64,000 nt of DNA from Strigamia acuminata (lineage: Eukaryota; Arthropoda; Chilopoda; Geophilomorpha; Linotaeniidae). The stretch is taken from assembly GCA_949358305.1 (NCBI GenBank), contig OX442314.1:33909608-33973607 (forward strand), read 5' to 3'. This document shows, in pieces, positions 1 to 64,000 of this stretch. The position numbers and the translations under genes were made by a program. How positions within the stretch are numbered: position 1 is the stretch's first letter; every line of letters begins with the position of its first letter. The notes beneath the pieces were generated by a model that had not been told where the DNA came from, did no database searches, and saw nothing but the letters and a program-made list of their open reading frames with translations.

Positions 1-180
1 TTGCTGTATCTTAAACGGTTTAAAAGTTAAGAAGTGAAGATGATCTTCCGCATCTTAAGGTCACCACTGGATAGCCCACCATTGACTTCCTATATGCCTA
101 AATCAATAGAATTGATATACCTTCGGTCATTTTCAAGAAAAAAAGGTGTTTGCAGACTTTTGACTCACCCTGTATAATTG
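1..180. repeat. Diverged interspersed repeat end
   Basis: No coding frame is seen. The stretch ends in the motif CACCCTGTATA, which recurs at 59573-59583 at the end of another repeat copy. Mentions of a transcriptional read-out, a transfer-like gene or a promoter cannot be supported. I read it as the end of an old interspersed repeat. Confidence 0.3.
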
Positions 181-347
181 AACTTTAAATAAACTTTATT
201 ATTTTTAACCATAATGACTAAATTGTTTTAACCCAATATCTCCACTGCCCACATAAAAAGATTTTATGTAAGTGTTAATTTCTCATAAACTAACAAATTG
301 ATGGAAACACAGCAGTCTATTTGTAAAGACTTCAATGAATTTTGCAT

Positions 348-1667
348 TTACCACCCTTGAAACTTCAAACACAAGTTCTTAGATTTTATGTAAGTATTAA
401 TTTCTGACAAATTGATGTTTAAACAACGTACTATTTGTAATAACTTCAATGGATTTCGCATTTCTAATAACTTGAAGATCATCTCTTGCTTAATAGAAAC
501 ACAACATCTAAATTCTACACTTATTAGATTTTTAAGTGCATTCAATTCGTCTAGTTCAGTAAGTGTTTCACAATTTCTAATAGTTAAATGGTTTAAATTC
601 GGACTTTGTAGAATTAACATTTTTATCTGTGATTCAGTAATATGTTCACATGACCACATGTTCAGACTATATAGGTTTTTGAACGAATGCTTAGGTAAAT
701 CATCCATATTTTCAGTGTTCAAAATCGAACATCTGCTTAACGTTAAAGATTGTAACTGTAGGCAATAATAATTAATCAGTCTGACATTAACTAATCCAAA
801 ACCACAGAGTGCTAGCCCGGTTAATCGTTGTGTTCGCGCCCACAGAAAATTTAAATCCAGGCCCATCGATGCATCTAACAATAAACTGGATAAATTTGGG
901 AAAATGGTGGTCAGAAAGGTGATATTTTCAGTATTGTTTGTAAATAAAACGTTTTCATAGTCTTGATAGCGGTCTTCGATGGAATAAGTACGCAACAAAA
1001 TTTTCTCAGATTTGAATTGTTTTTTTAACAGATCAAATAAATCTGTCCAGCATCGGTGTACAAAAGTTTTTAAAAGAGGCAGTTGGTTTAGAATGTCAAA
1101 ACAGCCGTTGGCTGTGACAGAAGATGAGGGAATTCCCAAATACTCCAGTTTCTTGCAATCACTCAATAAACGGAGCCCATCATCAGTCACATATTTGCTT
1201 GAGCATAAGTTCAGATGTCGTAATTGTAAACAATGTTTACCAATTGTAGCTAGAACTTTATCTGTGCATTCTAGTCTATAAGACCTGAACCACTGAAGTT
1301 GTGGCAATTGCTGAAACAGTTCGACCATACTTTCAGGTGGAATTTCCACATTATTGGAGTTAATGAATCCCAGTTCTAAATGTAAAAGGTTCCCACAAAT
1401 TTGTCCAATTTGAGCTAATAGATAAGGATAAATGGGTTGTTTGAACATATCGCGCAAACGTAATGATTTGGTGCCAGGATGGATGAAAACGTTGGAATCC
1501 ACGCATACTGGTGTTCTAGAGTCAAATTTCTCACGGAGACATTGATATACGTTGGAAATAAATAGCGAAGGCTGATTCGCCAGTTGTGTTTGAAAACTAT
1601 CGAAATGAGTGCAAACCATTTGCAAACACAATTGCTCCAGACTAAGCGCTGATTTCCGGACTGGCAT
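348..1667 (-). CDS. Leucine-rich-repeat protein (AMN1/FBXL-like), single exon
   Basis: The frame encodes 439 residues with cysteine-containing leucine-rich repeats of the F-box/LRR (FBXL, AMN1) type: runs such as LRHLNLCSSKYVTDDGLRLL and LYSLNMWSCEHITESQIKML show the LxxLxLxxC...ITD pattern. Such repeats usually act as a substrate-binding solenoid in SCF ubiquitin ligases. No F-box is obvious in the first 60 residues, so the ligase role is inference. The start codon at 1665-1667 is the first ATG of the open frame. A minus-strand AATAAA (positions 195-200) lies about 150 bases past the stop. The gene is intronless, intact, and points away from the dead copy A that starts at 2082. No signal peptide or membrane segment is visible. 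It could be a functional retrocopy of an FBXL gene. Confidence 0.8.
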   Translation of the reverse strand: MPVRKSALSLEQLCLQMVCTHFDSFQTQLANQPSLFISNVYQCLREKFDSRTPVCVDSNVFIHPGTKSLRLRDMFKQPIYPYLLAQIGQICGNLLHLELGFINSNNVEIPPESMVELFQQLPQLQWFRSYRLECTDKVLATIGKHCLQLRHLNLCSSKYVTDDGLRLLSDCKKLEYLGIPSSSVTANGCFDILNQLPLLKTFVHRCWTDLFDLLKKQFKSEKILLRTYSIEDRYQDYENVLFTNNTENITFLTTIFPNLSSLLLDASMGLDLNFLWARTQRLTGLALCGFGLVNVRLINYYCLQLQSLTLSRCSILNTENMDDLPKHSFKNLYSLNMWSCEHITESQIKMLILQSPNLNHLTIRNCETLTELDELNALKNLISVEFRCCVSIKQEMIFKLLEMRNPLKLLQIVRCLNINLSEINTYIKSKNLCLKFQGW

Positions 1668-2081
1668 GTTGCGAACTATACTTGGATCACGAGAGAAGAA
1701 TGAAATCTAAAATGACATGGCAAGTTTATATACTATACGATTACGTATTCAGACAGTAACCGGAATCGTGCGTCGAACGTATAGTAGATGCTAACGATAA
1801 CAATGCGTTTACCGCAAAGCTGAAGATTTGGGAGAAATAATGACAAATATTTGTTTGTGCCGATTTTCGCCGATTGGAATTAACTCGCGCACGCCATGGT
1901 GAATGTCGTAATTTGCCTTCTGTTTTTCCCGTCGATCAATTAATATTGCTACGTCGGTACGACGTTAACTGGAAAAACGTAACGTTTACGCAAGATTTAC
2001 ATCTTGATATACAGTATAAGGCGAAACAACTTTGGATTTAGATCATATCTTCTCAATTCGAATCCAATCTGCCATCTCACG
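1668..2081. promoter_or_regulatory. Shared spacer between divergent LRR gene and copy A
   Basis: This 414-base spacer separates two head-to-head starts, so it should hold both promoters. Its right half resembles the spacer upstream of copy B (about 50330-50470): both carry a 'cgtcggt.cgacgt..actggaaaaa.gt.acgtt' block and the tract 'tcaattcgaat.caat' just before the ATG. This shows that the duplication that made copies A and B included upstream DNA. No clear TATA box was found. Confidence 0.4.
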
Positions 2082-2299
2082 ATGCAATTTGTTTTGGACG
2101 TGCCGAGTCTCTAGCACATTTTGTTTGTCAAAATCGCAGTTGGTTTGTGGAAGCACCGCCCGATCGCGTGGGAAGAAACAATGCTATCACGCAAGCAGCA
2201 ATGGTTAAAAGTCGAAAAAGATGTCTACGAGCAAGTGGATAATGTCTTGATTATTCCTACAGTGTGGAAACCTCAGTTACACACAATGGTCAAACATGT
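2082..2299 (+). pseudogene. Copy A of the 668-aa gene family, 5' fragment
   Basis: From the ATG at 2082 the frame matches the intact copy B (50474 on) almost codon for codon (WLKVEKDVYEQVDNVLIIP is shared) but codon 11 is TAG where copy B has CAG. The frame ends at 2299, where the outer LTR retrotransposon begins directly after ATGT. The same ATGT resumes at 27872, followed by the next codons of the gene. This is therefore the 5' piece of one gene broken by a 25.6-kb insertion. The stop codon could be older or younger than the insertion. Family and function are unknown; see copy B. Confidence 0.9.
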
Positions 2300-2930
2300 T
2301 GTCGTGATTCGACTTTGTGGTTAAAGATAATAAATAATACACTCGGGAATACAATATACTTCAAATACTGCTTTATTAAAACACGCTTACTAATACAAAT
2401 ATAAGTTAAGATGTTTCCTGTGATGGTCCTCGGATTCGGCTGCGAATACGAGTTGCCGCTAAACAATGGCGGATCCAATTGTTTAGTCCTACGCGTGGTC
2501 TGTGTTTGTTGTCTAGGGTATTTCCACGTGTTATAATGAACACGCGAGAATTCGCTTTCTCGTGCGAATTAAACGAATATCGTTCGGATATTTATTCTAG
2601 CGTAGATTGGCTACGCTAAATAAATGTGGCTGTTGTACAGTTGAAATGGTCAGCGGGCACCGGTCCTCGATCAATCCGTGAAACGGCCTGAAAGGTGAGG
2701 TAAATGGTGCTCTTGCTGAATTGTGGTAACTGTAGTGTCGTTTCCGGTCAAGCATTGGCGTTATATATTAACCGGAAATGACGTCATATGCAAATCCTTC
2801 TGATTATGCAGGTTCGCAGCAACACGAGACTAGTCGGTCTAGTCGGTATTTCTAGCGCGCTCTAGTGGCGAGAATTAATAACATGATAATCGTCACTAAT
2901 TACTTCTTCAGGTGATGCCGAATCACCACA
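2300..2930 (-). repeat. Outer element 3' LTR
   Basis: 631 bases, ending at the copy A flank. It matches 27241-27871 except for one substitution I could find. In element sense it starts TGTGGTGATTCGG and ends CGAATCACGACA. A polyadenylation signal AATAAA on the minus strand lies at 2372-2377. Confidence 0.95.
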
Positions 2931-2941
2931 CGTCCCTCCCC
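2931..2941 (-). promoter_or_regulatory. Polypurine tract of outer element
   Basis: In element sense GGGGAGGGACG stands directly before the 3' LTR. The inner element has the same eleven bases at the same place. It is the expected primer for plus-strand DNA synthesis. Confidence 0.85.
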
Positions 2942-3119
2942 GAGAATAAATCATCGGGGCCCCTTTAAATAAAGGTGGAACAATATCTAATCATAAATAA
3001 TCTTTTTATTAAATGATGATGAATGATGAACAAAATATTTTACATTCTTGAAATTGATACATAAATAATTTCGGGGTTTTTCAGAGAAGACAGTCTTCTT
3101 GTTATGAATTTGTAATTAA

Positions 3120-6100
3120 TTATTTCTTCAAGTTATCGGCGTAACTTGGCTTATCTTCCGAACTTGGTTCGTCCAGGTTGGGAGATGTGGTCAATTTTGA
3201 AGAGTAGTCCGAGGGGTCTTCGCTCTCGTTCAAGTAGAATCGCAGGTGTCCCGGCGCCTCCAGCGGATTTCCCGTTCGTTCGTGGGCCCAAATCGGTGGC
3301 AGGAAGGCCGACATACCTTGATTGGTGTGGTGGATTCTTTGGGCCTCGGCGATGCTGGTTGGCGCGCGATGCGCTCGGAGGAGCCGTTGATGTTGGATGA
3401 AGCGATCGTCTCCGGCTCCGGCTTCAATAGCATCCTTCATCCAGACGTAAAGAGAATAGCCACGGTCTGGGGTTTGGAGTAATTTTGTCTCCGTGTCCTT
3501 CGTCAAGGACAACCCCGGGAAGTACATCCGGAGTCTGGCGGCGATCTGAGGTTCTGTCGTCCCTGAAACCTTCGTGCCCGATTTTGGGCGGAGCATTTTT
3601 CTTTTTATTTCCTTCTTTTTGAGCGAGACTGGTTCGGCCAGTGGCTCGGAGGGTCTATTTTCCTTCGGTGGAGGCGGAGGAGGAGGCGTCGGATCCCTGG
3701 GAGCCGGAGTTTCCACGACTGGTGTGGTCACCGAAGATGACGGGAGCGGATGTTGAATGATCGCTCGAACGTTCTGGTAGGAGGCCTCTGGATCCGGGTC
3801 CTGGGCCACCATTTGGGCTCGAATTATTGCCGCGGAGGGCACTAGGCGTGCCCAGCTGTCTACGAGAGCCGGCGGGACTTGGAAACCCTCGTGGGCCACC
3901 ACGATCCAGGCTGCTACAGCAACACGTGCGTTTCGGAAGGTGGCGGCGGCCAGCAAAATCGACATCAAGTCGGTAATGGCAACCACGATCCTCGTATTCC
4001 AATTTGGATGATCCCGATTCTTGTTCTGTGTATATTCAATCGAGATCCGCTGAAGATTCGTGATGACGTTCTGGATCACGTTTTGTTGGTACGAATCCAT
4101 TTCGCACAAAAGTGCTCTGGCCTGCTCCACGGTTGTGACGTCCAGGAATTGTTGCAACGTTACCTCCGAAGGGTTGATTGGAGTCGAGGCTTGGACGACT
4201 GCTGGGGCTGGCAACATCGGATTGGGTCCCGTGGATGTCATTGGCTGAGGCACAGATCTGACCAGACGTCTTGATTTTTCCGGTTCGGGCTTGTCCCAAA
4301 CAATTGGAGTTCTCGTTGAAGTTGAAGCTTCGGGGATAGTTGGGAGAGGTTCGACTTTGGCTGGTCCAAAGCGAGCTTCTCGATGCTTGAGTTGTTCTTC
4401 AGAACTCAGTGTCGGTGCGCCGATTATCACTTTCTTGCGAAAGGCGCTTGGGAGGCTGACGCTAGATGTTACGCTTCCCGTCTGCGAGAGTTCTGGCTTG
4501 ATGAAAGCACTTGGCGCCGTCTCTAGACTCGAGGCGGTCGAGGGAGTTGGGCGGTAGATTGGTTTCGGCTGCATTTGTTGGTATTTCATAACCACTGCGA
4601 GGAGATCTGCCTGAGTATACATCTTTTTCTGCTCAGGGACCTCGTCGATGATTACTTCGTCGTCGGTCTTCTTCGGTTCGGGACTGTCCCGAATCGATTT
4701 GGTATCTTCGTAGCGTCTCCTATCTCGCTGTCGTATTTCCTCTTCACGATACGCTTTCCATGAACGTGCGCGACTCTCTGATCCTCTCCTTCTTCGTTCG
4801 TCTTGAAGACAGAGGTTCTCTCGTTCACGTCGGGCTTTCTCATCACGTTCACGTAGGAACTCTTCTCGGTGTCTGTTCCAAGACTCTTTGTTTTCCTCCC
4901 GCCGTCGAAAGTAATTTCTACGATAATCGTCCCAATTTTCTTGGTTCCTATCGCGTCGGCGTTGATCTTCTCGGCGGTCGGGGCGTTCGCGTACATTTTC
5001 TCTTCTACGGCTGGTTGACGGGGCGTCCCTAGATTGAAATCGCGATGTTGGTGGGGCCTCCGTTTTTCCTAGGCGAGAGAAAGCGCTTGGTTTGGCCAGG
5101 CGTTTCTTTGTCGCGGGTTTCTTACTCTGTGTGCTGCTGGAAGTGCTTGGCTTGTCCAGGCATTGTTTCTTCGCTGAGCAGCCTCCTTCGTCGTGCTCGT
5201 TGGAGAGACGTTTCTCGGCCTTCTGGCGTTTGCGACCAAAAAATCCCAAAAAATGCAATTGGTGCATTGCTCGCTGCGAGGTGATAAATCCGTGCCTCGG
5301 TCTCCAATCTGGGCGGTCGGGCCGGTCTTCGCGGATCTGTTGGAGCCAAGTCTTAATTTCCTCGGTCGAGTAACCGTCCGGCTGCAAATATTCGAAAACT
5401 TCGTCATGAGCGGTCCGCCTCACCTCCTCGTAATACGCCATATGGATTTCGTATTTTTCTTCCTCTGTTTCGGCGTCGCGCCATTGTTCGTACACTTCCC
5501 ATCCCCGTTGGTCGTCTGGAAAGGCGGCTCGTATTAGTGGATTCGGGATTGGCGCCGGCGGATCCATATTTCTTGAAATTACCGCCCGCAAAGCTGCTTG
5601 GTATTGGCGCGGCATGTAGTAGATCAACGTTTGCTGGCTGGACCAGTAGCGGCTGATTGCACGAGATAATAAAAGGCGAATTTTCCATGGTTCAAAGTTG
5701 ACCGATTCTTCGAGCGCTTGTCGGAACAGTATGGGGATGACTTCTCGCCATAAGCTGCCTGCGGAAACTCTTTTCGGGTCGATTTGTCCCCACGTAGTGC
5801 GATATCCGTCCTAAATATTAGAATATTAATGAATATATTAGGATCGTTGATTAATTTGTCATATTTTTCTTTTAGAGATTCTTTCGTCTAACACAAGATG
5901 GCGTCATGGTCGGCCATGTGCTTTTCGACCACGTGTCTTGAAGTTACTTTTTCTTTCGGTATTTGATTAATTTTGACAATTTGTCACTTAAAGTTAAATT
6001 ATTTCTTCGTTTGTGGTCAGTCCACGAACTTATTTCGTATTTTTGATTATCGATAATTGAATTTTTTTCTATTTTTTACTTACGTCGGGTTGGACATCGA

Positions 6101-6233
6101 GTTCATTGGGTTCGTCCCAATTTCCCTCTTCGTTGTTTACAATTATTTGTAACAAATCCACTTGATCTTCATCGTCATCCTCGGAAGCGTTGTTTACGGC
6201 CCGTTCAATTTCTTTCTTCCAATCATTTCTCAT
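3120..6233 (-). CDS. Outer element third gene (ORF3), two exons, unknown family
   Basis: Exon 1 is 6233-6084 (50 codons, ATG at 6231-6233), acidic, with WDEP near its end and donor GAC|GTAAGT. Exon 2 is 5810-3120 after acceptor TTTAG|GAC. Both junctions are phase 0 and the joined frame is open, giving 946 residues. The intron is 273 bases. Exon 2 has an N-terminal helical region, a conserved block ending in a GFI(T/A)(S/T)Q motif, a long arginine-rich stretch (RRR, RDR, RRRR clusters, about residues 250-390), a proline-rich segment, and a C-terminal domain with LLRAHRAP. No signal peptide, clear membrane anchor or furin-type site is seen, so it is not a normal envelope gene. The inner element has a homologue with the same exon plan. 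Role unknown; RNA binding is a guess from composition. Confidence 0.8.
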
Positions 6234-6451
6234 TTTTCGGAAATTAATTTGATACTTTGATTTACGGCTGCCTCGAGGTGATCGTCGCTTCGTCGGAGAT
6301 GACAGTGATAAGTGTGGGTCGGGTTAGAGGTTAACTATTAGTCTCATGTCGTCTTTGATTGGTTTGGCCAATTAAGACGCATTGTGGGACGTAACAGGTG
6401 TCCCCCCTGTGGTTGTTTTTATCGATTGTTTGAGACAATGGCTGGAGTCGT
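6234..6451 (-). other. Outer element pol-ORF3 spacer
   Basis: About 220 bases between the old pol stop and the ATG of ORF3 exon 1. I see no reading frame. In the inner element the corresponding spacer is 444 bases and holds a tandem duplication. Confidence 0.6.
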
Positions 6452-6490
6452 TTATTGTTTTCCGACGAGTTTCCCGTCTTTTATGAACGG
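6452..6490 (-). pseudogene. Cut-off tail of outer pol
   Basis: Read in the pol frame through the duplicated ACGG (6487-6490), this segment continues the outer pol for about a dozen codons to a TAA at 6454-6452. The tail is closely similar to the last residues of the inner pol. The inner element therefore landed within the last codons of pol and not in a spacer. Confidence 0.8.
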
Positions 6491-7309
6491 TGTGGTGACC
6501 CCGCGGGTGGTCGTCCCTCCAGTGGACGCCATCCGCATGAGTCACTAGGAAAGGTCAGTTCCCTCGCGTTGGCTCCGCCTTCCCCCCCCTGGGAAGCGCG
6601 TGCCCCGAGGGGGTGAGGTGACGCGTGGCCGGCCCCCATTGGCCGAGCCAGGCCCCTCACCCTGGCCTATATCAGGTAGAGTTTCGCGCCCTACAAGCAG
6701 AACTTACACAAACGACACCAAGAACACAGCAACTACCTCACCGTCAGGCCAACTCCACCAAAAGTTAGGATTGATAGAGGACCGCTGATTCCAGTGCAAC
6801 TGTAACTCTCACGAATTTACACTGTGTGTTTATTTCCCGCGAAAGCAGGAAAATAACCCTTGTGAATTCACACCGAATAACCGACCCACGGTTATTCCAC
6901 CACTAAAGTGTCCGAGTGCCCTGTAAGAAACTCCTCGTTTCTGGACGGAGCCTTGCGACGCTAAAACCAACCCCTAGACAACAGGCACGGATAGAAGACT
7001 CGAAAGAGCATTCCACCGCGTCCGTGAACGACGAATCCGTGACGAATTTACGACAACTCGAGACGCCGCCTTTGTTCCGCCGACCACGCGGAACCGACGA
7101 CGCCATCTTGAGAAATCCTTTGTTCGACTCTGACCAAGTCGACTCTAGTTTTATACTGAGTGTATTTTAAGGCTCACGCCTATTGAATAAACCTGTTTGT
7201 TCATTTACATATACTTAGTATTCATTTGGGTAATTTACATATTTAGTAGAATCACAGGTAAAGTAACACACGTTAGCTCATTAAACCTATCACCAGGTAG
7301 GACGCGACA
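6491..7309 (+). repeat. Inner element 5' LTR
   Basis: 819 bases from TGTGGTGACC to GACGCGACA. A TATA-like CTATATC is at 6667-6673 and a polyadenylation signal AATAAA at 7186-7191. I found no difference from the 3' LTR. Confidence 0.95.
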
Positions 7310-7311
7310 CG

Positions 7312-7329
7312 TGGGGGCCCGTCCGGGAT
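7312..7329 (+). promoter_or_regulatory. Primer binding site, tRNA-Pro type
   Basis: TGGGGGCCCGTCCGGGAT begins two bases after the LTR. It closely matches the tRNA-Pro primer site used by gammaretroviruses. The outer element has the same site with one base changed, at the same two-base distance. Confidence 0.8.
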
Positions 7330-7404
7330 TTAGAAATAAATCTCAACTGAACTTGTGATCTCTCATTTAATATAATAACCCAAATCGAAGAATTACTCAA
7401 AGAA

Positions 7405-8688
7405 ATGTCAGACCAAGATGAACAATCCGCGTCTGATAACGAGCGACCTACGCTCGAAAAGGGAAAACGGACCTCCGACTATAACTTAAGGTCGGGCGGC
7501 CCAGTTCCCGAACAATCCGCGAAGGCGAAAGCCCGAGCGAATCGGAGGAAAGCAAAGGCGCAGAAAGAGGAAGCAGCTGCTTCGCTCGAGGCCCTAACCG
7601 AGCCCGAGCGAGAGCCGCTCTCCTCAGATATGCCCTTTGTCGAAGATACCGATACGGAAGTCCTAGAAAATCAAGAAGAAATTCGCGATATAACAACAGG
7701 ACGAGTGCCGATACTGGTAGCCGAGGAGAGGACGAAAACTCCAAGGCAGACAACCATAATCGACCGCAACCCATCACCGGAAAAAAGTCACCAATCCGCC
7801 CCCCTAAACGAAACTCCGGTACGAAGCACGAGCAGGACCCCAATGGCCTCCAGCGCCTCGGCGAGACCTGCCCCTGTTTCCCCCGAAGTGGCCCATTTAA
7901 TTCACCTATCGCAACAGGCAGCCCGACTGAAAGCAGTAACCGATATTCCGCCGGGAACATCAGTCTGGGACTCGATTACAATACTCACGAAAGCAATTTG
8001 CGCAGCACAGGCCCCGACGCCAGTCGCAAGACCAGCGGCGGAGACGCCTGTAGCGCAAGAAACGCCAAGTGACGTAGGTAACTTCGTGCCCGATCCTCAC
8101 AAAGCCCTTCACGAATCTCGGGAGAAAGCCCGAGAAGAATCGAGGCAGGAAACGATAAATCGTCAGCGTAGAGTGAGCGCTGAGAGGAGAGAACTTTGGA
8201 ACGAGGAAGAGGAACGACTGCAGCGAGAAAAAAGGACCACGGAGAGAACGGAAGAAATGATACAGGAGATAAGGGAAGAGCAGGAGGCGAAAATACGAAG
8301 AGAATGGAATAATACAGTAGAAGGAAGGCACAGAGAAGCCCAAGACTACGAAGAACAATTCCGAGCCCTCCTGGCCCAACGAAAAGCCGAGAAATTGCAG
8401 AAACTGAGAGAAGAAGCTCAGCGGCAACACCAGAAGTGGGAAGAACAATACCACGAAAGGATGAAAGCCGCAAGAGCAAGGAGAGAAAAGGAGCAACTTC
8501 TTGAAGACCAAGAAGAATGGGAGCGGTACAGATGGACCGACGAGTACCAAGCTAAGAAAAAAGCAATAATTGACGAACAAAAACGATGGGAAGCCGAAAA
8601 TTGGGAAAAGGAAACAGAGAAATTCCAAAGAGAGTACGAGCAGGACGTTTCAGAGAAGAGTAAAAAAAAAGGGTCCGGAAGCGGATAA
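7405..8688 (+). CDS. gag: Inner gag, N-terminal part (coiled coil)
   Basis: 427 residues: a disordered, charged start, then from about residue 230 a long helical region very rich in Glu, Arg, Lys and Gln that should form a coiled coil. It corresponds in place and composition to the N-terminal part of the outer gag, which is one continuous frame with the rest. Here the frame ends at 8686-8688 a few codons after nine A residues (8662-8670). The next gag frame is +1 relative to this one and overlaps it. Either an extra A broke a single gag, or slippage at the A9 tract joins the two parts. The ATG at 7405 follows the leader and is the first ATG of the frame. Confidence 0.75.
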   Translation: MSDQDEQSASDNERPTLEKGKRTSDYNLRSGGPVPEQSAKAKARANRRKAKAQKEEAAASLEALTEPEREPLSSDMPFVEDTDTEVLENQEEIRDITTGRVPILVAEERTKTPRQTTIIDRNPSPEKSHQSAPLNETPVRSTSRTPMASSASARPAPVSPEVAHLIHLSQQAARLKAVTDIPPGTSVWDSITILTKAICAAQAPTPVARPAAETPVAQETPSDVGNFVPDPHKALHESREKAREESRQETINRQRRVSAERRELWNEEEERLQREKRTTERTEEMIQEIREEQEAKIRREWNNTVEGRHREAQDYEEQFRALLAQRKAEKLQKLREEAQRQHQKWEEQYHERMKAARARREKEQLLEDQEEWERYRWTDEYQAKKKAIIDEQKRWEAENWEKETEKFQREYEQDVSEKSKKKGSGSG

Positions 8689-10525
8689 AGAGCCCACCGA
8701 GGGCTCCAAAGCCGAAACAAAAAAGAGGAAGTCACAGGAAGACGACCAACCGGACAGAAAATCCAGAAACCGTAACCCCTCGAAACGATCCGAAAGAAGC
8801 GCCGCGATCGACGCGTTACTTAACAAAAAGAACGCGAATAAGGACCGCGAGCGCCCAGAAAGCGAAGAGAATAGATGGTATTCTTTTTACGGGAGCAGCG
8901 ACGAAAAGGAGCCGCCGCCCTCCGGAGGCTCGAAGAAATCACGGGATGGCGAAGAAGTCCCCCCGAAGGGACCAAGAGACCGCCCACAAGGCGACCCTTC
9001 CGACCCTTCTGATTCATCAGACGACGACGACCAAAGTCGACCGTCATCCGGACCACACCGAGAGAGTCGCGGCAGCAACCAGCATCATTCGGACCGACCG
9101 AATGCCTCTAACCGATCTTCGCACAGCTCTCGCCCTTCCATACCGGAGGGGAATTTCCAGGACTCTGCCGGCCGACACTATACAATGGCTGAGCTGGGAC
9201 GTGCCTTATTGAACTCTTTCCGAAAGGAAGGAATCGACTTAGGCCACCCCGGAGATGAGCATAACCGCGCCGGTGAAAGGGTCAAACGCAAATATGGCGT
9301 GCGTAACGAACCAGCGGCCGAAGCCACGGGCAATATCCGATGGCAACACTACGTACAAACGCGATTCGACGGTTCGTGGAAAGCGGGAGACCGCTTCCTC
9401 GACGAGGTCATGAGAATTAAGAAAGCTACAAAGGCGACCGTCGCCGATATGCTTACACACGGCCTCGTAGAGTTGACCACCGGATCAGCCCGCGAGTGGT
9501 ACCAAGGACTGAAAAATCCGACCTGGGACGACTTTCTCGTCCGTTTCGACCTTCGATACGGCGAGACACCGGACGAGATCAGCAACAAATTGCGTGGCCT
9601 CCGTCAAGCCCCAGGTGAAACACTCGCCGATTACGACGCCCGAGCGAAATTACTCTTTGCCCGAGCACCGTACGAAATTAACCCTGCCGGGTTTACGATG
9701 ATTTTCTACGGGGGATTGTCAGCACATTCACAACGAATATTGCTGGACATGCGTGCTCCCCGCACTGGCGACTATCGGGATGTCAGTAATTATCTCCTAA
9801 CCAATACGCTGGAGATAGAACAAAGATACTACGCCTCACTGCCACCTGAAGAGGCGGAAGCCCACGAAAAGCGACTAATAACCAGCGCCGAACGCCATAA
9901 AGCTTCCGAGAAATTAATGAGACCGAGCGAATACCTCAGCGGCATAATGAGCCTCACTGAGGCATCTTCGGGACGGACGTTGACACCAAAAACCGGTGTC
10001 ACGCTCCCAAGCAACCCGATTGCTGCCCCAAAGAAAGCTCCGACGACTACAGCGATGCAGGTGACCTCGACTGACTTAGCCACCTCGGCAAAAGCAGAAG
10101 AAGCGTCACCTCCCGCGGCGGTCGCCGAGCCGACAGAAGAATCAACCGATGAAGAAGACCTGCACGAACACCTCGAGAACCTATCGACGGGGTGCGACGA
10201 GCAAGGTCCGTACCTTCATCACGCGCACCGAGCGCTAGCCATCACTCAATTCAGAGCTCACGCCCGCGCAGCCAAGGAAAAAGGGGCGCCAGGCCCCAAA
10301 AGACGGTTCCCAACAGCATTCGTCCCGAAAAAACCAGGTTTCACACCCACGGGCGACAAAAGCAACATCAAATGTTACAGCTGTGGGGAATACGGCCATT
10401 ATTCCGACAAATGCGAAAAAACGGCCAAAATCACTAGTGAGACACAGACTATGATGAAGATGATGGCCGAATTAAATATCGCCCTGGCAAAAAACTGCCA
10501 AGCGCAGGCGTCGTCGAAGAAATAG
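8570..10525 (+). CDS. gag: Inner gag, capsid and nucleocapsid part
   Basis: The frame is +1 to the upstream gag part and shares about 120 bases with it; its real use probably starts at the A9 tract. It has a disordered Ser/Asp/Arg-rich stretch, then a retrotransposon-gag capsid region (AREWYQGLKNPTWDDFLVRF, then LRQAPGETLADYDARAKLLF), and a single CCHC zinc knuckle CYSCGEYGHYSDKC close to the C-terminus. The protein should pack element RNA. The last codons hold the slippery heptamer A AAA AAC, at which ribosomes would pass into pol by -1 shift. Confidence 0.85.
   Translation: MTNKNDGKPKIGKRKQRNSKESTSRTFQRRVKKKGPEADKEPTEGSKAETKKRKSQEDDQPDRKSRNRNPSKRSERSAAIDALLNKKNANKDRERPESEENRWYSFYGSSDEKEPPPSGGSKKSRDGEEVPPKGPRDRPQGDPSDPSDSSDDDDQSRPSSGPHRESRGSNQHHSDRPNASNRSSHSSRPSIPEGNFQDSAGRHYTMAELGRALLNSFRKEGIDLGHPGDEHNRAGERVKRKYGVRNEPAAEATGNIRWQHYVQTRFDGSWKAGDRFLDEVMRIKKATKATVADMLTHGLVELTTGSAREWYQGLKNPTWDDFLVRFDLRYGETPDEISNKLRGLRQAPGETLADYDARAKLLFARAPYEINPAGFTMIFYGGLSAHSQRILLDMRAPRTGDYRDVSNYLLTNTLEIEQRYYASLPPEEAEAHEKRLITSAERHKASEKLMRPSEYLSGIMSLTEASSGRTLTPKTGVTLPSNPIAAPKKAPTTTAMQVTSTDLATSAKAEEASPPAAVAEPTEESTDEEDLHEHLENLSTGCDEQGPYLHHAHRALAITQFRAHARAAKEKGAPGPKRRFPTAFVPKKPGFTPTGDKSNIKCYSCGEYGHYSDKCEKTAKITSETQTMMKMMAELNIALAKNCQAQASSKK
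10489..10495 (+). promoter_or_regulatory. Gag-pol -1 frameshift heptamer
   Basis: AAAAAAC sits in gag frame as GCA AAA AAC, a standard -1 slippery site. The pol frame is open from here, upstream of its first usable start. The outer element has TCA AAA AAC at the same place. Confidence 0.75.
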
Positions 10526-13500
10526 AATCGACTTCGTCTGCGAAAGCCGAGGAAATAACAAGGAAAAAGAAATTCCATACCGGACCTGCCGGTCACGCCA
10601 TACTTGATGCGCAAGTCAAAGACCGAGCCCAATCCGCACCGGAGAAGGAAGAAAAAGTGATACTGAGGGGCATGCAAGTGAGAACTGAGGCCAAAACAGA
10701 CGATAGTTGGGCCGAACTCCCGTTTGACCTGGACGTCGTACCGCAGAAATTGCGAGTATTTCACTGCAACGTCTCAAAGTCACATTGCGAGACACTCTGT
10801 ATGTTACCAGTGACCATTGAAAACCAAAAGTTACTGGGACTACTGGATTCCGGAGCGGATCGTTCTTTCATATCGGAAGATCTAGTCGAGAGCCTAGACA
10901 TCGAAGACAAAATGATGAAAGTGAACGAGAATGTGGAATTACTCACGGCTAATGGCTATGTAAAGCCAAGGGGCGTAATAAAAATCACCATCGATTGGAG
11001 GGGAGGGAACCTATCCCACCCCTTCTTGGTGCTGCCATCCCACGACAAGGTGTTCCTCCTCGGAATCGACATCATGGCTAAACTAAAAATACAGCCAAAT
11101 CCGATAACGAGATCGTGGAATTGGATAAGCCCCGAAGGTGAAAGGCCCATTCCAGTAGTACCCCAAAAAATACTGGACGAGGCCCAAGAGAAGGAGGAAT
11201 ACGAGAGAGGACTGCGAAAATTCGTACAGGACTACGATTTCGTAGCCTTCGCTCTGGAATTGCAAAGAAGCAACATGGTGGACACGTTGGTCGAGGAAGC
11301 CGCTCTGCAAGTCAACGAAGCGTCATTACTGAGGCGAATACTTCGTAAACACGAGCGGATCCTCACCAAAACGCCCGGAAGGACGACCGAAGCCGTACAC
11401 GAGATCGTACTAACGACGGACAAGCCGATTCGCGTGCCATACAAAGGGATGAATCCCCAAAAACGGGACATAGTAACCCAGATGTGTCAAGACATGCTCG
11501 ATAAAGGCATCGTCACAGAAGCACTGGGCGAATACGCGATGAGGATCGTCCTAGTAATGCGACCCGGCTCCGAGCCTCGCTTGTGTATCGACTACCGCCC
11601 GCTCAATGCAATAACGGTGATAGATCCGATACAGATGCCCTCCATCGAAGCGATTCTCCGGGAGCTGGCTCCATTTAATTGGGTAACCACCATGGACCTG
11701 TCAAAAGGGTACTGGCAAGTCGAACTCCGACCAGAAGACAAGTTAAAAACAGCGTTTTACTCGCCTATAGGGCGATTAATGTTTAACGTAATGCCATTCG
11801 GACTCGTGAACGCACCAAGCACTTTTCAAAAGTTAATCGAAAGCGTCCTCGGAGACATGTTGCACGATTTCGTCTGGGCTTATCTCGACAATATCATTAT
11901 TGCATCAGACACTTTCGAGGAACACCTAGAGCACATAGACCGAGTGGTCTCCCGTTTAGCCAAAGCTGGACTCCATGTCCACCCCGGAAAGAGCAAGTTC
12001 TGTAGAAAAGAACTTGCCTTCCTCGGCTATCGAATCGGAGTTGAGGGGATCGCCATTGATCCCGAAAAAGTACGAGCAATAAATGGATTCCCGGCACCCG
12101 AAGATATAAAGGGAGTCCAGAGATTCATGGGAATGATTAATTTTTTCGGCAGACTGCTCCCCAATTTGGCAGAAGTGGCTGCGCCCGTAACGGACCTCCT
12201 GCGAACCGACCGCGAGTTCGCATGGACGGCCGAATGCGAGGCCGCCTTCAACGCCATAAAACAAATGCTGGCCGACGTCGACAAAATGCCGCTACCCGAT
12301 CTAAACCGACCGTTCGTACTGCATACCGACGCCAGCCGGGTTGGCTTGGGAGCAGCCCTCTTGCAAAAACACACGTATAACGGAATAGAGCAAGAAGTAC
12401 CCTGTATGTTCATAAGCCGAAAAATACAGGGAGCCGAGAAAAATTACACGGCTACAGAACTGGAGTGCTTAGCCGTAATATGGGCCGTTCGGAAATTTCG
12501 TGACTACCTAGAGTATACGAATTTCGAGGTGCAGACCGATCATCAGGCATTAAGTTGGTTGATGAAGTTAAAAGAACCATCCGGCAGACTCGCCAGATGG
12601 CAACTCGAACTCATGGCGTGCGACATCACAATAACATATCGCCCCGGAAAATTCAATCAGGTAGCCGACGCTTTATCGCGAGCCCCGGCGTCCGACCCCC
12701 ATGGTCCGGACGACGACGGCGAAGACGATTCGCGTCTACTTTATTGTCCGACGCCCAGACGGATCTGGCGCCTCCGTAAAGCGAACGAATTGCCCGTGAT
12801 GGAGCCCGCTGATAAGACTTTTTGTGGTTTCTGGACTCGGACGTACCAGCCAGCTGGAACAACCGACACAACCACGGAAACAAAACCTCCGGTCGTCCCA
12901 GAGGCCCCAAAAACTCTACTGCGAGCCTTCGCGGCCACAATAGAAAAGAAAACGCAATACGCGCCGCCAACAAGACTCGAGTTCATCGAACATCAGGCGA
13001 CCGACGCCAAATGTCAAATAATGACTCGATTCCTAGAAAAAGGGGAATACCCGGTCGACATGACGAATCCTCATCGCAGAAAGCAATTTGCTAAGGAAGC
13101 CACCAGCTACCTAATAGACGACGGGTTGCTACTGAAATACCACCCGACGTTTCAGGACGACCTTAGCGGAGCGGGAAACGCGATAAAAGTGGTGGTGCCT
13201 GTCTCGCTACACACCCGATTGCTGTGGCTGATGCACGGGCACCCACTCGCTAGCCACGCCGGCATAGCAAGAACACTGTACCGCGTGAAGCAGATTCTTT
13301 TTTGGCCCGGAGCCCGCCAGAAAATAACGAAATTTATTCGCCACTGCTCCCGGTGCCAAGCATGTCGACCTCGCGACAAAGTGGCCAGAAACACAATGTC
13401 TCTCGGCCCCTATGCTCCCTTTGACTGTTGGAGTGTTGACTTGATGGGCCCCAAGCCCACAACAAGCAACCGCAACATGTATATACTGGTAATTATGGAC

Positions 13501-14631
13501 GTAGCGACCCGTTGGCCCGAGTTGTACGCCCTCGCAAAGCCCTCGGCGGAAAATATCGCCGAGTGTCTTTACGACGTGGCGTTGCGATTTGGGTTTCCTC
13601 GGAAACTCATTTCCGATAACGGACCCCAATTCAGGTCCAAAATATACAAAGAATTCTGCAAGAAATTTAAGATGGAGATTTCAAACACCTCCACTTATAA
13701 TCCTCAAACGAACCCCGTGGAAAGGCTGAACAAAGACGTGAAATACGCTTTGACGGTGTTCACCGACGTACACAATCGGTGGGATGAGTATCTACGTGAG
13801 ATAGCGTTCAGCATTCGCTCCACCGTATCACGAACACGCGACTTCTCACCGGCGTTTCTTAATTTCGCCCGCGAACTAAGAATGCCGTGGGACCCACGAG
13901 TTGCGGAGGCAGTGAATGTACTGGACCCCGCTAACCCACACGAGTACGTATGCCGCTTGGAACAGACAATTTCCGACACATATCAGCACCTAATGACTCA
14001 CATCTTTGACCTACGGGAAAGGGTTGCAGAAAAAGAAGGAGAATTAGATTTCACGAATTTCAAGGTCAACGACCTGGTGTGGAAGGAAACACACATATTA
14101 TCGAATGCTGCGAGGGGCATCGCCGCGGGTCTGGCCGACAAAAGGGACGGACCCTATGTAATTGTGGCAGAACACGGCGGCAACGCCTACCAATTGCGCA
14201 GATTAACAGATAATAAAAATTTCCAGTCGATCAACGGCCGGGAATTAAAACCATATCTGCCAGAATTTCGCCAAGAAATATGGCTGGAAGGTCAGACACA
14301 CAGCGGCCAAGGTGGCACAGTGGTCGACACATTCCAAAATAACAACGAAGTTGGCGAAGGAGCAGACGAAGATGACGAATTTTTCGACGCCGAATCCCAA
14401 CCCGCAGATGCTCCCGATCAAACGGAGCAAGCAGTCTCGGAGAGGGAGGAAGCAGAAGAAAATACTTCTGAAAAAGAAAAAACAAAATTAGAAGAAGTAA
14501 ACAATACCGCAACATCGGAGATGAGCGACCAAGTGGGAGCCGATACCACTCGCGAGCAAAAACGCAACCTTCGACCGCGAAAATCGAAGAATCCGTTCAT
14601 CCAAGACGGAAAAATCACCGGGAGAAACTAA
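10496..14631 (+). CDS. pol: Inner pol polyprotein (PR-RT-RH-IN)
   Basis: The pol frame is open from the slippery site; the first in-frame start-like codon is GTG 10657, so expression by -1 shift is more likely than a separate start. Numbering from 10657: aspartic protease LLDSGADRSF (about 63-72), reverse transcriptase with YLDN at about 409-412 where Ty3/gypsy enzymes have YLDD, RNase H HTDAS (about 555), integrase zinc finger HxxxH...CSRCQAC (about 865-903), integrase core Asp in WSVDLMGP, Asp in SDNGPQF (987), Glu in NPVERLN (1022), and a GPY/F module KRDGPYVIV. It lacks a chromodomain. The second catalytic Asp of reverse transcriptase is changed by GAT to AAT, so activity is doubtful although the LTRs are identical. 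Confidence 0.9.
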
Positions 14632-15075
14632 AAGAAAGAAAAATGGTCAAAACATGTGATGGCGGCGTCGTAAAATTGAAGAAATTCACTTACGAGAGCT
14701 GCAACGCATGTCGAGACATAAAATTCGGCTAAGTCCGAACTTCGTCGTCAGTTATCACCGTCAATATCGAAAAGCGAGATTGCATGACGTATCGGTCGAA
14801 ACCCCGTAGCGTAACATGCGCACGGCTCGATCGCATACGTCGGCCCCGTAGCGTAACATGCGCACGGCTCGATCGCATACGTCGGCCCCGTAGCTCCACG
14901 CTCGCACGGACAAGTCTCGTACCGTACGAGACGCGTCCGTGACCCATAATCCTCTGCGCCGGTCGGTTCCACTTCCGTTTGTTTTCTTGAAAGCAAAGGC
15001 ACGCGTTCTCTCTCTTTCACCGAGAAAGTAGAAAAAACCTCTTTCTTTCAAGTTGAGCAATCTGAGTTTTTCTTT
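14632..15075 (+). other. Inner pol-ORF3 spacer with 42-bp tandem duplication
   Basis: A non-coding spacer of 444 bases. Two identical 42-base units (14802-14843, 14844-14885) and the first bases of a third (from 14886) lie here, GC-rich with CGATCG and CGTACG-like palindromes. It precedes the ATG of ORF3 exon 1 and may hold its promoter or an RNA-export or translation element; that is inference. Confidence 0.6.
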
Positions 15076-18000
15076 ATGGCCGATCGACGCAACCCGAGAA
15101 TTGACCCCGACGCCTCGTCCTCCAGAGACGAGAGCGAAGGATTGGTCATCGAGGCGGAGGAGGAAGATTGGGATGAGCCGGAGCAACAACCGCAGGTAAC
15201 ATAAGATCTTCCCGTAAGATCGAAAAATGTAATCCGCCGACATCCGACACCATGTCGGATTGTGGCGCGTGATAACTTGACTGATGAATTCTTTTTGTAT
15301 TTATTTTGTTGATTTTCGGTAGAATCGGAGCTCGGGCGCGGAAACCTTTTTCGTGCTCGAAGATCTCCGATCTCCAAACCCAGACAAAGGAATTGTTTGC
15401 CAAGATGGCGTCGCTAAAAAATTAAAAACTAAAAGTAACGTTGAAACTTCGTAATAAATTAAAAAATACGAATAGAAAAGCTTAAATAAAAACAACCGAT
15501 TCTTTTGTATTACGCGACGTTGTTTTGAGCGGACCTCCTGAATCTAAAAAAGGTAGCAAGAGAAAGATTGAGCTACACCAGCGGCCAACCACCGCGGACC
15601 TGCGAATAATCAGGACGGAGAGGAGCGGCCACAACCGAAAGAAATTTTGGTGCAACCGCCGATCTCGCAATTTTTATTCCAATTATTTATAAAAAGGGTA
15701 TCGAAATTAAAATATACTTAATGCTTCAGATCGACCCGCTACAATCATGGGACGCCCTGCCGTCTACAGTGCCCACCAAGGGCAACATCTTCCGGCTAGC
15801 GATGCCAGAATTTATCCGGCTAGCCTATCCAGAGGAAGACACCGATGTCTGGGCCCTGAGATTACGCTACTCCCGAGCGATCGAAGAATTCTTTGACCGA
15901 CCCAGGACGCTGGTCGAATGTTTGCCCAGGCAAATACGAGAAAGGGTGGGGCCACGGATCGATCCCGATTTCGATCCGTCGAGCCCTATTTTTTCAGAGC
16001 TACTTCGAGCTCGGTACGGCGGTACAGAGGCGGACGAGCGCACCGGCCTTCGGTGGCGCCACGCCGCGACGCCAGAGGAGCGGAGACGAATCGTCCGCGA
16101 GGAAATCGCTCACCTAGAGCGAACGGCAACCAGTGCCGTAATACGAGTTCTGGAGCAAAATGGTTTCTCGACGGGAGAAATCAAAGAATGGTTACGAGAG
16201 GCCCGCGAAGACCGCCAAGCAACACCGTGGGTGCCGCCCGTCGGCTTTATCGCCACTCAAGCCGAAATGTGGCAGCTGCATCAAGTCGGCATCCTTCAGA
16301 GCGGCACACGAGTCAGGAGGCTGAAGAGACAGGCCTCAAGCTCAAACGGCGACCCCGCTCCGAGTGGGCAGGCCCTTTCCACCGAGGAGAGCGGCCCGTC
16401 GACGAGCGGGACGCAACCCGGCCATTCGAACAGTTCCGACTTAAGAATTCAAACGGTCACCCAGTCGGGAGGCCTGCGCTCAGTCGTGATTGTACCCGCC
16501 TCATCCCGCGAATTACGGATAAATCCAGAGGCCGGACCTTCCAACTCGTGGAGCGACCGGGTCGACGAACAGGAGAGACAAGCGGCTACCGCAGCCGCGC
16601 CCTCTCTCTTCCTAGTGCGCACCGTCCGGCCGTCGGACGAAGAGTCGACCATGTTCGACCAAACAGAACCCCCGTACAAAATCCGAAGAGACTCGGTAAC
16701 CCATTCGCACGTCGAAACCGCCAACACCAGGCGCAACCGGAAGAGCAGAGCTCGCCGCAGGCAAAGGATGCAAACCCTGCTTGCGAAACTCGCCGCCGCC
16801 GAGAAGAGGCCGACCGCCGCCGGTAGTTCGGACTCGCCAAGAGCCGGACCCGCGGCCGTGTCGTCCTCCGATCGGAAGAAGGGACCCGAAGGATGGTGCG
16901 AAACCATTGAAGAAAAAATGGATTTGGACGAAGGGCCAAAAACGGATAAGCCCATGTCACGAAGAGAACTGGCCGAAGTACTCACCAACGCCTTTCGCGG
17001 ATTCTCCGCGAACCGGCCACCGCCCTCTGCGGGCCAAACCACGCTCGCGCCATCCGCACCAACCTTCCATCCGGTCCAACCAAGCTGGCCGCCTCTCCTC
17101 GAGGCCCCACCACCAGCCATAACTAGATGGACGCCCCCTGGAAGCATGCGACCAGGCGAGGCGTTCCTAGAATACGTCCCGCACCGACCACCAGGACTGG
17201 CTCCCCCGCCGGTCCCTCCGCCGACTCAGGCGCCGAGGCCGGCTCGTGACGCCATGTGGTACGAAGAAAAAGAGCGGGATGCCCGAAATCGACGAGAGGC
17301 AGCGAATCCCACCTTGGGAGAACTACAAGCCCACCAGGCTGAATGTGAGCACCCCGCTACCGCCGAACGGGCCTTGGCACAAGCTGACGCCGCTCAGACG
17401 GAGCACATCAATTGGGCGATAGCCCAAATGCGCCAACTATCCGCCACTTTTTCGGCGGATCCAAACCGCGCCCTGCCACTCAGCCGAAGCAGTTTAAACG
17501 CCGAGGTAACCCGCGTAATGTCCGAGATCCTGTCTCCCGCCCTCTTCCTGGACGGCCGACAGTCGATGGCCGCCTGGACCATAATCGACAGAGAGGGCGT
17601 CTTTCTAAACAGGGCCCTCTACCAACTTTGGGCCGAATTTACGCCAACCGCGGCCGACCTTCGATTCGAGTTGGCCCGCTCCATGGAAAACCCGAATTTC
17701 CAGTTCGCGAAGATGCGTTCGATGGCATTCCGCTACCAAAACCCAGGGGTCCACCCGACGTTGCTACGAAAGGTCGCCGAAGAGGCGTCCGCTAAGGAGG
17801 AGGCCGTCCGCCCCATCGTGGTGGCCGAGACGGTTCCTCCCAAACCTGCCGCCCGGAGTTATACCCCGTCTCCGAAACCAGTATTCCCGAAGGAGCGAAG
17901 ATCGAGCAAGCGACCGAAGCTAGTCCCGAAGCGGTCACGCAAGGGACCCCAAACTCCACCACTGCCGTCGCCCTCGCCGCCTTCTACGAGCATGGACGCC

Positions 18001-18534
18001 CTGTCCATAGAGGAGACAACTCCCCCGTTGGAGATTCCCCTACCGCCGTCTCCACCACCTCCGCCTCCACCGGCTCCCGCGCCGACGCAGCTTTATCTGC
18101 GATTGGAAGTGGAGTACCCTAACCTGCAAATGTCCGAAGCGACGCGCCAAGCGTTGCTAGCCACTCATCGCCAAGGCGAATCATTCCTACAGTGGATGGC
18201 GAAGGAGATAAGGTTGACCAACGACCCGATCCTTCACCAACGGCTCCAGCGGGCTCACCGAGAGCCCCTCACACCGCCGGAATCGCACCGGATGCGTCGA
18301 TGTCCCGGCCGCTTCCCCGCTTCGACCCAAATCTGGGTACATGAAAGAAGAAGCAGCACGGACGGACCTCCCGGCCACGCTCAATTCTTCATCAACGAAT
18401 CGGAGAATCCAGCGAACCTGACCACGTCGCTGCCCGATGGCCTTCCTCCGCCACCGCCAGCCGTTAATCTCCCAATCCTACGTCCCCGCAGAGGGAAGTT
18501 GCCCGCTATTGCACTGAGAGACCAAATAGGGTAA
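15076..18534 (+). CDS. Inner element third gene (ORF3), two exons, unknown family
   Basis: Exon 1 is 15076-15195 (40 codons, acidic, WDEP before the end, donor CAG|GTAACA). Exon 2 is 15730-18534 after acceptor CTTCAG|ATC. Both junctions are phase 0, giving 974 residues; the intron is 534 bases. The joined plan is the same as in the outer element, and exon 2 aligns with it over several blocks: an IDP start, SRAI, PRQ, GFSTGEIKEWLREAREDR, a WQLHQ/HQLHF block, a central AAWTI segment, a proline-rich linker, and the C-terminal RLQRAHREP...WVHER...FINESENP. No signal peptide, clear transmembrane segment or envelope motif is seen. Central parts are rich in Arg, Ser and Pro and likely disordered. 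Homologues across two diverged elements imply selection. Function unknown. Confidence 0.82.
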
Positions 18535-18558
18535 TCGCCCCGATCGATGATCGAAGCT

Positions 18559-18570
18559 GGGGGAGGGACG
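18559..18570 (+). promoter_or_regulatory. Polypurine tract of inner element
   Basis: GGGGGAGGGACG directly precedes the 3' LTR and shares its last eleven bases with the outer element tract. Confidence 0.85.
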
Positions 18571-19389
18571 TGTGGTGACCCCGCGGGTGGTCGTCCCTCC
18601 AGTGGACGCCATCCGCATGAGTCACTAGGAAAGGTCAGTTCCCTCGCGTTGGCTCCGCCTTCCCCCCCCTGGGAAGCGCGTGCCCCGAGGGGGTGAGGTG
18701 ACGCGTGGCCGGCCCCCATTGGCCGAGCCAGGCCCCTCACCCTGGCCTATATCAGGTAGAGTTTCGCGCCCTACAAGCAGAACTTACACAAACGACACCA
18801 AGAACACAGCAACTACCTCACCGTCAGGCCAACTCCACCAAAAGTTAGGATTGATAGAGGACCGCTGATTCCAGTGCAACTGTAACTCTCACGAATTTAC
18901 ACTGTGTGTTTATTTCCCGCGAAAGCAGGAAAATAACCCTTGTGAATTCACACCGAATAACCGACCCACGGTTATTCCACCACTAAAGTGTCCGAGTGCC
19001 CTGTAAGAAACTCCTCGTTTCTGGACGGAGCCTTGCGACGCTAAAACCAACCCCTAGACAACAGGCACGGATAGAAGACTCGAAAGAGCATTCCACCGCG
19101 TCCGTGAACGACGAATCCGTGACGAATTTACGACAACTCGAGACGCCGCCTTTGTTCCGCCGACCACGCGGAACCGACGACGCCATCTTGAGAAATCCTT
19201 TGTTCGACTCTGACCAAGTCGACTCTAGTTTTATACTGAGTGTATTTTAAGGCTCACGCCTATTGAATAAACCTGTTTGTTCATTTACATATACTTAGTA
19301 TTCATTTGGGTAATTTACATATTTAGTAGAATCACAGGTAAAGTAACACACGTTAGCTCATTAAACCTATCACCAGGTAGGACGCGACA
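18571..19389 (+). repeat. Inner element 3' LTR
   Basis: 819 bases, apparently identical to 6491-7309. AATAAA is at 19266-19271. The outer pol frame reads 20 bases into it, which gives that pol a false C-terminus and stop. Confidence 0.95.
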
Positions 19390-22300
19390 ACGGGTTTGGC
19401 TTGTGTCGACGCATACCGTATATTTTATCAGGTTTGAGGATTCTTGTAGTCTTATTTTTGTTTGATTGCTTTCCTTTTTTAGGAGATTCTTCGACTATTT
19501 CCTCCCTCTCCGAAATCTCATCCGGGGCGTCGGCCGCTTCGTGTAACTCATCTTGAACTAAATTGGTTGGGCCAGTTTGTTCATCTAAAAACATGTCGCG
19601 AATAATTGGATTTTGCGCTGGTTTCGTCTGATATTCCGTCCAAGCCTCTTGAGGAAACTCAGGTAAGTATGGAGTTAATTCTCGGGCGTGGATCGATCTA
19701 AAATTAACGTTGTCTGCCAATCTTTTTAGCTTGAAAGCGTTTCCGCCGTGGGCTTCGAGTATGACGTACGGGCCGTCGCGTTTGTCTGCTAGGCCTGCGT
19801 GGATCCCCTTATCGGCGCTGGACTGAATATGTGTGTCTTTCCAGACGAGGTCATTGACTTTAAAATTGCAGAAGGGCCGATCCTTTCCAGCAATGCTAAT
19901 ACGATCTCTCATATCGAATATGTGAGACATCATGTGTTGATAAGTGGCCGAAATTATTTGCTCCAATCTATCGACATAAATATGAGGCTTCTCGGGATCA
20001 ATTTCCAATATTTCCTCCGGTATTCGCGGGTCCCAGGGTACTCTGAGTTCCCGAGCGAAGTTTAGAAACGCGGGAGAAAATTTGCGGTTCCTCGAGATCG
20101 TTGTGCGGATGCTGAAGGCAATTTCACGAAGATATTCGTCCCAGCTGGAGTAAACATCGGTGAAAATTGCCAGTGCATATTTTATATCGCGATTTAACCT
20201 TTCGACGGGATTGGCCCGTGGATTATAGGTTGATGTATATGATGTCTCGATGTCGAATTTTTTACAGAAGTCTTTATACAAATTTGACGCAAACTGTGGT
20301 CCATTATCGGAAATTAGTTTCCGAGGGAATCCGAAATGAAGCGCCACTTCGTACAAGCATCGAATGATTTTCTGCTTAGTTGGTCTCTCCATTGGAAAGA
20401 GCTCGGGCCATCCGGTCGCGACATCCATGATTACTAAAATATATTTGTTTTTATTGGATGACGTGGGTTTTGGGCCCATTAAATCCACGCTCCAGCAGTC
20501 GAAGGGTGCGAAGGGGCCGAGTGAGATTCTTTCGTAATTCTTGGGCGTCCTAGGTTTGCACGCTTGGCATCTGGGGCAGTGGTGAATGAAACGAACAATA
20601 TCTCGGGTCATTTTGGGCCAAAAATAGAGTTGGTTCGCACGGTAGATTGTTCTGGCCACTCCAGAATGTCCGGCGAGTGGGTGTCCGTGGACCATCCACA
20701 GAAACCTTGTTAGCAGACTCCTGGGTATAACGACTTTCATCGAAGTACCTGTCTCCGTCAGATCATCGCGGAAATTCGGGTGGTGTTTTAGTAGAAGTCC
20801 ATCCTCGATTAAGTACGTGGAGGCTTCTCTTTCGAATTCTTCGCGTTGGATTTCGTCGAAATTCTTGTCGGGAAATTTTTTATCTGTGATGAAGTCTCGA
20901 TAAGTTTTACAGAAGTCGTCTGTCATTTGGGCGGCTATTAATTCGTCCCTGGTGGGCGGCTTGCTGTTTGTCCCCTTGCTTACGTGGGCGACGAATGCTC
21001 GAACGTACTTGTCGGAGATTCGAGGTTCTATCGTTAGCTCGTAATTTGGGTGAGCGTCCTTGACAGACTGGTACGCTCGGAGCCAATAATTGTAATAATT
21101 TTGGTCTCCTGACTCGAGTTTCTCCTTGGGTAATTCGTTTAGCTTCTTAAATTCCCATTTTCGAACGGGGTTTGGACAGTAGAAGAGGCGTGAGTCGTCC
21201 TCTCCGCAGTCGGTCTCGTCTTCGGGGTCTGAAGCTGGGGCTCGTGAGAGGGCGTCTGCTACGACGTTGAATTTTCCGGGTCGGTATTCAATGATTAAGT
21301 CACAAGCCATTAATTCTAGCTGCCAGCGAGCCATTCTTCCGGACGGTTCCTTCAACGCCATTAACCATTTTAGGGCTTCGTGGTCGGTTTGTACGTTGAA
21401 CTTGGTAAATTCCAGGTATGGTCTGAATTTTCGGATTGCCCAGACGACGGCTAGACATTCTAACTCTGTCGCATTATAATTCTTTTCGGCTGCTTGTAAT
21501 TTCCGGCTGATGAACATCGTCGGGACCTCTAATACTACTCCGTCGATGTCATGCTTTTGAAGCAACGCAGCACCTAGGCCAATTCGACTGGCGTCGGTGT
21601 GAAGAGTGAATTCTCGATTAAGATCTGGCAGGGGAATCCGTTTTACATCGATCAACATTTGTTTTATTTTGCTAAACGATGTTTCGCAGTGGTCGGTCCA
21701 CTCGAAATCTTTATCATTGCGTAACAGATCTGTGATGGGCGCCGCGACGTCTGCCAAATTTGGGAGCATTCGATTGAAGAAATTCCCCATGCCCATGAAA
21801 CGTTGGACTCCTTTTACATCTTCCGGGGCGGGGAACTGGCTAATGGCCTGGGTCTTTTTCGGGTCGATGGACAGGCCACCTGTTCCGACTGTGTAACCCA
21901 GGAATGCCAATTCTTTGCGGCAAAATTTACTTTTCCCTGGATGGATGTTTAGTCCGGCCTTTGTGAGTCGCTCCATGACGTCATTCACATGCATCAAGTG
22001 GTCTGCAAAGGTCTGAGAGACTATTACTATGTCGTCAAGATAAGCCCATGCGTATTTGTGTAAGGCATCGCCGAGAACTTTTTCTATTAATTTTTGAAAG
22101 GTGGCGGGTGCGTTTACTAACCCGAAGGGCATTACATTAAACATCAGTCGACCCTGTGGTGCCCAAAAAGCTGTTTTCTCCTTATCCTCTTCCCGCAATT
22201 CAACCTGCCAGTAACCCTTGGACAAGTCCATGGTCGTGACCCAGTTAAATGGGGCGAGTTCTCGTAAAATTGCTTCTATTGATGGCATTTGGATGGGGTC

Positions 22301-23368
22301 AATGACGGTTATGGCGTTTAAAGGTCTATAATCGATGCAGAGGCGCGGTTCGGAGCCTGGTCGCATGACGAGGACAATCCTCATTCCATACTCTCCGATG
22401 GCGTGCGACACGATCCCTTTTTCGAGCAACTCGTTGCACATTGTTCTTACGATGTGTCTCTTTTGGGGATTCATAGTCTTAAAAGGCACTCGTACCGGTT
22501 TGCCCGTAACCAATTCGATCTCGTGCATTACGTAACTTGTCTTCCCTGGATCCTTATTTAAGTTCTTCGAGTGCTTCTTGAGCATTTCCTCGAGGAGTTT
22601 CGTTTGTTCTTCTCCAAGGTTGGCGTCTACAGCCAGATTATGTATTAAATTCTCTTCCTGGAGGATAGTATTAAATGATTTAAAATTATAGTCTTGGATG
22701 AACTTTTTAATTTCGCCTCCTCCCCATTCCTCGTCGTCCTTAGCTTTGTCTAGGAGTTCCGAAGGTATTATGGGTAGTCGTGGGTCCTCGTGGTTGTCGA
22801 TGTAATTCCACGAACATGTGACTGGGTTGGGCTGGATGTTCATCCGTTCCATCAAATCCATTCCTATCAGCAGGATTGTGTCTCGGGTTGGTAACACGAT
22901 GAAGAAATGCTTAATCGTGCCTCCTTCCCATACAAAATCGGTTGATAACGTCCCCACTGCTCTAACTTCTCCCGCTGCCGTAAGAACTCGAATATTCTCG
23001 TTCATTCCCCGTAATTTTCTCTGTATTTTTTCTTCGAGTGATTCGAATAAGTCGGTAGAGATGAACGACTGATCCGCTCCCGAGTCGAGTAGTCCCATTA
23101 ATACCTTTTTGCCGAAAGAGACCGGTATTTTAGCCAGTACGCTCTTCGCTTCTGTTGATAGGTTGCAACGAAGTATTCGCTTTTTAAGAGGATTGGCCTC
23201 TTGCTCAAGCGGTAAAGCCATGAAAGCGTTGGCTATGCCGTCTTCGTCTCTAATTTCGAATTTCCGTTTTTTGGTTGGAGTTGTGACTTCCTCGTCGGCA
23301 GCTTCCTCGAAAAATTTCAACAATTTTTTCATTTCTTTAATTTGTTTTTCCACTAGTGTAAGGTCCAT
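19370..23368 (-). CDS. pol: Outer pol polyprotein, C-terminus replaced by insertion
   Basis: 1332 residues from ATG 23368; the frame is also open upstream to the slippery site, so a gag-pol fusion by -1 shift is expected. Protease LLDSGADQSF (about 93-102), reverse transcriptase with intact YLDD (about 441-444), RNase H HTDASRIGLGAALLQ, integrase HHCC finger (HPLAGHSGVARTIY...CPRCQAC), core Asp, Asp (SDNGPQF) and Glu (NPVERLN), and a GPY/F module (KRDGPYVIL) are all visible. It is closely related to the inner pol. Its last few residues come from the inner LTR (19389-19370); the true tail of about a dozen residues lies at 6452-6486. All catalytic regions are intact, so it could in theory still supply enzymes. 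Confidence 0.92.
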   Translation of the reverse strand: MDLTLVEKQIKEMKKLLKFFEEAADEEVTTPTKKRKFEIRDEDGIANAFMALPLEQEANPLKKRILRCNLSTEAKSVLAKIPVSFGKKVLMGLLDSGADQSFISTDLFESLEEKIQRKLRGMNENIRVLTAAGEVRAVGTLSTDFVWEGGTIKHFFIVLPTRDTILLIGMDLMERMNIQPNPVTCSWNYIDNHEDPRLPIIPSELLDKAKDDEEWGGGEIKKFIQDYNFKSFNTILQEENLIHNLAVDANLGEEQTKLLEEMLKKHSKNLNKDPGKTSYVMHEIELVTGKPVRVPFKTMNPQKRHIVRTMCNELLEKGIVSHAIGEYGMRIVLVMRPGSEPRLCIDYRPLNAITVIDPIQMPSIEAILRELAPFNWVTTMDLSKGYWQVELREEDKEKTAFWAPQGRLMFNVMPFGLVNAPATFQKLIEKVLGDALHKYAWAYLDDIVIVSQTFADHLMHVNDVMERLTKAGLNIHPGKSKFCRKELAFLGYTVGTGGLSIDPKKTQAISQFPAPEDVKGVQRFMGMGNFFNRMLPNLADVAAPITDLLRNDKDFEWTDHCETSFSKIKQMLIDVKRIPLPDLNREFTLHTDASRIGLGAALLQKHDIDGVVLEVPTMFISRKLQAAEKNYNATELECLAVVWAIRKFRPYLEFTKFNVQTDHEALKWLMALKEPSGRMARWQLELMACDLIIEYRPGKFNVVADALSRAPASDPEDETDCGEDDSRLFYCPNPVRKWEFKKLNELPKEKLESGDQNYYNYWLRAYQSVKDAHPNYELTIEPRISDKYVRAFVAHVSKGTNSKPPTRDELIAAQMTDDFCKTYRDFITDKKFPDKNFDEIQREEFEREASTYLIEDGLLLKHHPNFRDDLTETGTSMKVVIPRSLLTRFLWMVHGHPLAGHSGVARTIYRANQLYFWPKMTRDIVRFIHHCPRCQACKPRTPKNYERISLGPFAPFDCWSVDLMGPKPTSSNKNKYILVIMDVATGWPELFPMERPTKQKIIRCLYEVALHFGFPRKLISDNGPQFASNLYKDFCKKFDIETSYTSTYNPRANPVERLNRDIKYALAIFTDVYSSWDEYLREIAFSIRTTISRNRKFSPAFLNFARELRVPWDPRIPEEILEIDPEKPHIYVDRLEQIISATYQHMMSHIFDMRDRISIAGKDRPFCNFKVNDLVWKDTHIQSSADKGIHAGLADKRDGPYVILEAHGGNAFKLKRLADNVNFRSIHARELTPYLPEFPQEAWTEYQTKPAQNPIIRDMFLDEQTGPTNLVQDELHEAADAPDEISEREEIVEESPKKGKQSNKNKTTRILKPDKIYGMRRHKPNPLSRPTW

Positions 23369-23428
23369 CGTTTTCGAGGTTATCGCGAGCGGATGTGGAA
23401 TTATTTTTGTTCCGCCCGCGAGTTCCAG

Positions 23429-23435
23429 TTTTTTG
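23429..23435 (-). promoter_or_regulatory. Outer gag-pol -1 frameshift heptamer
   Basis: On the minus strand A AAA AAC stands in gag frame 10 codons before the gag stop. The pol frame is offset by -1 and open from here through the pol ATG at 23368. Confidence 0.75.
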
Positions 23436-25290
23436 ACATACTGTCGAATTTGGCGGTGAGTTCCTTCAAGACTTTTTCTTGCTCCTTAGCGAGCAATTTT
23501 ACTAGCTCTTCTCTCTCTGCGGCCTTGTCGTCGGCTTTTTTCTTTGCCAATTTCGGGCAGTTCTGACGCCAGTGGCCGTCCTCGTTGCAGAAATTACAAG
23601 GGCTTTTCTTCTTTCCCTCCCGCACAAAAGGTTTTTTGGGGTAGTCTTTCTTCTCAGAAGTCGCCTCTGTTTTCGGGTTGTGATGCTCCGATTTTCTGGA
23701 CTTCATCTGAGGTCGGTAGCTGGGTGCCAGTTCCTTCCCCATGTTTGCATGTACAACCTCGTTGATACTTTCGTCGACCTCATCGCTTTCCGAGAATTGC
23801 TCAGAATCTTCGCTTATTTCGTCTTCCGACTTTTCCTCGGCGGCGTTAGTTTGCGTACGATAGGCCTTATTTGGAGGTGGTAACGGGTTGGAAGCTTGTT
23901 GGTTTTTCTTCGAGGGGAGTGGCTCTATACTTCCGTTTAGATAATTTCGCGATTGGAGCAGCTTAGTGGAGTCTATGCTGCGTTCCTGTATTCGTTGCTG
24001 TCGAGCCACTCCTAGAGCTCGTTCTTCTTTTGTCAGATTTTCGTTATACCGAGCATTTACTTCGGTGTGCTTTTTCTCGACGAAAGCGAGGATGGCTTTG
24101 AAATTATCCCCTTTAGGAGCGTTCATTTCTCGTAGGACTTTGGTTGCGGTTTCGTTTAGTCCTTGTTCGAAGAGAGCTTTCTGAGCGTGTTGGTCAAATG
24201 GTTTGTCCATTTCACGGAACAGGCTGTCGGCTCGTTGTACGTACTCCCTCAGAGTTTCCCCGGGAGCTTGCTTCATAGAGCTTACTCTTTTCTGGATTTC
24301 TTGACTCGTCTCGCCATATTGATTGTGGAACTTTATGACGAAGTCTTCCCAGTTTCGGGGTTGGACATCAGCGTACCAGTTTCGGGCCCGGTTGATCAGC
24401 ATTTCTGGTATTCCGCGTGCAACCATTTCGTCGGGTTCCGCTCCTAAACGATTAATCGTCAGGGCGACTTCGTCCAAAAACAAGTTGCCGGCGTTCCAGG
24501 ATCCGTCGAACTTAATTAGTCTCAGGGTCGTCCACTTGATGTTGTTATCCTTGCGAGAATACAGCCATCGGTCTGCGGAGTAACGTTTCAACAATCCTTC
24601 GCTTCGATCGTCTTCCTCGGTCTCTTGGCCACGGCTCTGTTGAAGTTTTTGGTCCATGGCTTGAAGGAGTTCGTCTTTCATCGTCCGTAGTTGGTTGCTT
24701 AGCGAGTCAGTCTCACTAAGCAGCGGTGATGATCGTGGGTTGTCGGAAGAGAGGCTTGGGTAATGCGTACCGTTGCCCGTCAGTCCGAACTGATTGTGTT
24801 GGAACGACGTTTGCCCTGATGATCCCGCGGTGTTCGGGTTATTCGTGAGGTCTTGCGCTATGGTTGAGTTATCGGGGTTCGCTTTCTCTGGAGCGGAGGT
24901 TTGGCTCAACTTTGTTCCGGGCGGTATCAGATCGTCCAATCGGGTCCCCGTGAGGCCTTCGTTCGTTTTTTTGATAAAAACGTAGGAATCTCTCCCAGCA
25001 TATGCTTCGGCGGCGTGCTTCTTTTCGAGGTGATTTTTAACTGCGTTAATCTCCTCGAGTGTCGGCATGGCCAGTTTATTTCGACCTGCTTCGTTGCGTA
25101 TCTGGTTCTTCTGATTTATACATCTGATTAGTTCTGCGTTAGGGTCGCCTGGGTTGTTATTACTGGTTTGGCCAGTTTTCACTGCAAATGAGTTTTTTAC
25201 TGCCCATGATTGTGCGCCCTGATTATTCCTCCTATCCTGTATAAACGCCTCGTACAGTTCTCCTTTGACTTCGTCCGATTCGTTCAAGAT

Positions 25291-25463
25291 TAAGCTTGTA
25301 ATCGGATCGGATCGGATCGGATTTCTGGCCAATCCGCATCCGATCCGAAAATAGTGCGGATCGAAAAATGCGGATCCGCATCCGATCCGCATGCCCAGAT
25401 CGGCCTATGCGATCCGATCCGATCCGATCCGCAATCAATCCGCGGATTGCGGATCAATTGCGG

Positions 25464-25500
<37 letters not shown>

Positions 25501-26183
25501 TTTTTTTTCGGCGCAAACAACACACAGCCATGTTAGCCACTACTCCCTGCTTGAACAATTAAATTCCCCATTCAAAATTACTTAAAATCGAGAAAATAAA
25601 CAAAAAAAAGCCCAACCGGCGCACGCAGCCAGCGATGAATAAACGTTTATTAAACGATAAAAAAAAGACCGAAACCGAACCGGGCGACTAAACACCCGCC
25701 TTTTTCTCGTTCTCCCGTCAACATTACAAACCTGTATGTCTTCGCCGGTGCCGTTGGGTGGGGAAAGACGGAGAAACAGGTCGGGCGACGATCGACGGCG
25801 TCAGGCGACGATCGGCGGCGTCGGGAGAAGGGCGTTGGGCCCTACGCTTATGAATTAATCATGACCGGTGAAAGAGAAAAAGGCAGGTGTTTAGTCGCCC
25901 GGTTCGGTTTTAGGCCTTTTTGATTGTTTGTTAGTCGCTGCGTGCGCCGGTTGGCTTTTTTTTGTTTATTTTCTCGTTTTTAACAAAGTGAAAAAAATTT
26001 GCGGATTGTTCGGATCAATCCGCGGATTTGGCCAATCCGATCCGCGGATTGGTTGCGCGGATTAGCCACCCGTCCGATCCGCAAGCGAATCCGCAGGCGG
26101 ATCATTTAAAAGAATCCGCATCCGCATCCGATCCGATCCGATCCGCGGATTTGCGGATCCAATCCGATCCGATTACAAGCTTA
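25291..26183. mobile_element. Foldback MITE with 8-bp duplication (hAT-like)
   Basis: 893 bases with terminal inverted repeats beginning TAAGCTTGTAATCGGATCGG, flanked by TTCAAGAT (25283-25290 and 26184-26191). The 8-bp duplication points to the hAT superfamily. The subterminal parts are runs of GGATCGGATCC-like hexamers, and most of the inside is a second inverted repeat (about 25585-25720 against 25875-25985). There is no transposase. A T-run of 28 bases is at 25469-25496. Confidence 0.85.
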
Positions 26184-27220
26184 TTCAAGATGCTATCTAG
26201 TCCGTTGACTCGGATACTGCCGTGAGATGCTTGAGAGTTGATACTTTCGCTGTCTGACGTTGCTTCGCCGCCTGTCTCGGACTGTTGTCGATCTGCTCCG
26301 ACCCGACGTCGTTTCTCTCCGCGTCTGGCCGTGTTATCTGCCGATCGTTTTTCAGTCCTCTGATTTACTAGGTCGATTACTCGGCTTAGCTCTGCGTAGG
26401 GATCCTTGTCCTGGTCGATCTCGATGCCGTGTGCGCAAGCTACTCGAGTTACTTCTATTGCTTTGGCTACCAGCTCCTTAGCTGTGTGAGACCGTTCTGG
26501 GGAGCTCTGTACGGAGTTTGGCTCCGAATGCTGGCTTAACCCGTTGCTTGGCGGCCGGATCTGGCAGTCCTTTGCCATTTCTCGTTCGATTATTTTCTGC
26601 TTTGCGAGCAATTCTCGAGCCAGCTCGCGCTCCAGTGCCATTTGCTTAGCTTGGTGTTCTTGTGCCAAGCTCTGTTCCATGGCAGCTAATTTCTCGCGAT
26701 GCTCTCTGGCTAAATCTTCCATCAATTCGTTTTTCTTCTTCTCTAACGCGACTGTTCTTGCTTGGTCTGCGCGGGCAGCCTCGTTGATAATTGCGGCACC
26801 TGTGTTTGCCGCTTTATTTAGAAGAGTCATTAGATCCATTTCACTGGGATCCTTTTCGACTGGTCTGGGGCTTTTCAATCCGAATCGAGGGTTTTCGAAC
26901 GATTTATTTAGTCCGTTTTCTTCGTGAGAGCTTCCTGATCCTTCGAATTCGCCTCCCGTAAACGGAAGTTGTCTTGCAAGGGGAAGGCTTTCACTTGATG
27001 ATTCCGTTGAAACTTCAGTCGAGTTAGTCTCGACTTCTGGTTCCACGTGGTTCGCTTCTTCCGCTTTTTGGCGCTCGATTTCTTCGGCTTCTTTTCTATC
27101 CTTTTCGTCGTTACGCCTTTTTCTATCTTCTGCGGTAGTTTTTGTCATTTCTTACGATATAATGATCGATCGAAAGATCCCGGTTATTATTTAAAGTATT
27201 GTCTTAAGGTTAGCAAATCT

Positions 27221-27238
27221 ATCCCGGACAGGCCCCCA
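27221..27238 (-). promoter_or_regulatory. Primer binding site of outer element, tRNA-Pro type
   Basis: In element sense TGGGGGCCTGTCCGGGAT starts two bases after the 5' LTR. It differs by one base from the inner site. Confidence 0.8.
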
Positions 27239-27240
27239 CG

Positions 27241-27871
27241 TGTCGTGATTCGACTTTGTGGTTAAAGATAATAAATAATACACTCGGGAATACAATATAC
27301 TTCAAATACTGCTTTATTAAAACACGCTTACTAATACAAATATAAGTTAAGATGTTTCCTGTGATGGTCCTCGGATTCGGCTGCGAATACGAGTTGCCGC
27401 TAAACAATGGCGGATCCAATTGTTTAGTCCTACGCGTGGTCTGTGTTTGTTGTCTAGGGTATTTCCACGTGTTATAATGAACACGCGAGAATTCGCTTTC
27501 TCGTGCGAATTAAACGAATATCGTTCGGATATTTATTCTAGCGTAGATTGGCTACGCTAAATAAATGTGGCTGTTGTACAGTTGAAATGGTCAGCGGGCA
27601 CCGGTCCTCGATCAATCCGTGAAACGGCCTGAAAGGTGAGGTAAATGGTGCTCTTGCTGAATTGTGGTAACTGTAGTGTCGTTTCCGGTCAAGCGTTGGC
27701 GTTATATATTAACCGGAAATGACGTCATATGCAAATCCTTCTGATTATGCAGGTTCGCAGCAACACGAGACTAGTCGGTCTAGTCGGTATTTCTAGCGCG
27801 CTCTAGTGGCGAGAATTAATAACATGATAATCGTCACTAATTACTTCTTCAGGTGATGCCGAATCACCACA
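27241..27871 (-). repeat. Outer element 5' LTR
   Basis: 631 bases, matching 2300-2930 with a single difference seen. The copy A gene resumes at 27872 with the ATGT duplication. Confidence 0.95.
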
Positions 27872-29464
27872 ATGTTGGCAGAGAACTTGGCTCAACCAAT
27901 TAAAAACACGCGTTTTCGATGGTCTTTCGGAACCGTTGATGAAATCCCTGACGGAATGCACGCAATTTACGATGCACGGTAGATTAGACGTAACGGAAAC
28001 GGCGCGAGTTCTTTCGAGATTAGAAAGTTTGACGATCAAAACCAGATTCGACATTGCCTGCATGTTTGCCATCGCGGACGAAGTCGAGCATCTCTGGAAA
28101 ACATTTATCGATTCTGATGAGAAAAAGACACCGGCGGAAAGTCCGATGTTCGACTTTTGGAAAACCGGTTCATTCGATGTCAATTCACCTCAAATTACCG
28201 ACGACATGAAATCCAAAGCGTTTTTAGCGACCATGACCGACCGAAACCAAAGTGCAGTCGAATATCTATGGTCGACAATGCGAGAGAGCGAAAGAACTGC
28301 GTTGGTCGCCCGTTTTTTGGGCCAGGGAAGCGAATTTGAGCAGTTGGTCGAGCAGATAATACACGATCACAGGGACAATCGCAGAGACAATGACGGCGTC
28401 GCTTGTAGTCGTGGAACCGGCGTCGTGTGTTTTCTGCTTTCGCAGATGACTACGAACCAAGTGAATGCCTTGATAAAGTCGCCATTCAGACCTCGTCTTT
28501 GTCTAACATTGGCTTTCGACGTTTTCACCGTGGATTTGTTCACGCCATTTTTACGTCAGATTTTAAATGCGACTCCCGGTCATTTCTTCTACGAATTATT
28601 AGTGGGAATGTGCGAAATGTTTTTTCTGAATGATTGGTTCCATTTTGGAAAGCTTAAGCGATGTTTTTCGTTGAGAGCGTGGCGAAGAAATACATCACTA
28701 CGAGCGAGGAAATGACGACTTTTAAAACGAGTTGTTGCAAGATGGCTTATACTGTTTGTAATGCTTTAAGCGTGAGCAGAAGTAAGTGGCAAACGATTGA
28801 ACCTTGGACGAAGGTTGGTAATAACGAAACGGACAAAGACAAGTTCATGACATGGTTTGGGCTTTATTATTACCCGAAAGAGAAAGGGAATAAACCAACG
28901 TTCAGCCAATCATTTCAGCGAAAACTAATAAGTTACTTCTTTTCGGAGAACAGAAATGAACATTATTTGTCTGCAATGACATGTTGCACATATTTGAAAT
29001 CTAAAGATTTGACGAATGTGAATTTTCTGTTTATGGGGAAGACAGTGGTAGAGATAAGACGAATTTTATCTCTTAGTTTTGCTCGTGTCGTTAGTTTTTT
29101 TGGTAGATCAGATAGATTAGATTTTATCGAAGAAGTTGCGACAAATTATATTACGATGGAAGGAGAATTGGACACTTTTAAGGAGTTTTGCTCTCGTTTT
29201 GCGTACCAAGTTTGCGTTGGTATTTATGATGTTGGAGATGAAGATGATTGGCCATTGGTAGACAAGTATTTGAATTTTTGTTTTAAAAATCCTCGGGAGC
29301 TTAGCGATTTTAAAAGAACTTTGCCGTTTGATTTTTTCGCACGGACCGATTTTTCTGTCGACCATGGCGATTTCGATGACGAATTGGTCCACGAGATGCT
29401 CACTTGGTGCGGTTTGTGTTCTGCTGAAATTACGGACTTTTTTGCTACTTATGTGACAAGATGA
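27872..29464 (+). pseudogene. Copy A of the 668-aa gene family, 3' part
   Basis: This continues the fragment at 2082-2299. It aligns with copy B but has a small frame-changing deletion near 27895-27915, then an open stretch 27936-28715, and then an internal deletion near 28660 that removes about 70 codons present in copy B (between KRC and FVESVAKK) and changes frame. The last part, to 29464, is open and ends at the same place as copy B. With the TAG at codon 11 and the LTR element there are at least four disabling lesions. Similarity to copy B is still high, so decay is recent. Confidence 0.9.
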
Positions 29465-29879
29465 ATCGTATGATGCGAAATCAAAATTAAAACAAAAATA
29501 ACACTAAAAAGATACGATGAATCCTTTGGTAGTGCGCGGATCTCTAATAATCGGGATTTGGTAATTAGTGATGAAACCGTTTGTTTTAAATGAGTTTTTA
29601 ATTTTATTAAAGTAAATCGGTTTTCTTAAATAAAAACAAGTTTTTTTTTAAATAAAGTTAAATTGTTTTTTCTTAAAATAAATTGCCATAAAAATTTTTT
29701 TTAATAATAAATGGTTGAATTCGATTTAATTTCAAGTTTTTTTTTATTTTGCTAAAAGCAGAAATTAGACGAAGCAATTAATTCACAAATGAAAGTCCCA
29801 ATTTACCATAATGTGAAACTGTTTAAAATCATCCCATAAAACACGTTTAAAAAATATTTACTTCTGATTGAAAAACTGA
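29465..29879. other. AT-rich spacer after copy A
   Basis: Poly-T and AATAAA-rich DNA without a supported gene. It may contain the 3' untranslated region of copy A. Confidence 0.5.
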
Positions 29880-30880
29880 ATGCTGATTCATTACTCATTC
29901 CTGGTGCAACAGATTTTATTACTACAGGCAGCCATTACAGATTATAATCTGCGCAGCCGTGGTCCAGGCATTCACTCGCTCTTTGTCTTCAGTCGTCACC
30001 TCGCTCGTTGTTTCTGCTAAATTTATATTCTCACTTCATGGCGTGTTCTCCACTAGGATATTTACTGTTAGTATGAGTTTAGTTTGTTAAAATTAGAAAT
30101 CCGTTTTAATTTATATTTTAGTATTGACTAATGACGTTTTGTATTTTTCAGGCGGGGTAGTTTTTTGCCATCATGGCGTCGTCTTTGTTCGTAGTTTGTT
30201 GTTTGTCACGACTCAGGTCTATATCTGCCCCAGATTTTAGGATTCAATAGTGTTCGTGAAGACGAAAATTTCGGTGGGTACTTTTATTTACTCTTTCGGC
30301 TCTCTCTATTTGGTAAATTTCTTCTTTTACAGTGATATTTTCATTTCGCTGTCTCGCTGTCGATCACTTTGGTCGCGACATCAAATTTCGCTTTTCCATT
30401 TTTTCATGACAAACATTTTTTAGTACAGTGTTAATTTTTCTTTTGTCTATTTTAGGTGCGATAGACGAACATGTGCGGCACAATTGAGCCTTCACACTAC
30501 CAGATGCGTGACGATTTTGTTGTTATACAATGATATTTTTCATATATATCACAATTTTGCGTGTTTGGGGGAGAAAATGTCCATGTCTCAGCCTCCTCGT
30601 GGCCTCCCCTGGGTACACAGCAGTTTTCTGCAGTGGAGCCAATGGGACCTTTGGTTTTCTGTGTTTTTCACTTGTCTTTCGTAATTGTATTGAAAAGTGA
30701 TTTTTATAGTATTGTAAGACTGCATTCCAGTTTATAATGAGTCTAGCATTTACTGAACACAATGCTGTGCAGTTAATATTGGTACTGTAAGACTGCATTC
30801 TAGTTTATGAGTGTAGCATTTATCAAAAAAGAATTCAATACAGCTAATTTTGGTCCTGTAGGGCAGCATTTGATTTCTTC
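29880..30880 (+). repeat. Non-coding unit A (downstream of copy A)
   Basis: About 1 kb that recurs, diverged, at 40370-41545 (unit B) and 52640-53500 (unit C). Shared blocks in order: 'ttactcattcctgg', 'cactagga.a.tta', 'gccatcatggcgtcgt', a TTTTAGG acceptor-like site followed by a GAGCCTTCAC block, a strongly conserved hairpin (30567-30609), and a duplicated block 'taagactgcattc.agttta.gagt.tagcattta' (30713-30830). It follows the gene copy in units A and C. It may be a non-coding transcript, a 3' region, or an untranslated-exon cluster. Confidence 0.6.
30567..30617 (+). ncRNA. Conserved hairpin A
   Basis: GGGGGAG (30567-30573) can pair with CTCCCC (30604-30609), and CCATG (30581-30585) with CGTGG (30598-30602). 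The stretch is the best conserved part of the three units and is followed by a second small hairpin with GCAG...CTGC arms. I do not recognise it as a known RNA class. It also reads as a short frame containing MSMSQPPRGLPWVH, so a peptide cannot be excluded. Confidence 0.4.
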
Positions 30881-31014
30881 TGTTCGAACGAATTATATTA
30901 TTTCAATTGTTAAATTATGCAATGAATAGATTTCTGTTTTGAAAGATTATTGAATGATGGAGATAACAGTCTAGTACATTTTCTAAATGTTTCTACAATT
31001 TTAAGGTAGTGGTG

Positions 31015-31300
31015 CCCACTTGATGTCATCAATACTGCACACAAATCTCATCAAAACAAAATCTGAGAGCTTATGTGACATCATGGCCTTGATAATAAGT
31101 AGGCCCTTAACAGACTAAAGACAACAACAAACACAACAATAACATACTTGTTCAGAGAATTTATTGGTCTTCTTTGCCTAACCCCATCACTAATGGTATA
31201 AATATTGCCTCAGTTTTGCCATGCCTGCTAATATTTCTCAACATTAAGTTTGTCGACAAAGGTGTGATCCTGAAATAACATTTCCTAAATCTTTTGTGAG
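31015..31300 (-). pseudogene. Fragment of a viral L-type polymerase, second copy
   Basis: About 285 bases that match 37205-37440 (same order and orientation) and so belong to the same endogenous viral fragment. Blocks such as 'gatgtcatcaatactgcacaca', 'cttggtcttct', and 'cagttttgccatgcctgctaatattt' are shared. It has insertions and stops and no useful frame. Confidence 0.6.
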
Positions 31301-32660
31301 GCCCGGCCAAGTATATAAACATACAACTCAGAATTCAGTTAGCTGGCAAATCAGCCCATTCCAAGTCGCCTTTGAGGCAGCCAGGCCCATCCATTAACAC
31401 CAAACCGACCACTGCTTTTCTGGAATTAAATGTTAAGGAGATTAAAAATTAATGAATTATTAAATTAATACATCATTTAAGAAAATTTCACCTTTGGCAT
31501 GAAGAAGGCTGGATTAAACCTATTGCTAATTGGCCTGCATGTACAGACTTGCCCACTTACTTCAACCCGGCACTTATAAAAAACAACAACATTGCTCTGA
31601 TCTCAGAGCAGATTTAACCCCACAGGTTATATCTTCAGAGCCCGATGGTTGTCAGTGAGTAAATCCCTCTATATGTAGCAACTCGACCATGCAATCAATG
31701 CTCACACAGGTGGTTGTGGATTGTTCTTTGAAGTCAGTCATCTGGAGCTGTGCCTTAATGGCTTGCGATCCACCCATCAAATGGATTGGCCGATGAGTGG
31801 GTGTCATCTTGGTCGAAAGTTGGAATCGCGCGGGAAATGGCGTGCATGTGAACTTAGCTTTACGGAGTCTGAAGCCAGGTCTGGAACTTTTCTCCCTGAG
31901 CTTGCGCTTGTCTTACTAAGTTAGCTCCTTCTGCATCGCTGGTGGGTCGAGGCGGATGGAGTAACACGACTCCAATAATTCTTTAGACAAGCCCATTGGT
32001 GCCGACCACAAGAATGAGGCGGGAAAAAAAGACGAGTTAGTCAAGGGATTAACGCACCTTGAAGCGCATCGGACAGGGCTACTAAACGAATGTGACGCAT
32101 CTAGCACGCCATTCGCTGTCTGTCTTTGACAGTTTCACAAACTTGGGCGTTCTGGAATGGATCCAGGTCTGTGACGACATCTTGCTGTGTCTGGACAGAA
32201 CACAACTCTAAACGACTCCGCTGGGCGTAGAAAAATTCACCGAAGTGTGGGCCCGGCTCGAAATGGAAGGGCTCCAACATGCTGCGAATGGTTGATTGGT
32301 ATTGCGATTGATTGTCTTGATGGGTGATATCCCGATTGTCCTTGACATGATCGAGATTTCGAGGCATGTTCACGTCTAGAAGGAAGTCGTACTGGTCGAG
32401 TTAGATCGACCAACTCGTTTGGTTGATCGTCGTGATGTCGAGTCGTTCAAGCGCGGGCGTCGTTCGTGGTTCGTCGGCGTCGGGTCGTTTGTCGGAATCC
32501 ATCAGACGGAGTTGCAGACGTGGTTGCTTGATCTCTTGATGTTAGTAATGATCGAAAAACCGACAATCGCAGGTGTGTTGGTAGCTCAATTACATGGTTC
32601 GGTTGTAGAACTACTCGAGTGAGTGGGTCTAACGTGGCGGACCTCATTGGATTCAGCAAA
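31301..32660. other. Spacer without a recognised gene
   Basis: Short frames (for example 32101-32373 minus, 90 codons) show no recognisable family and no conserved motif. I see no RNA gene or clear repeat here, and I annotate nothing. Confidence 0.5.
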
Positions 32661-32671
32661 TAAACTATAAA

Positions 32672-32884
32672 GTATAAAGTAAATATGAAGTATAAAGTAA
32701 ACATAAGGTATAAAGTAAACATAAGGTATAAAGTAATCATTAGGTATAAAGTAAACATAAGGTATAAAGTAAACATAAGGTATAAAGTAAACATAAGGTA
32801 TAAAGTAATCATTAGGTATAAAGTAATCATAAGGTATAAAGTGAACATAAGGTATAAAGTAAACGTAAGGTATAAAGTAAACAT
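32672..32884. repeat. 18-bp minisatellite
   Basis: About twelve copies of an 18-base unit of the form AAGTAAACATAAGGTATA, some with ATCATTAGG variants. The unit is a multiple of three, which produces false open frames on both strands. Confidence 0.95.
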
Positions 32885-33283
32885 TTATTCTTGGAAAACG
32901 AAAATCAAGTGAGTTTGAGATTATTTAAACTCAAAACCATTACAAAGAATACAAAGCAGAACAAATCAATATACAATCTTCATTGACAATCAAATAGTCT
33001 GACATCTAGACAACTGATATACATCTGCAAAAATAACAGACGACAATACAAAACAAATTGCATTTTTATGTACGCTTTGACATAACAGTTTAAGGCATTG
33101 ACAACGTCCTTAAGGCGCTAATAAAACAAACAAATCGTAGTCAACACTGATGAAACACATTTAAAATAACCGCGCACATATGCTACGCTAATCCAGCAAA
33201 TCACGACTTCAAGGATAAAATGTTTGAACACCAAACCAATAAATTCCCCTTTGTTCAATTAAATTTCCATCGCAAATATATGT

Positions 33284-34241
33284 TCACAAAAACAATAAAG
33301 TATTGTACGGTGACAGCCATTTTGTTAGCAAATCGGCTACATTCAACTCTCGAGGGATATGTTTAATATTGAATATTCCCATCTCGTACCAATCGCGTAG
33401 AAAATGGAGCTTGACGTCTATGTGCTTATTGGCTCGATTTTCGATCATATTTTTGGCGTATTGAATAGCAGGCATGCTATCAGCAAACACGCACGGCAAA
33501 ACCCTATCAATACTGAGCATAACATCTGACTCAAAAAAAATCACAGAGAAAAGAATATCTGGCCTTGTCCTACTTGCCATAAATAGCAAACTTCCTACCA
33601 ATGAACGATAGGAAAAGGTAGAGTCTATGCGTTCTCCAGTTTGAATTTGCTGAATCATTGTTCCAGCAGTTTCTGGTACTTTGATTCTGTGGCAAGAATC
33701 AATCCCATAGTCTTTGTACAATTTAAAAATAAAATTCTTTTGGTGAATTGCAATATTAGCCTCTTCCCTATCAAACTCAATACGGTACCAAGTAGTAGTG
33801 TCACAGGACCCAAGTTTACAACTTCAAAATATTCTCCTATCTAATCCAGTATACTGTCTTCAACGAGTTCATCCCTACTAAAAAGAACATTGTCCTCGAC
33901 ATAGAAGTTGATGACTGCTTCTGAACCAGAACTGTAAACGCAATTGAGTCCCATAATGGGAGAAAAACCAATATCAATTAGGCATTCAAGTAGTTTTTGG
34001 TACCACTTTCTGCCTGCTTGATGGAGACCGTACCAAGTGCTTTCTGCAGTTTCCAACATTTGTGTTTTTTTGTCGTACGGAAGTCCTTGGGGATTTCCAT
34101 ATATTGAGACTCATCAAGGTCACCATATAAATATGCCGCCTTGATATCTAAATGGGTGTCATGCCATCCTTTGAGCACAACTAGTGTGCAAAAGAAAATT
34201 AAATTGAAGGTGAAATTGTCTACCGACAAGAAAACTTCCAT
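33284..34241 (-). mobile_element. Ty1/copia retrotransposon remnant (RT-RNase H)
   Basis: Two broken frames. 34241-33841 has the reverse-transcriptase landmarks HLDIKAAYLYGDL, a broken GLHQAGRKWYQKL (usual GLKQSxRxW), and FYVEDNVL where YVDD is usual. 33721-33284 has the RNase H end: SYRSLVGSLLFMASRTRPDI, ADSMPAIQYAKN, RANKHIDVKLHFLRDW, and NVADLLTKWL. This order is typical of copia. Frame shifts and a deletion separate the two parts. No LTRs were identified. Confidence 0.8.
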
Positions 34242-34309
34242 ATAATCAATCCCAGCAGCCTGGTCTTTTTGGTCTATTTGGTCTTTTTTGTCAATTTGAT
34301 CAAGTCAAT

Positions 34310-34799
34310 TACATCTTTCCAGGGCAGACGCTCGCTCGCAAAGGAGTTTTGCCATACGCTGAGGGAGACAAAAGGTCCCCCACTCCAAAAGGCAAAAGTG
34401 GGCCAGAGTGGAGTGAGTTCTCCTGACTGACCCTCCTCATGGTCACTTCAAAAGATAATACGAAATGTAGCCGATTGTCGCTCGCCGTTCTTGCCGACAC
34501 TCGCTTTTCTGCCGCTCGTCATCACTATTTTGACGCTTTCTTTAGTCTGCTTCTTTTCGTCCGCCCGGCACTGCCTTCTGCATTCTCGTTTGCACGTTGT
34601 ATTTGCAACCTTGTAACATTTCAATATTTTTATGTATTATTTTATAGATACGCGTACAAAAACAAATCGAAAAAAATGCAAAACAAAAGACTGAAATATA
34701 GAAAAGAATAAAAACATAGAAAACTAATGTTTTTAAAAAACAGCAAAAGAACGAGAAGAAATGCAAAAAATAAATAAAATATATTACAAACTAAAACAC
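34310..34799. other. Spacer without a recognised gene
   Basis: AT-rich with a GC-richer patch at 34320-34440. No convincing frame or RNA was found. Confidence 0.4.
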
Positions 34800-34876
34800 A
34801 GCCAACATGGTGGACAACATGGTGGACAACATGGCGAGCAACATGGCGGAAAAGATGGCGGCCAACATGGTGGACA
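34800..34876. repeat. 12-bp imperfect tandem repeat
   Basis: Six to seven units of the type AACATGGTGGAC, with AACATGGCGAGC and AAGATGGCGGCC variants. Confidence 0.8.
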
Positions 34877-35723
34877 AATTTGGAAGTGCTTGCAGGAAAA
34901 AAACTAAAAATGCAGGCACAGATTTCTCGGAAAGTCATATTTACAAAATTGAAAAATTATGTAATCGCTTTTGCAATTACCGGTAATTGTGAATCACAAT
35001 TTCAAATGATGTCATACTCAAAGAAAACCTGCGCTTTGAGAATTGACTCGCTGCAAGTACTATATCTAAATAAATAAAAAAAATTTAAAAATTTAAAAAT
35101 AAAAAACATTAACCTCACTTCACGTTAGCGCCTATCTGAACTCGCGGTCGGACATCCATGATTATAATAACAATATTGAAATGTGGCATTGAATTCGACT
35201 TTTCCTGCTCTCGTTGAGGGAATATAAAGTGGATACTCGACTTTTATATTCAATTTGTTTTGATTCTACTAATAACTCGACGGTCATCTGTGTCGATCAC
35301 CCGGTAACTGAATACGGCAGGATGAGAGGTGAGACGCTGATGCTGTCGATGCTGTGGTGAATGTAGAAGTGTCTTCTTCCGTGTTTAAATATACATCGGA
35401 AGATGAACAAGGAAAATTAATTTTAATCTCTATTCTTGAGATGCGTCATGACGTAGTTGGTGGATGTAGGTCAAGTTCAGTGACCCACATCCATGATGGA
35501 ATGTATTCAAAAGATATTTCACAACACACGAATACAAGAATTAATAAATGATTATTTTTATTGAATACTTAACAAATATATAATGAATTTTAATGAATTA
35601 ATTTTCTGGTGATTTGAGATCACCACAACTTGTGTTCCGACCTCGCGAGCTTCGTCTAAATGAAAGACGGCTTCGGCTTTCGGTGGAATTTCTATCGCTG
35701 CAGTTAATTCTGCGTCGGCAAGT

Positions 35724-35994
35724 TGTGGTGTCATCACTGAAATTTCATACCGCACCAAAAAAACAGTATACTGTGTCCAAAAATGGCAAAATGGCAAAAT
35801 CGAATTTCACGCCGACTGGTGGTGAAAATAGAAAGTGAACGAATAACAGAATGACTACTAACTTACAGTTTTACATGCTTTATTATCGAGATACAATTGG
35901 ATCTTGGTTCTTGGGCTCGTGTAAACGGGCTGCATCACTGGTTGAGGATCCGGGCGGGCCAGAGGGATAGGGCGGACTTTGCGGCATCACCACA
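35724..35994. repeat. Possible solo LTR or short LTR-like element
   Basis: The 271-base stretch starts TGTGGTGTCATCAC and ends GCATCACCACA, with perfect 7-bp inverted ends like those of the 5' end of both LTR elements in this window. A similar end (GAGATCACCACA) stands just upstream at 35622-35633. I found no clear target duplication, so the call is weak. Confidence 0.35.
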
Positions 35995-36229
35995 ACGACA
36001 ATACGGAGACGTATTTGGCTCCGTGGCACAAACGACCGTGAATGTCCTTCGCATTCGCTACGATCTAAATCAGCCAATCATTCAATCGAATGATTCGGAC
36101 TTCGAATGTAACTAAAGCTATAAAAATGCAACAAATAAAAGTTAGATATTATTTTTATGGGCGGGTACAGTCACGATGGTTGAGGGAACCATCGAGGGAA
36201 GTTTTGACACTTCCATCCGCCAGCATGCC

Positions 36230-36390
36230 TTAGGATGACGCTCATGTAGTTTTTGGTATCACATTCTGCCTGCTTGACCGTACAGTGCTTTCTGCAGTTT
36301 CCAACATTTGTGTTGTTTTTCCGTCGTACGGAAACCCTTGGAGATTTCCATATATTGAGACTCATCAAGGTCGCCATATAAATATAAGTA
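36230..36390 (-). mobile_element. Ty1/copia reverse-transcriptase fragment
   Basis: About 160 bases that match 34010-34140: the same 'ctttctgcagtttccaacattt' and 'ggagatttccatatattgag' blocks appear in the same order. A short second copy of the copia remnant. Confidence 0.7.
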
Positions 36391-36402
36391 TAGTTTAAGT
36401 AT

Positions 36403-37440
36403 TCAAACAGATGTTGTAAGATCCATGTCTCCTTCCTCTTTGATTTTCATACCACGGTTGTCTGCATTAGCAGCCAACCTTGTTATGAAGGTGTCTACCG
36501 GTATGTATTTTTCTTTCGTTACTTCCAGTGTATTTAAATCTTTTTCTTGAGGCAATATTAGACACACCACTTGGTTATCACTTTGGCCCAATGTGGATGC
36601 TACACATCCACATTTTTCCGCCATTAACAATATGAGCAATGTTGTGAATAAAGTCCAACTTTTCTGGCGAAGACCTTCTAGCCAAGCCTCACTTCCTTTT
36701 TGAAATCTAGGTCCTTGATTAGGGACCATGCTTAGGCGGATTTTATCTATCTTGGAAGAGAAGATCCGCATCCAGGGGAAATAAGTGAGTATATACAAAT
36801 ACAGTACATTGTTGAAACCTAATAACTGATTCAGCAGTTTGAACACAGGTGTGGCCAACCCATATCTAAAGTTAGAACACCAAGAAGAGAAATCTATGGG
36901 TATGAACACAAAGTCAAAGGTGTCTGATCGATTTGAGTTGAATTTGAGTATAGTCCTAATTAACTCCTCCTCTGACATGGTCATGGACTGATGTTTAACA
37001 TATTTGAACAAAGATTTGGCATAATTGGCTTAATGGACTTGTCTGACAAAAGTTCAGAGGGATCAACGTGGTAATCAAATTCGAATGTTTTCTCAAACTC
37101 AGTGTTCTCAAACATATCTGAAGACCACAGGTCCGTGTTCGTGTCTTTTTCAAACCACCTTTCTTTTTCTATAGACCGTACAATATCACCGTGCACAGGC
37201 CCTGTTCGCTTTGGTGTCATCAATACTGCACACATCTCATCAAAGGCAAAAAGTGAGAGCATGTGACATTATAGCCTTGATTACATAAGACAATTTCTTG
37301 GTCTTCTTAGCCTAATCCCATCACCAATTCAATAAATAAAGAACACGCATGCGTCAGTTTTGCCATGCCTGCTAATATTTCCCTGCTTGTCCACGAAGGT
37401 GCGATTCTAAAATAATAGTTTTTTAAATTTCTAAGGGCGA
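36403..37440 (-). pseudogene. Endogenous viral element: negative-strand RNA virus L polymerase fragment
   Basis: Two overlapping frames (37262-36981 and 37011-36403) encode parts of the RNA-dependent RNA polymerase core of a non-segmented negative-strand virus (Mononegavirales or relatives). Landmarks are a polymerase motif A-like DFSSW, the highly typical WLEGLRQKSWT block, and GQSDNQ where the catalytic GDNQ is expected, that is, Gly to Ser at the key position. The part between 37262 and 37440 matches the fragment at 31015. At least one frame shift and a changed active site show a dead copy. The virus family cannot be fixed from this fragment. No transposon was seen that explains the insertion, but copia remains flank it at 36230. 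Confidence 0.82.
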
Positions 37441-37479
37441 ATTTCGAAGCACTACTAAAGTTACTACTTATTCGTAAGA

Positions 37480-38370
37480 CTATATTCAGAAAAACTAGAT
37501 AAATTATTGCAATGATTTTGCTTCTGCACATGATGCATTCGGTCTCGCCGCCGGTCTTGGTCTCGCCATCGGTCTCGCCATCGGTCTCGCTGCTGGTCGC
37601 ATGGTGAATGGCTACAGTAAAAATTAAAATAAAAAATCTTCAGAAAAACTAGAAAACTTACTGCAATGATTTTGCTTCTGCACATAATGCATTCGGTCTT
37701 GCTGCGATCTCGTCGCCAGACTGGTCGTCGGACGCACCGCCGGTCGCATGCTGAATGGCTTCAGTAAAAATTAAAATTAAAAATGTTCAGAAAAACTAGA
37801 AAACTTACTGCAACGATTTTGTTTCTGCATATAATGCATTCGTCTCGCTGTCGGTCTTGCCGTCTGTCTCGCAGTCGGGCTCGGTCTCACCCTCAGGCTC
37901 TGTCTCACCCTCAAGCTCGGTCTCACCCTCGGGCTTGGTCTCACCCTCGGTCTCGCCGCCGGTCGCGCCATCGGTCACATGATGAATGGCTTCAGTAAAA
38001 GTAAAAATAAAAAATCTTCAGAAAAACTAGAAAACTTACTGCAATGATTTTGTTTCTGCACATAATGCATTCGTCTTGCCGTCGGTCTCGCCCTCGGGCT
38101 CAGTCTTGCCATCGGTCTCACCCTCGGTCTTGCTGCCGGTCGCGTGATGAATAGCTTCAGTAAAAATTAAAATAAAAAAATCTTTAGAAAAAGTAGAAAA
38201 CTTACTGCAATGATTTTGCTTCTGCATATAATGCATTTGTCACGCCGTCCGTCTTGTCCTCGGGCTCGGTCTTGCCGCCGGTTGCATGATGAATAGCTTA
38301 CTCAGTAAAAATTTAAATTAAAAATCTTCAGATAAACTAGAAAACTAACTTCAATTGTTTTGCTTCTGCA
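37480..38370. repeat. Complex variable tandem repeat, about 150-220 bp unit
   Basis: Six units share 'cttcagaaaaactagaaaacttactgcaatg', 'attttgcttctgcacataatgcattcg' and 'gaatggcttcagtaaaaatt', and differ in the number of 12-base TCGGTCTCGCCC-like repeats between them. On the minus strand the inner repeats read as Arg-Pro and Arg-Val-rich peptide and are bordered by AG and GT sites. Confidence 0.85.
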
Positions 38371-38942
38371 CTGCTTCGGCACTGGCGACGTAAACTAGAT
38401 GACGCTCACAAGTCAGCAGTGCTTATGTCATACTGTCGGAGCTGCATCCTGATTTCATCCAATCAGGACGGAGCATTCTATAAGATCTCTCCTAGGTCAG
38501 GACTGACCAAGGAGTGACGGAACAACACCAGTCACAATTTTCCATCAAATTGGACACACCAAGATCCAGTTATTTGCATACTCCCATAATTTAGCGTCTC
38601 TTTTGGGAGTCATTTTTGTCATGAAGACCATCAATACCATGTCTTTGCAAACCCCAATGATTGTTACTGCTATTAATGGTCCTCTCATTTTGAGTAGAAG
38701 GGATAGTGCGCTTTGCTGTCCTATCTGGTTTTGACCATATTGCAGATGGTCATGACTGTGGACATACCCTCACACATCCACACTCCTTAGAACATCATTC
38801 ACAAACAGTCACAAGTAACATAATACTCAATTCCACAACTGTGTCAGTCTTGGAAACTTTGGTTTTCCTTATAAACGGACATTTGATCTCAGGGAAAAAT
38901 GTGTAATTTTATACAGACCACACATGCGTGGTTTAATGGGCA

Positions 38943-39962
38943 AGGGTATTTACACCGGCCCACCTGTTGAATTACATATTAAACTGGATGCAGTTCCGGT
39001 GTTTTATTGTCCACGTCCAGTTCCTTATGCTCGAAGAGAAGCAGTTGATCTTGCAATCCACTGCCTCATTGACCAAGGGATATTTTGTCCCATCAAATAG
39101 TCTCAATGGGCCCCGCCACTGGTATTGGTTGTTAAGGCTAGCAATAGCTTGAGATTGTGTGGCGATTATCGCTCAACAATTAATTAGGTGATCATTCCTG
39201 ATCCACATCCCCTTCCACTGATAGCAGACTTGTTGGCGGGCCTGGCTGGAGCAAAATTTTTTACCGTGCTGGACCTTTGCCAGGCCTGCCAGCAGATACC
39301 TTTATTAGTAAGGTCGACATTTCTTGTTGCTGTAATCACCACCAAGGGCTTAATGTCAGTCACTAGGCTGCTATTTGGGTACTGCCCCTTCTTCTGGGAT
39401 CTTTCAGAGGATTGAGGGGTGTATAGGTTTACCAAGATATCTTGGTGGCAACACTTTGCAGTGTTGCAAATGGTTTTCAATAAACTGCTTATTTCGATTT
39501 GAAATTTAGCAAAGACAAGTGCTATTTTGTTTACCTGAAGTACAATATTTGGGTCACATTTTGACTCAACAAGGAATCTCACTTTTACCATCCAAGATGG
39601 AGGCAAGTTAGATGATTATCGACCCCGAAAGATGCCGACACCTTGAAGTCCTTTATGGGTTTGGTGACCTATTATGCGTCTTTTGTTTCTCAGATGGCTC
39701 ATATCACCACCCCTTTGTATCGGCTACTGCAAAAGGATCAGAATTGGCAATGGACTACCTCAACAAGCAGCTTTTGACCAAATCAAAACGATTTTGGCCT
39801 CTACTCACGTTTTATGATATTAAAAAACCATTGATTATTACGTGTGACGCATCCTCGTATGGTTTTGCCATTATGAACATGATTGGTGGAACTGTTTCAT
39901 GTGACAAATCTAAAATTGCAAAAATGCCTCAATTAATGAAACTTAGCGTGTTTATTTTCTAA
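38943..39962 (+). mobile_element. Ty3/gypsy reverse-transcriptase remnant
   Basis: The frame starting near 38943 reads as the start of a Ty3/gypsy reverse transcriptase with in-frame stops: PRPVPYARR, LRLCGDYRSTIN, IPDPHPLP, FTVLDLCQACQQIPL. The part at 39780-39880 holds an RNase H start (LIITCDASSYGFA). Several stops and frame shifts exist. It is not close to the two large elements. No LTRs were found. Confidence 0.75.
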
Positions 39963-41014
39963 AAATCAATCAGTTTTAGAAATCTTTTACTCTACATTGG
40001 TCCCCTGAACATAAAAACCTGTCATGAAATTCCTTTTGATATTCGGAACATGATAAATATATGTGTACTTTAATTCTTTCATACCCGTAATAGTCAGGTC
40101 TCCCATGGACAACTCGATAGTGCTTTATTTCCAATTGTCCCTACCGGTAGCGGGCCTTTTTTTCTCACAAAATATTTATAAATTTTATTTCTTTTATTTC
40201 TGGTTTCAGTATAATTACCACCAACTTGAATTAAAATTAAGGAATTGAGAAATTTATATTTTATCAGAATAGAGCAATTTTTATTTTTTGATTTTATTTC
40301 TAAAAAAGATTTAACCACAAACAATCATTCATGAAAGACAAAAAAAACATTAAAGTCAAACACATTTTAAAAATAAACTGATCTGCATTTACGATGATGT
40401 GGAAAACGATGATGGACTACTCATTCCTGGAGCCAGCCATGTTTCAGATGTTCCAGGCTCGCTCGTAGCTCGTTCGTTTTCGTCGTCGTCTCCGCTGAAT
40501 TTGTATTCATGTCGTGTTCCCCACTAGGATAGTTACTTCATCATGTTGGTGCGTTTTTAATTTGTCTAAATTATAAGTTCTTTGTAATTTATCCTTCAAT
40601 GTTTATCGATGAATTTTTTTTATAGGCGCGATCGCTTTATGCCATAATGGCGTCGTTGTTGTTTGTTGGTTGTCTCGTCCCATGGCTGCACAGAATATAG
40701 GATTTCGTAGTGTTCCTGAGGATGATTATTTAATTTATTATTTTGAAGTAATTTTTTCGCGCTATCAACTTTCGTGCTTCCATTTTTCTACGATCAAAAC
40801 TGATTTATTTTTTAAAATTAATTTTTATTTTGTTTTGTCTATTTTAGGTGCGATGCACGAACATGTCCAGCCCCACCGTTTACTCACGATTGAGCATTCA
40901 CTTTACGGAATGCGTGACGTCACTGATCTGAAATTCTTCAAATATTCGATTTTGTCGTGATATTATGAATGTTATTTCTTCAAAATTAGCATTGTTAGCA
41001 TTTTCTTGTTTAAA

Positions 41015-41094
41015 GGGGAGAAAAATGTCCATGTCCCAGCCTCCTCGTGGCCTCCCCTGGGTTCACTGCAGGTTCCTCGTTCGGTGCTGCAGTG
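41015..41094 (+). ncRNA. Conserved hairpin B
   Basis: GGGGAG (41015-41020) pairs with CTCCCC (41052-41057), CCATG (41029-41033) with CGTGG (41046-41050). A second hairpin follows: CACTGCAG (41064-41071) with CTGCAGTG (41087-41094). Both arms agree with units A and C. Confidence 0.4.
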
Positions 41095-41276
41095 GAGCTA
41101 ATGGGACCTCTGGTTCTCGTGTTTTCTCATCTTTTTATCATTGTTACACTTTTTTTCTAGAAGTTAGCACATGCAGAATTGTGTGATAGTTTCATTTTGT
41201 CTCAATTAGACAACTGAGCCTTAGTTTTTATCTAATTCAATATTAGTCGAGTTGTGTTTGGTCATTTGTGTGTTCA

Positions 41277-41466
41277 GTAGAGCGTCGATTATCCGAACGT
41301 TGGTCACACGAACAACCGGTTAAGCGAACAGTGGTGTTCGTTTTTTTAGAAAATGTTATCGCTTTTTTTGTTTACACTGTTTGTAATAAACATTAAGACC
41401 GATTATGCGAATAAATGGGTTTCATGAACACCCGTGTTTCCGATTAGATAATACGATGCTCTAGTG
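41277..41466. mobile_element. pogo/Tigger-like MITE
   Basis: About 190 bases starting CAGTAGAGCGTCGATTATCC and ending with an imperfect inverted copy (TAATACGATGCTCTAGTG). The ends resemble Tigger/pogo termini. It has no transposase and sits in unit B. Confidence 0.6.
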
Positions 41467-42275
41467 TTATTTTGCCATTGTTTTGAGTAGTGAATATGGT
41501 CTTATAAGACTGCATTCAGGTTTATGAGTGTAGCGTTTACCAATTGTCAAGTACTGTACAGCTTCAAATGGCGGCCCGGGTGCTTATTTATTTTTTGGAC
41601 ACGACCCTCGGCGGATTTTCCAAAAATCACCGATTTTTTTCTAAAAAAAAATATGATTTTCTTGTAAAAAATTGCTGATTTTTCCAAGAAAATCATACTT
41701 TTTTCGACGGATCACTGTCATTTATACAAAAATCACCATTTTCTTGAAAAACTGGTACTTTTTATTACCCACGGTGCTTATTGCATATATTGTCGGTGAC
41801 CCACGGATGGTTAAACAGGTCCCAGACCCTAAATAGAACTGGGCCGCAATTTGAAGATTTACTTTACATTGATGTACGAATACATCTCATTTTTCACAAT
41901 GCTAATAATAATCAAACGTTTAGTGACATTTGTTTTGATTCAATCAATCAATTACTGTTGCCGAGCTCATTTTCGAGTGCTTTAAAGGGTTTCACGACGC
42001 AAATGGCGTCGTGGGGCGGCTACGAATCGCGCACGGTCCAATTTCTCGTGCCCCACACCATCTCCGAAGAGCTTTTCGCCATTCTGGCCACCACGTTGCC
42101 CCTCCATACTCCACGTGTCCAATCCTCTGGCCAAGCGAATCATTATCACCGAACTAATAAAACATTTCAAATACATTTATTCGATCGCATCCGTTATCAC
42201 AAAATAGACACTTTGAACAAATACAAATTTTCACAGCCCAGTTAAAAAAAAAGAGAGATACGAGTTGTTACTACA

Positions 42276-45200
42276 TTAAACACCTCCCTGAGAATGAGGA
42301 GGAGAGATAAGTATTCCCGACGTCATGATCGGAATCACAAAATCGTCCATGTTGGGCATAACCAAAATCTTCTGCAATCCAAAAAAAAAAAAAAAAAAAA
42401 ATTACATTCAAAAATCTAAAATAAATTAACTTTTCAATCAAACTACTTGGAATTCCTGAATTAATTTCTTCTCTATCCATTCGGTGACGCTGCCGACCGT
42501 CACTTCACGCTCGCCCAACTTAGGCCTCGCGACTAACGATATTTTCGGATTTGTTCGAAACCCGTACCTGAAATAAACCCACACGTAAAACAAATTGCAA
42601 AAACAATTAAGCATCGCATGTTCGTACCACAATCTGTCGGTCGGCGGCGGCGGAATATTCACAACAAACGTACCACTGACCGCCTGCAATTCCACCGTGA
42701 GTATGAGCCTCGTGTTGGACACGCCCTCCATCGCCTTGCGCACGTACTTGAACTCGGTGGCGTGTTGAAAGTAGCGCGACTGCGACACCTTGTCGACGAA
42801 ACGCAAGATCTTCTTGCTCGCGGCGCCGCCGCCCTGGCTGGTCGCCAGCCGCGACAGCTTGACGCCCGAGTCGTCGAGCCTGCACAACGCCACGTCGTCC
42901 ACCTCCTCGTCCGTCGACGACTCGGCGCTGTCCTCTTCGTCGCTGTCGAACGCCGCCGCCACTTTGGCCGTCGCGCTGACGGGCGACGGCGGCCGATCGT
43001 CCGATTCCTTCTTCAACTTCATCAGATTGAGCTTGGTCTCGAGCGTCATCGAGTACGACGCGCCCTCTCTGCCGCCGCCGTCGAAGTCCACGTCGAAGTC
43101 CACCCACAGACCGCGCTCGTCCGCGGTCGGGCCGCCGACCCGCTCCAACGACGGTAACTGGCTGCCGAGCTCCAGCGACGTGACCGTCAGCTCCTCCATG
43201 AAGAAGGGAAGTTTGATTTTGCTCAATTTCCTCTGGATCCTGGCCACCAGCACGTCCTCCCACGCGGGCTCGCGAAGGAAATCCCAGAAAATCCGGCTGA
43301 GCAGCGCGTTGGGCCACGCCAAGTTGGCGCTGTCGCGCTCGCCGCTCGCCTCGCCGCTCGTTTCGCCGCCATCGGTCGGCAGCCAGCGCGCCATGTAGCC
43401 GTCCAGCTCCTGCTGCAGCGACGGCAGCGACGTGGGCGCGCCCATCTGCGCCGTCGCCCGGCACAGCACCCAGTACCACTCCTCCTTGTCGCGACAGGTG
43501 CGCGCGAACAGGTAGATGCAGCTCGCCTCCGTTTCTTCCTCCCCCTCTTCGACGGCCAAGTGGACGCACAGAGGGTATTTACGGCTCCACAACCTGGTAA
43601 AAATTAGTTTTAATTAAATTCAACTTATTATTCAACTTATTACAACTGTTTACCATATTTTGATAGAAATTTCACTTTTTCCATTAAAATTTCACTTTTT
43701 TTTCATTGGAATTTTACTTTCTTCATTAAAATTTTATTTTTCAGTGAAATTTTATTTTTCATTAACATTTTATTTTTCAGTGAAATTTTTTTTTTCATTA
43801 AAATTTTACTTTTTTCATTAAAATTTTATTTTCAGTGAAATTTTAATTTTTTTCCATTAAAATTTCACTTTTTTTCATTGAAATTTTACTTTTTTCATTA
43901 AAATTTTAATTTTTCATTAAAATTTTATTTTTCAGTAAAATTTTATTTTTCATTAAAATTTTATTTTTCGGTGAAATTTTAATTTTTTCCACTAAAATTT
44001 CACTTTTTTTTTAGAAAAATTTTCTTTCTAAATAACCATCATCATCGACGAATTTTTCATTAACCGTTTCCTGTTTGTCTTTGGTTACAAAAGCTCTCGA
44101 ATAGTAGCCGCGGCTACTATTTATAAATATAATAAAATTTCTTAATATTAATAAAAGTTAACCTTTTCCGCGTCAAGCCGACGGGCAAGAGTTCCACGCG
44201 ACAGCCGGCCAGATTGTAGTGGCGCTGGTCGGAGAAAGTAACCTCGTGCGCGGGCTCGTTCCAGCACGCGTGCCGCGGGATCTTGGTCTTGGGATGCGAG
44301 ATGCGCAACAACGGACCCTCCAACCGCACGAGCACTGGACACGTCTGTCCCACGTGGTAGTTGCTCGAATCGTACGGACGCCGCAACTCGTTCATCCACC
44401 CTTTGCGCGTTTCGGGCGGCGACAGCGGCAGCGGCAGCGACGGCCGCGCTGCCTCGCAGTGTCCGTCGCAGCACGGGGTCCGCGACCGCGGCCTCGGCGC
44501 GATGTACTTGGCGTGCACGACGAGAAACAACGCGACCAGACCGATCCCCGTGATCAGTCCCATGACGAACGGCGGCAGCGGCACGAAGCACAGAATGGCC
44601 ACGACCGTCACCAAATACCCCGCGCACTTGAGGGACACGGGACTCCACGCTCGCCTCGTGCGCGCCGCCGGACCTTCCGCGCCGCCGGACTCCCGCTCCG
44701 GGGGCGGCGGCGGCGGCGGCGGCGCGGTGGCCGAGCACGCCGCCAGCACGAAGTCGTCGTCCCGCGTCGGGCTCTCGTCCGCCGCGTCCTGTTGCCTGTA
44801 CTCCGAGTTGAGCCGCTCCTCGAGCGCGTCGTCGTCCTGGTTGCGGTCGGCCAGCTGCAACATGCTCCACGACTGCTGCGACGGCGCCGAGTCGCCGCGG
44901 TTCAGGAGACGCGCGCGCCGCGTCTTGAAGCCGGTCGAGATCTGCTTGAAGCGCTTGGCGCTGGGCGCGCGCGCCTCGGGACTTTCGCCGTCCAGCTGCT
45001 CGGTCGCCTCCTCCGCCACGTCCGGCGAGGGCAGCTCCGACACGTCGATGCCGAGGGTCTCCTCGACCGTGCGCGCGATTTTGCCTTTCAGTTCTCTGAA
45101 GAGCGAGACGCTGTCCTTGGTCGCTTCGTCCGAGTTATCGTGCGGTGGGGGCGGAGGGGGCGGTGGCGAGACGCCGTTCTTCTTGTCGTCGAGCCACCGC

Positions 45201-45344
45201 TCCGTTTGTTGTTCCATCTCGACGTCCTCGTCGCCCGAACTGAAGCGGATGCTGGGGACGGAGAGCGTGGACGGTTTACCCTTCAGCATGGCCAACGTCA
45301 TTTTCGGTCTCCGCTTGACGCCGCTCATCGCGTCATTTTCGCAT
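42276..45344 (-). CDS. TEX2: TEX2-like lipid-transfer protein with SMP domain, five exons
   Basis: Coding joins: ATG 45328 (exon 45344-44163), 43593-42628, 42567-42447, 42371-42276 with TAA 42278-42276; that is four coding exons, preceded by a non-coding exon ending at 45407 (donor GG|GTAAGT). Junctions agree with GT-AG and phase. The first coding exon has a disordered acidic/Ser region, WLDDKKNG, and two membrane spans (about residues 245-290, LVTVVAILCFVPLPP...ITGIGLVALFLVV), then a PH-like part. Exon two has the rest of the PH domain (SRKYPLCVHLAV, IYLFARTCRDKEEWY) and the start of the SMP domain (FWDFL, KLPFFMEELTV, TLETKLNLMKL). Exons three to four end it (GTFVVNIPPPPTDR, LVARPKLGEREVT, VTEWIEKKL, LVMPNMDDF). 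TEX2 proteins move lipids at ER contact sites. AATAAA at 42181-42176. Confidence 0.9.
43620..44030. repeat. AT-rich tandem repeat in TEX2 intron
   Basis: More than a dozen imperfect units of about 20 bases of the form CATTAAAATTTTACTTTTTT or CAGTGAAATTTTATTTTT. It fills most of the intron between the first two coding exons. Confidence 0.85.
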
Positions 45345-45407
45345 CTGTAACGGTTGCGAAGGAAATTTTGTTTCACGTTTGTCGTGTGTTGGGTGTTTTA
45401 ACTTACC

Positions 45408-46559
45408 CGGATCATTCTTTTCGCTCGTTTTGTGTAGGAAACAGCGCTAATGTTGTTGCTGTTGCCGCAGCTCGAGAAATGTCTACTCATCAGCAGGTGA
45501 GCGGAAGTAGAATAGAACGGGCGAATGCGACATCTGGCGCGAAGATTTCGAACTTCAACCAACGGCGATTTGAGTTTATAACGAGAAATGTGGAAAGAAA
45601 AATAGCGGGTTTTATTTTTTTTATTTGTTATTTTTTATTGATTTATTATCTCGTTTTTTTTTTTAATGTTTTTTTAAATTGTTTTTTTGTACAAAGTGAG
45701 TTACAGAGATAAGATAAGAGATAGTAAAGAGAATGAAAATGTACTGTACAGTTGCTTATTAGAATTAGTTTACAGTTCAAGGACATTCTTCCTTTTTTGT
45801 TTAAAATATTTTCGTCTTCTGTTTGGGTTTGTAACTTCTTGTTCGTGCCAACTTTGAAATACAGATGGCGCCATTGTTTTCCCACACACTTGGATGTTAT
45901 TTCGTATTAGTTAAGTTTACCTCCCAAATATAAGCCTTTTAAATTCTTTCCTTTTTTAATTCAATTAATTGTCTGTTCCACTGAGGTATTGAGGGATGTG
46001 GTGTTTGTGTTTACATTATCGCTTGTGTTTGCCGCCGTGTGGGGGCGTAAGTGTGGAAGTCACATGACCCAAGGTACCTAAAACAAAAGGTAACGCCAAT
46101 CGAGGCCTGCGCACGGATTTCTCCCGCGCGCGATATGCGCATGACGTCATGTTGCAGCAATTTGACACAAATTATAATCTGTGAATTCCAAGGCTTCCCA
46201 AGGCTTCTAGCTTGCATTCGACCAAGACTAATTTCAACTTGCTCGAAAAATTCTCACTAAAAACCATCCATCTCCATATAAATCTACGAAATCATCCGCA
46301 TTAGAAGGGTAAGAGTTATTATAATAGATCCTAAGCAAATTGCTGCTATATTATTGAATAAAAACTGAAAAATGTAAATTTTTTTATAGAAACGAGTTAT
46401 TTATTCGTAAAAATTCGGCACTGACGTAAATACAGCATTAAACGTTTTCAAACTGGCTCTCGAACACGACGATCACACGATCTCCATTAGGCGGTAAAAA
46501 CGCTCACAAGTTACAGCACGACGAAAAAATTGAAAAGTAAATAAATAAACGATACAGGT
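45408..46559. other. Spacer upstream of TEX2
   Basis: The part next to 45408 should hold the TEX2 promoter. The rest is AT-rich without a convincing frame. A GC-richer patch at 46010-46150 resembles an interspersed repeat but was not identified. Confidence 0.4.
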
Positions 46560-47105
46560 GTATGAAAAATTTAATGATATGTGACTTGCAAGTTTGTATA
46601 TTTCAATATTCTACAAAAAAGTTGTAAAATAAGCAAATAAATGACAAAAACACAAGAATTATGTAATGATAAGTGGTGTGCATGTTTGTATATTTCAATA
46701 TTCTACAAAAAAGTTGTAAAATAAGCAAATAAATGACAAAAACACATGTATTATGTAATTATAAGTGCTGTGCATGTTTGTATATTTCAATATTCTACAA
46801 AAAAGTTGTAAAATAAGCAAATAAATGACAAAAACACATGTATTATGTAATGATAAGTGGTGTGCATGTTTGTATATTTCAATATTCTACAAAAAAGTTG
46901 TAAAATAAGCAAATAAATGACAAAAACACATGTATTATGTAATTATAAGTGCTGTGCATGTTTGTATATTTCAATATTCTACAAAAAAGTTGTAAAATAA
47001 GCAAATAAATGACAAAAACACATGTATTATGTAATTATTAGTGCTGTGCATGTTTGCATATTTCAATATTCTACAAAAAAATTGTAAAATAAGCAAATAA
47101 ATGAC
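46560..47105. repeat. 92-bp satellite array
   Basis: Six copies of a 92-base unit ('tttgtatatttcaatattctacaaaaaagttgtaaaataagc...'), with the tttgtata block at 46593, 46685, 46777, 46869, 46961 and (tttgcata) 47053. The array continues for part of a unit after the inserted element, at 48039. Confidence 0.95.
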
Positions 47106-48038
47106 GGCCATAAATAAAACGCCCCTAAATACTCTGCATTTCCCCCCAAAAAAAGGAATTACCCCCACTTTTTGAACCCCCCAAATAAAACTACTTCCCC
47201 CCTTTTTTCCGAACCCCCCAAAACAACGTAAGAACGTCGTGACGACGTGTCTGTACTAATAACAGATTAGAAGCAACAAACAATGTTATAAAGTCGCACC
47301 ACACATTTAGAAGTCGACAGCCGATGCATCGTCTTATCCCGATTTTAAAACAAATGGTTCGAAATTGGTCTACTAAGCGAAAACCGGAACGTGTCAATGC
47401 CAAATTGTTTGCCAGCAAACCTTCACTTTCGCTGCAACAGATTACGGAGGCTTACAACTGGAAGCGATCAATGCCAGTAATTAAAATCAGGATAGAAGAT
47501 GACACTAAGCGCTAATTCGTTGTTCCTACTCAAAAAAAGACACTGCGCGACACTGAAATTGACAAGTACATACGACAGGTAGACCTTAAAAACTGACGCC
47601 ACTTCGACACGTATATTCAATCAAAGAATACTTTAGGGCTTGTTACCATCGAAAGTAGCAAATGGGACGAAGGGACGTGCACATGTCCCATTTTCTTAAA
47701 AAAATACATGTGTAAACATGTTTTAAGTATAGCTATTGGTGAGAAGCTATATTCAGTTCTACTGGAGGCGAAAAATGTCCCTCTAGGACAAAAAAGGAAA
47801 CGTGGCAGGCCAACAAAGGCTAAAAAGGCATTTGTAATACAATAATTCATTTTTTTTGGGGGGTTAAACGAGCTTTAAGTTTTTTTTTGGGGGGGGGGGG
47901 GAATTCTGTTATTAAGGGGTCAAAAAAGGTTTTTTGGGGGGAAATTAAATATATATTTTTTTATTACTTTTGGGGAAAAATTCAAATGTTTTTTGGGGGG
48001 AAAACTCTTTAAATCTGGGGGGCCATTAAATCATAGCC
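47106..48038 (+). mobile_element. Short Mutator-like element (MULE) with SWIM-domain remnant
   Basis: 933 bases flanked by a 9-bp duplication ATAAATGAC (47097-47105 and 48039-48047), the size typical of Mutator. Inverted ends are imperfect (GGCCATAAATAAAACGCCCC against GGCTATGATTTAATGGCCCC) and continue into opposing C-run and G-run tracts. Inside, on the plus strand, the frame near 47630-47840 reads CTCPIFLKKYMCKHVLSIAI, a SWIM zinc finger (CxC..CxH), followed by an AT-hook-like KRGRPTKAKK. MULE transposases end with SWIM domains. The catalytic region is missing, so this is a deletion derivative that split the satellite. Confidence 0.8.
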
Positions 48039-48130
48039 ATAAATGACAAAATACACGTACTAAAATGCATTTTAATTTTAAAATTCTAATGTAAAATTTA
48101 TTTTTGCCAAATAATTCCACTTGTGCTGTA
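48039..48130. repeat. Right remnant of 92-bp satellite
   Basis: Begins with the duplicated ATAAATGAC and continues AAAATACACGTAC, like the satellite unit. It soon diverges. Confidence 0.6.
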
Positions 48131-48559
48131 GCTGTGTGCAGAAATCGAGGGGGGGCCAACATATCATACTACTCTTTCCCAAAGGATTCACTGCTCAGAG
48201 CACAGTGGGTACAATGATGTAAACGAGCGGATAAGATTAATACTGCAAATGCACGCATCTGTTCTGTGCATTTTTGTCCAGATGATTATGCACGTGATTT
48301 GCAGAGTGAGCTGTTGCAGATAACACCCCGTTAAAAAAAATTGAAAAAAGAAGCAATTCCATCTTTACGGTTAGACAAAGAAGTTCTGTGTGAAAGGACA
48401 TTATCACCTGAGAACACAAATGCACCAGAAACTACACCACTATACTCTGGTTCGACTCAAGAGTATGCCCTTCTAAGAGCCGCATCACTGGTGTAGTGAT
48501 CCAAAAATGTAGTAATAATCATAATAAAAATAAGAACTACTTCCAGAACTACTTCTCCT

Positions 48560-49960
48560 AGTGGAGATTCTTTACTCTACGGTAATACAGACTGGAGTTA
48601 GGAGTAATGCGGCTCGGCCAATGGGAGAAGGGTATACTCTTGAGTCGAACAAGAATATAACAACACCACCAAGGAAAAAAAGAAATGCTTGTAGAAACAT
48701 TCGGAAATCAACATTGGAAACAATAAAAAACATTTCGCCACTAGCACGTCAAAAAGACCAAGCAACTGGCACTGATGAAATAGAGGATCCACGAACAGAA
48801 GTAATGGTGCTGGAAATCGAAAATTTAAAAAACGTACTCGTATCAAATTACTGGAGAACGATACAAAAAAGCCAACAAGAGAAGATGTAGTGATAGGGCT
48901 CTGCTGGCAAAACGTGACACAATAATTAGGCAGTTGCGTGCTAAATCTAGAAAACCGAGGGCGAGCTGTTTGAAAAATGTGCACAAAAATCCATGCCACA
49001 ATAAGCGGACCAAATGGCTGGCAGACCACACAGAAAATGTGGTTGCAAGATTAAACAAGGTCTTTACACAAGGGCAGTTACAGCACATGGCCAAAATGGA
49101 CCTAACCCAAGAAAAAAGGAGCAAAGATGGTCAATTGGACTGCAGATGACATTGCTGCTGCCTTATCAGTGCGAGCAGTGTCACGAAGAGCATATGGGTA
49201 TGTATACATTTAAGGAATATTGGATACTCCTTTCCTGGCTTATCCACTCTTCGCAGATGGACCAGAAATTTTGTGTGCCGGCCAGGTGTACTTTGGGATG
49301 TCCTAACAATTATACAAAAGCAAACTGCTGGTTTCAATGAACGGGAGAAGATGTGTATTTTATCATTTGATGAAATGAATGTAGATGCACGTACATGCTA
49401 CGACCAAACATTGGACAAAATTTTAGGGCCTCACAGGGCTGGACTGGGAACAAATTTATTACCGGGAAATCTGGGTGTCCGGGCCACAATTAATGGAGTC
49501 AGGACAGGCTACAGCAGGCCGCAACAGGCCACAGCGGCCACGGGCCACCGGGAAACTCCCGGTAGCCCGCCGGGCCAGTCCAGCACTGGGGCCTCATAGC
49601 AATGCACGGGTTGTTATGATCAGAGGACTGATAAAAAATTGGAAGCAGCTGATATACTACAACTTTGACGCAGCAATGACACCAGATTTGCTGCGAGAAA
49701 TTGTGAAAGGTGTTGCGAATATTGGTTTGAGAATAGTTGGGATTGTTAATGACATGGGTGGAAAGAATTAGAAGCTATGGAATGACATGGGGGTCAACAT
49801 GACGAAGACACATTTCAGCAATCCTGCTGATGAAACCAAGAGAATCTGGGTTTTTTACGACATTCCTCATTTATTGAAGTTGTTAAGAAACCACTTTTTA
49901 GATTCTGATTTTACATTGGCAAACGGGAAAGTTGTAACCAAATCTCAATTTTTTCAATAA
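48560..49960 (+). mobile_element. P-element-like transposase remnant
   Basis: Several short plus frames align in order with P-type transposases: a KRTKWLADHTE region with coiled-coil, a frame-shifted part reading AAALSVRAVSRRAYGYVY (49150-49205), EKMCILSFDEMNVDARTCYD (the metal-binding core Asp/Glu region), VVMIRGLIKNWKQLIYYNFD, VGIVNDMGGKN, and WVFYDIPHLLKLLRNHFLD. It is broken by frame shifts, in-frame stops and a 155-bp MITE. It has no obvious THAP domain in the part that I can read. An inverted repeat joins 48448-48490 to 48600-48650. Confidence 0.8.
49434..49588. mobile_element. 155-bp hAT MITE
   Basis: Starts CAGGGCTGGACTGG, ends CCAGTCCAGCACTG, flanked by the 8-bp duplication GGGCCTCA (49426-49433 and 49589-49596). 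It sits in the P-type transposase remnant. A piece of a related element lies at 55868-55907. Confidence 0.9.
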
Positions 49961-50099
49961 AAAAAATTTTTGTTTGTGGAATTTAATTTAATTTAATTTA
50001 GATTAATTTAATTTCGGAAATGTCCAAGGTGTAAAATAAAGTATAAATAAAAAAATTAATAAATAAATAAACAAATAAATAAATAAAATATAAAATAAA

Positions 50100-50473
50100 A
50101 AAGTAAATAATAACTCAATGCTTTTCAACAGTGGCTGCAGAGTGACGCTAGGAGGCGTGGCCAAATTTCAGCCAATGATCGCAAAATCACCACATTGGCA
50201 TGAGGAGCGGTCTGTTTATAATTAAAGTGTGGACATATCTTTATTACTTTTCCGTACATTACAGAACATGGATAGTACAACTAGTTCAGGGGGAAATGTT
50301 CCTTGGATCCTTTCAACTCGGAATAACCGGAATGGAATTGTGCACGTCGGTTCGACGTCGACTGGAAAAATGTCACGTTACCAAAACGTATGCAACTTGA
50401 GATGCTATTTAAAGCGATGCAACTTTGTATTTGCATTATATCGTTTCAATTCGAATACAATTAACAACCCACG
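50100..50473 (+). promoter_or_regulatory. Upstream region of copy B
   Basis: Shares blocks with the spacer before copy A (see 1668-2081), including 'tttcaattcgaata'. A CTATTTAAAG TATA-like box is at 50412-50421, about 55 bases before the ATG. Confidence 0.4.
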
Positions 50474-52480
50474 ATGCAATTCGTTTTGGACGTGCCGAGT
50501 CTCCAGGACATTTTATTCGTCAAAACCGCAGTTAGTTTGTGGAAGCGCCACCCGATCACGTGGAAAGAAACAATGATATCACGAAAGCAGCAATGGTTAA
50601 AAGTCGAAAAAGATGTTTACGAGCAAGTGGATAATGTCTTGATTATTCCTGTAGTGTGGAAACCTCAGTTACACACAATAATCAAACATGTTGGCAGGGA
50701 ACTGCGCGATTGGCTCAAAGTGTTAACGACACGCGTTTTCGATCGTCTTTCCGAACCGTTGATGAAATCCCTAACGGAATGCACGCAATGGACGATGCAC
50801 GGGAAATTAGACGTAACAGAAACGGCGCGAGTTCTTTCGAGATTAGAAAGTTTGACGGTCAAAACCCGATTCGACATTGCCTGCATGTTTGCCATCGCGG
50901 ACGAAGTCGAGGAACTCTGGAAAGCATTTACCGATTCTGACGAGGAAAATACACCGGCGGAAAGCCTGATGTACGACTTTTGGAAAACCGTTTCATTCGA
51001 TGTCGATTCACCTCAAATTACCGACGACATGAAATCCGAAGTGTTTTTAAACAGCGTTACGGAACAAAACCAAAGTGCGGTCGAATATCTTTGGTCGACA
51101 ATGCGGGAGAGCGAAAGAACTGCTTTGGTTGCTCAATTTTTGCAGACGGAAAGCGAGTTTGAGCTGTTGATCGAGCAGATAATAACCGATCACATGAACT
51201 ATGACGGTGACGGTTGTAGTCATGGAACCGGCGTCATGTGTTTTCTGCTTTCTCAGATGACCACGAAACAAGTGAATGCCTTGATAGAGTCGCCATTCGG
51301 CCCTCGTCTTTGTTTAGCATTGATTTTCGACTTTTTCACCGTGGATTTGTTCACGCCGTGTATAAGTGAGATTTTAAATGCGATTCCCGGTTATTTCTTC
51401 TATGAGCTAATTCTGGGCTTGATCGAAGCGTCGGAGTTGACTGATTGCCTCCATTTACGTAAAATCAAGCGATGTTTGACGCATTTATGGTCAGAAGCTC
51501 TTCCCGGTCTCAGGAGTTACGTTCAGGGTCATAAATTCGTGTTGGTTGTAACTAAATTGATCAATTCCGAGGATTCGGTCAACATACAATTGCTGCTTAA
51601 GGACTTGAGCGTTGAAACCAGGAGGAGAGTTTTGTCCAAATGTCTGTGCTTGCTTCTTTCGGAAGAGTATTTGTTGAATTGGGATTTCGTCGAGAGCGTG
51701 GCCAAGAAGTCTATCACTACGGGCGAGGAAATGACGAATTTTAAAAAGAGTTGTTCTAAGATCGCTTATAGCGTTTGTAGCATTTTGACCGGAAGTAAGA
51801 GTCAGTGGCAAACAGTTACGAAATTTCTGAGTTTTTGTTTTGCGGATAATCAGACGGAAATAGACAAGTTCTTAAAATCTTTTGGGTTTTGTTATTACAC
51901 AACGGACAGGAGGAAACAAAAGTTCGTGGGTCGACTGCTTTTGCCCCAAATAAGAGGTCACTTGTCTGCGCTAGACAAGAAAGAAAAATGCTCTGCAATA
52001 ACGTGTTACTCGTTCTGTGCGTTGAAAGACGCCGCGAATGTGGAATTTCTTTTTAGGGAGAAGACAGTGGTGGAGATAAGACGAATTCTGTCTTTCTGTT
52101 TTGCTCATATCGTTAGTTTCGATCGTAACTTGGAGACGTTGGATTTTATCGAAGTGGTTGCTGGAGATTTTCTTACGATAGAGGAAGAAATGGATGCCTT
52201 TAAACGACATTGTTCATTTTTTGCATATCAAGTTTGCACCGGTACTTATGACGTCGAAGATGCCGATCAGTGGCCATTGGTGGACAGATTTTTGAATTTT
52301 TGTTTTAGAAATCCTCGGGAACGTCGCAATTTTAAATCTTGTTTTCCGTTCGATTATTTCGCACGGACCGATTTTTCTGACGGCGAGGAGAACTATGAAT
52401 TGGTCGACGAGATGCTCACTTGGTGCGACTTCTCCTCCGATGAAATTGTGGATTTTCGTGCTACTTATCCAGCAAGATGA
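50474..52480 (+). CDS. Copy B: intact 668-residue protein of unknown family
   Basis: The intact member of a family whose second member (copy A) is dead. The protein is all-helical in appearance, rich in Phe, Leu, Cys and charged residues, with no signal peptide or membrane span. It has an internal duplication: residues about 404-480 (FVESVAKKSITTGEEMTNFK, AYSVCSIL, WQTVTKFLSFCF) resemble about 558-640 (FIEVVAGDFLTIEEEMDAFK, AYQVCTGT, WPLVDRFLNFCF), suggesting helical repeats. The ATG at 50474 is conserved in copy A. The frame has no intron, which fits either a retrocopy or an intronless family. The stop and downstream non-coding segment (unit C) match copy A. I do not recognise the family; a scaffold role is only a guess. 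Confidence 0.75.
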   Translation: MQFVLDVPSLQDILFVKTAVSLWKRHPITWKETMISRKQQWLKVEKDVYEQVDNVLIIPVVWKPQLHTIIKHVGRELRDWLKVLTTRVFDRLSEPLMKSLTECTQWTMHGKLDVTETARVLSRLESLTVKTRFDIACMFAIADEVEELWKAFTDSDEENTPAESLMYDFWKTVSFDVDSPQITDDMKSEVFLNSVTEQNQSAVEYLWSTMRESERTALVAQFLQTESEFELLIEQIITDHMNYDGDGCSHGTGVMCFLLSQMTTKQVNALIESPFGPRLCLALIFDFFTVDLFTPCISEILNAIPGYFFYELILGLIEASELTDCLHLRKIKRCLTHLWSEALPGLRSYVQGHKFVLVVTKLINSEDSVNIQLLLKDLSVETRRRVLSKCLCLLLSEEYLLNWDFVESVAKKSITTGEEMTNFKKSCSKIAYSVCSILTGSKSQWQTVTKFLSFCFADNQTEIDKFLKSFGFCYYTTDRRKQKFVGRLLLPQIRGHLSALDKKEKCSAITCYSFCALKDAANVEFLFREKTVVEIRRILSFCFAHIVSFDRNLETLDFIEVVAGDFLTIEEEMDAFKRHCSFFAYQVCTGTYDVEDADQWPLVDRFLNFCFRNPRERRNFKSCFPFDYFARTDFSDGEENYELVDEMLTWCDFSSDEIVDFRATYPAR

Positions 52481-52639
52481 ATCAAAATTTTCAGGTTTTG
52501 TTGTCTTAATTTCTTGTTTATTTTATTTCAGTAAATGTGTAAAATGTAGAAATTTAGTTTTTATTACCGTAATTTATATAGAATTTGTGTGCTCAATATT
52601 TATCTGAATCATTCGAGAAATAAACACATTTTGAAAATA

Positions 52640-53500
52640 AACCTGTGACGTACAAAGTGATAATCCATTACTCATTCCTGGTGCAATAGATTTTATTACA
52701 GGTCGCCATGTTCCGAGCATTCACTCGTTAGATTGTTCCTCTCAGCTGAATTTTTATACATGTCGTGTTGTATGTACACTAGGAAATTTATTACTTCATC
52801 TCGTTGGTTTGGTTTTGCATAGGTGTTTGACGTTCTCAATCCGTTTTAATTTATCCTTCATTTATTAACGAAGTTTTGTCGCCATCATGGCGTCGTCTTT
52901 GTTCTGCTGTTCGTTTGTTTCGTTTATGGCCGCATAGATTTTAGGATTTATCGTGTGAAAACATGCTCGTGAAGACGAAAATTTCGGTCTGTGTTTTTAT
53001 TAACTGTTTCAATTCACTACATTTGATAAATTATTTCTTTTAAATCAATTTTTTCGCTCATATTTTATCTCTGTCGATCAAACTGGCCACGAAATCAAAT
53101 TTTGCATTTCCTTTGTTTTATGACATTTATTTTATTAATTTATTAATTTTTGTTTTGTCTATTTTAGGGTCAAAGCAGTTACTGTGCATCTGAGCCTTCA
53201 CGAAGCAGTTGAATCTTATTAATTCCCAAACAGCACAATTTTGTTTGTTTGGGGGAGGAAAATGTCCATGCCCCAGCCTCCTCGTGGCCTCCCCTGGGTA
53301 CACTGCACTTTTCTTTTTCACTTTTGTTTTGTAATTGTATAGAAAAGTGATTTCAGTACTGTGAGACTGCATTCCAGTTTATGAGTGTAGCATTTACTAA
53401 ACACAATGCTGTGCAGTTAATATTGGTACTGTAAGACTGCATTCCAACTTATGACTGCAGCATTTTACCAAAAAGAATCCCATTTTGGTATTGTAAAATT
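52640..53500 (+). repeat. Non-coding unit C (downstream of copy B)
   Basis: Homologous to units A and B. Blocks: 'ccattactcattcctggtgcaatag', 'cactaggaaatttattacttcatct', 'cgccatcatggcgtcgt', 'ttttagggtc', 'gagccttcac', hairpin, and two 'tactgtaagactgcattcca' repeats (53356-53460). Confidence 0.65.
53251..53305 (+). ncRNA. Conserved hairpin C
   Basis: GGGGAGG (53252-53258) pairs with CCTCCCC (53288-53294), and CCATG (53266-53270) with CGTGG (53283-53287). A base that differs from A restores one more pair in the outer stem. Confidence 0.4.
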
Positions 53501-54019
53501 GCATTTGGTTTCTTTTCGATCAAATTTTATTATTTCAATTGCTAAATCATGCAATAGATTTCTCTTTTGCAAGAATGTCGAGTCTAGTACATTTTCTAAA
53601 TGTTTTCTAAATGTAGTTATAACCTTCCTAGTTTATGATTGCATGCTACCCATAATGCATTGCCATTGCTAGTCAAAACAACATGGCTACCATGTCAGTA
53701 GACAGCCATATTGTAGTATTTGTAACAATCTAGTCTGATTTGAAATTAATCTCATTCTCACAATGGACTGCTTTTGAAAATGTGTGGGCAACAACATTGT
53801 GACTTGTTTATGCACAATTTTTTTTGCATTAACTGTTCTTGGATTTATTGCTAAGTAGTGTATGAAAAACCATCCAACTCGATATTCTTTTTGACAATTG
53901 ATTTTCCAACTACTTATAAGAACAACTTGTAACGCATTATTTACTACATCACAACACTGTGTAATCTGGCCAGTCGCAAGATTTCATCCAAAAATTGTGT
54001 ACCCGCCTGCCATGTTTCA

Positions 54020-54463
54020 TCAAATAATTCTGGTTGTATTTTGCAATTTTGTTCCATTTAATTTGAGTAGATGGTAGGAACCTATGGGTCCAAATGGATG
54101 CAACATACCTATTTGGCAATTTTCTTTTCCAACGCAGAATCTACGTAGTCTGCTCTGACTGGCTGATTGGGAAATTTCACATCTATTTACCCAATCCTGT
54201 GCGCCCATTGCGTCGTCATCTTTAGATTTTTGTTGTTTTGAAGATGAAAATTGTTGATTTTCTGTTTTTTCTTTAAAGAAAAAACCTAAAAACAGCCGAA
54301 GTAGTAGAAAGACTCGAGTCAGTATACAACCCACGGCCAAAAGTATTACGGTAGACCACTTCATTTTTTGAGAAAACAGAAAACATTTATTTCCTATAAT
54401 ATTTTGAGATAAGATTTTAATAAAAAATAAAAATATCACAAAATAGAGTAGGTCTTTCTGCAC
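54020..54463 (-). CDS. Hypothetical small membrane-anchored protein
   Basis: A 147-codon frame in AT-rich spacer. If read from the internal Met (MKWSTVILLAVGCILTRVFL) it starts with a hydrophobic stretch of about 25 residues, like a signal anchor, followed by a charged, Ser/Gln/Lys-rich tail. No family is recognised and no repeat match was noticed. It could be a chance frame. Confidence 0.25.
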   Translation of the reverse strand: MQKDLLYFVIFLFFIKILSQNIIGNKCFLFSQKMKWSTVILLAVGCILTRVFLLLRLFLGFFFKEKTENQQFSSSKQQKSKDDDAMGAQDWVNRCEISQSASQSRLRRFCVGKENCQIGMLHPFGPIGSYHLLKLNGTKLQNTTRII

Positions 54464-54869
54464 AAAACCATAAATTAGAATAAAAATACCGGTATTTAAT
54501 ATATAAAAAGAGGTGGGACAAAATTTTTAGACCACATTATTTTGTGGTCATAGGTTTTAGATCACACTTTTCTCATTAGTGGAATCCCAGGTGTTCAACA
54601 GGAACTGGATACACACGACCTACGGTAGCTCTTTTTTAGCAGAGAACAGGAACTAGATAGTCAAGATCATTTGGGATTAAGTATTTTGACTTAATCCGAA
54701 TGGGGTCTGAACTTTGCACAAGTGCGCTCAGGCGTCATAATCCTTTTAGTCCAATTCTATGATGAATTAAACGAATATTATCATAATACATCTAAAATAA
54801 ATACATCTTGAAATAAATATATTAGAAAAGTACAATCTACGAACGTTTTCATGTATCTACTCCTAAACC

Positions 54870-54985
54870 CGGCGTTTAAACAAACCTGGCATTTATTCGA
54901 GGCCGGCGCTTACAAAGATTTCGGAAGTCGGTTGTCCGGCGCTTAATCGAAAGCCGGTGTTTGATTACGCCCGGCGTTTATTCAA
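54870..54985. repeat. CCGGCGTTTA tandem motif
   Basis: Five to six imperfect units of about 22 bases, such as CCGGCGTTTAAACAAACCTGG and CCGGCGCTTAATCGAAAG. Confidence 0.7.
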
Positions 54986-55867
54986 GGCAGTACGATAATA
55001 ATAATAACAAAATTGTTAAAACAACTGGATACATGTTTTATCTGAAACCAAAGTTGTGTATTAGTAAAGAAACATCAGCATCAATTATTATTAATTATTG
55101 TTTACCTACAGAGTATTCTACCTCAAATGACTCGCCCATTTCAAAGGTTTCCTTCATATAAAAACAGCAAAGGAATCAAACTGGCTGTTTACCTTTGGAA
55201 TATGTATAACATTGAAACAGGACATTGCTTTTCGTAAAACCAATTGGTCGTCATGAGGCCCAAAAGGATGGAAGATGAAGTGCTCTTGTACTAAACTGTA
55301 GTATTTCAGGAATCAAATGTAAGGAATTCCAAAGTATATATTTTCTTATTATTTACTCCGTAAAAAACTGAGAAAAAGGTTATTTGCTTGAATTTGGGGG
55401 AAACCATCACAATTCAGCAATTAGTACTGATTTGAAGTCTTCTTCATTGGCACCAGAAAAGTAGTGCCACAAAACAGTCTTTTATTAACTTCAGCAATCA
55501 TTATAAAGTACAAGAGCCCACCTTTAACAATTATTAAAATTGATTTTACATGTTGTGCTAAAGTTGACTTTATCTTCAAATATGTCAGAAAAGTCATCTA
55601 TTTCATCAATCCATCATCAATAGCAGCCATAAACACCATCCCCAAAATGCTCGCATTTCAATAAGGTCTGAAGGGACCCGTGTATGGTTTGTGTTGAGTG
55701 TTGCGTTCAAATCCTCTAAATACTCTTGTGCATATTTACACATCCAAAATCAAATTGTGAAAAAATTGTTAAAAATCTGGAGGATTGTTGGTTTTTTTTT
55801 GTTGGGCAACAATCTCTTTCGGCCCAGAACGAAATTTGATAATATTTGCTGCCGTCCGACATCCTTG

Positions 55868-55907
55868 TGGGGGAAATTTCCGGTAGCCCACCGGGACAGT
55901 CCAGCAC
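55868..55907. mobile_element. End fragment of the hAT MITE family
   Basis: 'ccggtagcccaccgggacagtccagcactg' matches the right end of the MITE at 49555-49588. Its left end was not found. Confidence 0.6.
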
Positions 55908-56065
55908 TGGCCTATGATGGACACGTGTTTGGCATTTTCTATAAATTATTTTATTTTTAATTTTTCTTATTTTTGAACAAAGATTGCACACTAAATTTCA
56001 TTAGTCATTAAGCTACAATGTAGATAAACTGACAAAACATTCTTCTCATTTTTAGACTAAACTAA

Positions 56066-56530
56066 ATGTATGATAGCTCTACAACTAATGTCTATCTATA
56101 ATTGCTTCAAAAATAGAAACTAAGAGTCAATGAAACAATGCTACAAATACATTAAAAAAATACCTGAAATTTACAAAATCGATTTCTCCTTGGGTGTTTG
56201 GCATAGAAAATTGTGGAGAATTAAACGTAGCTCTACAACTAATGTCTATCTATAATTGCTTCAAAAATAAAAACTAAGTCAATGAAACAATGCTAAATAC
56301 AGTAAAAAAAATACCTGAAATTTATAAAATCGATGTCACGTTGGGCATTTGGCATAGAAAATTGTGGAGAATTAAACGTAGCTCTACAACTAATGTCTAT
56401 CTATAATTGCTTCAAAAATAAAAACTAAGTCAATGAAACAATGCTAAATACAGTAAAAAAAATACCTGAAATTTATAAAATCGATGTCACGTTGGGCATT
56501 TGGCATAGGAAATTGTGGAGAACTATAATA
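56066..56530. repeat. Three tandem units of about 152 bp
   Basis: The block 'agctctacaactaatgtctatctataattgc' begins at 56075, 56229 and 56380. The second and third units are almost identical. Confidence 0.9.
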
Positions 56531-57329
56531 GAAGTACACGTCTGTGGACAAGGCAGTCTTAACACCTTTTAGCGCCCTGGGTTTAAAAAAATCAGGCGCC
56601 CCTTGTCATAATTTAAAAAAAATCATTTTTACATTTACAATTTTACAGGCCCGTTGCTAGGGTATACTTGTAGAGCACTCATGTATTTTGGGCATGCTGG
56701 CACCCCACCCCCACGCCGCCCCCTCCAAAAGAAGAACAGGTAGCATTTTTGTGAAAAATAAATTTGAACCATCGAACCTAAAAATGCATTATCAGACTTA
56801 AAAATGCACCTTTAGGAAAAAAATGCGCCCCTTGACCTGTGGCGCCCGTCTGTTTAACACACAATCAACAATTTGTAAAAAGGGGCCTACAAGTTCAGCT
56901 TATATTTGAATACTCATGAAGACTCCCTGTAGGAGGCGCCCGGCGCCTCTCTCTGCCTGGCGTTCCTCTCTGCCCAGCGTCACTCTCTGCCCAGCGCCAC
57001 TCTTGCTGCTCGCCATTCTTCATTGTCCTTTCGCCGAAATTCGTTTGGAGCTGATTGACACGGTGTTGTGGGTACAGAGATAGAATCAGGAATAAGTGGG
57101 TTGGCCAAGGTTGAAATGGCTGGAAACTCCTAAAATCTGCACTGGATTCAAAATTAAATTAATTAAATTACTGTTTATTTTACCCAAAGGGAGGGGTGCC
57201 TCTCAACAGCCTGGACCTACAAGGAGGGACATCCCAAAATAAAAACATCAAACAACATACAACAACCAAAGAACAAAGCAAAACAAAAAGAACAAAGAAA
57301 AAAGCAAAACAAAAACCAAATAACTAATT

Positions 57330-58290
57330 TAGGTACCAATGGGGAAAACAGCAATCACATTATTAAGGGAACCACAATAAATATCCGTATTACCAAGAAA
57401 CTCGTTAACATAGCGCATCAGACGGCTGACTGGAGAATATAAATTAAGCGCAAAAAAAGTAACGCGAGGAGTGCGCAGCTCTATATGAACCCAAGGAACA
57501 TTAAAGTTGAAATAGGATAATAACAGCGGGACTGTAATTTTACCACTAATAAGGCGGTAAACAAAAAGACAGTCTCAAAGAACCATCTGAGAAATAATCG
57601 AACGCAAATCTAGCTCAGAAAGCATCCTAAGATAGGAATACGGGTACTTAAATAAAGAAAAAAAGTACCTCCTATACACCATTCATATAAAGTTATGCTG
57701 TTACCCCTCTAACCGGTTCAACAGATAGGTCGTACAATCCCTCCCAACCAAACAAGCAAACAAAATTCGGGAACAAACTAAAGAAATAAAGAACAACCGA
57801 AGTGGACGCGGAGAAGAAAATAGCAAAAGAAAATCAATAAAGAATGTCCAACACTTTCGTACACTCGTCAACAACACGATTGAAGTGACAACAAGTATTA
57901 ATCATTTTTTTGCCCGCGATATTGGCTGGAATTTCTCGCAGACGGCAAGTTTCATAACAAACTGATGAATACTTATTCGTACCTCTGCTATCAAACTGAG
58001 CACATTTAGCATTTACACAATCCCGAAAGATGAAAGCGCCGTCGAACGTGACCCTCAAATCCCTAACCACAGAACGACGTGGAATCAAGGCACCATCAAA
58101 CGTATATGGATAGAAAGAAAAAGAAAGCACCACAGATTTGTCAACATTAAGAGTCATCAAGTTAGCGTTAATCCAACGATTCACTTTATCCAGATAGAGT
58201 TGCAAATTTTCACAATCGCCAACAGAAACGATACTGCAGCCAAACTTAGTGTCGTCAGCAAAGAAAGCTTGGGACACTCGCTTGTGACCT
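57330..58290 (-). mobile_element. LINE (jockey/CR1-like) reverse-transcriptase fragment
   Basis: On the minus strand 58277-57834 begins with FFADDTKFGCSI (the FADD motif of LINE polymerases), NLQLYLDKVNRWINANLMTL and NVDKS, the usual order after the catalytic site. Downstream frames to 57330 carry a motif like VPWVHIELRTPR...YSPVSRLMRYVN that resembles the end of LINE ORF2. Stops and frame changes show decay. Confidence 0.75.
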
Positions 58291-58309
58291 TCAGACCAGC
58301 CAAGGTAAC

Positions 58310-58560
58310 CTACTTAAAATTTTTTAGTACAAAAGATTTGAGAATTAGTCATTTTTAGACTAAACAAATGTTGCTTTACAAGTTTACAATTGGAAATTTC
58401 TGTCTATTTCTAACGGTTTCCGAGATAATTTCCCAATGACCTTGAAGGAACATCCCAAGGCAAAATTTGGAGTTACCAAAAGATTGCCACACCCAAATTT
58501 AATACTTTGCCATCATTAGATCAGATGAATTGTCAGCACTTTCAGAAATATTTACTATCT
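58310..58560. repeat. Diverged interspersed repeat, copy 1
   Basis: Resembles 59325-59590 over 'tttctgtctatttctaacggtttccgaga' and 'aatgaccttgaag' blocks, in the same orientation. Identity of the family is unknown; the second copy ends in CACCCTGTATA. Confidence 0.5.
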
Positions 58561-58866
58561 ACTACTGTCATGCGGCCAATGGCTGCCGTGACATACGGTC
58601 TTGTTAGGGATGGCTGTCCGCAGCCATCACATTGGGAAATGCTCCATGAGACACGAGATCATACCCCTAGACAACAATAAAGCTATTCTTACAAGCAAAC
58701 TTGTGTCTCCTGTGTATTTCGTAGTTAATCTTATCGTGTGTGTTCTGTCTTGTGTCCAGCGTCCTGTGGCTTTTCCCCGACCATGTGGCGTCCGTCCAAA
58801 CACTCACAAACTCACGTAATGACTATGGTGGAATCGGTGAAACTTGTGTTTATTAAAACGCACCCT

Positions 58867-58996
58867 AAGGGCCGTCCATAAATTACGTAACGCAAATTTT
58901 TGCGTTTTTAGACCCCCTCCTCCACCCCTGTAACAAGGTAGTAACAAATCCGCACACCCCCCTCGAAAATTACGTAATAAAACTGACCATCCCCCC
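58867..58996. mobile_element. MITE terminus with GGGCCGTCCATAAATTACGT
   Basis: The motif GGCCGTCCATAAATTACGTAACGC with following 'gaccccctcctcc' is like the end of a widespread arthropod MITE type. An internal inverted 'ttacgtaa' is present. The other end was not found. Confidence 0.5.
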
Positions 58997-59324
58997 CAAA
59001 TTTTGATACAAATTCAGTAAATTCAATTGAAAATTGAAAATTTTTTAATTTTTTAATTCATAAATGACATTTTAAAAATTTAATTTTCATGAATACAGGT
59101 ATTTTTGACTTTTTAAACTTCTTCCCAAGGCAAACTCTTGTTTTTTCAATGTTCAAATTTTATTTTTGGCCACAACAAAGATGGCTGATGCACCACATGA
59201 ACGCATGTAATTGTCCCATTTCAATTAATTTGATATACATTTCAATTAATTTTGTATACAGTATATTTTAGCAACACACAAAAAGACCCATCTTAGGGTT
59301 GGAAGGGTTAAACCTTTATTCTCA

Positions 59325-59590
59325 AAACTTTTCAGAAAGAGATAATTTTTTAAAAACAGTTGTAGACTAATTGGATTGTGCTCTACGACTTTTTAATTTA
59401 CTTTTTTCTCTCTATCTGTAATGGTTCTCGAGTTACAATATTGATGACCTTGAAGATGACCTCTGAATTCAAATTGGATGTCATTTCCCCCAAAATACTA
59501 CCCTGGTAATCATTTTGCTAAATCTACATCTAAAACAGTTTGAGAATTATTTACTGTGAACCAGACTTCTTGACCACCCTGTATACCAAT
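59325..59590. repeat. Diverged interspersed repeat, copy 2
   Basis: See 58310-58560. It ends with CACCCTGTATA at 59573-59583. Confidence 0.5.
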
Positions 59591-59669
59591 ATGTGCAGCT
59601 GTTACTAAATTGTTGAAGCGAAAATGCCATGTCATGCCATGTCATTGCCACGGAAAAACTTAAAAATGC

Positions 59670-60240
59670 GTTGGTAAAATCAAATAGTTGGGTGTTTCCC
59701 CTGCCATTTCTTCGTCAAGCTCGAAGCGGAGTTGCAGGAACTCTTTGCGCATAGTGACCTTGCACGTGCTAGAGCTGTGCGCGTAAATCTTTGCCAGCGT
59801 GTCTCACAATTGCTTGGAAGTGTCGCAGGTGTCGTAGCCGTTATGAAATACAATAAAAAATGCACAAATTACGTTACGATGTTGCATCTCTACATGTAGA
59901 AACACCTTTGCTGGCTGCTCCGCAAGTGGAGGTGGAGTCATTACTGATCCCTCGCTCTCCAGGACAGCCTCCAGCAGAATCATTTCCATCTTGTCCAAGC
60001 GTTGCTGATGTTGTGTTTCAAGAAACAAGCCCTCGAGTCCTGCCAACTGCAATACATCAGAGTCGGTGACGGCCGGCTGCCACTGGACATCTGGCGACAC
60101 AGCACTAATGCTGGGGCCTGCTGTTGGTCCGCTGGTACCTCAGTTTGGGGTGTCAAAGCATCGGAATCCTGCCCTAGCTTCATCCGACTACCCCAGATGT
60201 GACCAGGGGCGTTAACAACCTGCTCAATGACCTCCATAGA
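59670..60240 (-). mobile_element. Ty1/copia-type gag remnant
   Basis: Read on the minus strand from about 59865, the frame gives a copia gag (UBN2-type) signature: CDTSKQL, a TGA where Trp is usual, DTLAKIYAHSSSTCKVTMRK, and EFLQLRFELDEEMAGETPNY. Upstream frames to 60237 are rich in Gln and Pro and are separated by a frame change. Confidence 0.55.
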
Positions 60241-61089
60241 TATTTTTAAAAAAAACTATTTAACTTAAGGTGACTTTTGAATCATCTTGTGTATGTACAA
60301 GAAACGGGTGTTGCAGTGAAGCACCGGCTAAATGTCAATGCAAGCTGGCGGTGGCGGCCCGCATTTTTAAATAACGACGGTGTTTATACTGATTTTTCAA
60401 TTTTGGTTAGGCTAGTGTGTGACCAGTAGTAAACACACTTTACAGTGCTAATTAATGTCCAAATCTAAATCAATCAACTAAAATACGAGTTACAATTAAA
60501 ACACATTTTTAAAGTGAAATTATTCATTATTAATTTTACTTTTTTCAACTACAAAACAAAATAAATGATAAGTATACACAATCTTCATTTTTATGAGCTG
60601 CAAATAAAAGAAATTCAAAACAAACAAATTCAAAAACAATTTTTTAAATTGAAAGTGGGGAACGAGAGAATGGGAACCGCGAGATGTACCGCAAAATCGG
60701 TCCGCAGTACACGGGTTTTTCAAAAGTACCGTCGTACAGCTATGCGATACTGTCCCGTCCTTAAAAAAGTACCGCGATCCCGGTACGCACCTGCCGCAAA
60801 AGTAACGCGGTCCCGGTACTCCTACTTACACTATGCATTAGAACAAAATGACTTGTGATTGCTAACTCGTTAATTGCAAAGTGGCGTTTTCTGCAGTTTA
60901 AAAAACCCGCGCTTAATTTCATTCGGCAAAATCAACCAAATCCACGAGTCACGTAGCGATAACACACAAACTCGTAAAAAAAAAGTTAAAAATCACGAAA
61001 CGTAAACGTTAACGAACCAAACTGAATATACAAGCCGCTTCGCAATTATTTTTCTTATTGTGCTGCTCTTGACAACCAACTACAGCACC
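60241..61089. other. Spacer upstream of CDC73-like gene
   Basis: AT-rich, with a GC-richer patch at 60680-60830 in which GTACCGCG and CGGTACGC motifs recur in both orientations, likely a transposon piece. No N-terminal CDC73 exon is visible here. A possible splice acceptor CTACAG is at 61080-61085. Confidence 0.4.
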
Positions 61090-62151
61090 ATGGCGAATAT
61101 CAATGCAATTCGAACTCCAAATTTACAAAACATAAACACAACAAAATGCGACGAAACGCAAATCCAACTGAATTCGCCGACCGCTAACCTAAACAAATCG
61201 CTGTTCGAAGCCATGACCTTAGAAACAATCGCCGCGTTCAAAACCAAACGCTTAGCCAACAAGCGCAAAACGATTAAATCCGACGTCAACGTTCCGAAGC
61301 CAACACCGAGCTTGGACTCGGACCGGGAAGCCACGCGCGAAATCACGAGTCGGGAACGAGTTGGGCGCACTCGAGTGTCCATACTCCAAGCACCCGCCAG
61401 CAAAAACTTCGCGAAAAACGTTTTCGCGATCCTCCAATCGATACAAATCAAAGAAAAAAACGCACCCCTAACTACACGACCCCAACCCCTCAAACCATAC
61501 AACAGATACAAACAAGAAAGCGTAGATGACACTGCCGGATTTAAAATCGATACGATGGCCAGTTACCGCGGTTTATCGGTGAAATCGGTGACGGCAGCGC
61601 CGATGCCGAGGCCGATGCCGCCGCCGCCGCAAGCCCGATCGATCGCGGTCGCTCGTCGGGTTTCGCGGACCCCTATTATCATCATACCGGCCTTGGTGAC
61701 TTCGTTGATAACAATGTTCAATGTCAGAGATATTTTGGAGGATTTCAGGTTCGTGGAGACGGAGGAGAAGAGGCGAAGCGGGTTTAAACGGGCCGGGGAA
61801 GTGTTGGTGCAGAGGCGGCGGGATGGTCTCGCGGTCCCGTATAGGATTGTTGACAACACGGTGGGGTTGGGGAAGGACGAGTGGGATCGTGTTGTGGCTG
61901 TTTTCGTGCAGGGAGCCGCGTGGCAGTTCAAGGGGTGGCCGTGGAGAGGACCGGTTGATGTTTTCTCGAAGGTTAAAGGGTTTCATTTGAAGTGGGAAGG
62001 AATGAGTTTGGATCCCAATGTGGCCAAGTGGGCCGTTCAGGTCGTCGAGTTCGGTCGGAACAACAGACACGCGGATCGGGCTAAGATTTCGGAGATTTGG
62101 GCTGGTTTGGACAAGCATGTGGCCAAGAATAAAGCTCATCTTCGGTTTTGA
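61090..62151 (+). CDS. CDC73: CDC73/parafibromin-like protein lacking the N-terminal domain
   Basis: 353 residues from ATG 61090 in a good context (CACCATGGC). It matches the middle and C-terminal parts of CDC73, a subunit of the PAF1 complex that acts in RNA polymerase II elongation: LFEAMTLETIAAFKTK, SRERVGRTRVSILQA, KNFAKNVFAILQSI, FKIDTMASYRGL, then the Ras-like C-terminal domain from about residue 190 (RTPIIIIPALVTSLITM, DRVVAVFVQGAAWQFKGWPW, FHLKWEG, LDPNVAKWAVQVVE, and the end KNKAHLRF). About 170 residues of the usual N-terminal domain are absent and the frame has no intron. It could be a retrocopy, a shortened paralogue, or a last exon spliced to distant 5' exons. The frame is intact, which suggests use. 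Confidence 0.85.
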   Translation: MANINAIRTPNLQNINTTKCDETQIQLNSPTANLNKSLFEAMTLETIAAFKTKRLANKRKTIKSDVNVPKPTPSLDSDREATREITSRERVGRTRVSILQAPASKNFAKNVFAILQSIQIKEKNAPLTTRPQPLKPYNRYKQESVDDTAGFKIDTMASYRGLSVKSVTAAPMPRPMPPPPQARSIAVARRVSRTPIIIIPALVTSLITMFNVRDILEDFRFVETEEKRRSGFKRAGEVLVQRRRDGLAVPYRIVDNTVGLGKDEWDRVVAVFVQGAAWQFKGWPWRGPVDVFSKVKGFHLKWEGMSLDPNVAKWAVQVVEFGRNNRHADRAKISEIWAGLDKHVAKNKAHLRF

Positions 62152-62457
62152 GTTTAGATTTTTTTAATTTAATTTTTTTTAGGATATAATTACTGATATA
62201 TAAAAACTAAAACGTTTTTAAATTTTTAAATTCGTGTGTGAATTGATATTTTAGACATTTTTCTGTATCAATAGAAGTTGATAAAATGCAACACGTTTTG
62301 TGTAATAAACAATTTTTAACGCAAACAAAACCTACACGTGATTTCAACGAATATTTTTTAAATTGCCTACATTTTACGGTACAATTTGTACCCAAATTTA
62401 CAATAAATTTGAGTTTATTTACACTTTATACTACGGCTGTACGAGGGAATTATTTTT

Positions 62458-63007
62458 CTAAACTGGCCACTTCCACTGGTCCGGTAGCGGCTCACGAATA
62501 AGGTTCTCCCATGGTTTCCATTCAGTAAATCGTCGCGACAACATTAACTCGTTTTCGGCTTGGATTATCATTTCTTCGATTTGGCCTCCACCGACTTTCT
62601 GCTCTATTTGCTCCACACTCTGCTCCTGAAATTATATCAAATGAAAATTAATATTTTTTAATATTTAATGGAAATTTGATGAAATAGAATTAAGTCTTAC
62701 AGCTTTCACAATCGCCAGCCGGGTTTTAACGATTTCTTCGGTCGACTGACGATACGGCGAATCCGCGGGAAGCTTCTCTAACACTCTCAGTGTTTTGTTG
62801 TAAATAACACTTAATGCCTGCGATAAATATTATTACATTATTACGGTATTTACAAATACGAAAATCAAAGTTTATCGAACATGGTGGGGTTTAGACGCCA
62901 CTGCAATACCCGTCAAACCAGTCGCCTGAAAGTTAATGAGTTTAATATCGGTCTATGAAATCAAACTCGAGCAAAATTCATCTCACCTTCTTCAGAACAC
63001 CGGCCAT
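62458..63007 (-). CDS. NDUFA5: NDUFA5, complex I subunit, four exons, complete
   Basis: Exons 63007-62987, 62925-62881, 62817-62701 and 62625-62458 join in phase 0 to 116 residues, the same length as the human protein. Landmarks: start MAGVLKK, then [59 protein letters not shown], and end DQWKWPV. The protein is an accessory subunit of the hydrophilic arm of mitochondrial complex I. Donors are GTGAGA, GTTCGA (weak), and GTAAGA; acceptors are AG. The stop TAG is at 62460-62458 and AATAAA follows at 62419-62414. The gene converges with the CDC73-like gene, with about 300 bases between the stops. Confidence 0.95.
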
Positions 63008-63273
63008 TTTGATGACAGTAGTCTCGCGATTGGTGCAACAGATGGCAGCACTATGCAGACTTGGTTTAATGAGCACACATCTCAACTGCAGCGACTTTGG
63101 TGAGCACACTCACGTGCCGTTTACTCGAGAGCAAAAAAAACACAATTTCTGAAAAATATGGATATTTTGTTTTGGTTTACGAGTTCTTGGAATCATCTTA
63201 AAATGGTTTGAAAATAAAAAATGTGTATTTTCAACATTTTAAATTGCGCAATTATCCACAGAAACATGATACA

Positions 63274-63323
63274 GGTTGACCACGAACACAATAAATAGGT
63301 TTATTGTGTTCGTGGGTTGACCC
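63274..63323. repeat. Short palindrome flanked by GTTGACC
   Basis: CCACGAACACAATAAA, four bases, then its exact inverse TTTATTGTGTTCGTGG, with GGTTGACC on the left and GTTGACC on the right. It could form a 16-bp hairpin. Confidence 0.7.
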
Positions 63324-63978
63324 TCGCTATTGCGAACACCGTTATAACGAATTCTTGGCTGAAACAATTTTTTTTAGTTGTCAACCCTATTTCACTCATG
63401 TTAAATTCTTTCGTCAAAACGAACTTTTTTTTTTCGAAATTTTGCTATAACGAATCAGAAATGCACCAGAAATACGCAATACTTCGTTGTAGTGACCATT
63501 TCCGATTAAAAATGACCTCATTTTCTCAAGATATTGATGTTTTAAGTGAATTTTCTCATAATTTTGACGTTTTTAAGTGAATTTTCTCATAACTTTGACA
63601 TTTCTAAGTGAATTTTCTGATAATTTTGACGTTTATAAGTGAATTTTCTGATGATTTTGACGTTTCTAAGTGAATTTTCTCATAATTTTGATAGTTTTAT
63701 ATGTAATTTCTCACGATTTGACATTTTTAGAGTGTTTTCTCATTAAGATGCATTTTGATGCACTCACTTGTCAGAACTAAAAAAAAAATATACAAAAATT
63801 GCAGACAATACACACACAAAATATCAAAATCATGAGATAATACATACAAAAACACAAGAATATGTTTGCTCTGATTTTTCTAATTTTAATAAATCGTGTT
63901 CTTAAGTTTCTTCAGTTTTTATCGCTATTACGACCATTCTTTGCTCCCCCGACCTGTTCGTAATAGCGAGGTTCAATC
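63317..63978. mobile_element. pogo-like MITE, TIR element
   Basis: Ends TTGACCCTCGCTATTGCGAAC (left) and GTTCGTAATAGCGAGGTTCAA (right) are inverted repeats of about 21 bases with few mismatches, like pogo/Tigger-type termini. Inside, a 37-base unit 'aagtgaattttctcataattttgacgttt' is repeated six times (63520-63720). No transposase is visible. Confidence 0.6.
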
Positions 63979-64000
63979 TCTATTAGCACATCCAATTAAT

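Follow-up and report, generated by a model that had tools for sequence, protein, structure and literature searches.

A spliced third gene under selection in Ty3/gypsy elements of Strigamia acuminata, with a possible role in the export of unspliced RNA

An LTR element whose intron is functional still has to get its unspliced RNA exported, translated and packaged. Retroviruses export such RNA by means of cis-acting elements or of a protein made from a spliced message, such as Rev of HIV. Among Ty3/gypsy elements, spliced expression of env is usual in those that bear an envelope gene (errantiviruses). Cer1 of Caenorhabditis elegans has a tRNA-Pro primer binding site and a spliced 3' gene whose product, CERV, is needed for export of the genomic RNA (PMC10309623, PMC3315495). 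CERV is described as a 517-aa protein that is encoded by five exons, of which three lie in the gag frame, and that contains a Cys-rich loop and a possible C4 finger, and Cer1 as having no stop codon between gag and pol (PMC10309623, PMC3315495). LTR elements of bdelloid rotifers encode diverse non-envelope ORF3s, reportedly expressed from spliced messages; the products described are exonuclease, esterase, and coiled-coil or membrane proteins (PMC5408684).

The window analysed here, a stretch of 64,000 nucleotides of the Strigamia acuminata genome, contains two Ty3/gypsy elements (elements 1 and 2), one nested in the other. Comparison of copies indicates that a third gene, which is spliced, intact and under selection and whose product has no recognised relative, is present in a large Ty3/gypsy family of this genome. 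Among the papers listed by a literature search, none is about this element, judged by titles and abstract openings. It is almost certain that this is a spliced, selected, non-envelope accessory gene. To the fuller statement, that such a gene encodes a CERV-like product which exports the unspliced RNA of the element from the nucleus, we assign a probability of about 0.42.

Architecture of the two nested elements

Both elements have the features of Ty3/gypsy elements: LTRs with TG..CA ends, 4-base target duplications and the order protease-RT-RNase H-integrase. Element 1 lies on the forward strand between LTRs of 819 bases (5' LTR, 6491-7309; 3' LTR, 18571-19389) that are identical (0 differences) and flanked by the duplication ACGG. 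Element 2 lies on the reverse strand between LTRs of 631 bases (5' LTR, 27241-27871; 3' LTR, 2300-2930) that have 1 difference and are flanked by ACAT, and it hosts element 1, which is inserted close to the end of its pol. The primer binding site of element 1 (TGGGGGCCCGTCCGGGAT, 7312-7329, forward strand) is exactly complementary to two host tRNA-Pro genes (L071 and L072, called AGG) with CCA added, as read directly from the genes; the host tRNA pattern used gave 5 matches, 4 of which were tested, and 2 of these lie inside called tRNA-Pro genes. The site of element 2 (TGGGGGCCTGTCCGGGAT, 27221-27238, reverse strand) is 1 base off the tRNA-Pro gene complement.

On the forward strand, element 1 begins with an ORF1 (7405-8688), charged and coiled-coil-like by eye, that overlaps the gag frame and is without a match in a Pfam search. 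Its gag (8570-10525) has a zinc knuckle (PF00098, slightly under the cut-off) and aligns to the gag of element 2 (E-value: 3e-38). The open frame of pol (protease, RT, RNase H and integrase) spans 10441-14631, with the first listed start codon at 10657. On the reverse strand, the gag frame of element 2 (Retrotrans_gag and zinc knuckle; 23401-25392) has its upstream part interrupted by a GGATC-rich insert, and pol (19390-23485) is interrupted near its end by element 1, with its last codons at approximately 6490-6453. Gag and pol occupy different, overlapping frames in both elements, and in each overlap a single A AAA AAC heptamer lies in the -1 phase relative to gag (element 1, 10489-10495, forward strand; element 2, 23434-23428, reverse strand). 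Because of this arrangement, pol is presumably made by frameshifting from unspliced RNA. One further -1-phase A AAA AAC is present elsewhere in the gag frame of element 2. The pol proteins are distant from those in databases: the best-scoring of the 120 matches listed (of 379) shows 37% identity over 53% of the query.

Exon-intron structure and selection

In element 1, the third gene consists of an acidic exon 1 of 40 codons (15076-15195, forward strand), an intron of 534 bases (15196-15729) and an exon 2 of 934 codons plus stop (15730-18534). In element 2, the corresponding features on the reverse strand are an acidic exon 1 of 50 codons (6084-6233), an intron of 273 bases (5811-6083) and an exon 2 of 896 codons plus stop (3120-5810). 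Each intron is in phase 0 with GT..AG ends, and in each element the joined exons form one open frame, so that the coordinates, intron lengths, phase and splice dinucleotides of the original prediction are confirmed. G+C content drops in the intron, to 0.40 between flanks of 0.61 and 0.61 in element 1 and to 0.29 between flanks of 0.42 and 0.53 in element 2. The two first exons align with a score of 50, compared to a maximum of 35 for candidate pairs in 300 shuffles of both intervals. In matrix scoring of splice sites, the donor used ranks first in the interval from pol to exon 2 in each element, and the acceptors are only moderate (2.9 and 2.5 bits).

Additional copies were obtained by searching the 237.5-Mb host assembly with the exon 2 protein of element 1 (49 of 2564 candidates scored). 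At least 56 matches were found, all with at least 88% identity; 42 are full length, and 38 of these 42 are free of stop codons. Forty-one copies were compared, namely the window copy and 40 fetched ones (the omitted 42nd match ties in score with a copy that was used); having been picked by similarity to the protein of element 1, they lean towards intact ones. The donor GT is present in 38/41 copies and the acceptor AG in 40/41. Exon 2 is 2805 bases long in 39 copies and 2823 in 2, both multiples of three, and exon 1 is 117, 120 or 123 bases long in 36 of the 41, being damaged or misaligned in the remaining 5. Intron length drifts with no multiple-of-three constraint (21, 12 and 8 copies in the three classes of length modulo 3). 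In 32/41 copies, neither exon is interrupted and the GT and the AG are both in place. Of the 36 copies in which exon 1 is sound, an in-frame stop lies directly before the exon 1 ATG in 9 and 18 bases upstream of it in 15, and 12 (the window copy included) have no upstream stop within 120 bases. In at least 9 copies, therefore, this ATG must be the start, as the stop directly before it leaves no space for a coding exon further upstream.

A gene without an intron, with translation of exon 2 initiated at a codon of its own and exon 1 a mere chance frame, is most improbable. Such a reading draws on an in-frame ATG at 15721 of element 1, just before the acceptor, which is kept in 26/41 copies; the codon is, however, ACG or ATA in the other 15/41, and exon 1 is itself conserved. 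In element 2 there is a stop at the acceptor and the first in-frame Met comes only 65 residues into exon 2. Those 65 residues align with element 1 (score 69, reached by 0/5000 shuffles), and so exon 2 of element 2 cannot start by itself.

The intron is retained in 41/41 copies, even though these were selected by exon 2 alone, and the spliced junction is absent from the genome at up to 3 mismatches from the probe of element 1, a search that diverged copies could escape. The element is therefore copied via RNA that keeps the intron, and the packaged RNA escapes splicing.

The same plan is found beyond this family. A primer-site pattern gave 833 matches in the genome (reversed control, 0), and of six sites inspected at the distance expected, two encode relatives; the other four, without a match, could be decayed copies, elements with another spacing or unrelated ones. 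A third family (L080/L082) has the full plan: its pol ends in NPFIKDGKITGRT, followed by a putative 48-codon acidic exon that contains WNDP and WDEVEP before a phase-0 GT, an intron of 216 bases by manual count, and a second exon whose identity to that of element 2 is 56% in the N-terminal domain and 47% beyond it. At a fourth locus (L076), the pol frame has no stop codon after NPFIKDGK and carries on into the middle and C-terminal domains, and an N-terminal domain was not recognised. Two regions, the middle domain and the C-terminal block HQRL.RAHR.P .. W.HER .. GH, hold the clusters of columns common to all four proteins. The splicing originally proposed is thus supported by the 41 copies of element 1 and by the recurrence of the exon plan in a third family. 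At the level of sequence, comparison establishes the gene, its intron and their conservation over copies and families.

Selection was assessed in 17 copies with matching pol, a set that omits L040 and L020 (upstream DNA mismatched) and L021 and L045 (pol part much diverged). In these copies, dN/dS values of 0.102 (pol part), 0.249 (exon 1) and 0.168 (exon 2) compare with 1.49 and 2.19 for exon 2 in the wrong frames and with 0.40, 0.74 and 0.76 for the intron read as codons. The exon 1 value of 0.25 is not firm because the exon is short and has few sites; in 19 copies, 0/10 of its fourfold sites and 6/40 of its second codon positions vary. By domain, exon 2 has dN/dS values of 0.167 (N-terminal), 0.089 (middle) and 0.062 (C-terminal), with 0.247 and 0.200 in the first and second linkers; these values come from 36 copies (L011, L019, L031, L037 and L047 left out for their damaged exon 1) and pool those pairs whose pS exceeds 0.08 (594 of 630), the pairs being non-independent. 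Judged by these ratios, exon 2 is under purifying selection. The earlier claim that the gene is kept by selection is upheld (exon 2 0.17, middle 0.09, C-terminal 0.06), and the expectation of dN/dS below 1 holds for the copies of element 1 (exon 2 0.17).

Distances in the intron, exon 1 and exon 2, taken over whole regions, show little correlation (r -0.04 to 0.30), a pattern suggestive of recombination between copies; the dN/dS difference between reading frames is independent of such recombination. Pol and spacer distances in a first distance set were spoilt by L040 and L020, and both are omitted from the 19-copy set. In that set, 54/435 non-CpG sites of the intron and 29/234 of the spacer are variable, as are 17/56 fourfold sites in the first 600 bases of exon 2 and 3/41 in the last 600 bases of pol. 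Constraint on a slow intron was considered and rejected: intron and spacer fall below the fourfold sites of exon 2 but not below those of pol, and a shallow genealogy fits equally well. An RNA element like the RRE was likewise dropped. In element 1, both the spacer and the intron surpass shuffles in folding (z -4.96 and -4.72), a signal that is unexceptional in an element with an average z of -2.4 over 106 windows, and those of element 2 do not surpass shuffles (z -0.66 and 0.43).

Between elements 1 and 2, identity is 60% for pol, 28% for the third-gene protein and 26% for gag (414 columns). Fast change is usual for proteins that face the host, and this change between families, together with the acidic first exon, would suit a protein that works on the host by suppressing silencing, by acting on the transcription of the element or by selecting where it inserts. 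The low dN/dS within the family, however, shows no sign of an arms race, and a match to a known domain is lacking. A host-directed role is thus considered unlikely.

The third-gene protein and its possible role

The joined protein has 974 residues in element 1 and 946 in element 2. Three domains (N-terminal, middle and C-terminal) align well over shuffles (z 40, 22 and 28), in agreement with the several aligned blocks of the original prediction. The shared Arg-rich or Pro-rich middle that it also proposed fails to align: the Arg/Pro-rich stretch between the N-terminal and middle domains scores 47, equalled by 712/1000 shuffles. Arg enrichment is significant in the middle of element 2 (21/60, reached by 0/500 shuffles) and not in that of element 1 (13/60, reached by 229/500). 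By eye, basic clusters lie at matching positions after the N-terminal domain and before the C-terminal domain. Nuclear-import patterns sit at different places in the two proteins and number two in element 1 (shuffle mean 0.4) and one in element 2 (1.3, not enriched); nuclear-export patterns number 6 and 10, against 5.8 and 5.9 in shuffles.

No third-gene relative was found above cut-off in Pfam and NCBIfam or among IMG/VR viral contigs. A PDB sequence search also gave no relative, its one weak match having an E-value of 0.19 with a two-sequence profile. In a protein collection of 5.8 billion, there was no relative among the 7991 scored sequences with most words in common, candidate lists that may be crowded by low-complexity words. 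AlphaFold models, from alignments of two sequences each, are poor (mean pLDDT 58 for the N-terminal domain, which is helical, and 41 for the middle and C-terminal domains). Foldseek with the weak N-terminal model gave 7 matches (best E-value: 6.6), none of them usable. Profile searches, among the checks originally proposed, thus revealed neither a known envelope nor a captured host gene above cut-off.

A diverged envelope or fusion protein is improbable. Residues 657-675 of element 2 reach a hydropathy of 1.84, but the best stretch of element 1 reaches 0.92, the N-termini are at best -0.47 and -0.66, each protein has four Cys of which none align, and there is no Pfam match to an envelope. This single stretch of element 2 is the only one over the usual membrane threshold. 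The non-envelope character proposed for the protein is borne out by the hydropathy scan, in which neither protein has a hydrophobic N-terminus and the two share no membrane anchor. A captured host gene would have a precedent in bdelloid LTR elements, for which capture of cellular genes is described (PMC5408684). It is nevertheless very improbable here, as the genome matches all have at least 88% identity with no diverged host gene (49 of 2564 candidates scored) and the protein collection yielded no relative (7991 of 5.8 billion scored).

The protein might instead act in the particle, as an additional protein akin to gag, or one for RNA packaging, with the task of coating or sorting genomic RNA. 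The N-terminal domain, predicted with low confidence to be all-helical, and the Arg-rich middle of element 2 are consistent with such a role; against it, there is no zinc knuckle and no other Pfam match above cut-off, and a profile comparison with the gag of element 1 was empty. Action in the particle is accordingly rated as quite unlikely. Origin by duplication of gag was rejected on the same empty comparison.

The preferred reading is that the third-gene protein exports unspliced RNA. Export is one of three roles suggested in the original prediction, beside RNA packaging and host interaction, and it is preferred here on the precedent of CERV, which that prediction did not name. That these elements manage export and packaging of such RNA is shown by the intron in every copy compared. 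Cer1 resembles them in having a tRNA-Pro site, in where its third gene lies, in the splicing of that gene, and in a product that diverges fast and stands isolated in databases; this precedent favours assigning the export role to the third-gene protein, an assignment that is tentative and made by analogy. The proposed sequence of events is the following. Spliced RNA would leave the nucleus by the normal route and be translated into the third-gene protein. This protein would act in the nucleus and bind the RNA of its own element. Once enough of it is present, the full-length, intron-containing RNA would also be exported, and hence translated and packaged.

Comparison with known systems

The third gene occupies the position of env in errantiviruses, whose product differs in having a hydrophobic N-terminus and a shared membrane anchor. 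Compared with the DEDDy, GDSL or envelope ORF3s of bdelloid elements, the third-gene protein has no Pfam-detectable domain (PMC5408684). Plant Retand elements share a long region between pol and the LTR with an accessory gene of unknown role, but their additional ORFs are described as antisense, whereas the third gene is in sense orientation and spliced (PMC11963269). The sORF2 of the Drosophila MDG1 group is likewise an accessory protein of envelope-less elements; it is a short membrane protein, unlike the large third-gene protein with no shared membrane stretch (PMC11952523).

The resemblance to Cer1 extends to several features. Both are Ty3/gypsy elements with a tRNA-Pro primer site starting TGGGGGCC (PMC10309623, PMC3315495), although only the first 8 bases of the quoted Cer1 site (TGGGGGCCGAACCG) equal those of elements 1 and 2. 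Like CERV, the third gene lies between pol and the 3' LTR and is, by comparison of copies, predicted to be spliced; its product, again like CERV, has no known homologs outside its own group, is among the most diverged proteins of the element and does not resemble an envelope. Unlike CERV, the third gene has its own ATG, encodes 946-974 aa and has no first exons in the gag frame, and a Cys-rich loop is absent. Unlike in Cer1, gag and pol are in different overlapping frames with a -1 slippery heptamer. Because the Cys loop, the gag-frame exons and a stop-free gag-pol are all absent here, the gene is not placed in the Cer1/CERV family. We call it a CERV-like variant, likened to CERV by its description and not by its sequence.

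These elements thus add another lineage with such a gene, in which 38/42 full-length exon 2 copies are open and two core domains are strongly selected, and they offer naturally varied exon plans, concrete residues and copies for testing. It is possible, though doubtful, that this lineage has its own export system of the Rev/CERV type, either independent of CERV or a deep relative of it. The intron of the third gene would then serve as the switch, with spliced RNA giving the protein and the protein bringing out the intron-containing genomic RNA; at the one locus where its core extends the end of pol, the protein may also accompany the enzymes.

Pol and gag of the nested elements

Element 1 (+ strand) is nested in element 2 (- strand), and both are Ty3/gypsy LTR elements. 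Within the reverse transcriptase (columns 326-390 of the pol alignment), their proteins are identical at 64 of 65 residues, despite differences at 65% of third codon positions. In element 1, ORF1 and gag lie in different frames and overlap around an A-rich run (8570-8688). This overlap may represent a programmed shift, a lesion or an assembly error. The gag region of element 2 is broken up by a GGATCGGATC-rich insert (25300-26190).

From pol to the third gene

The interval between pol and exon 1 of the spliced third gene in element 1 contains a 42-base tandem repeat of 2.2 units (14802-14894). In each of the 18 other genomic copies compared, the aligned sequence here is shorter by 42 bases. 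Directly upstream of exon 1, a segment of approximately 110 bases (14961-15070) exists in two strongly different versions. Seven of 18 copies differ from the window copy at only 2-7 of 110 bases, whereas the remaining 11 differ at 39-47 of 107-109 bases. At one sampled primer-site locus (L076:3-2369), stop-free extension of the pol frame reaches the middle and C-terminal domains of a third-gene relative; no third-gene N-terminal domain was recognised in this interval of that single locus.

Primer sites and tRNA-like junctions

Across the whole host assembly (237.5 Mb), the tRNA-Pro primer site has 833 exact matches and its reversed control 0. At one locus, L070, the primer-site sequence runs on into tRNA-Pro-like sequence rather than into the element (around 1490-1540). 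At a second, L069, other DNA adjoins a tRNA-Pro-like 3' part (also around 1490-1540). ARAGORN called no tRNA in either locus. These junctions are perhaps traces of aberrant priming.

Other features of the window

Short pol matches (39011-39771, + strand; 23-30% identity) suggest what is perhaps a decayed gypsy-like element. A CDC73-like single open frame (61006-62151, + strand), missing most of the N-terminal domain, is a possible retrocopy. At 36403-37011 (- strand) lies an endogenous viral fragment, with a match to the Mononegavirales polymerase (PF00946, E-value: 8.5e-21).
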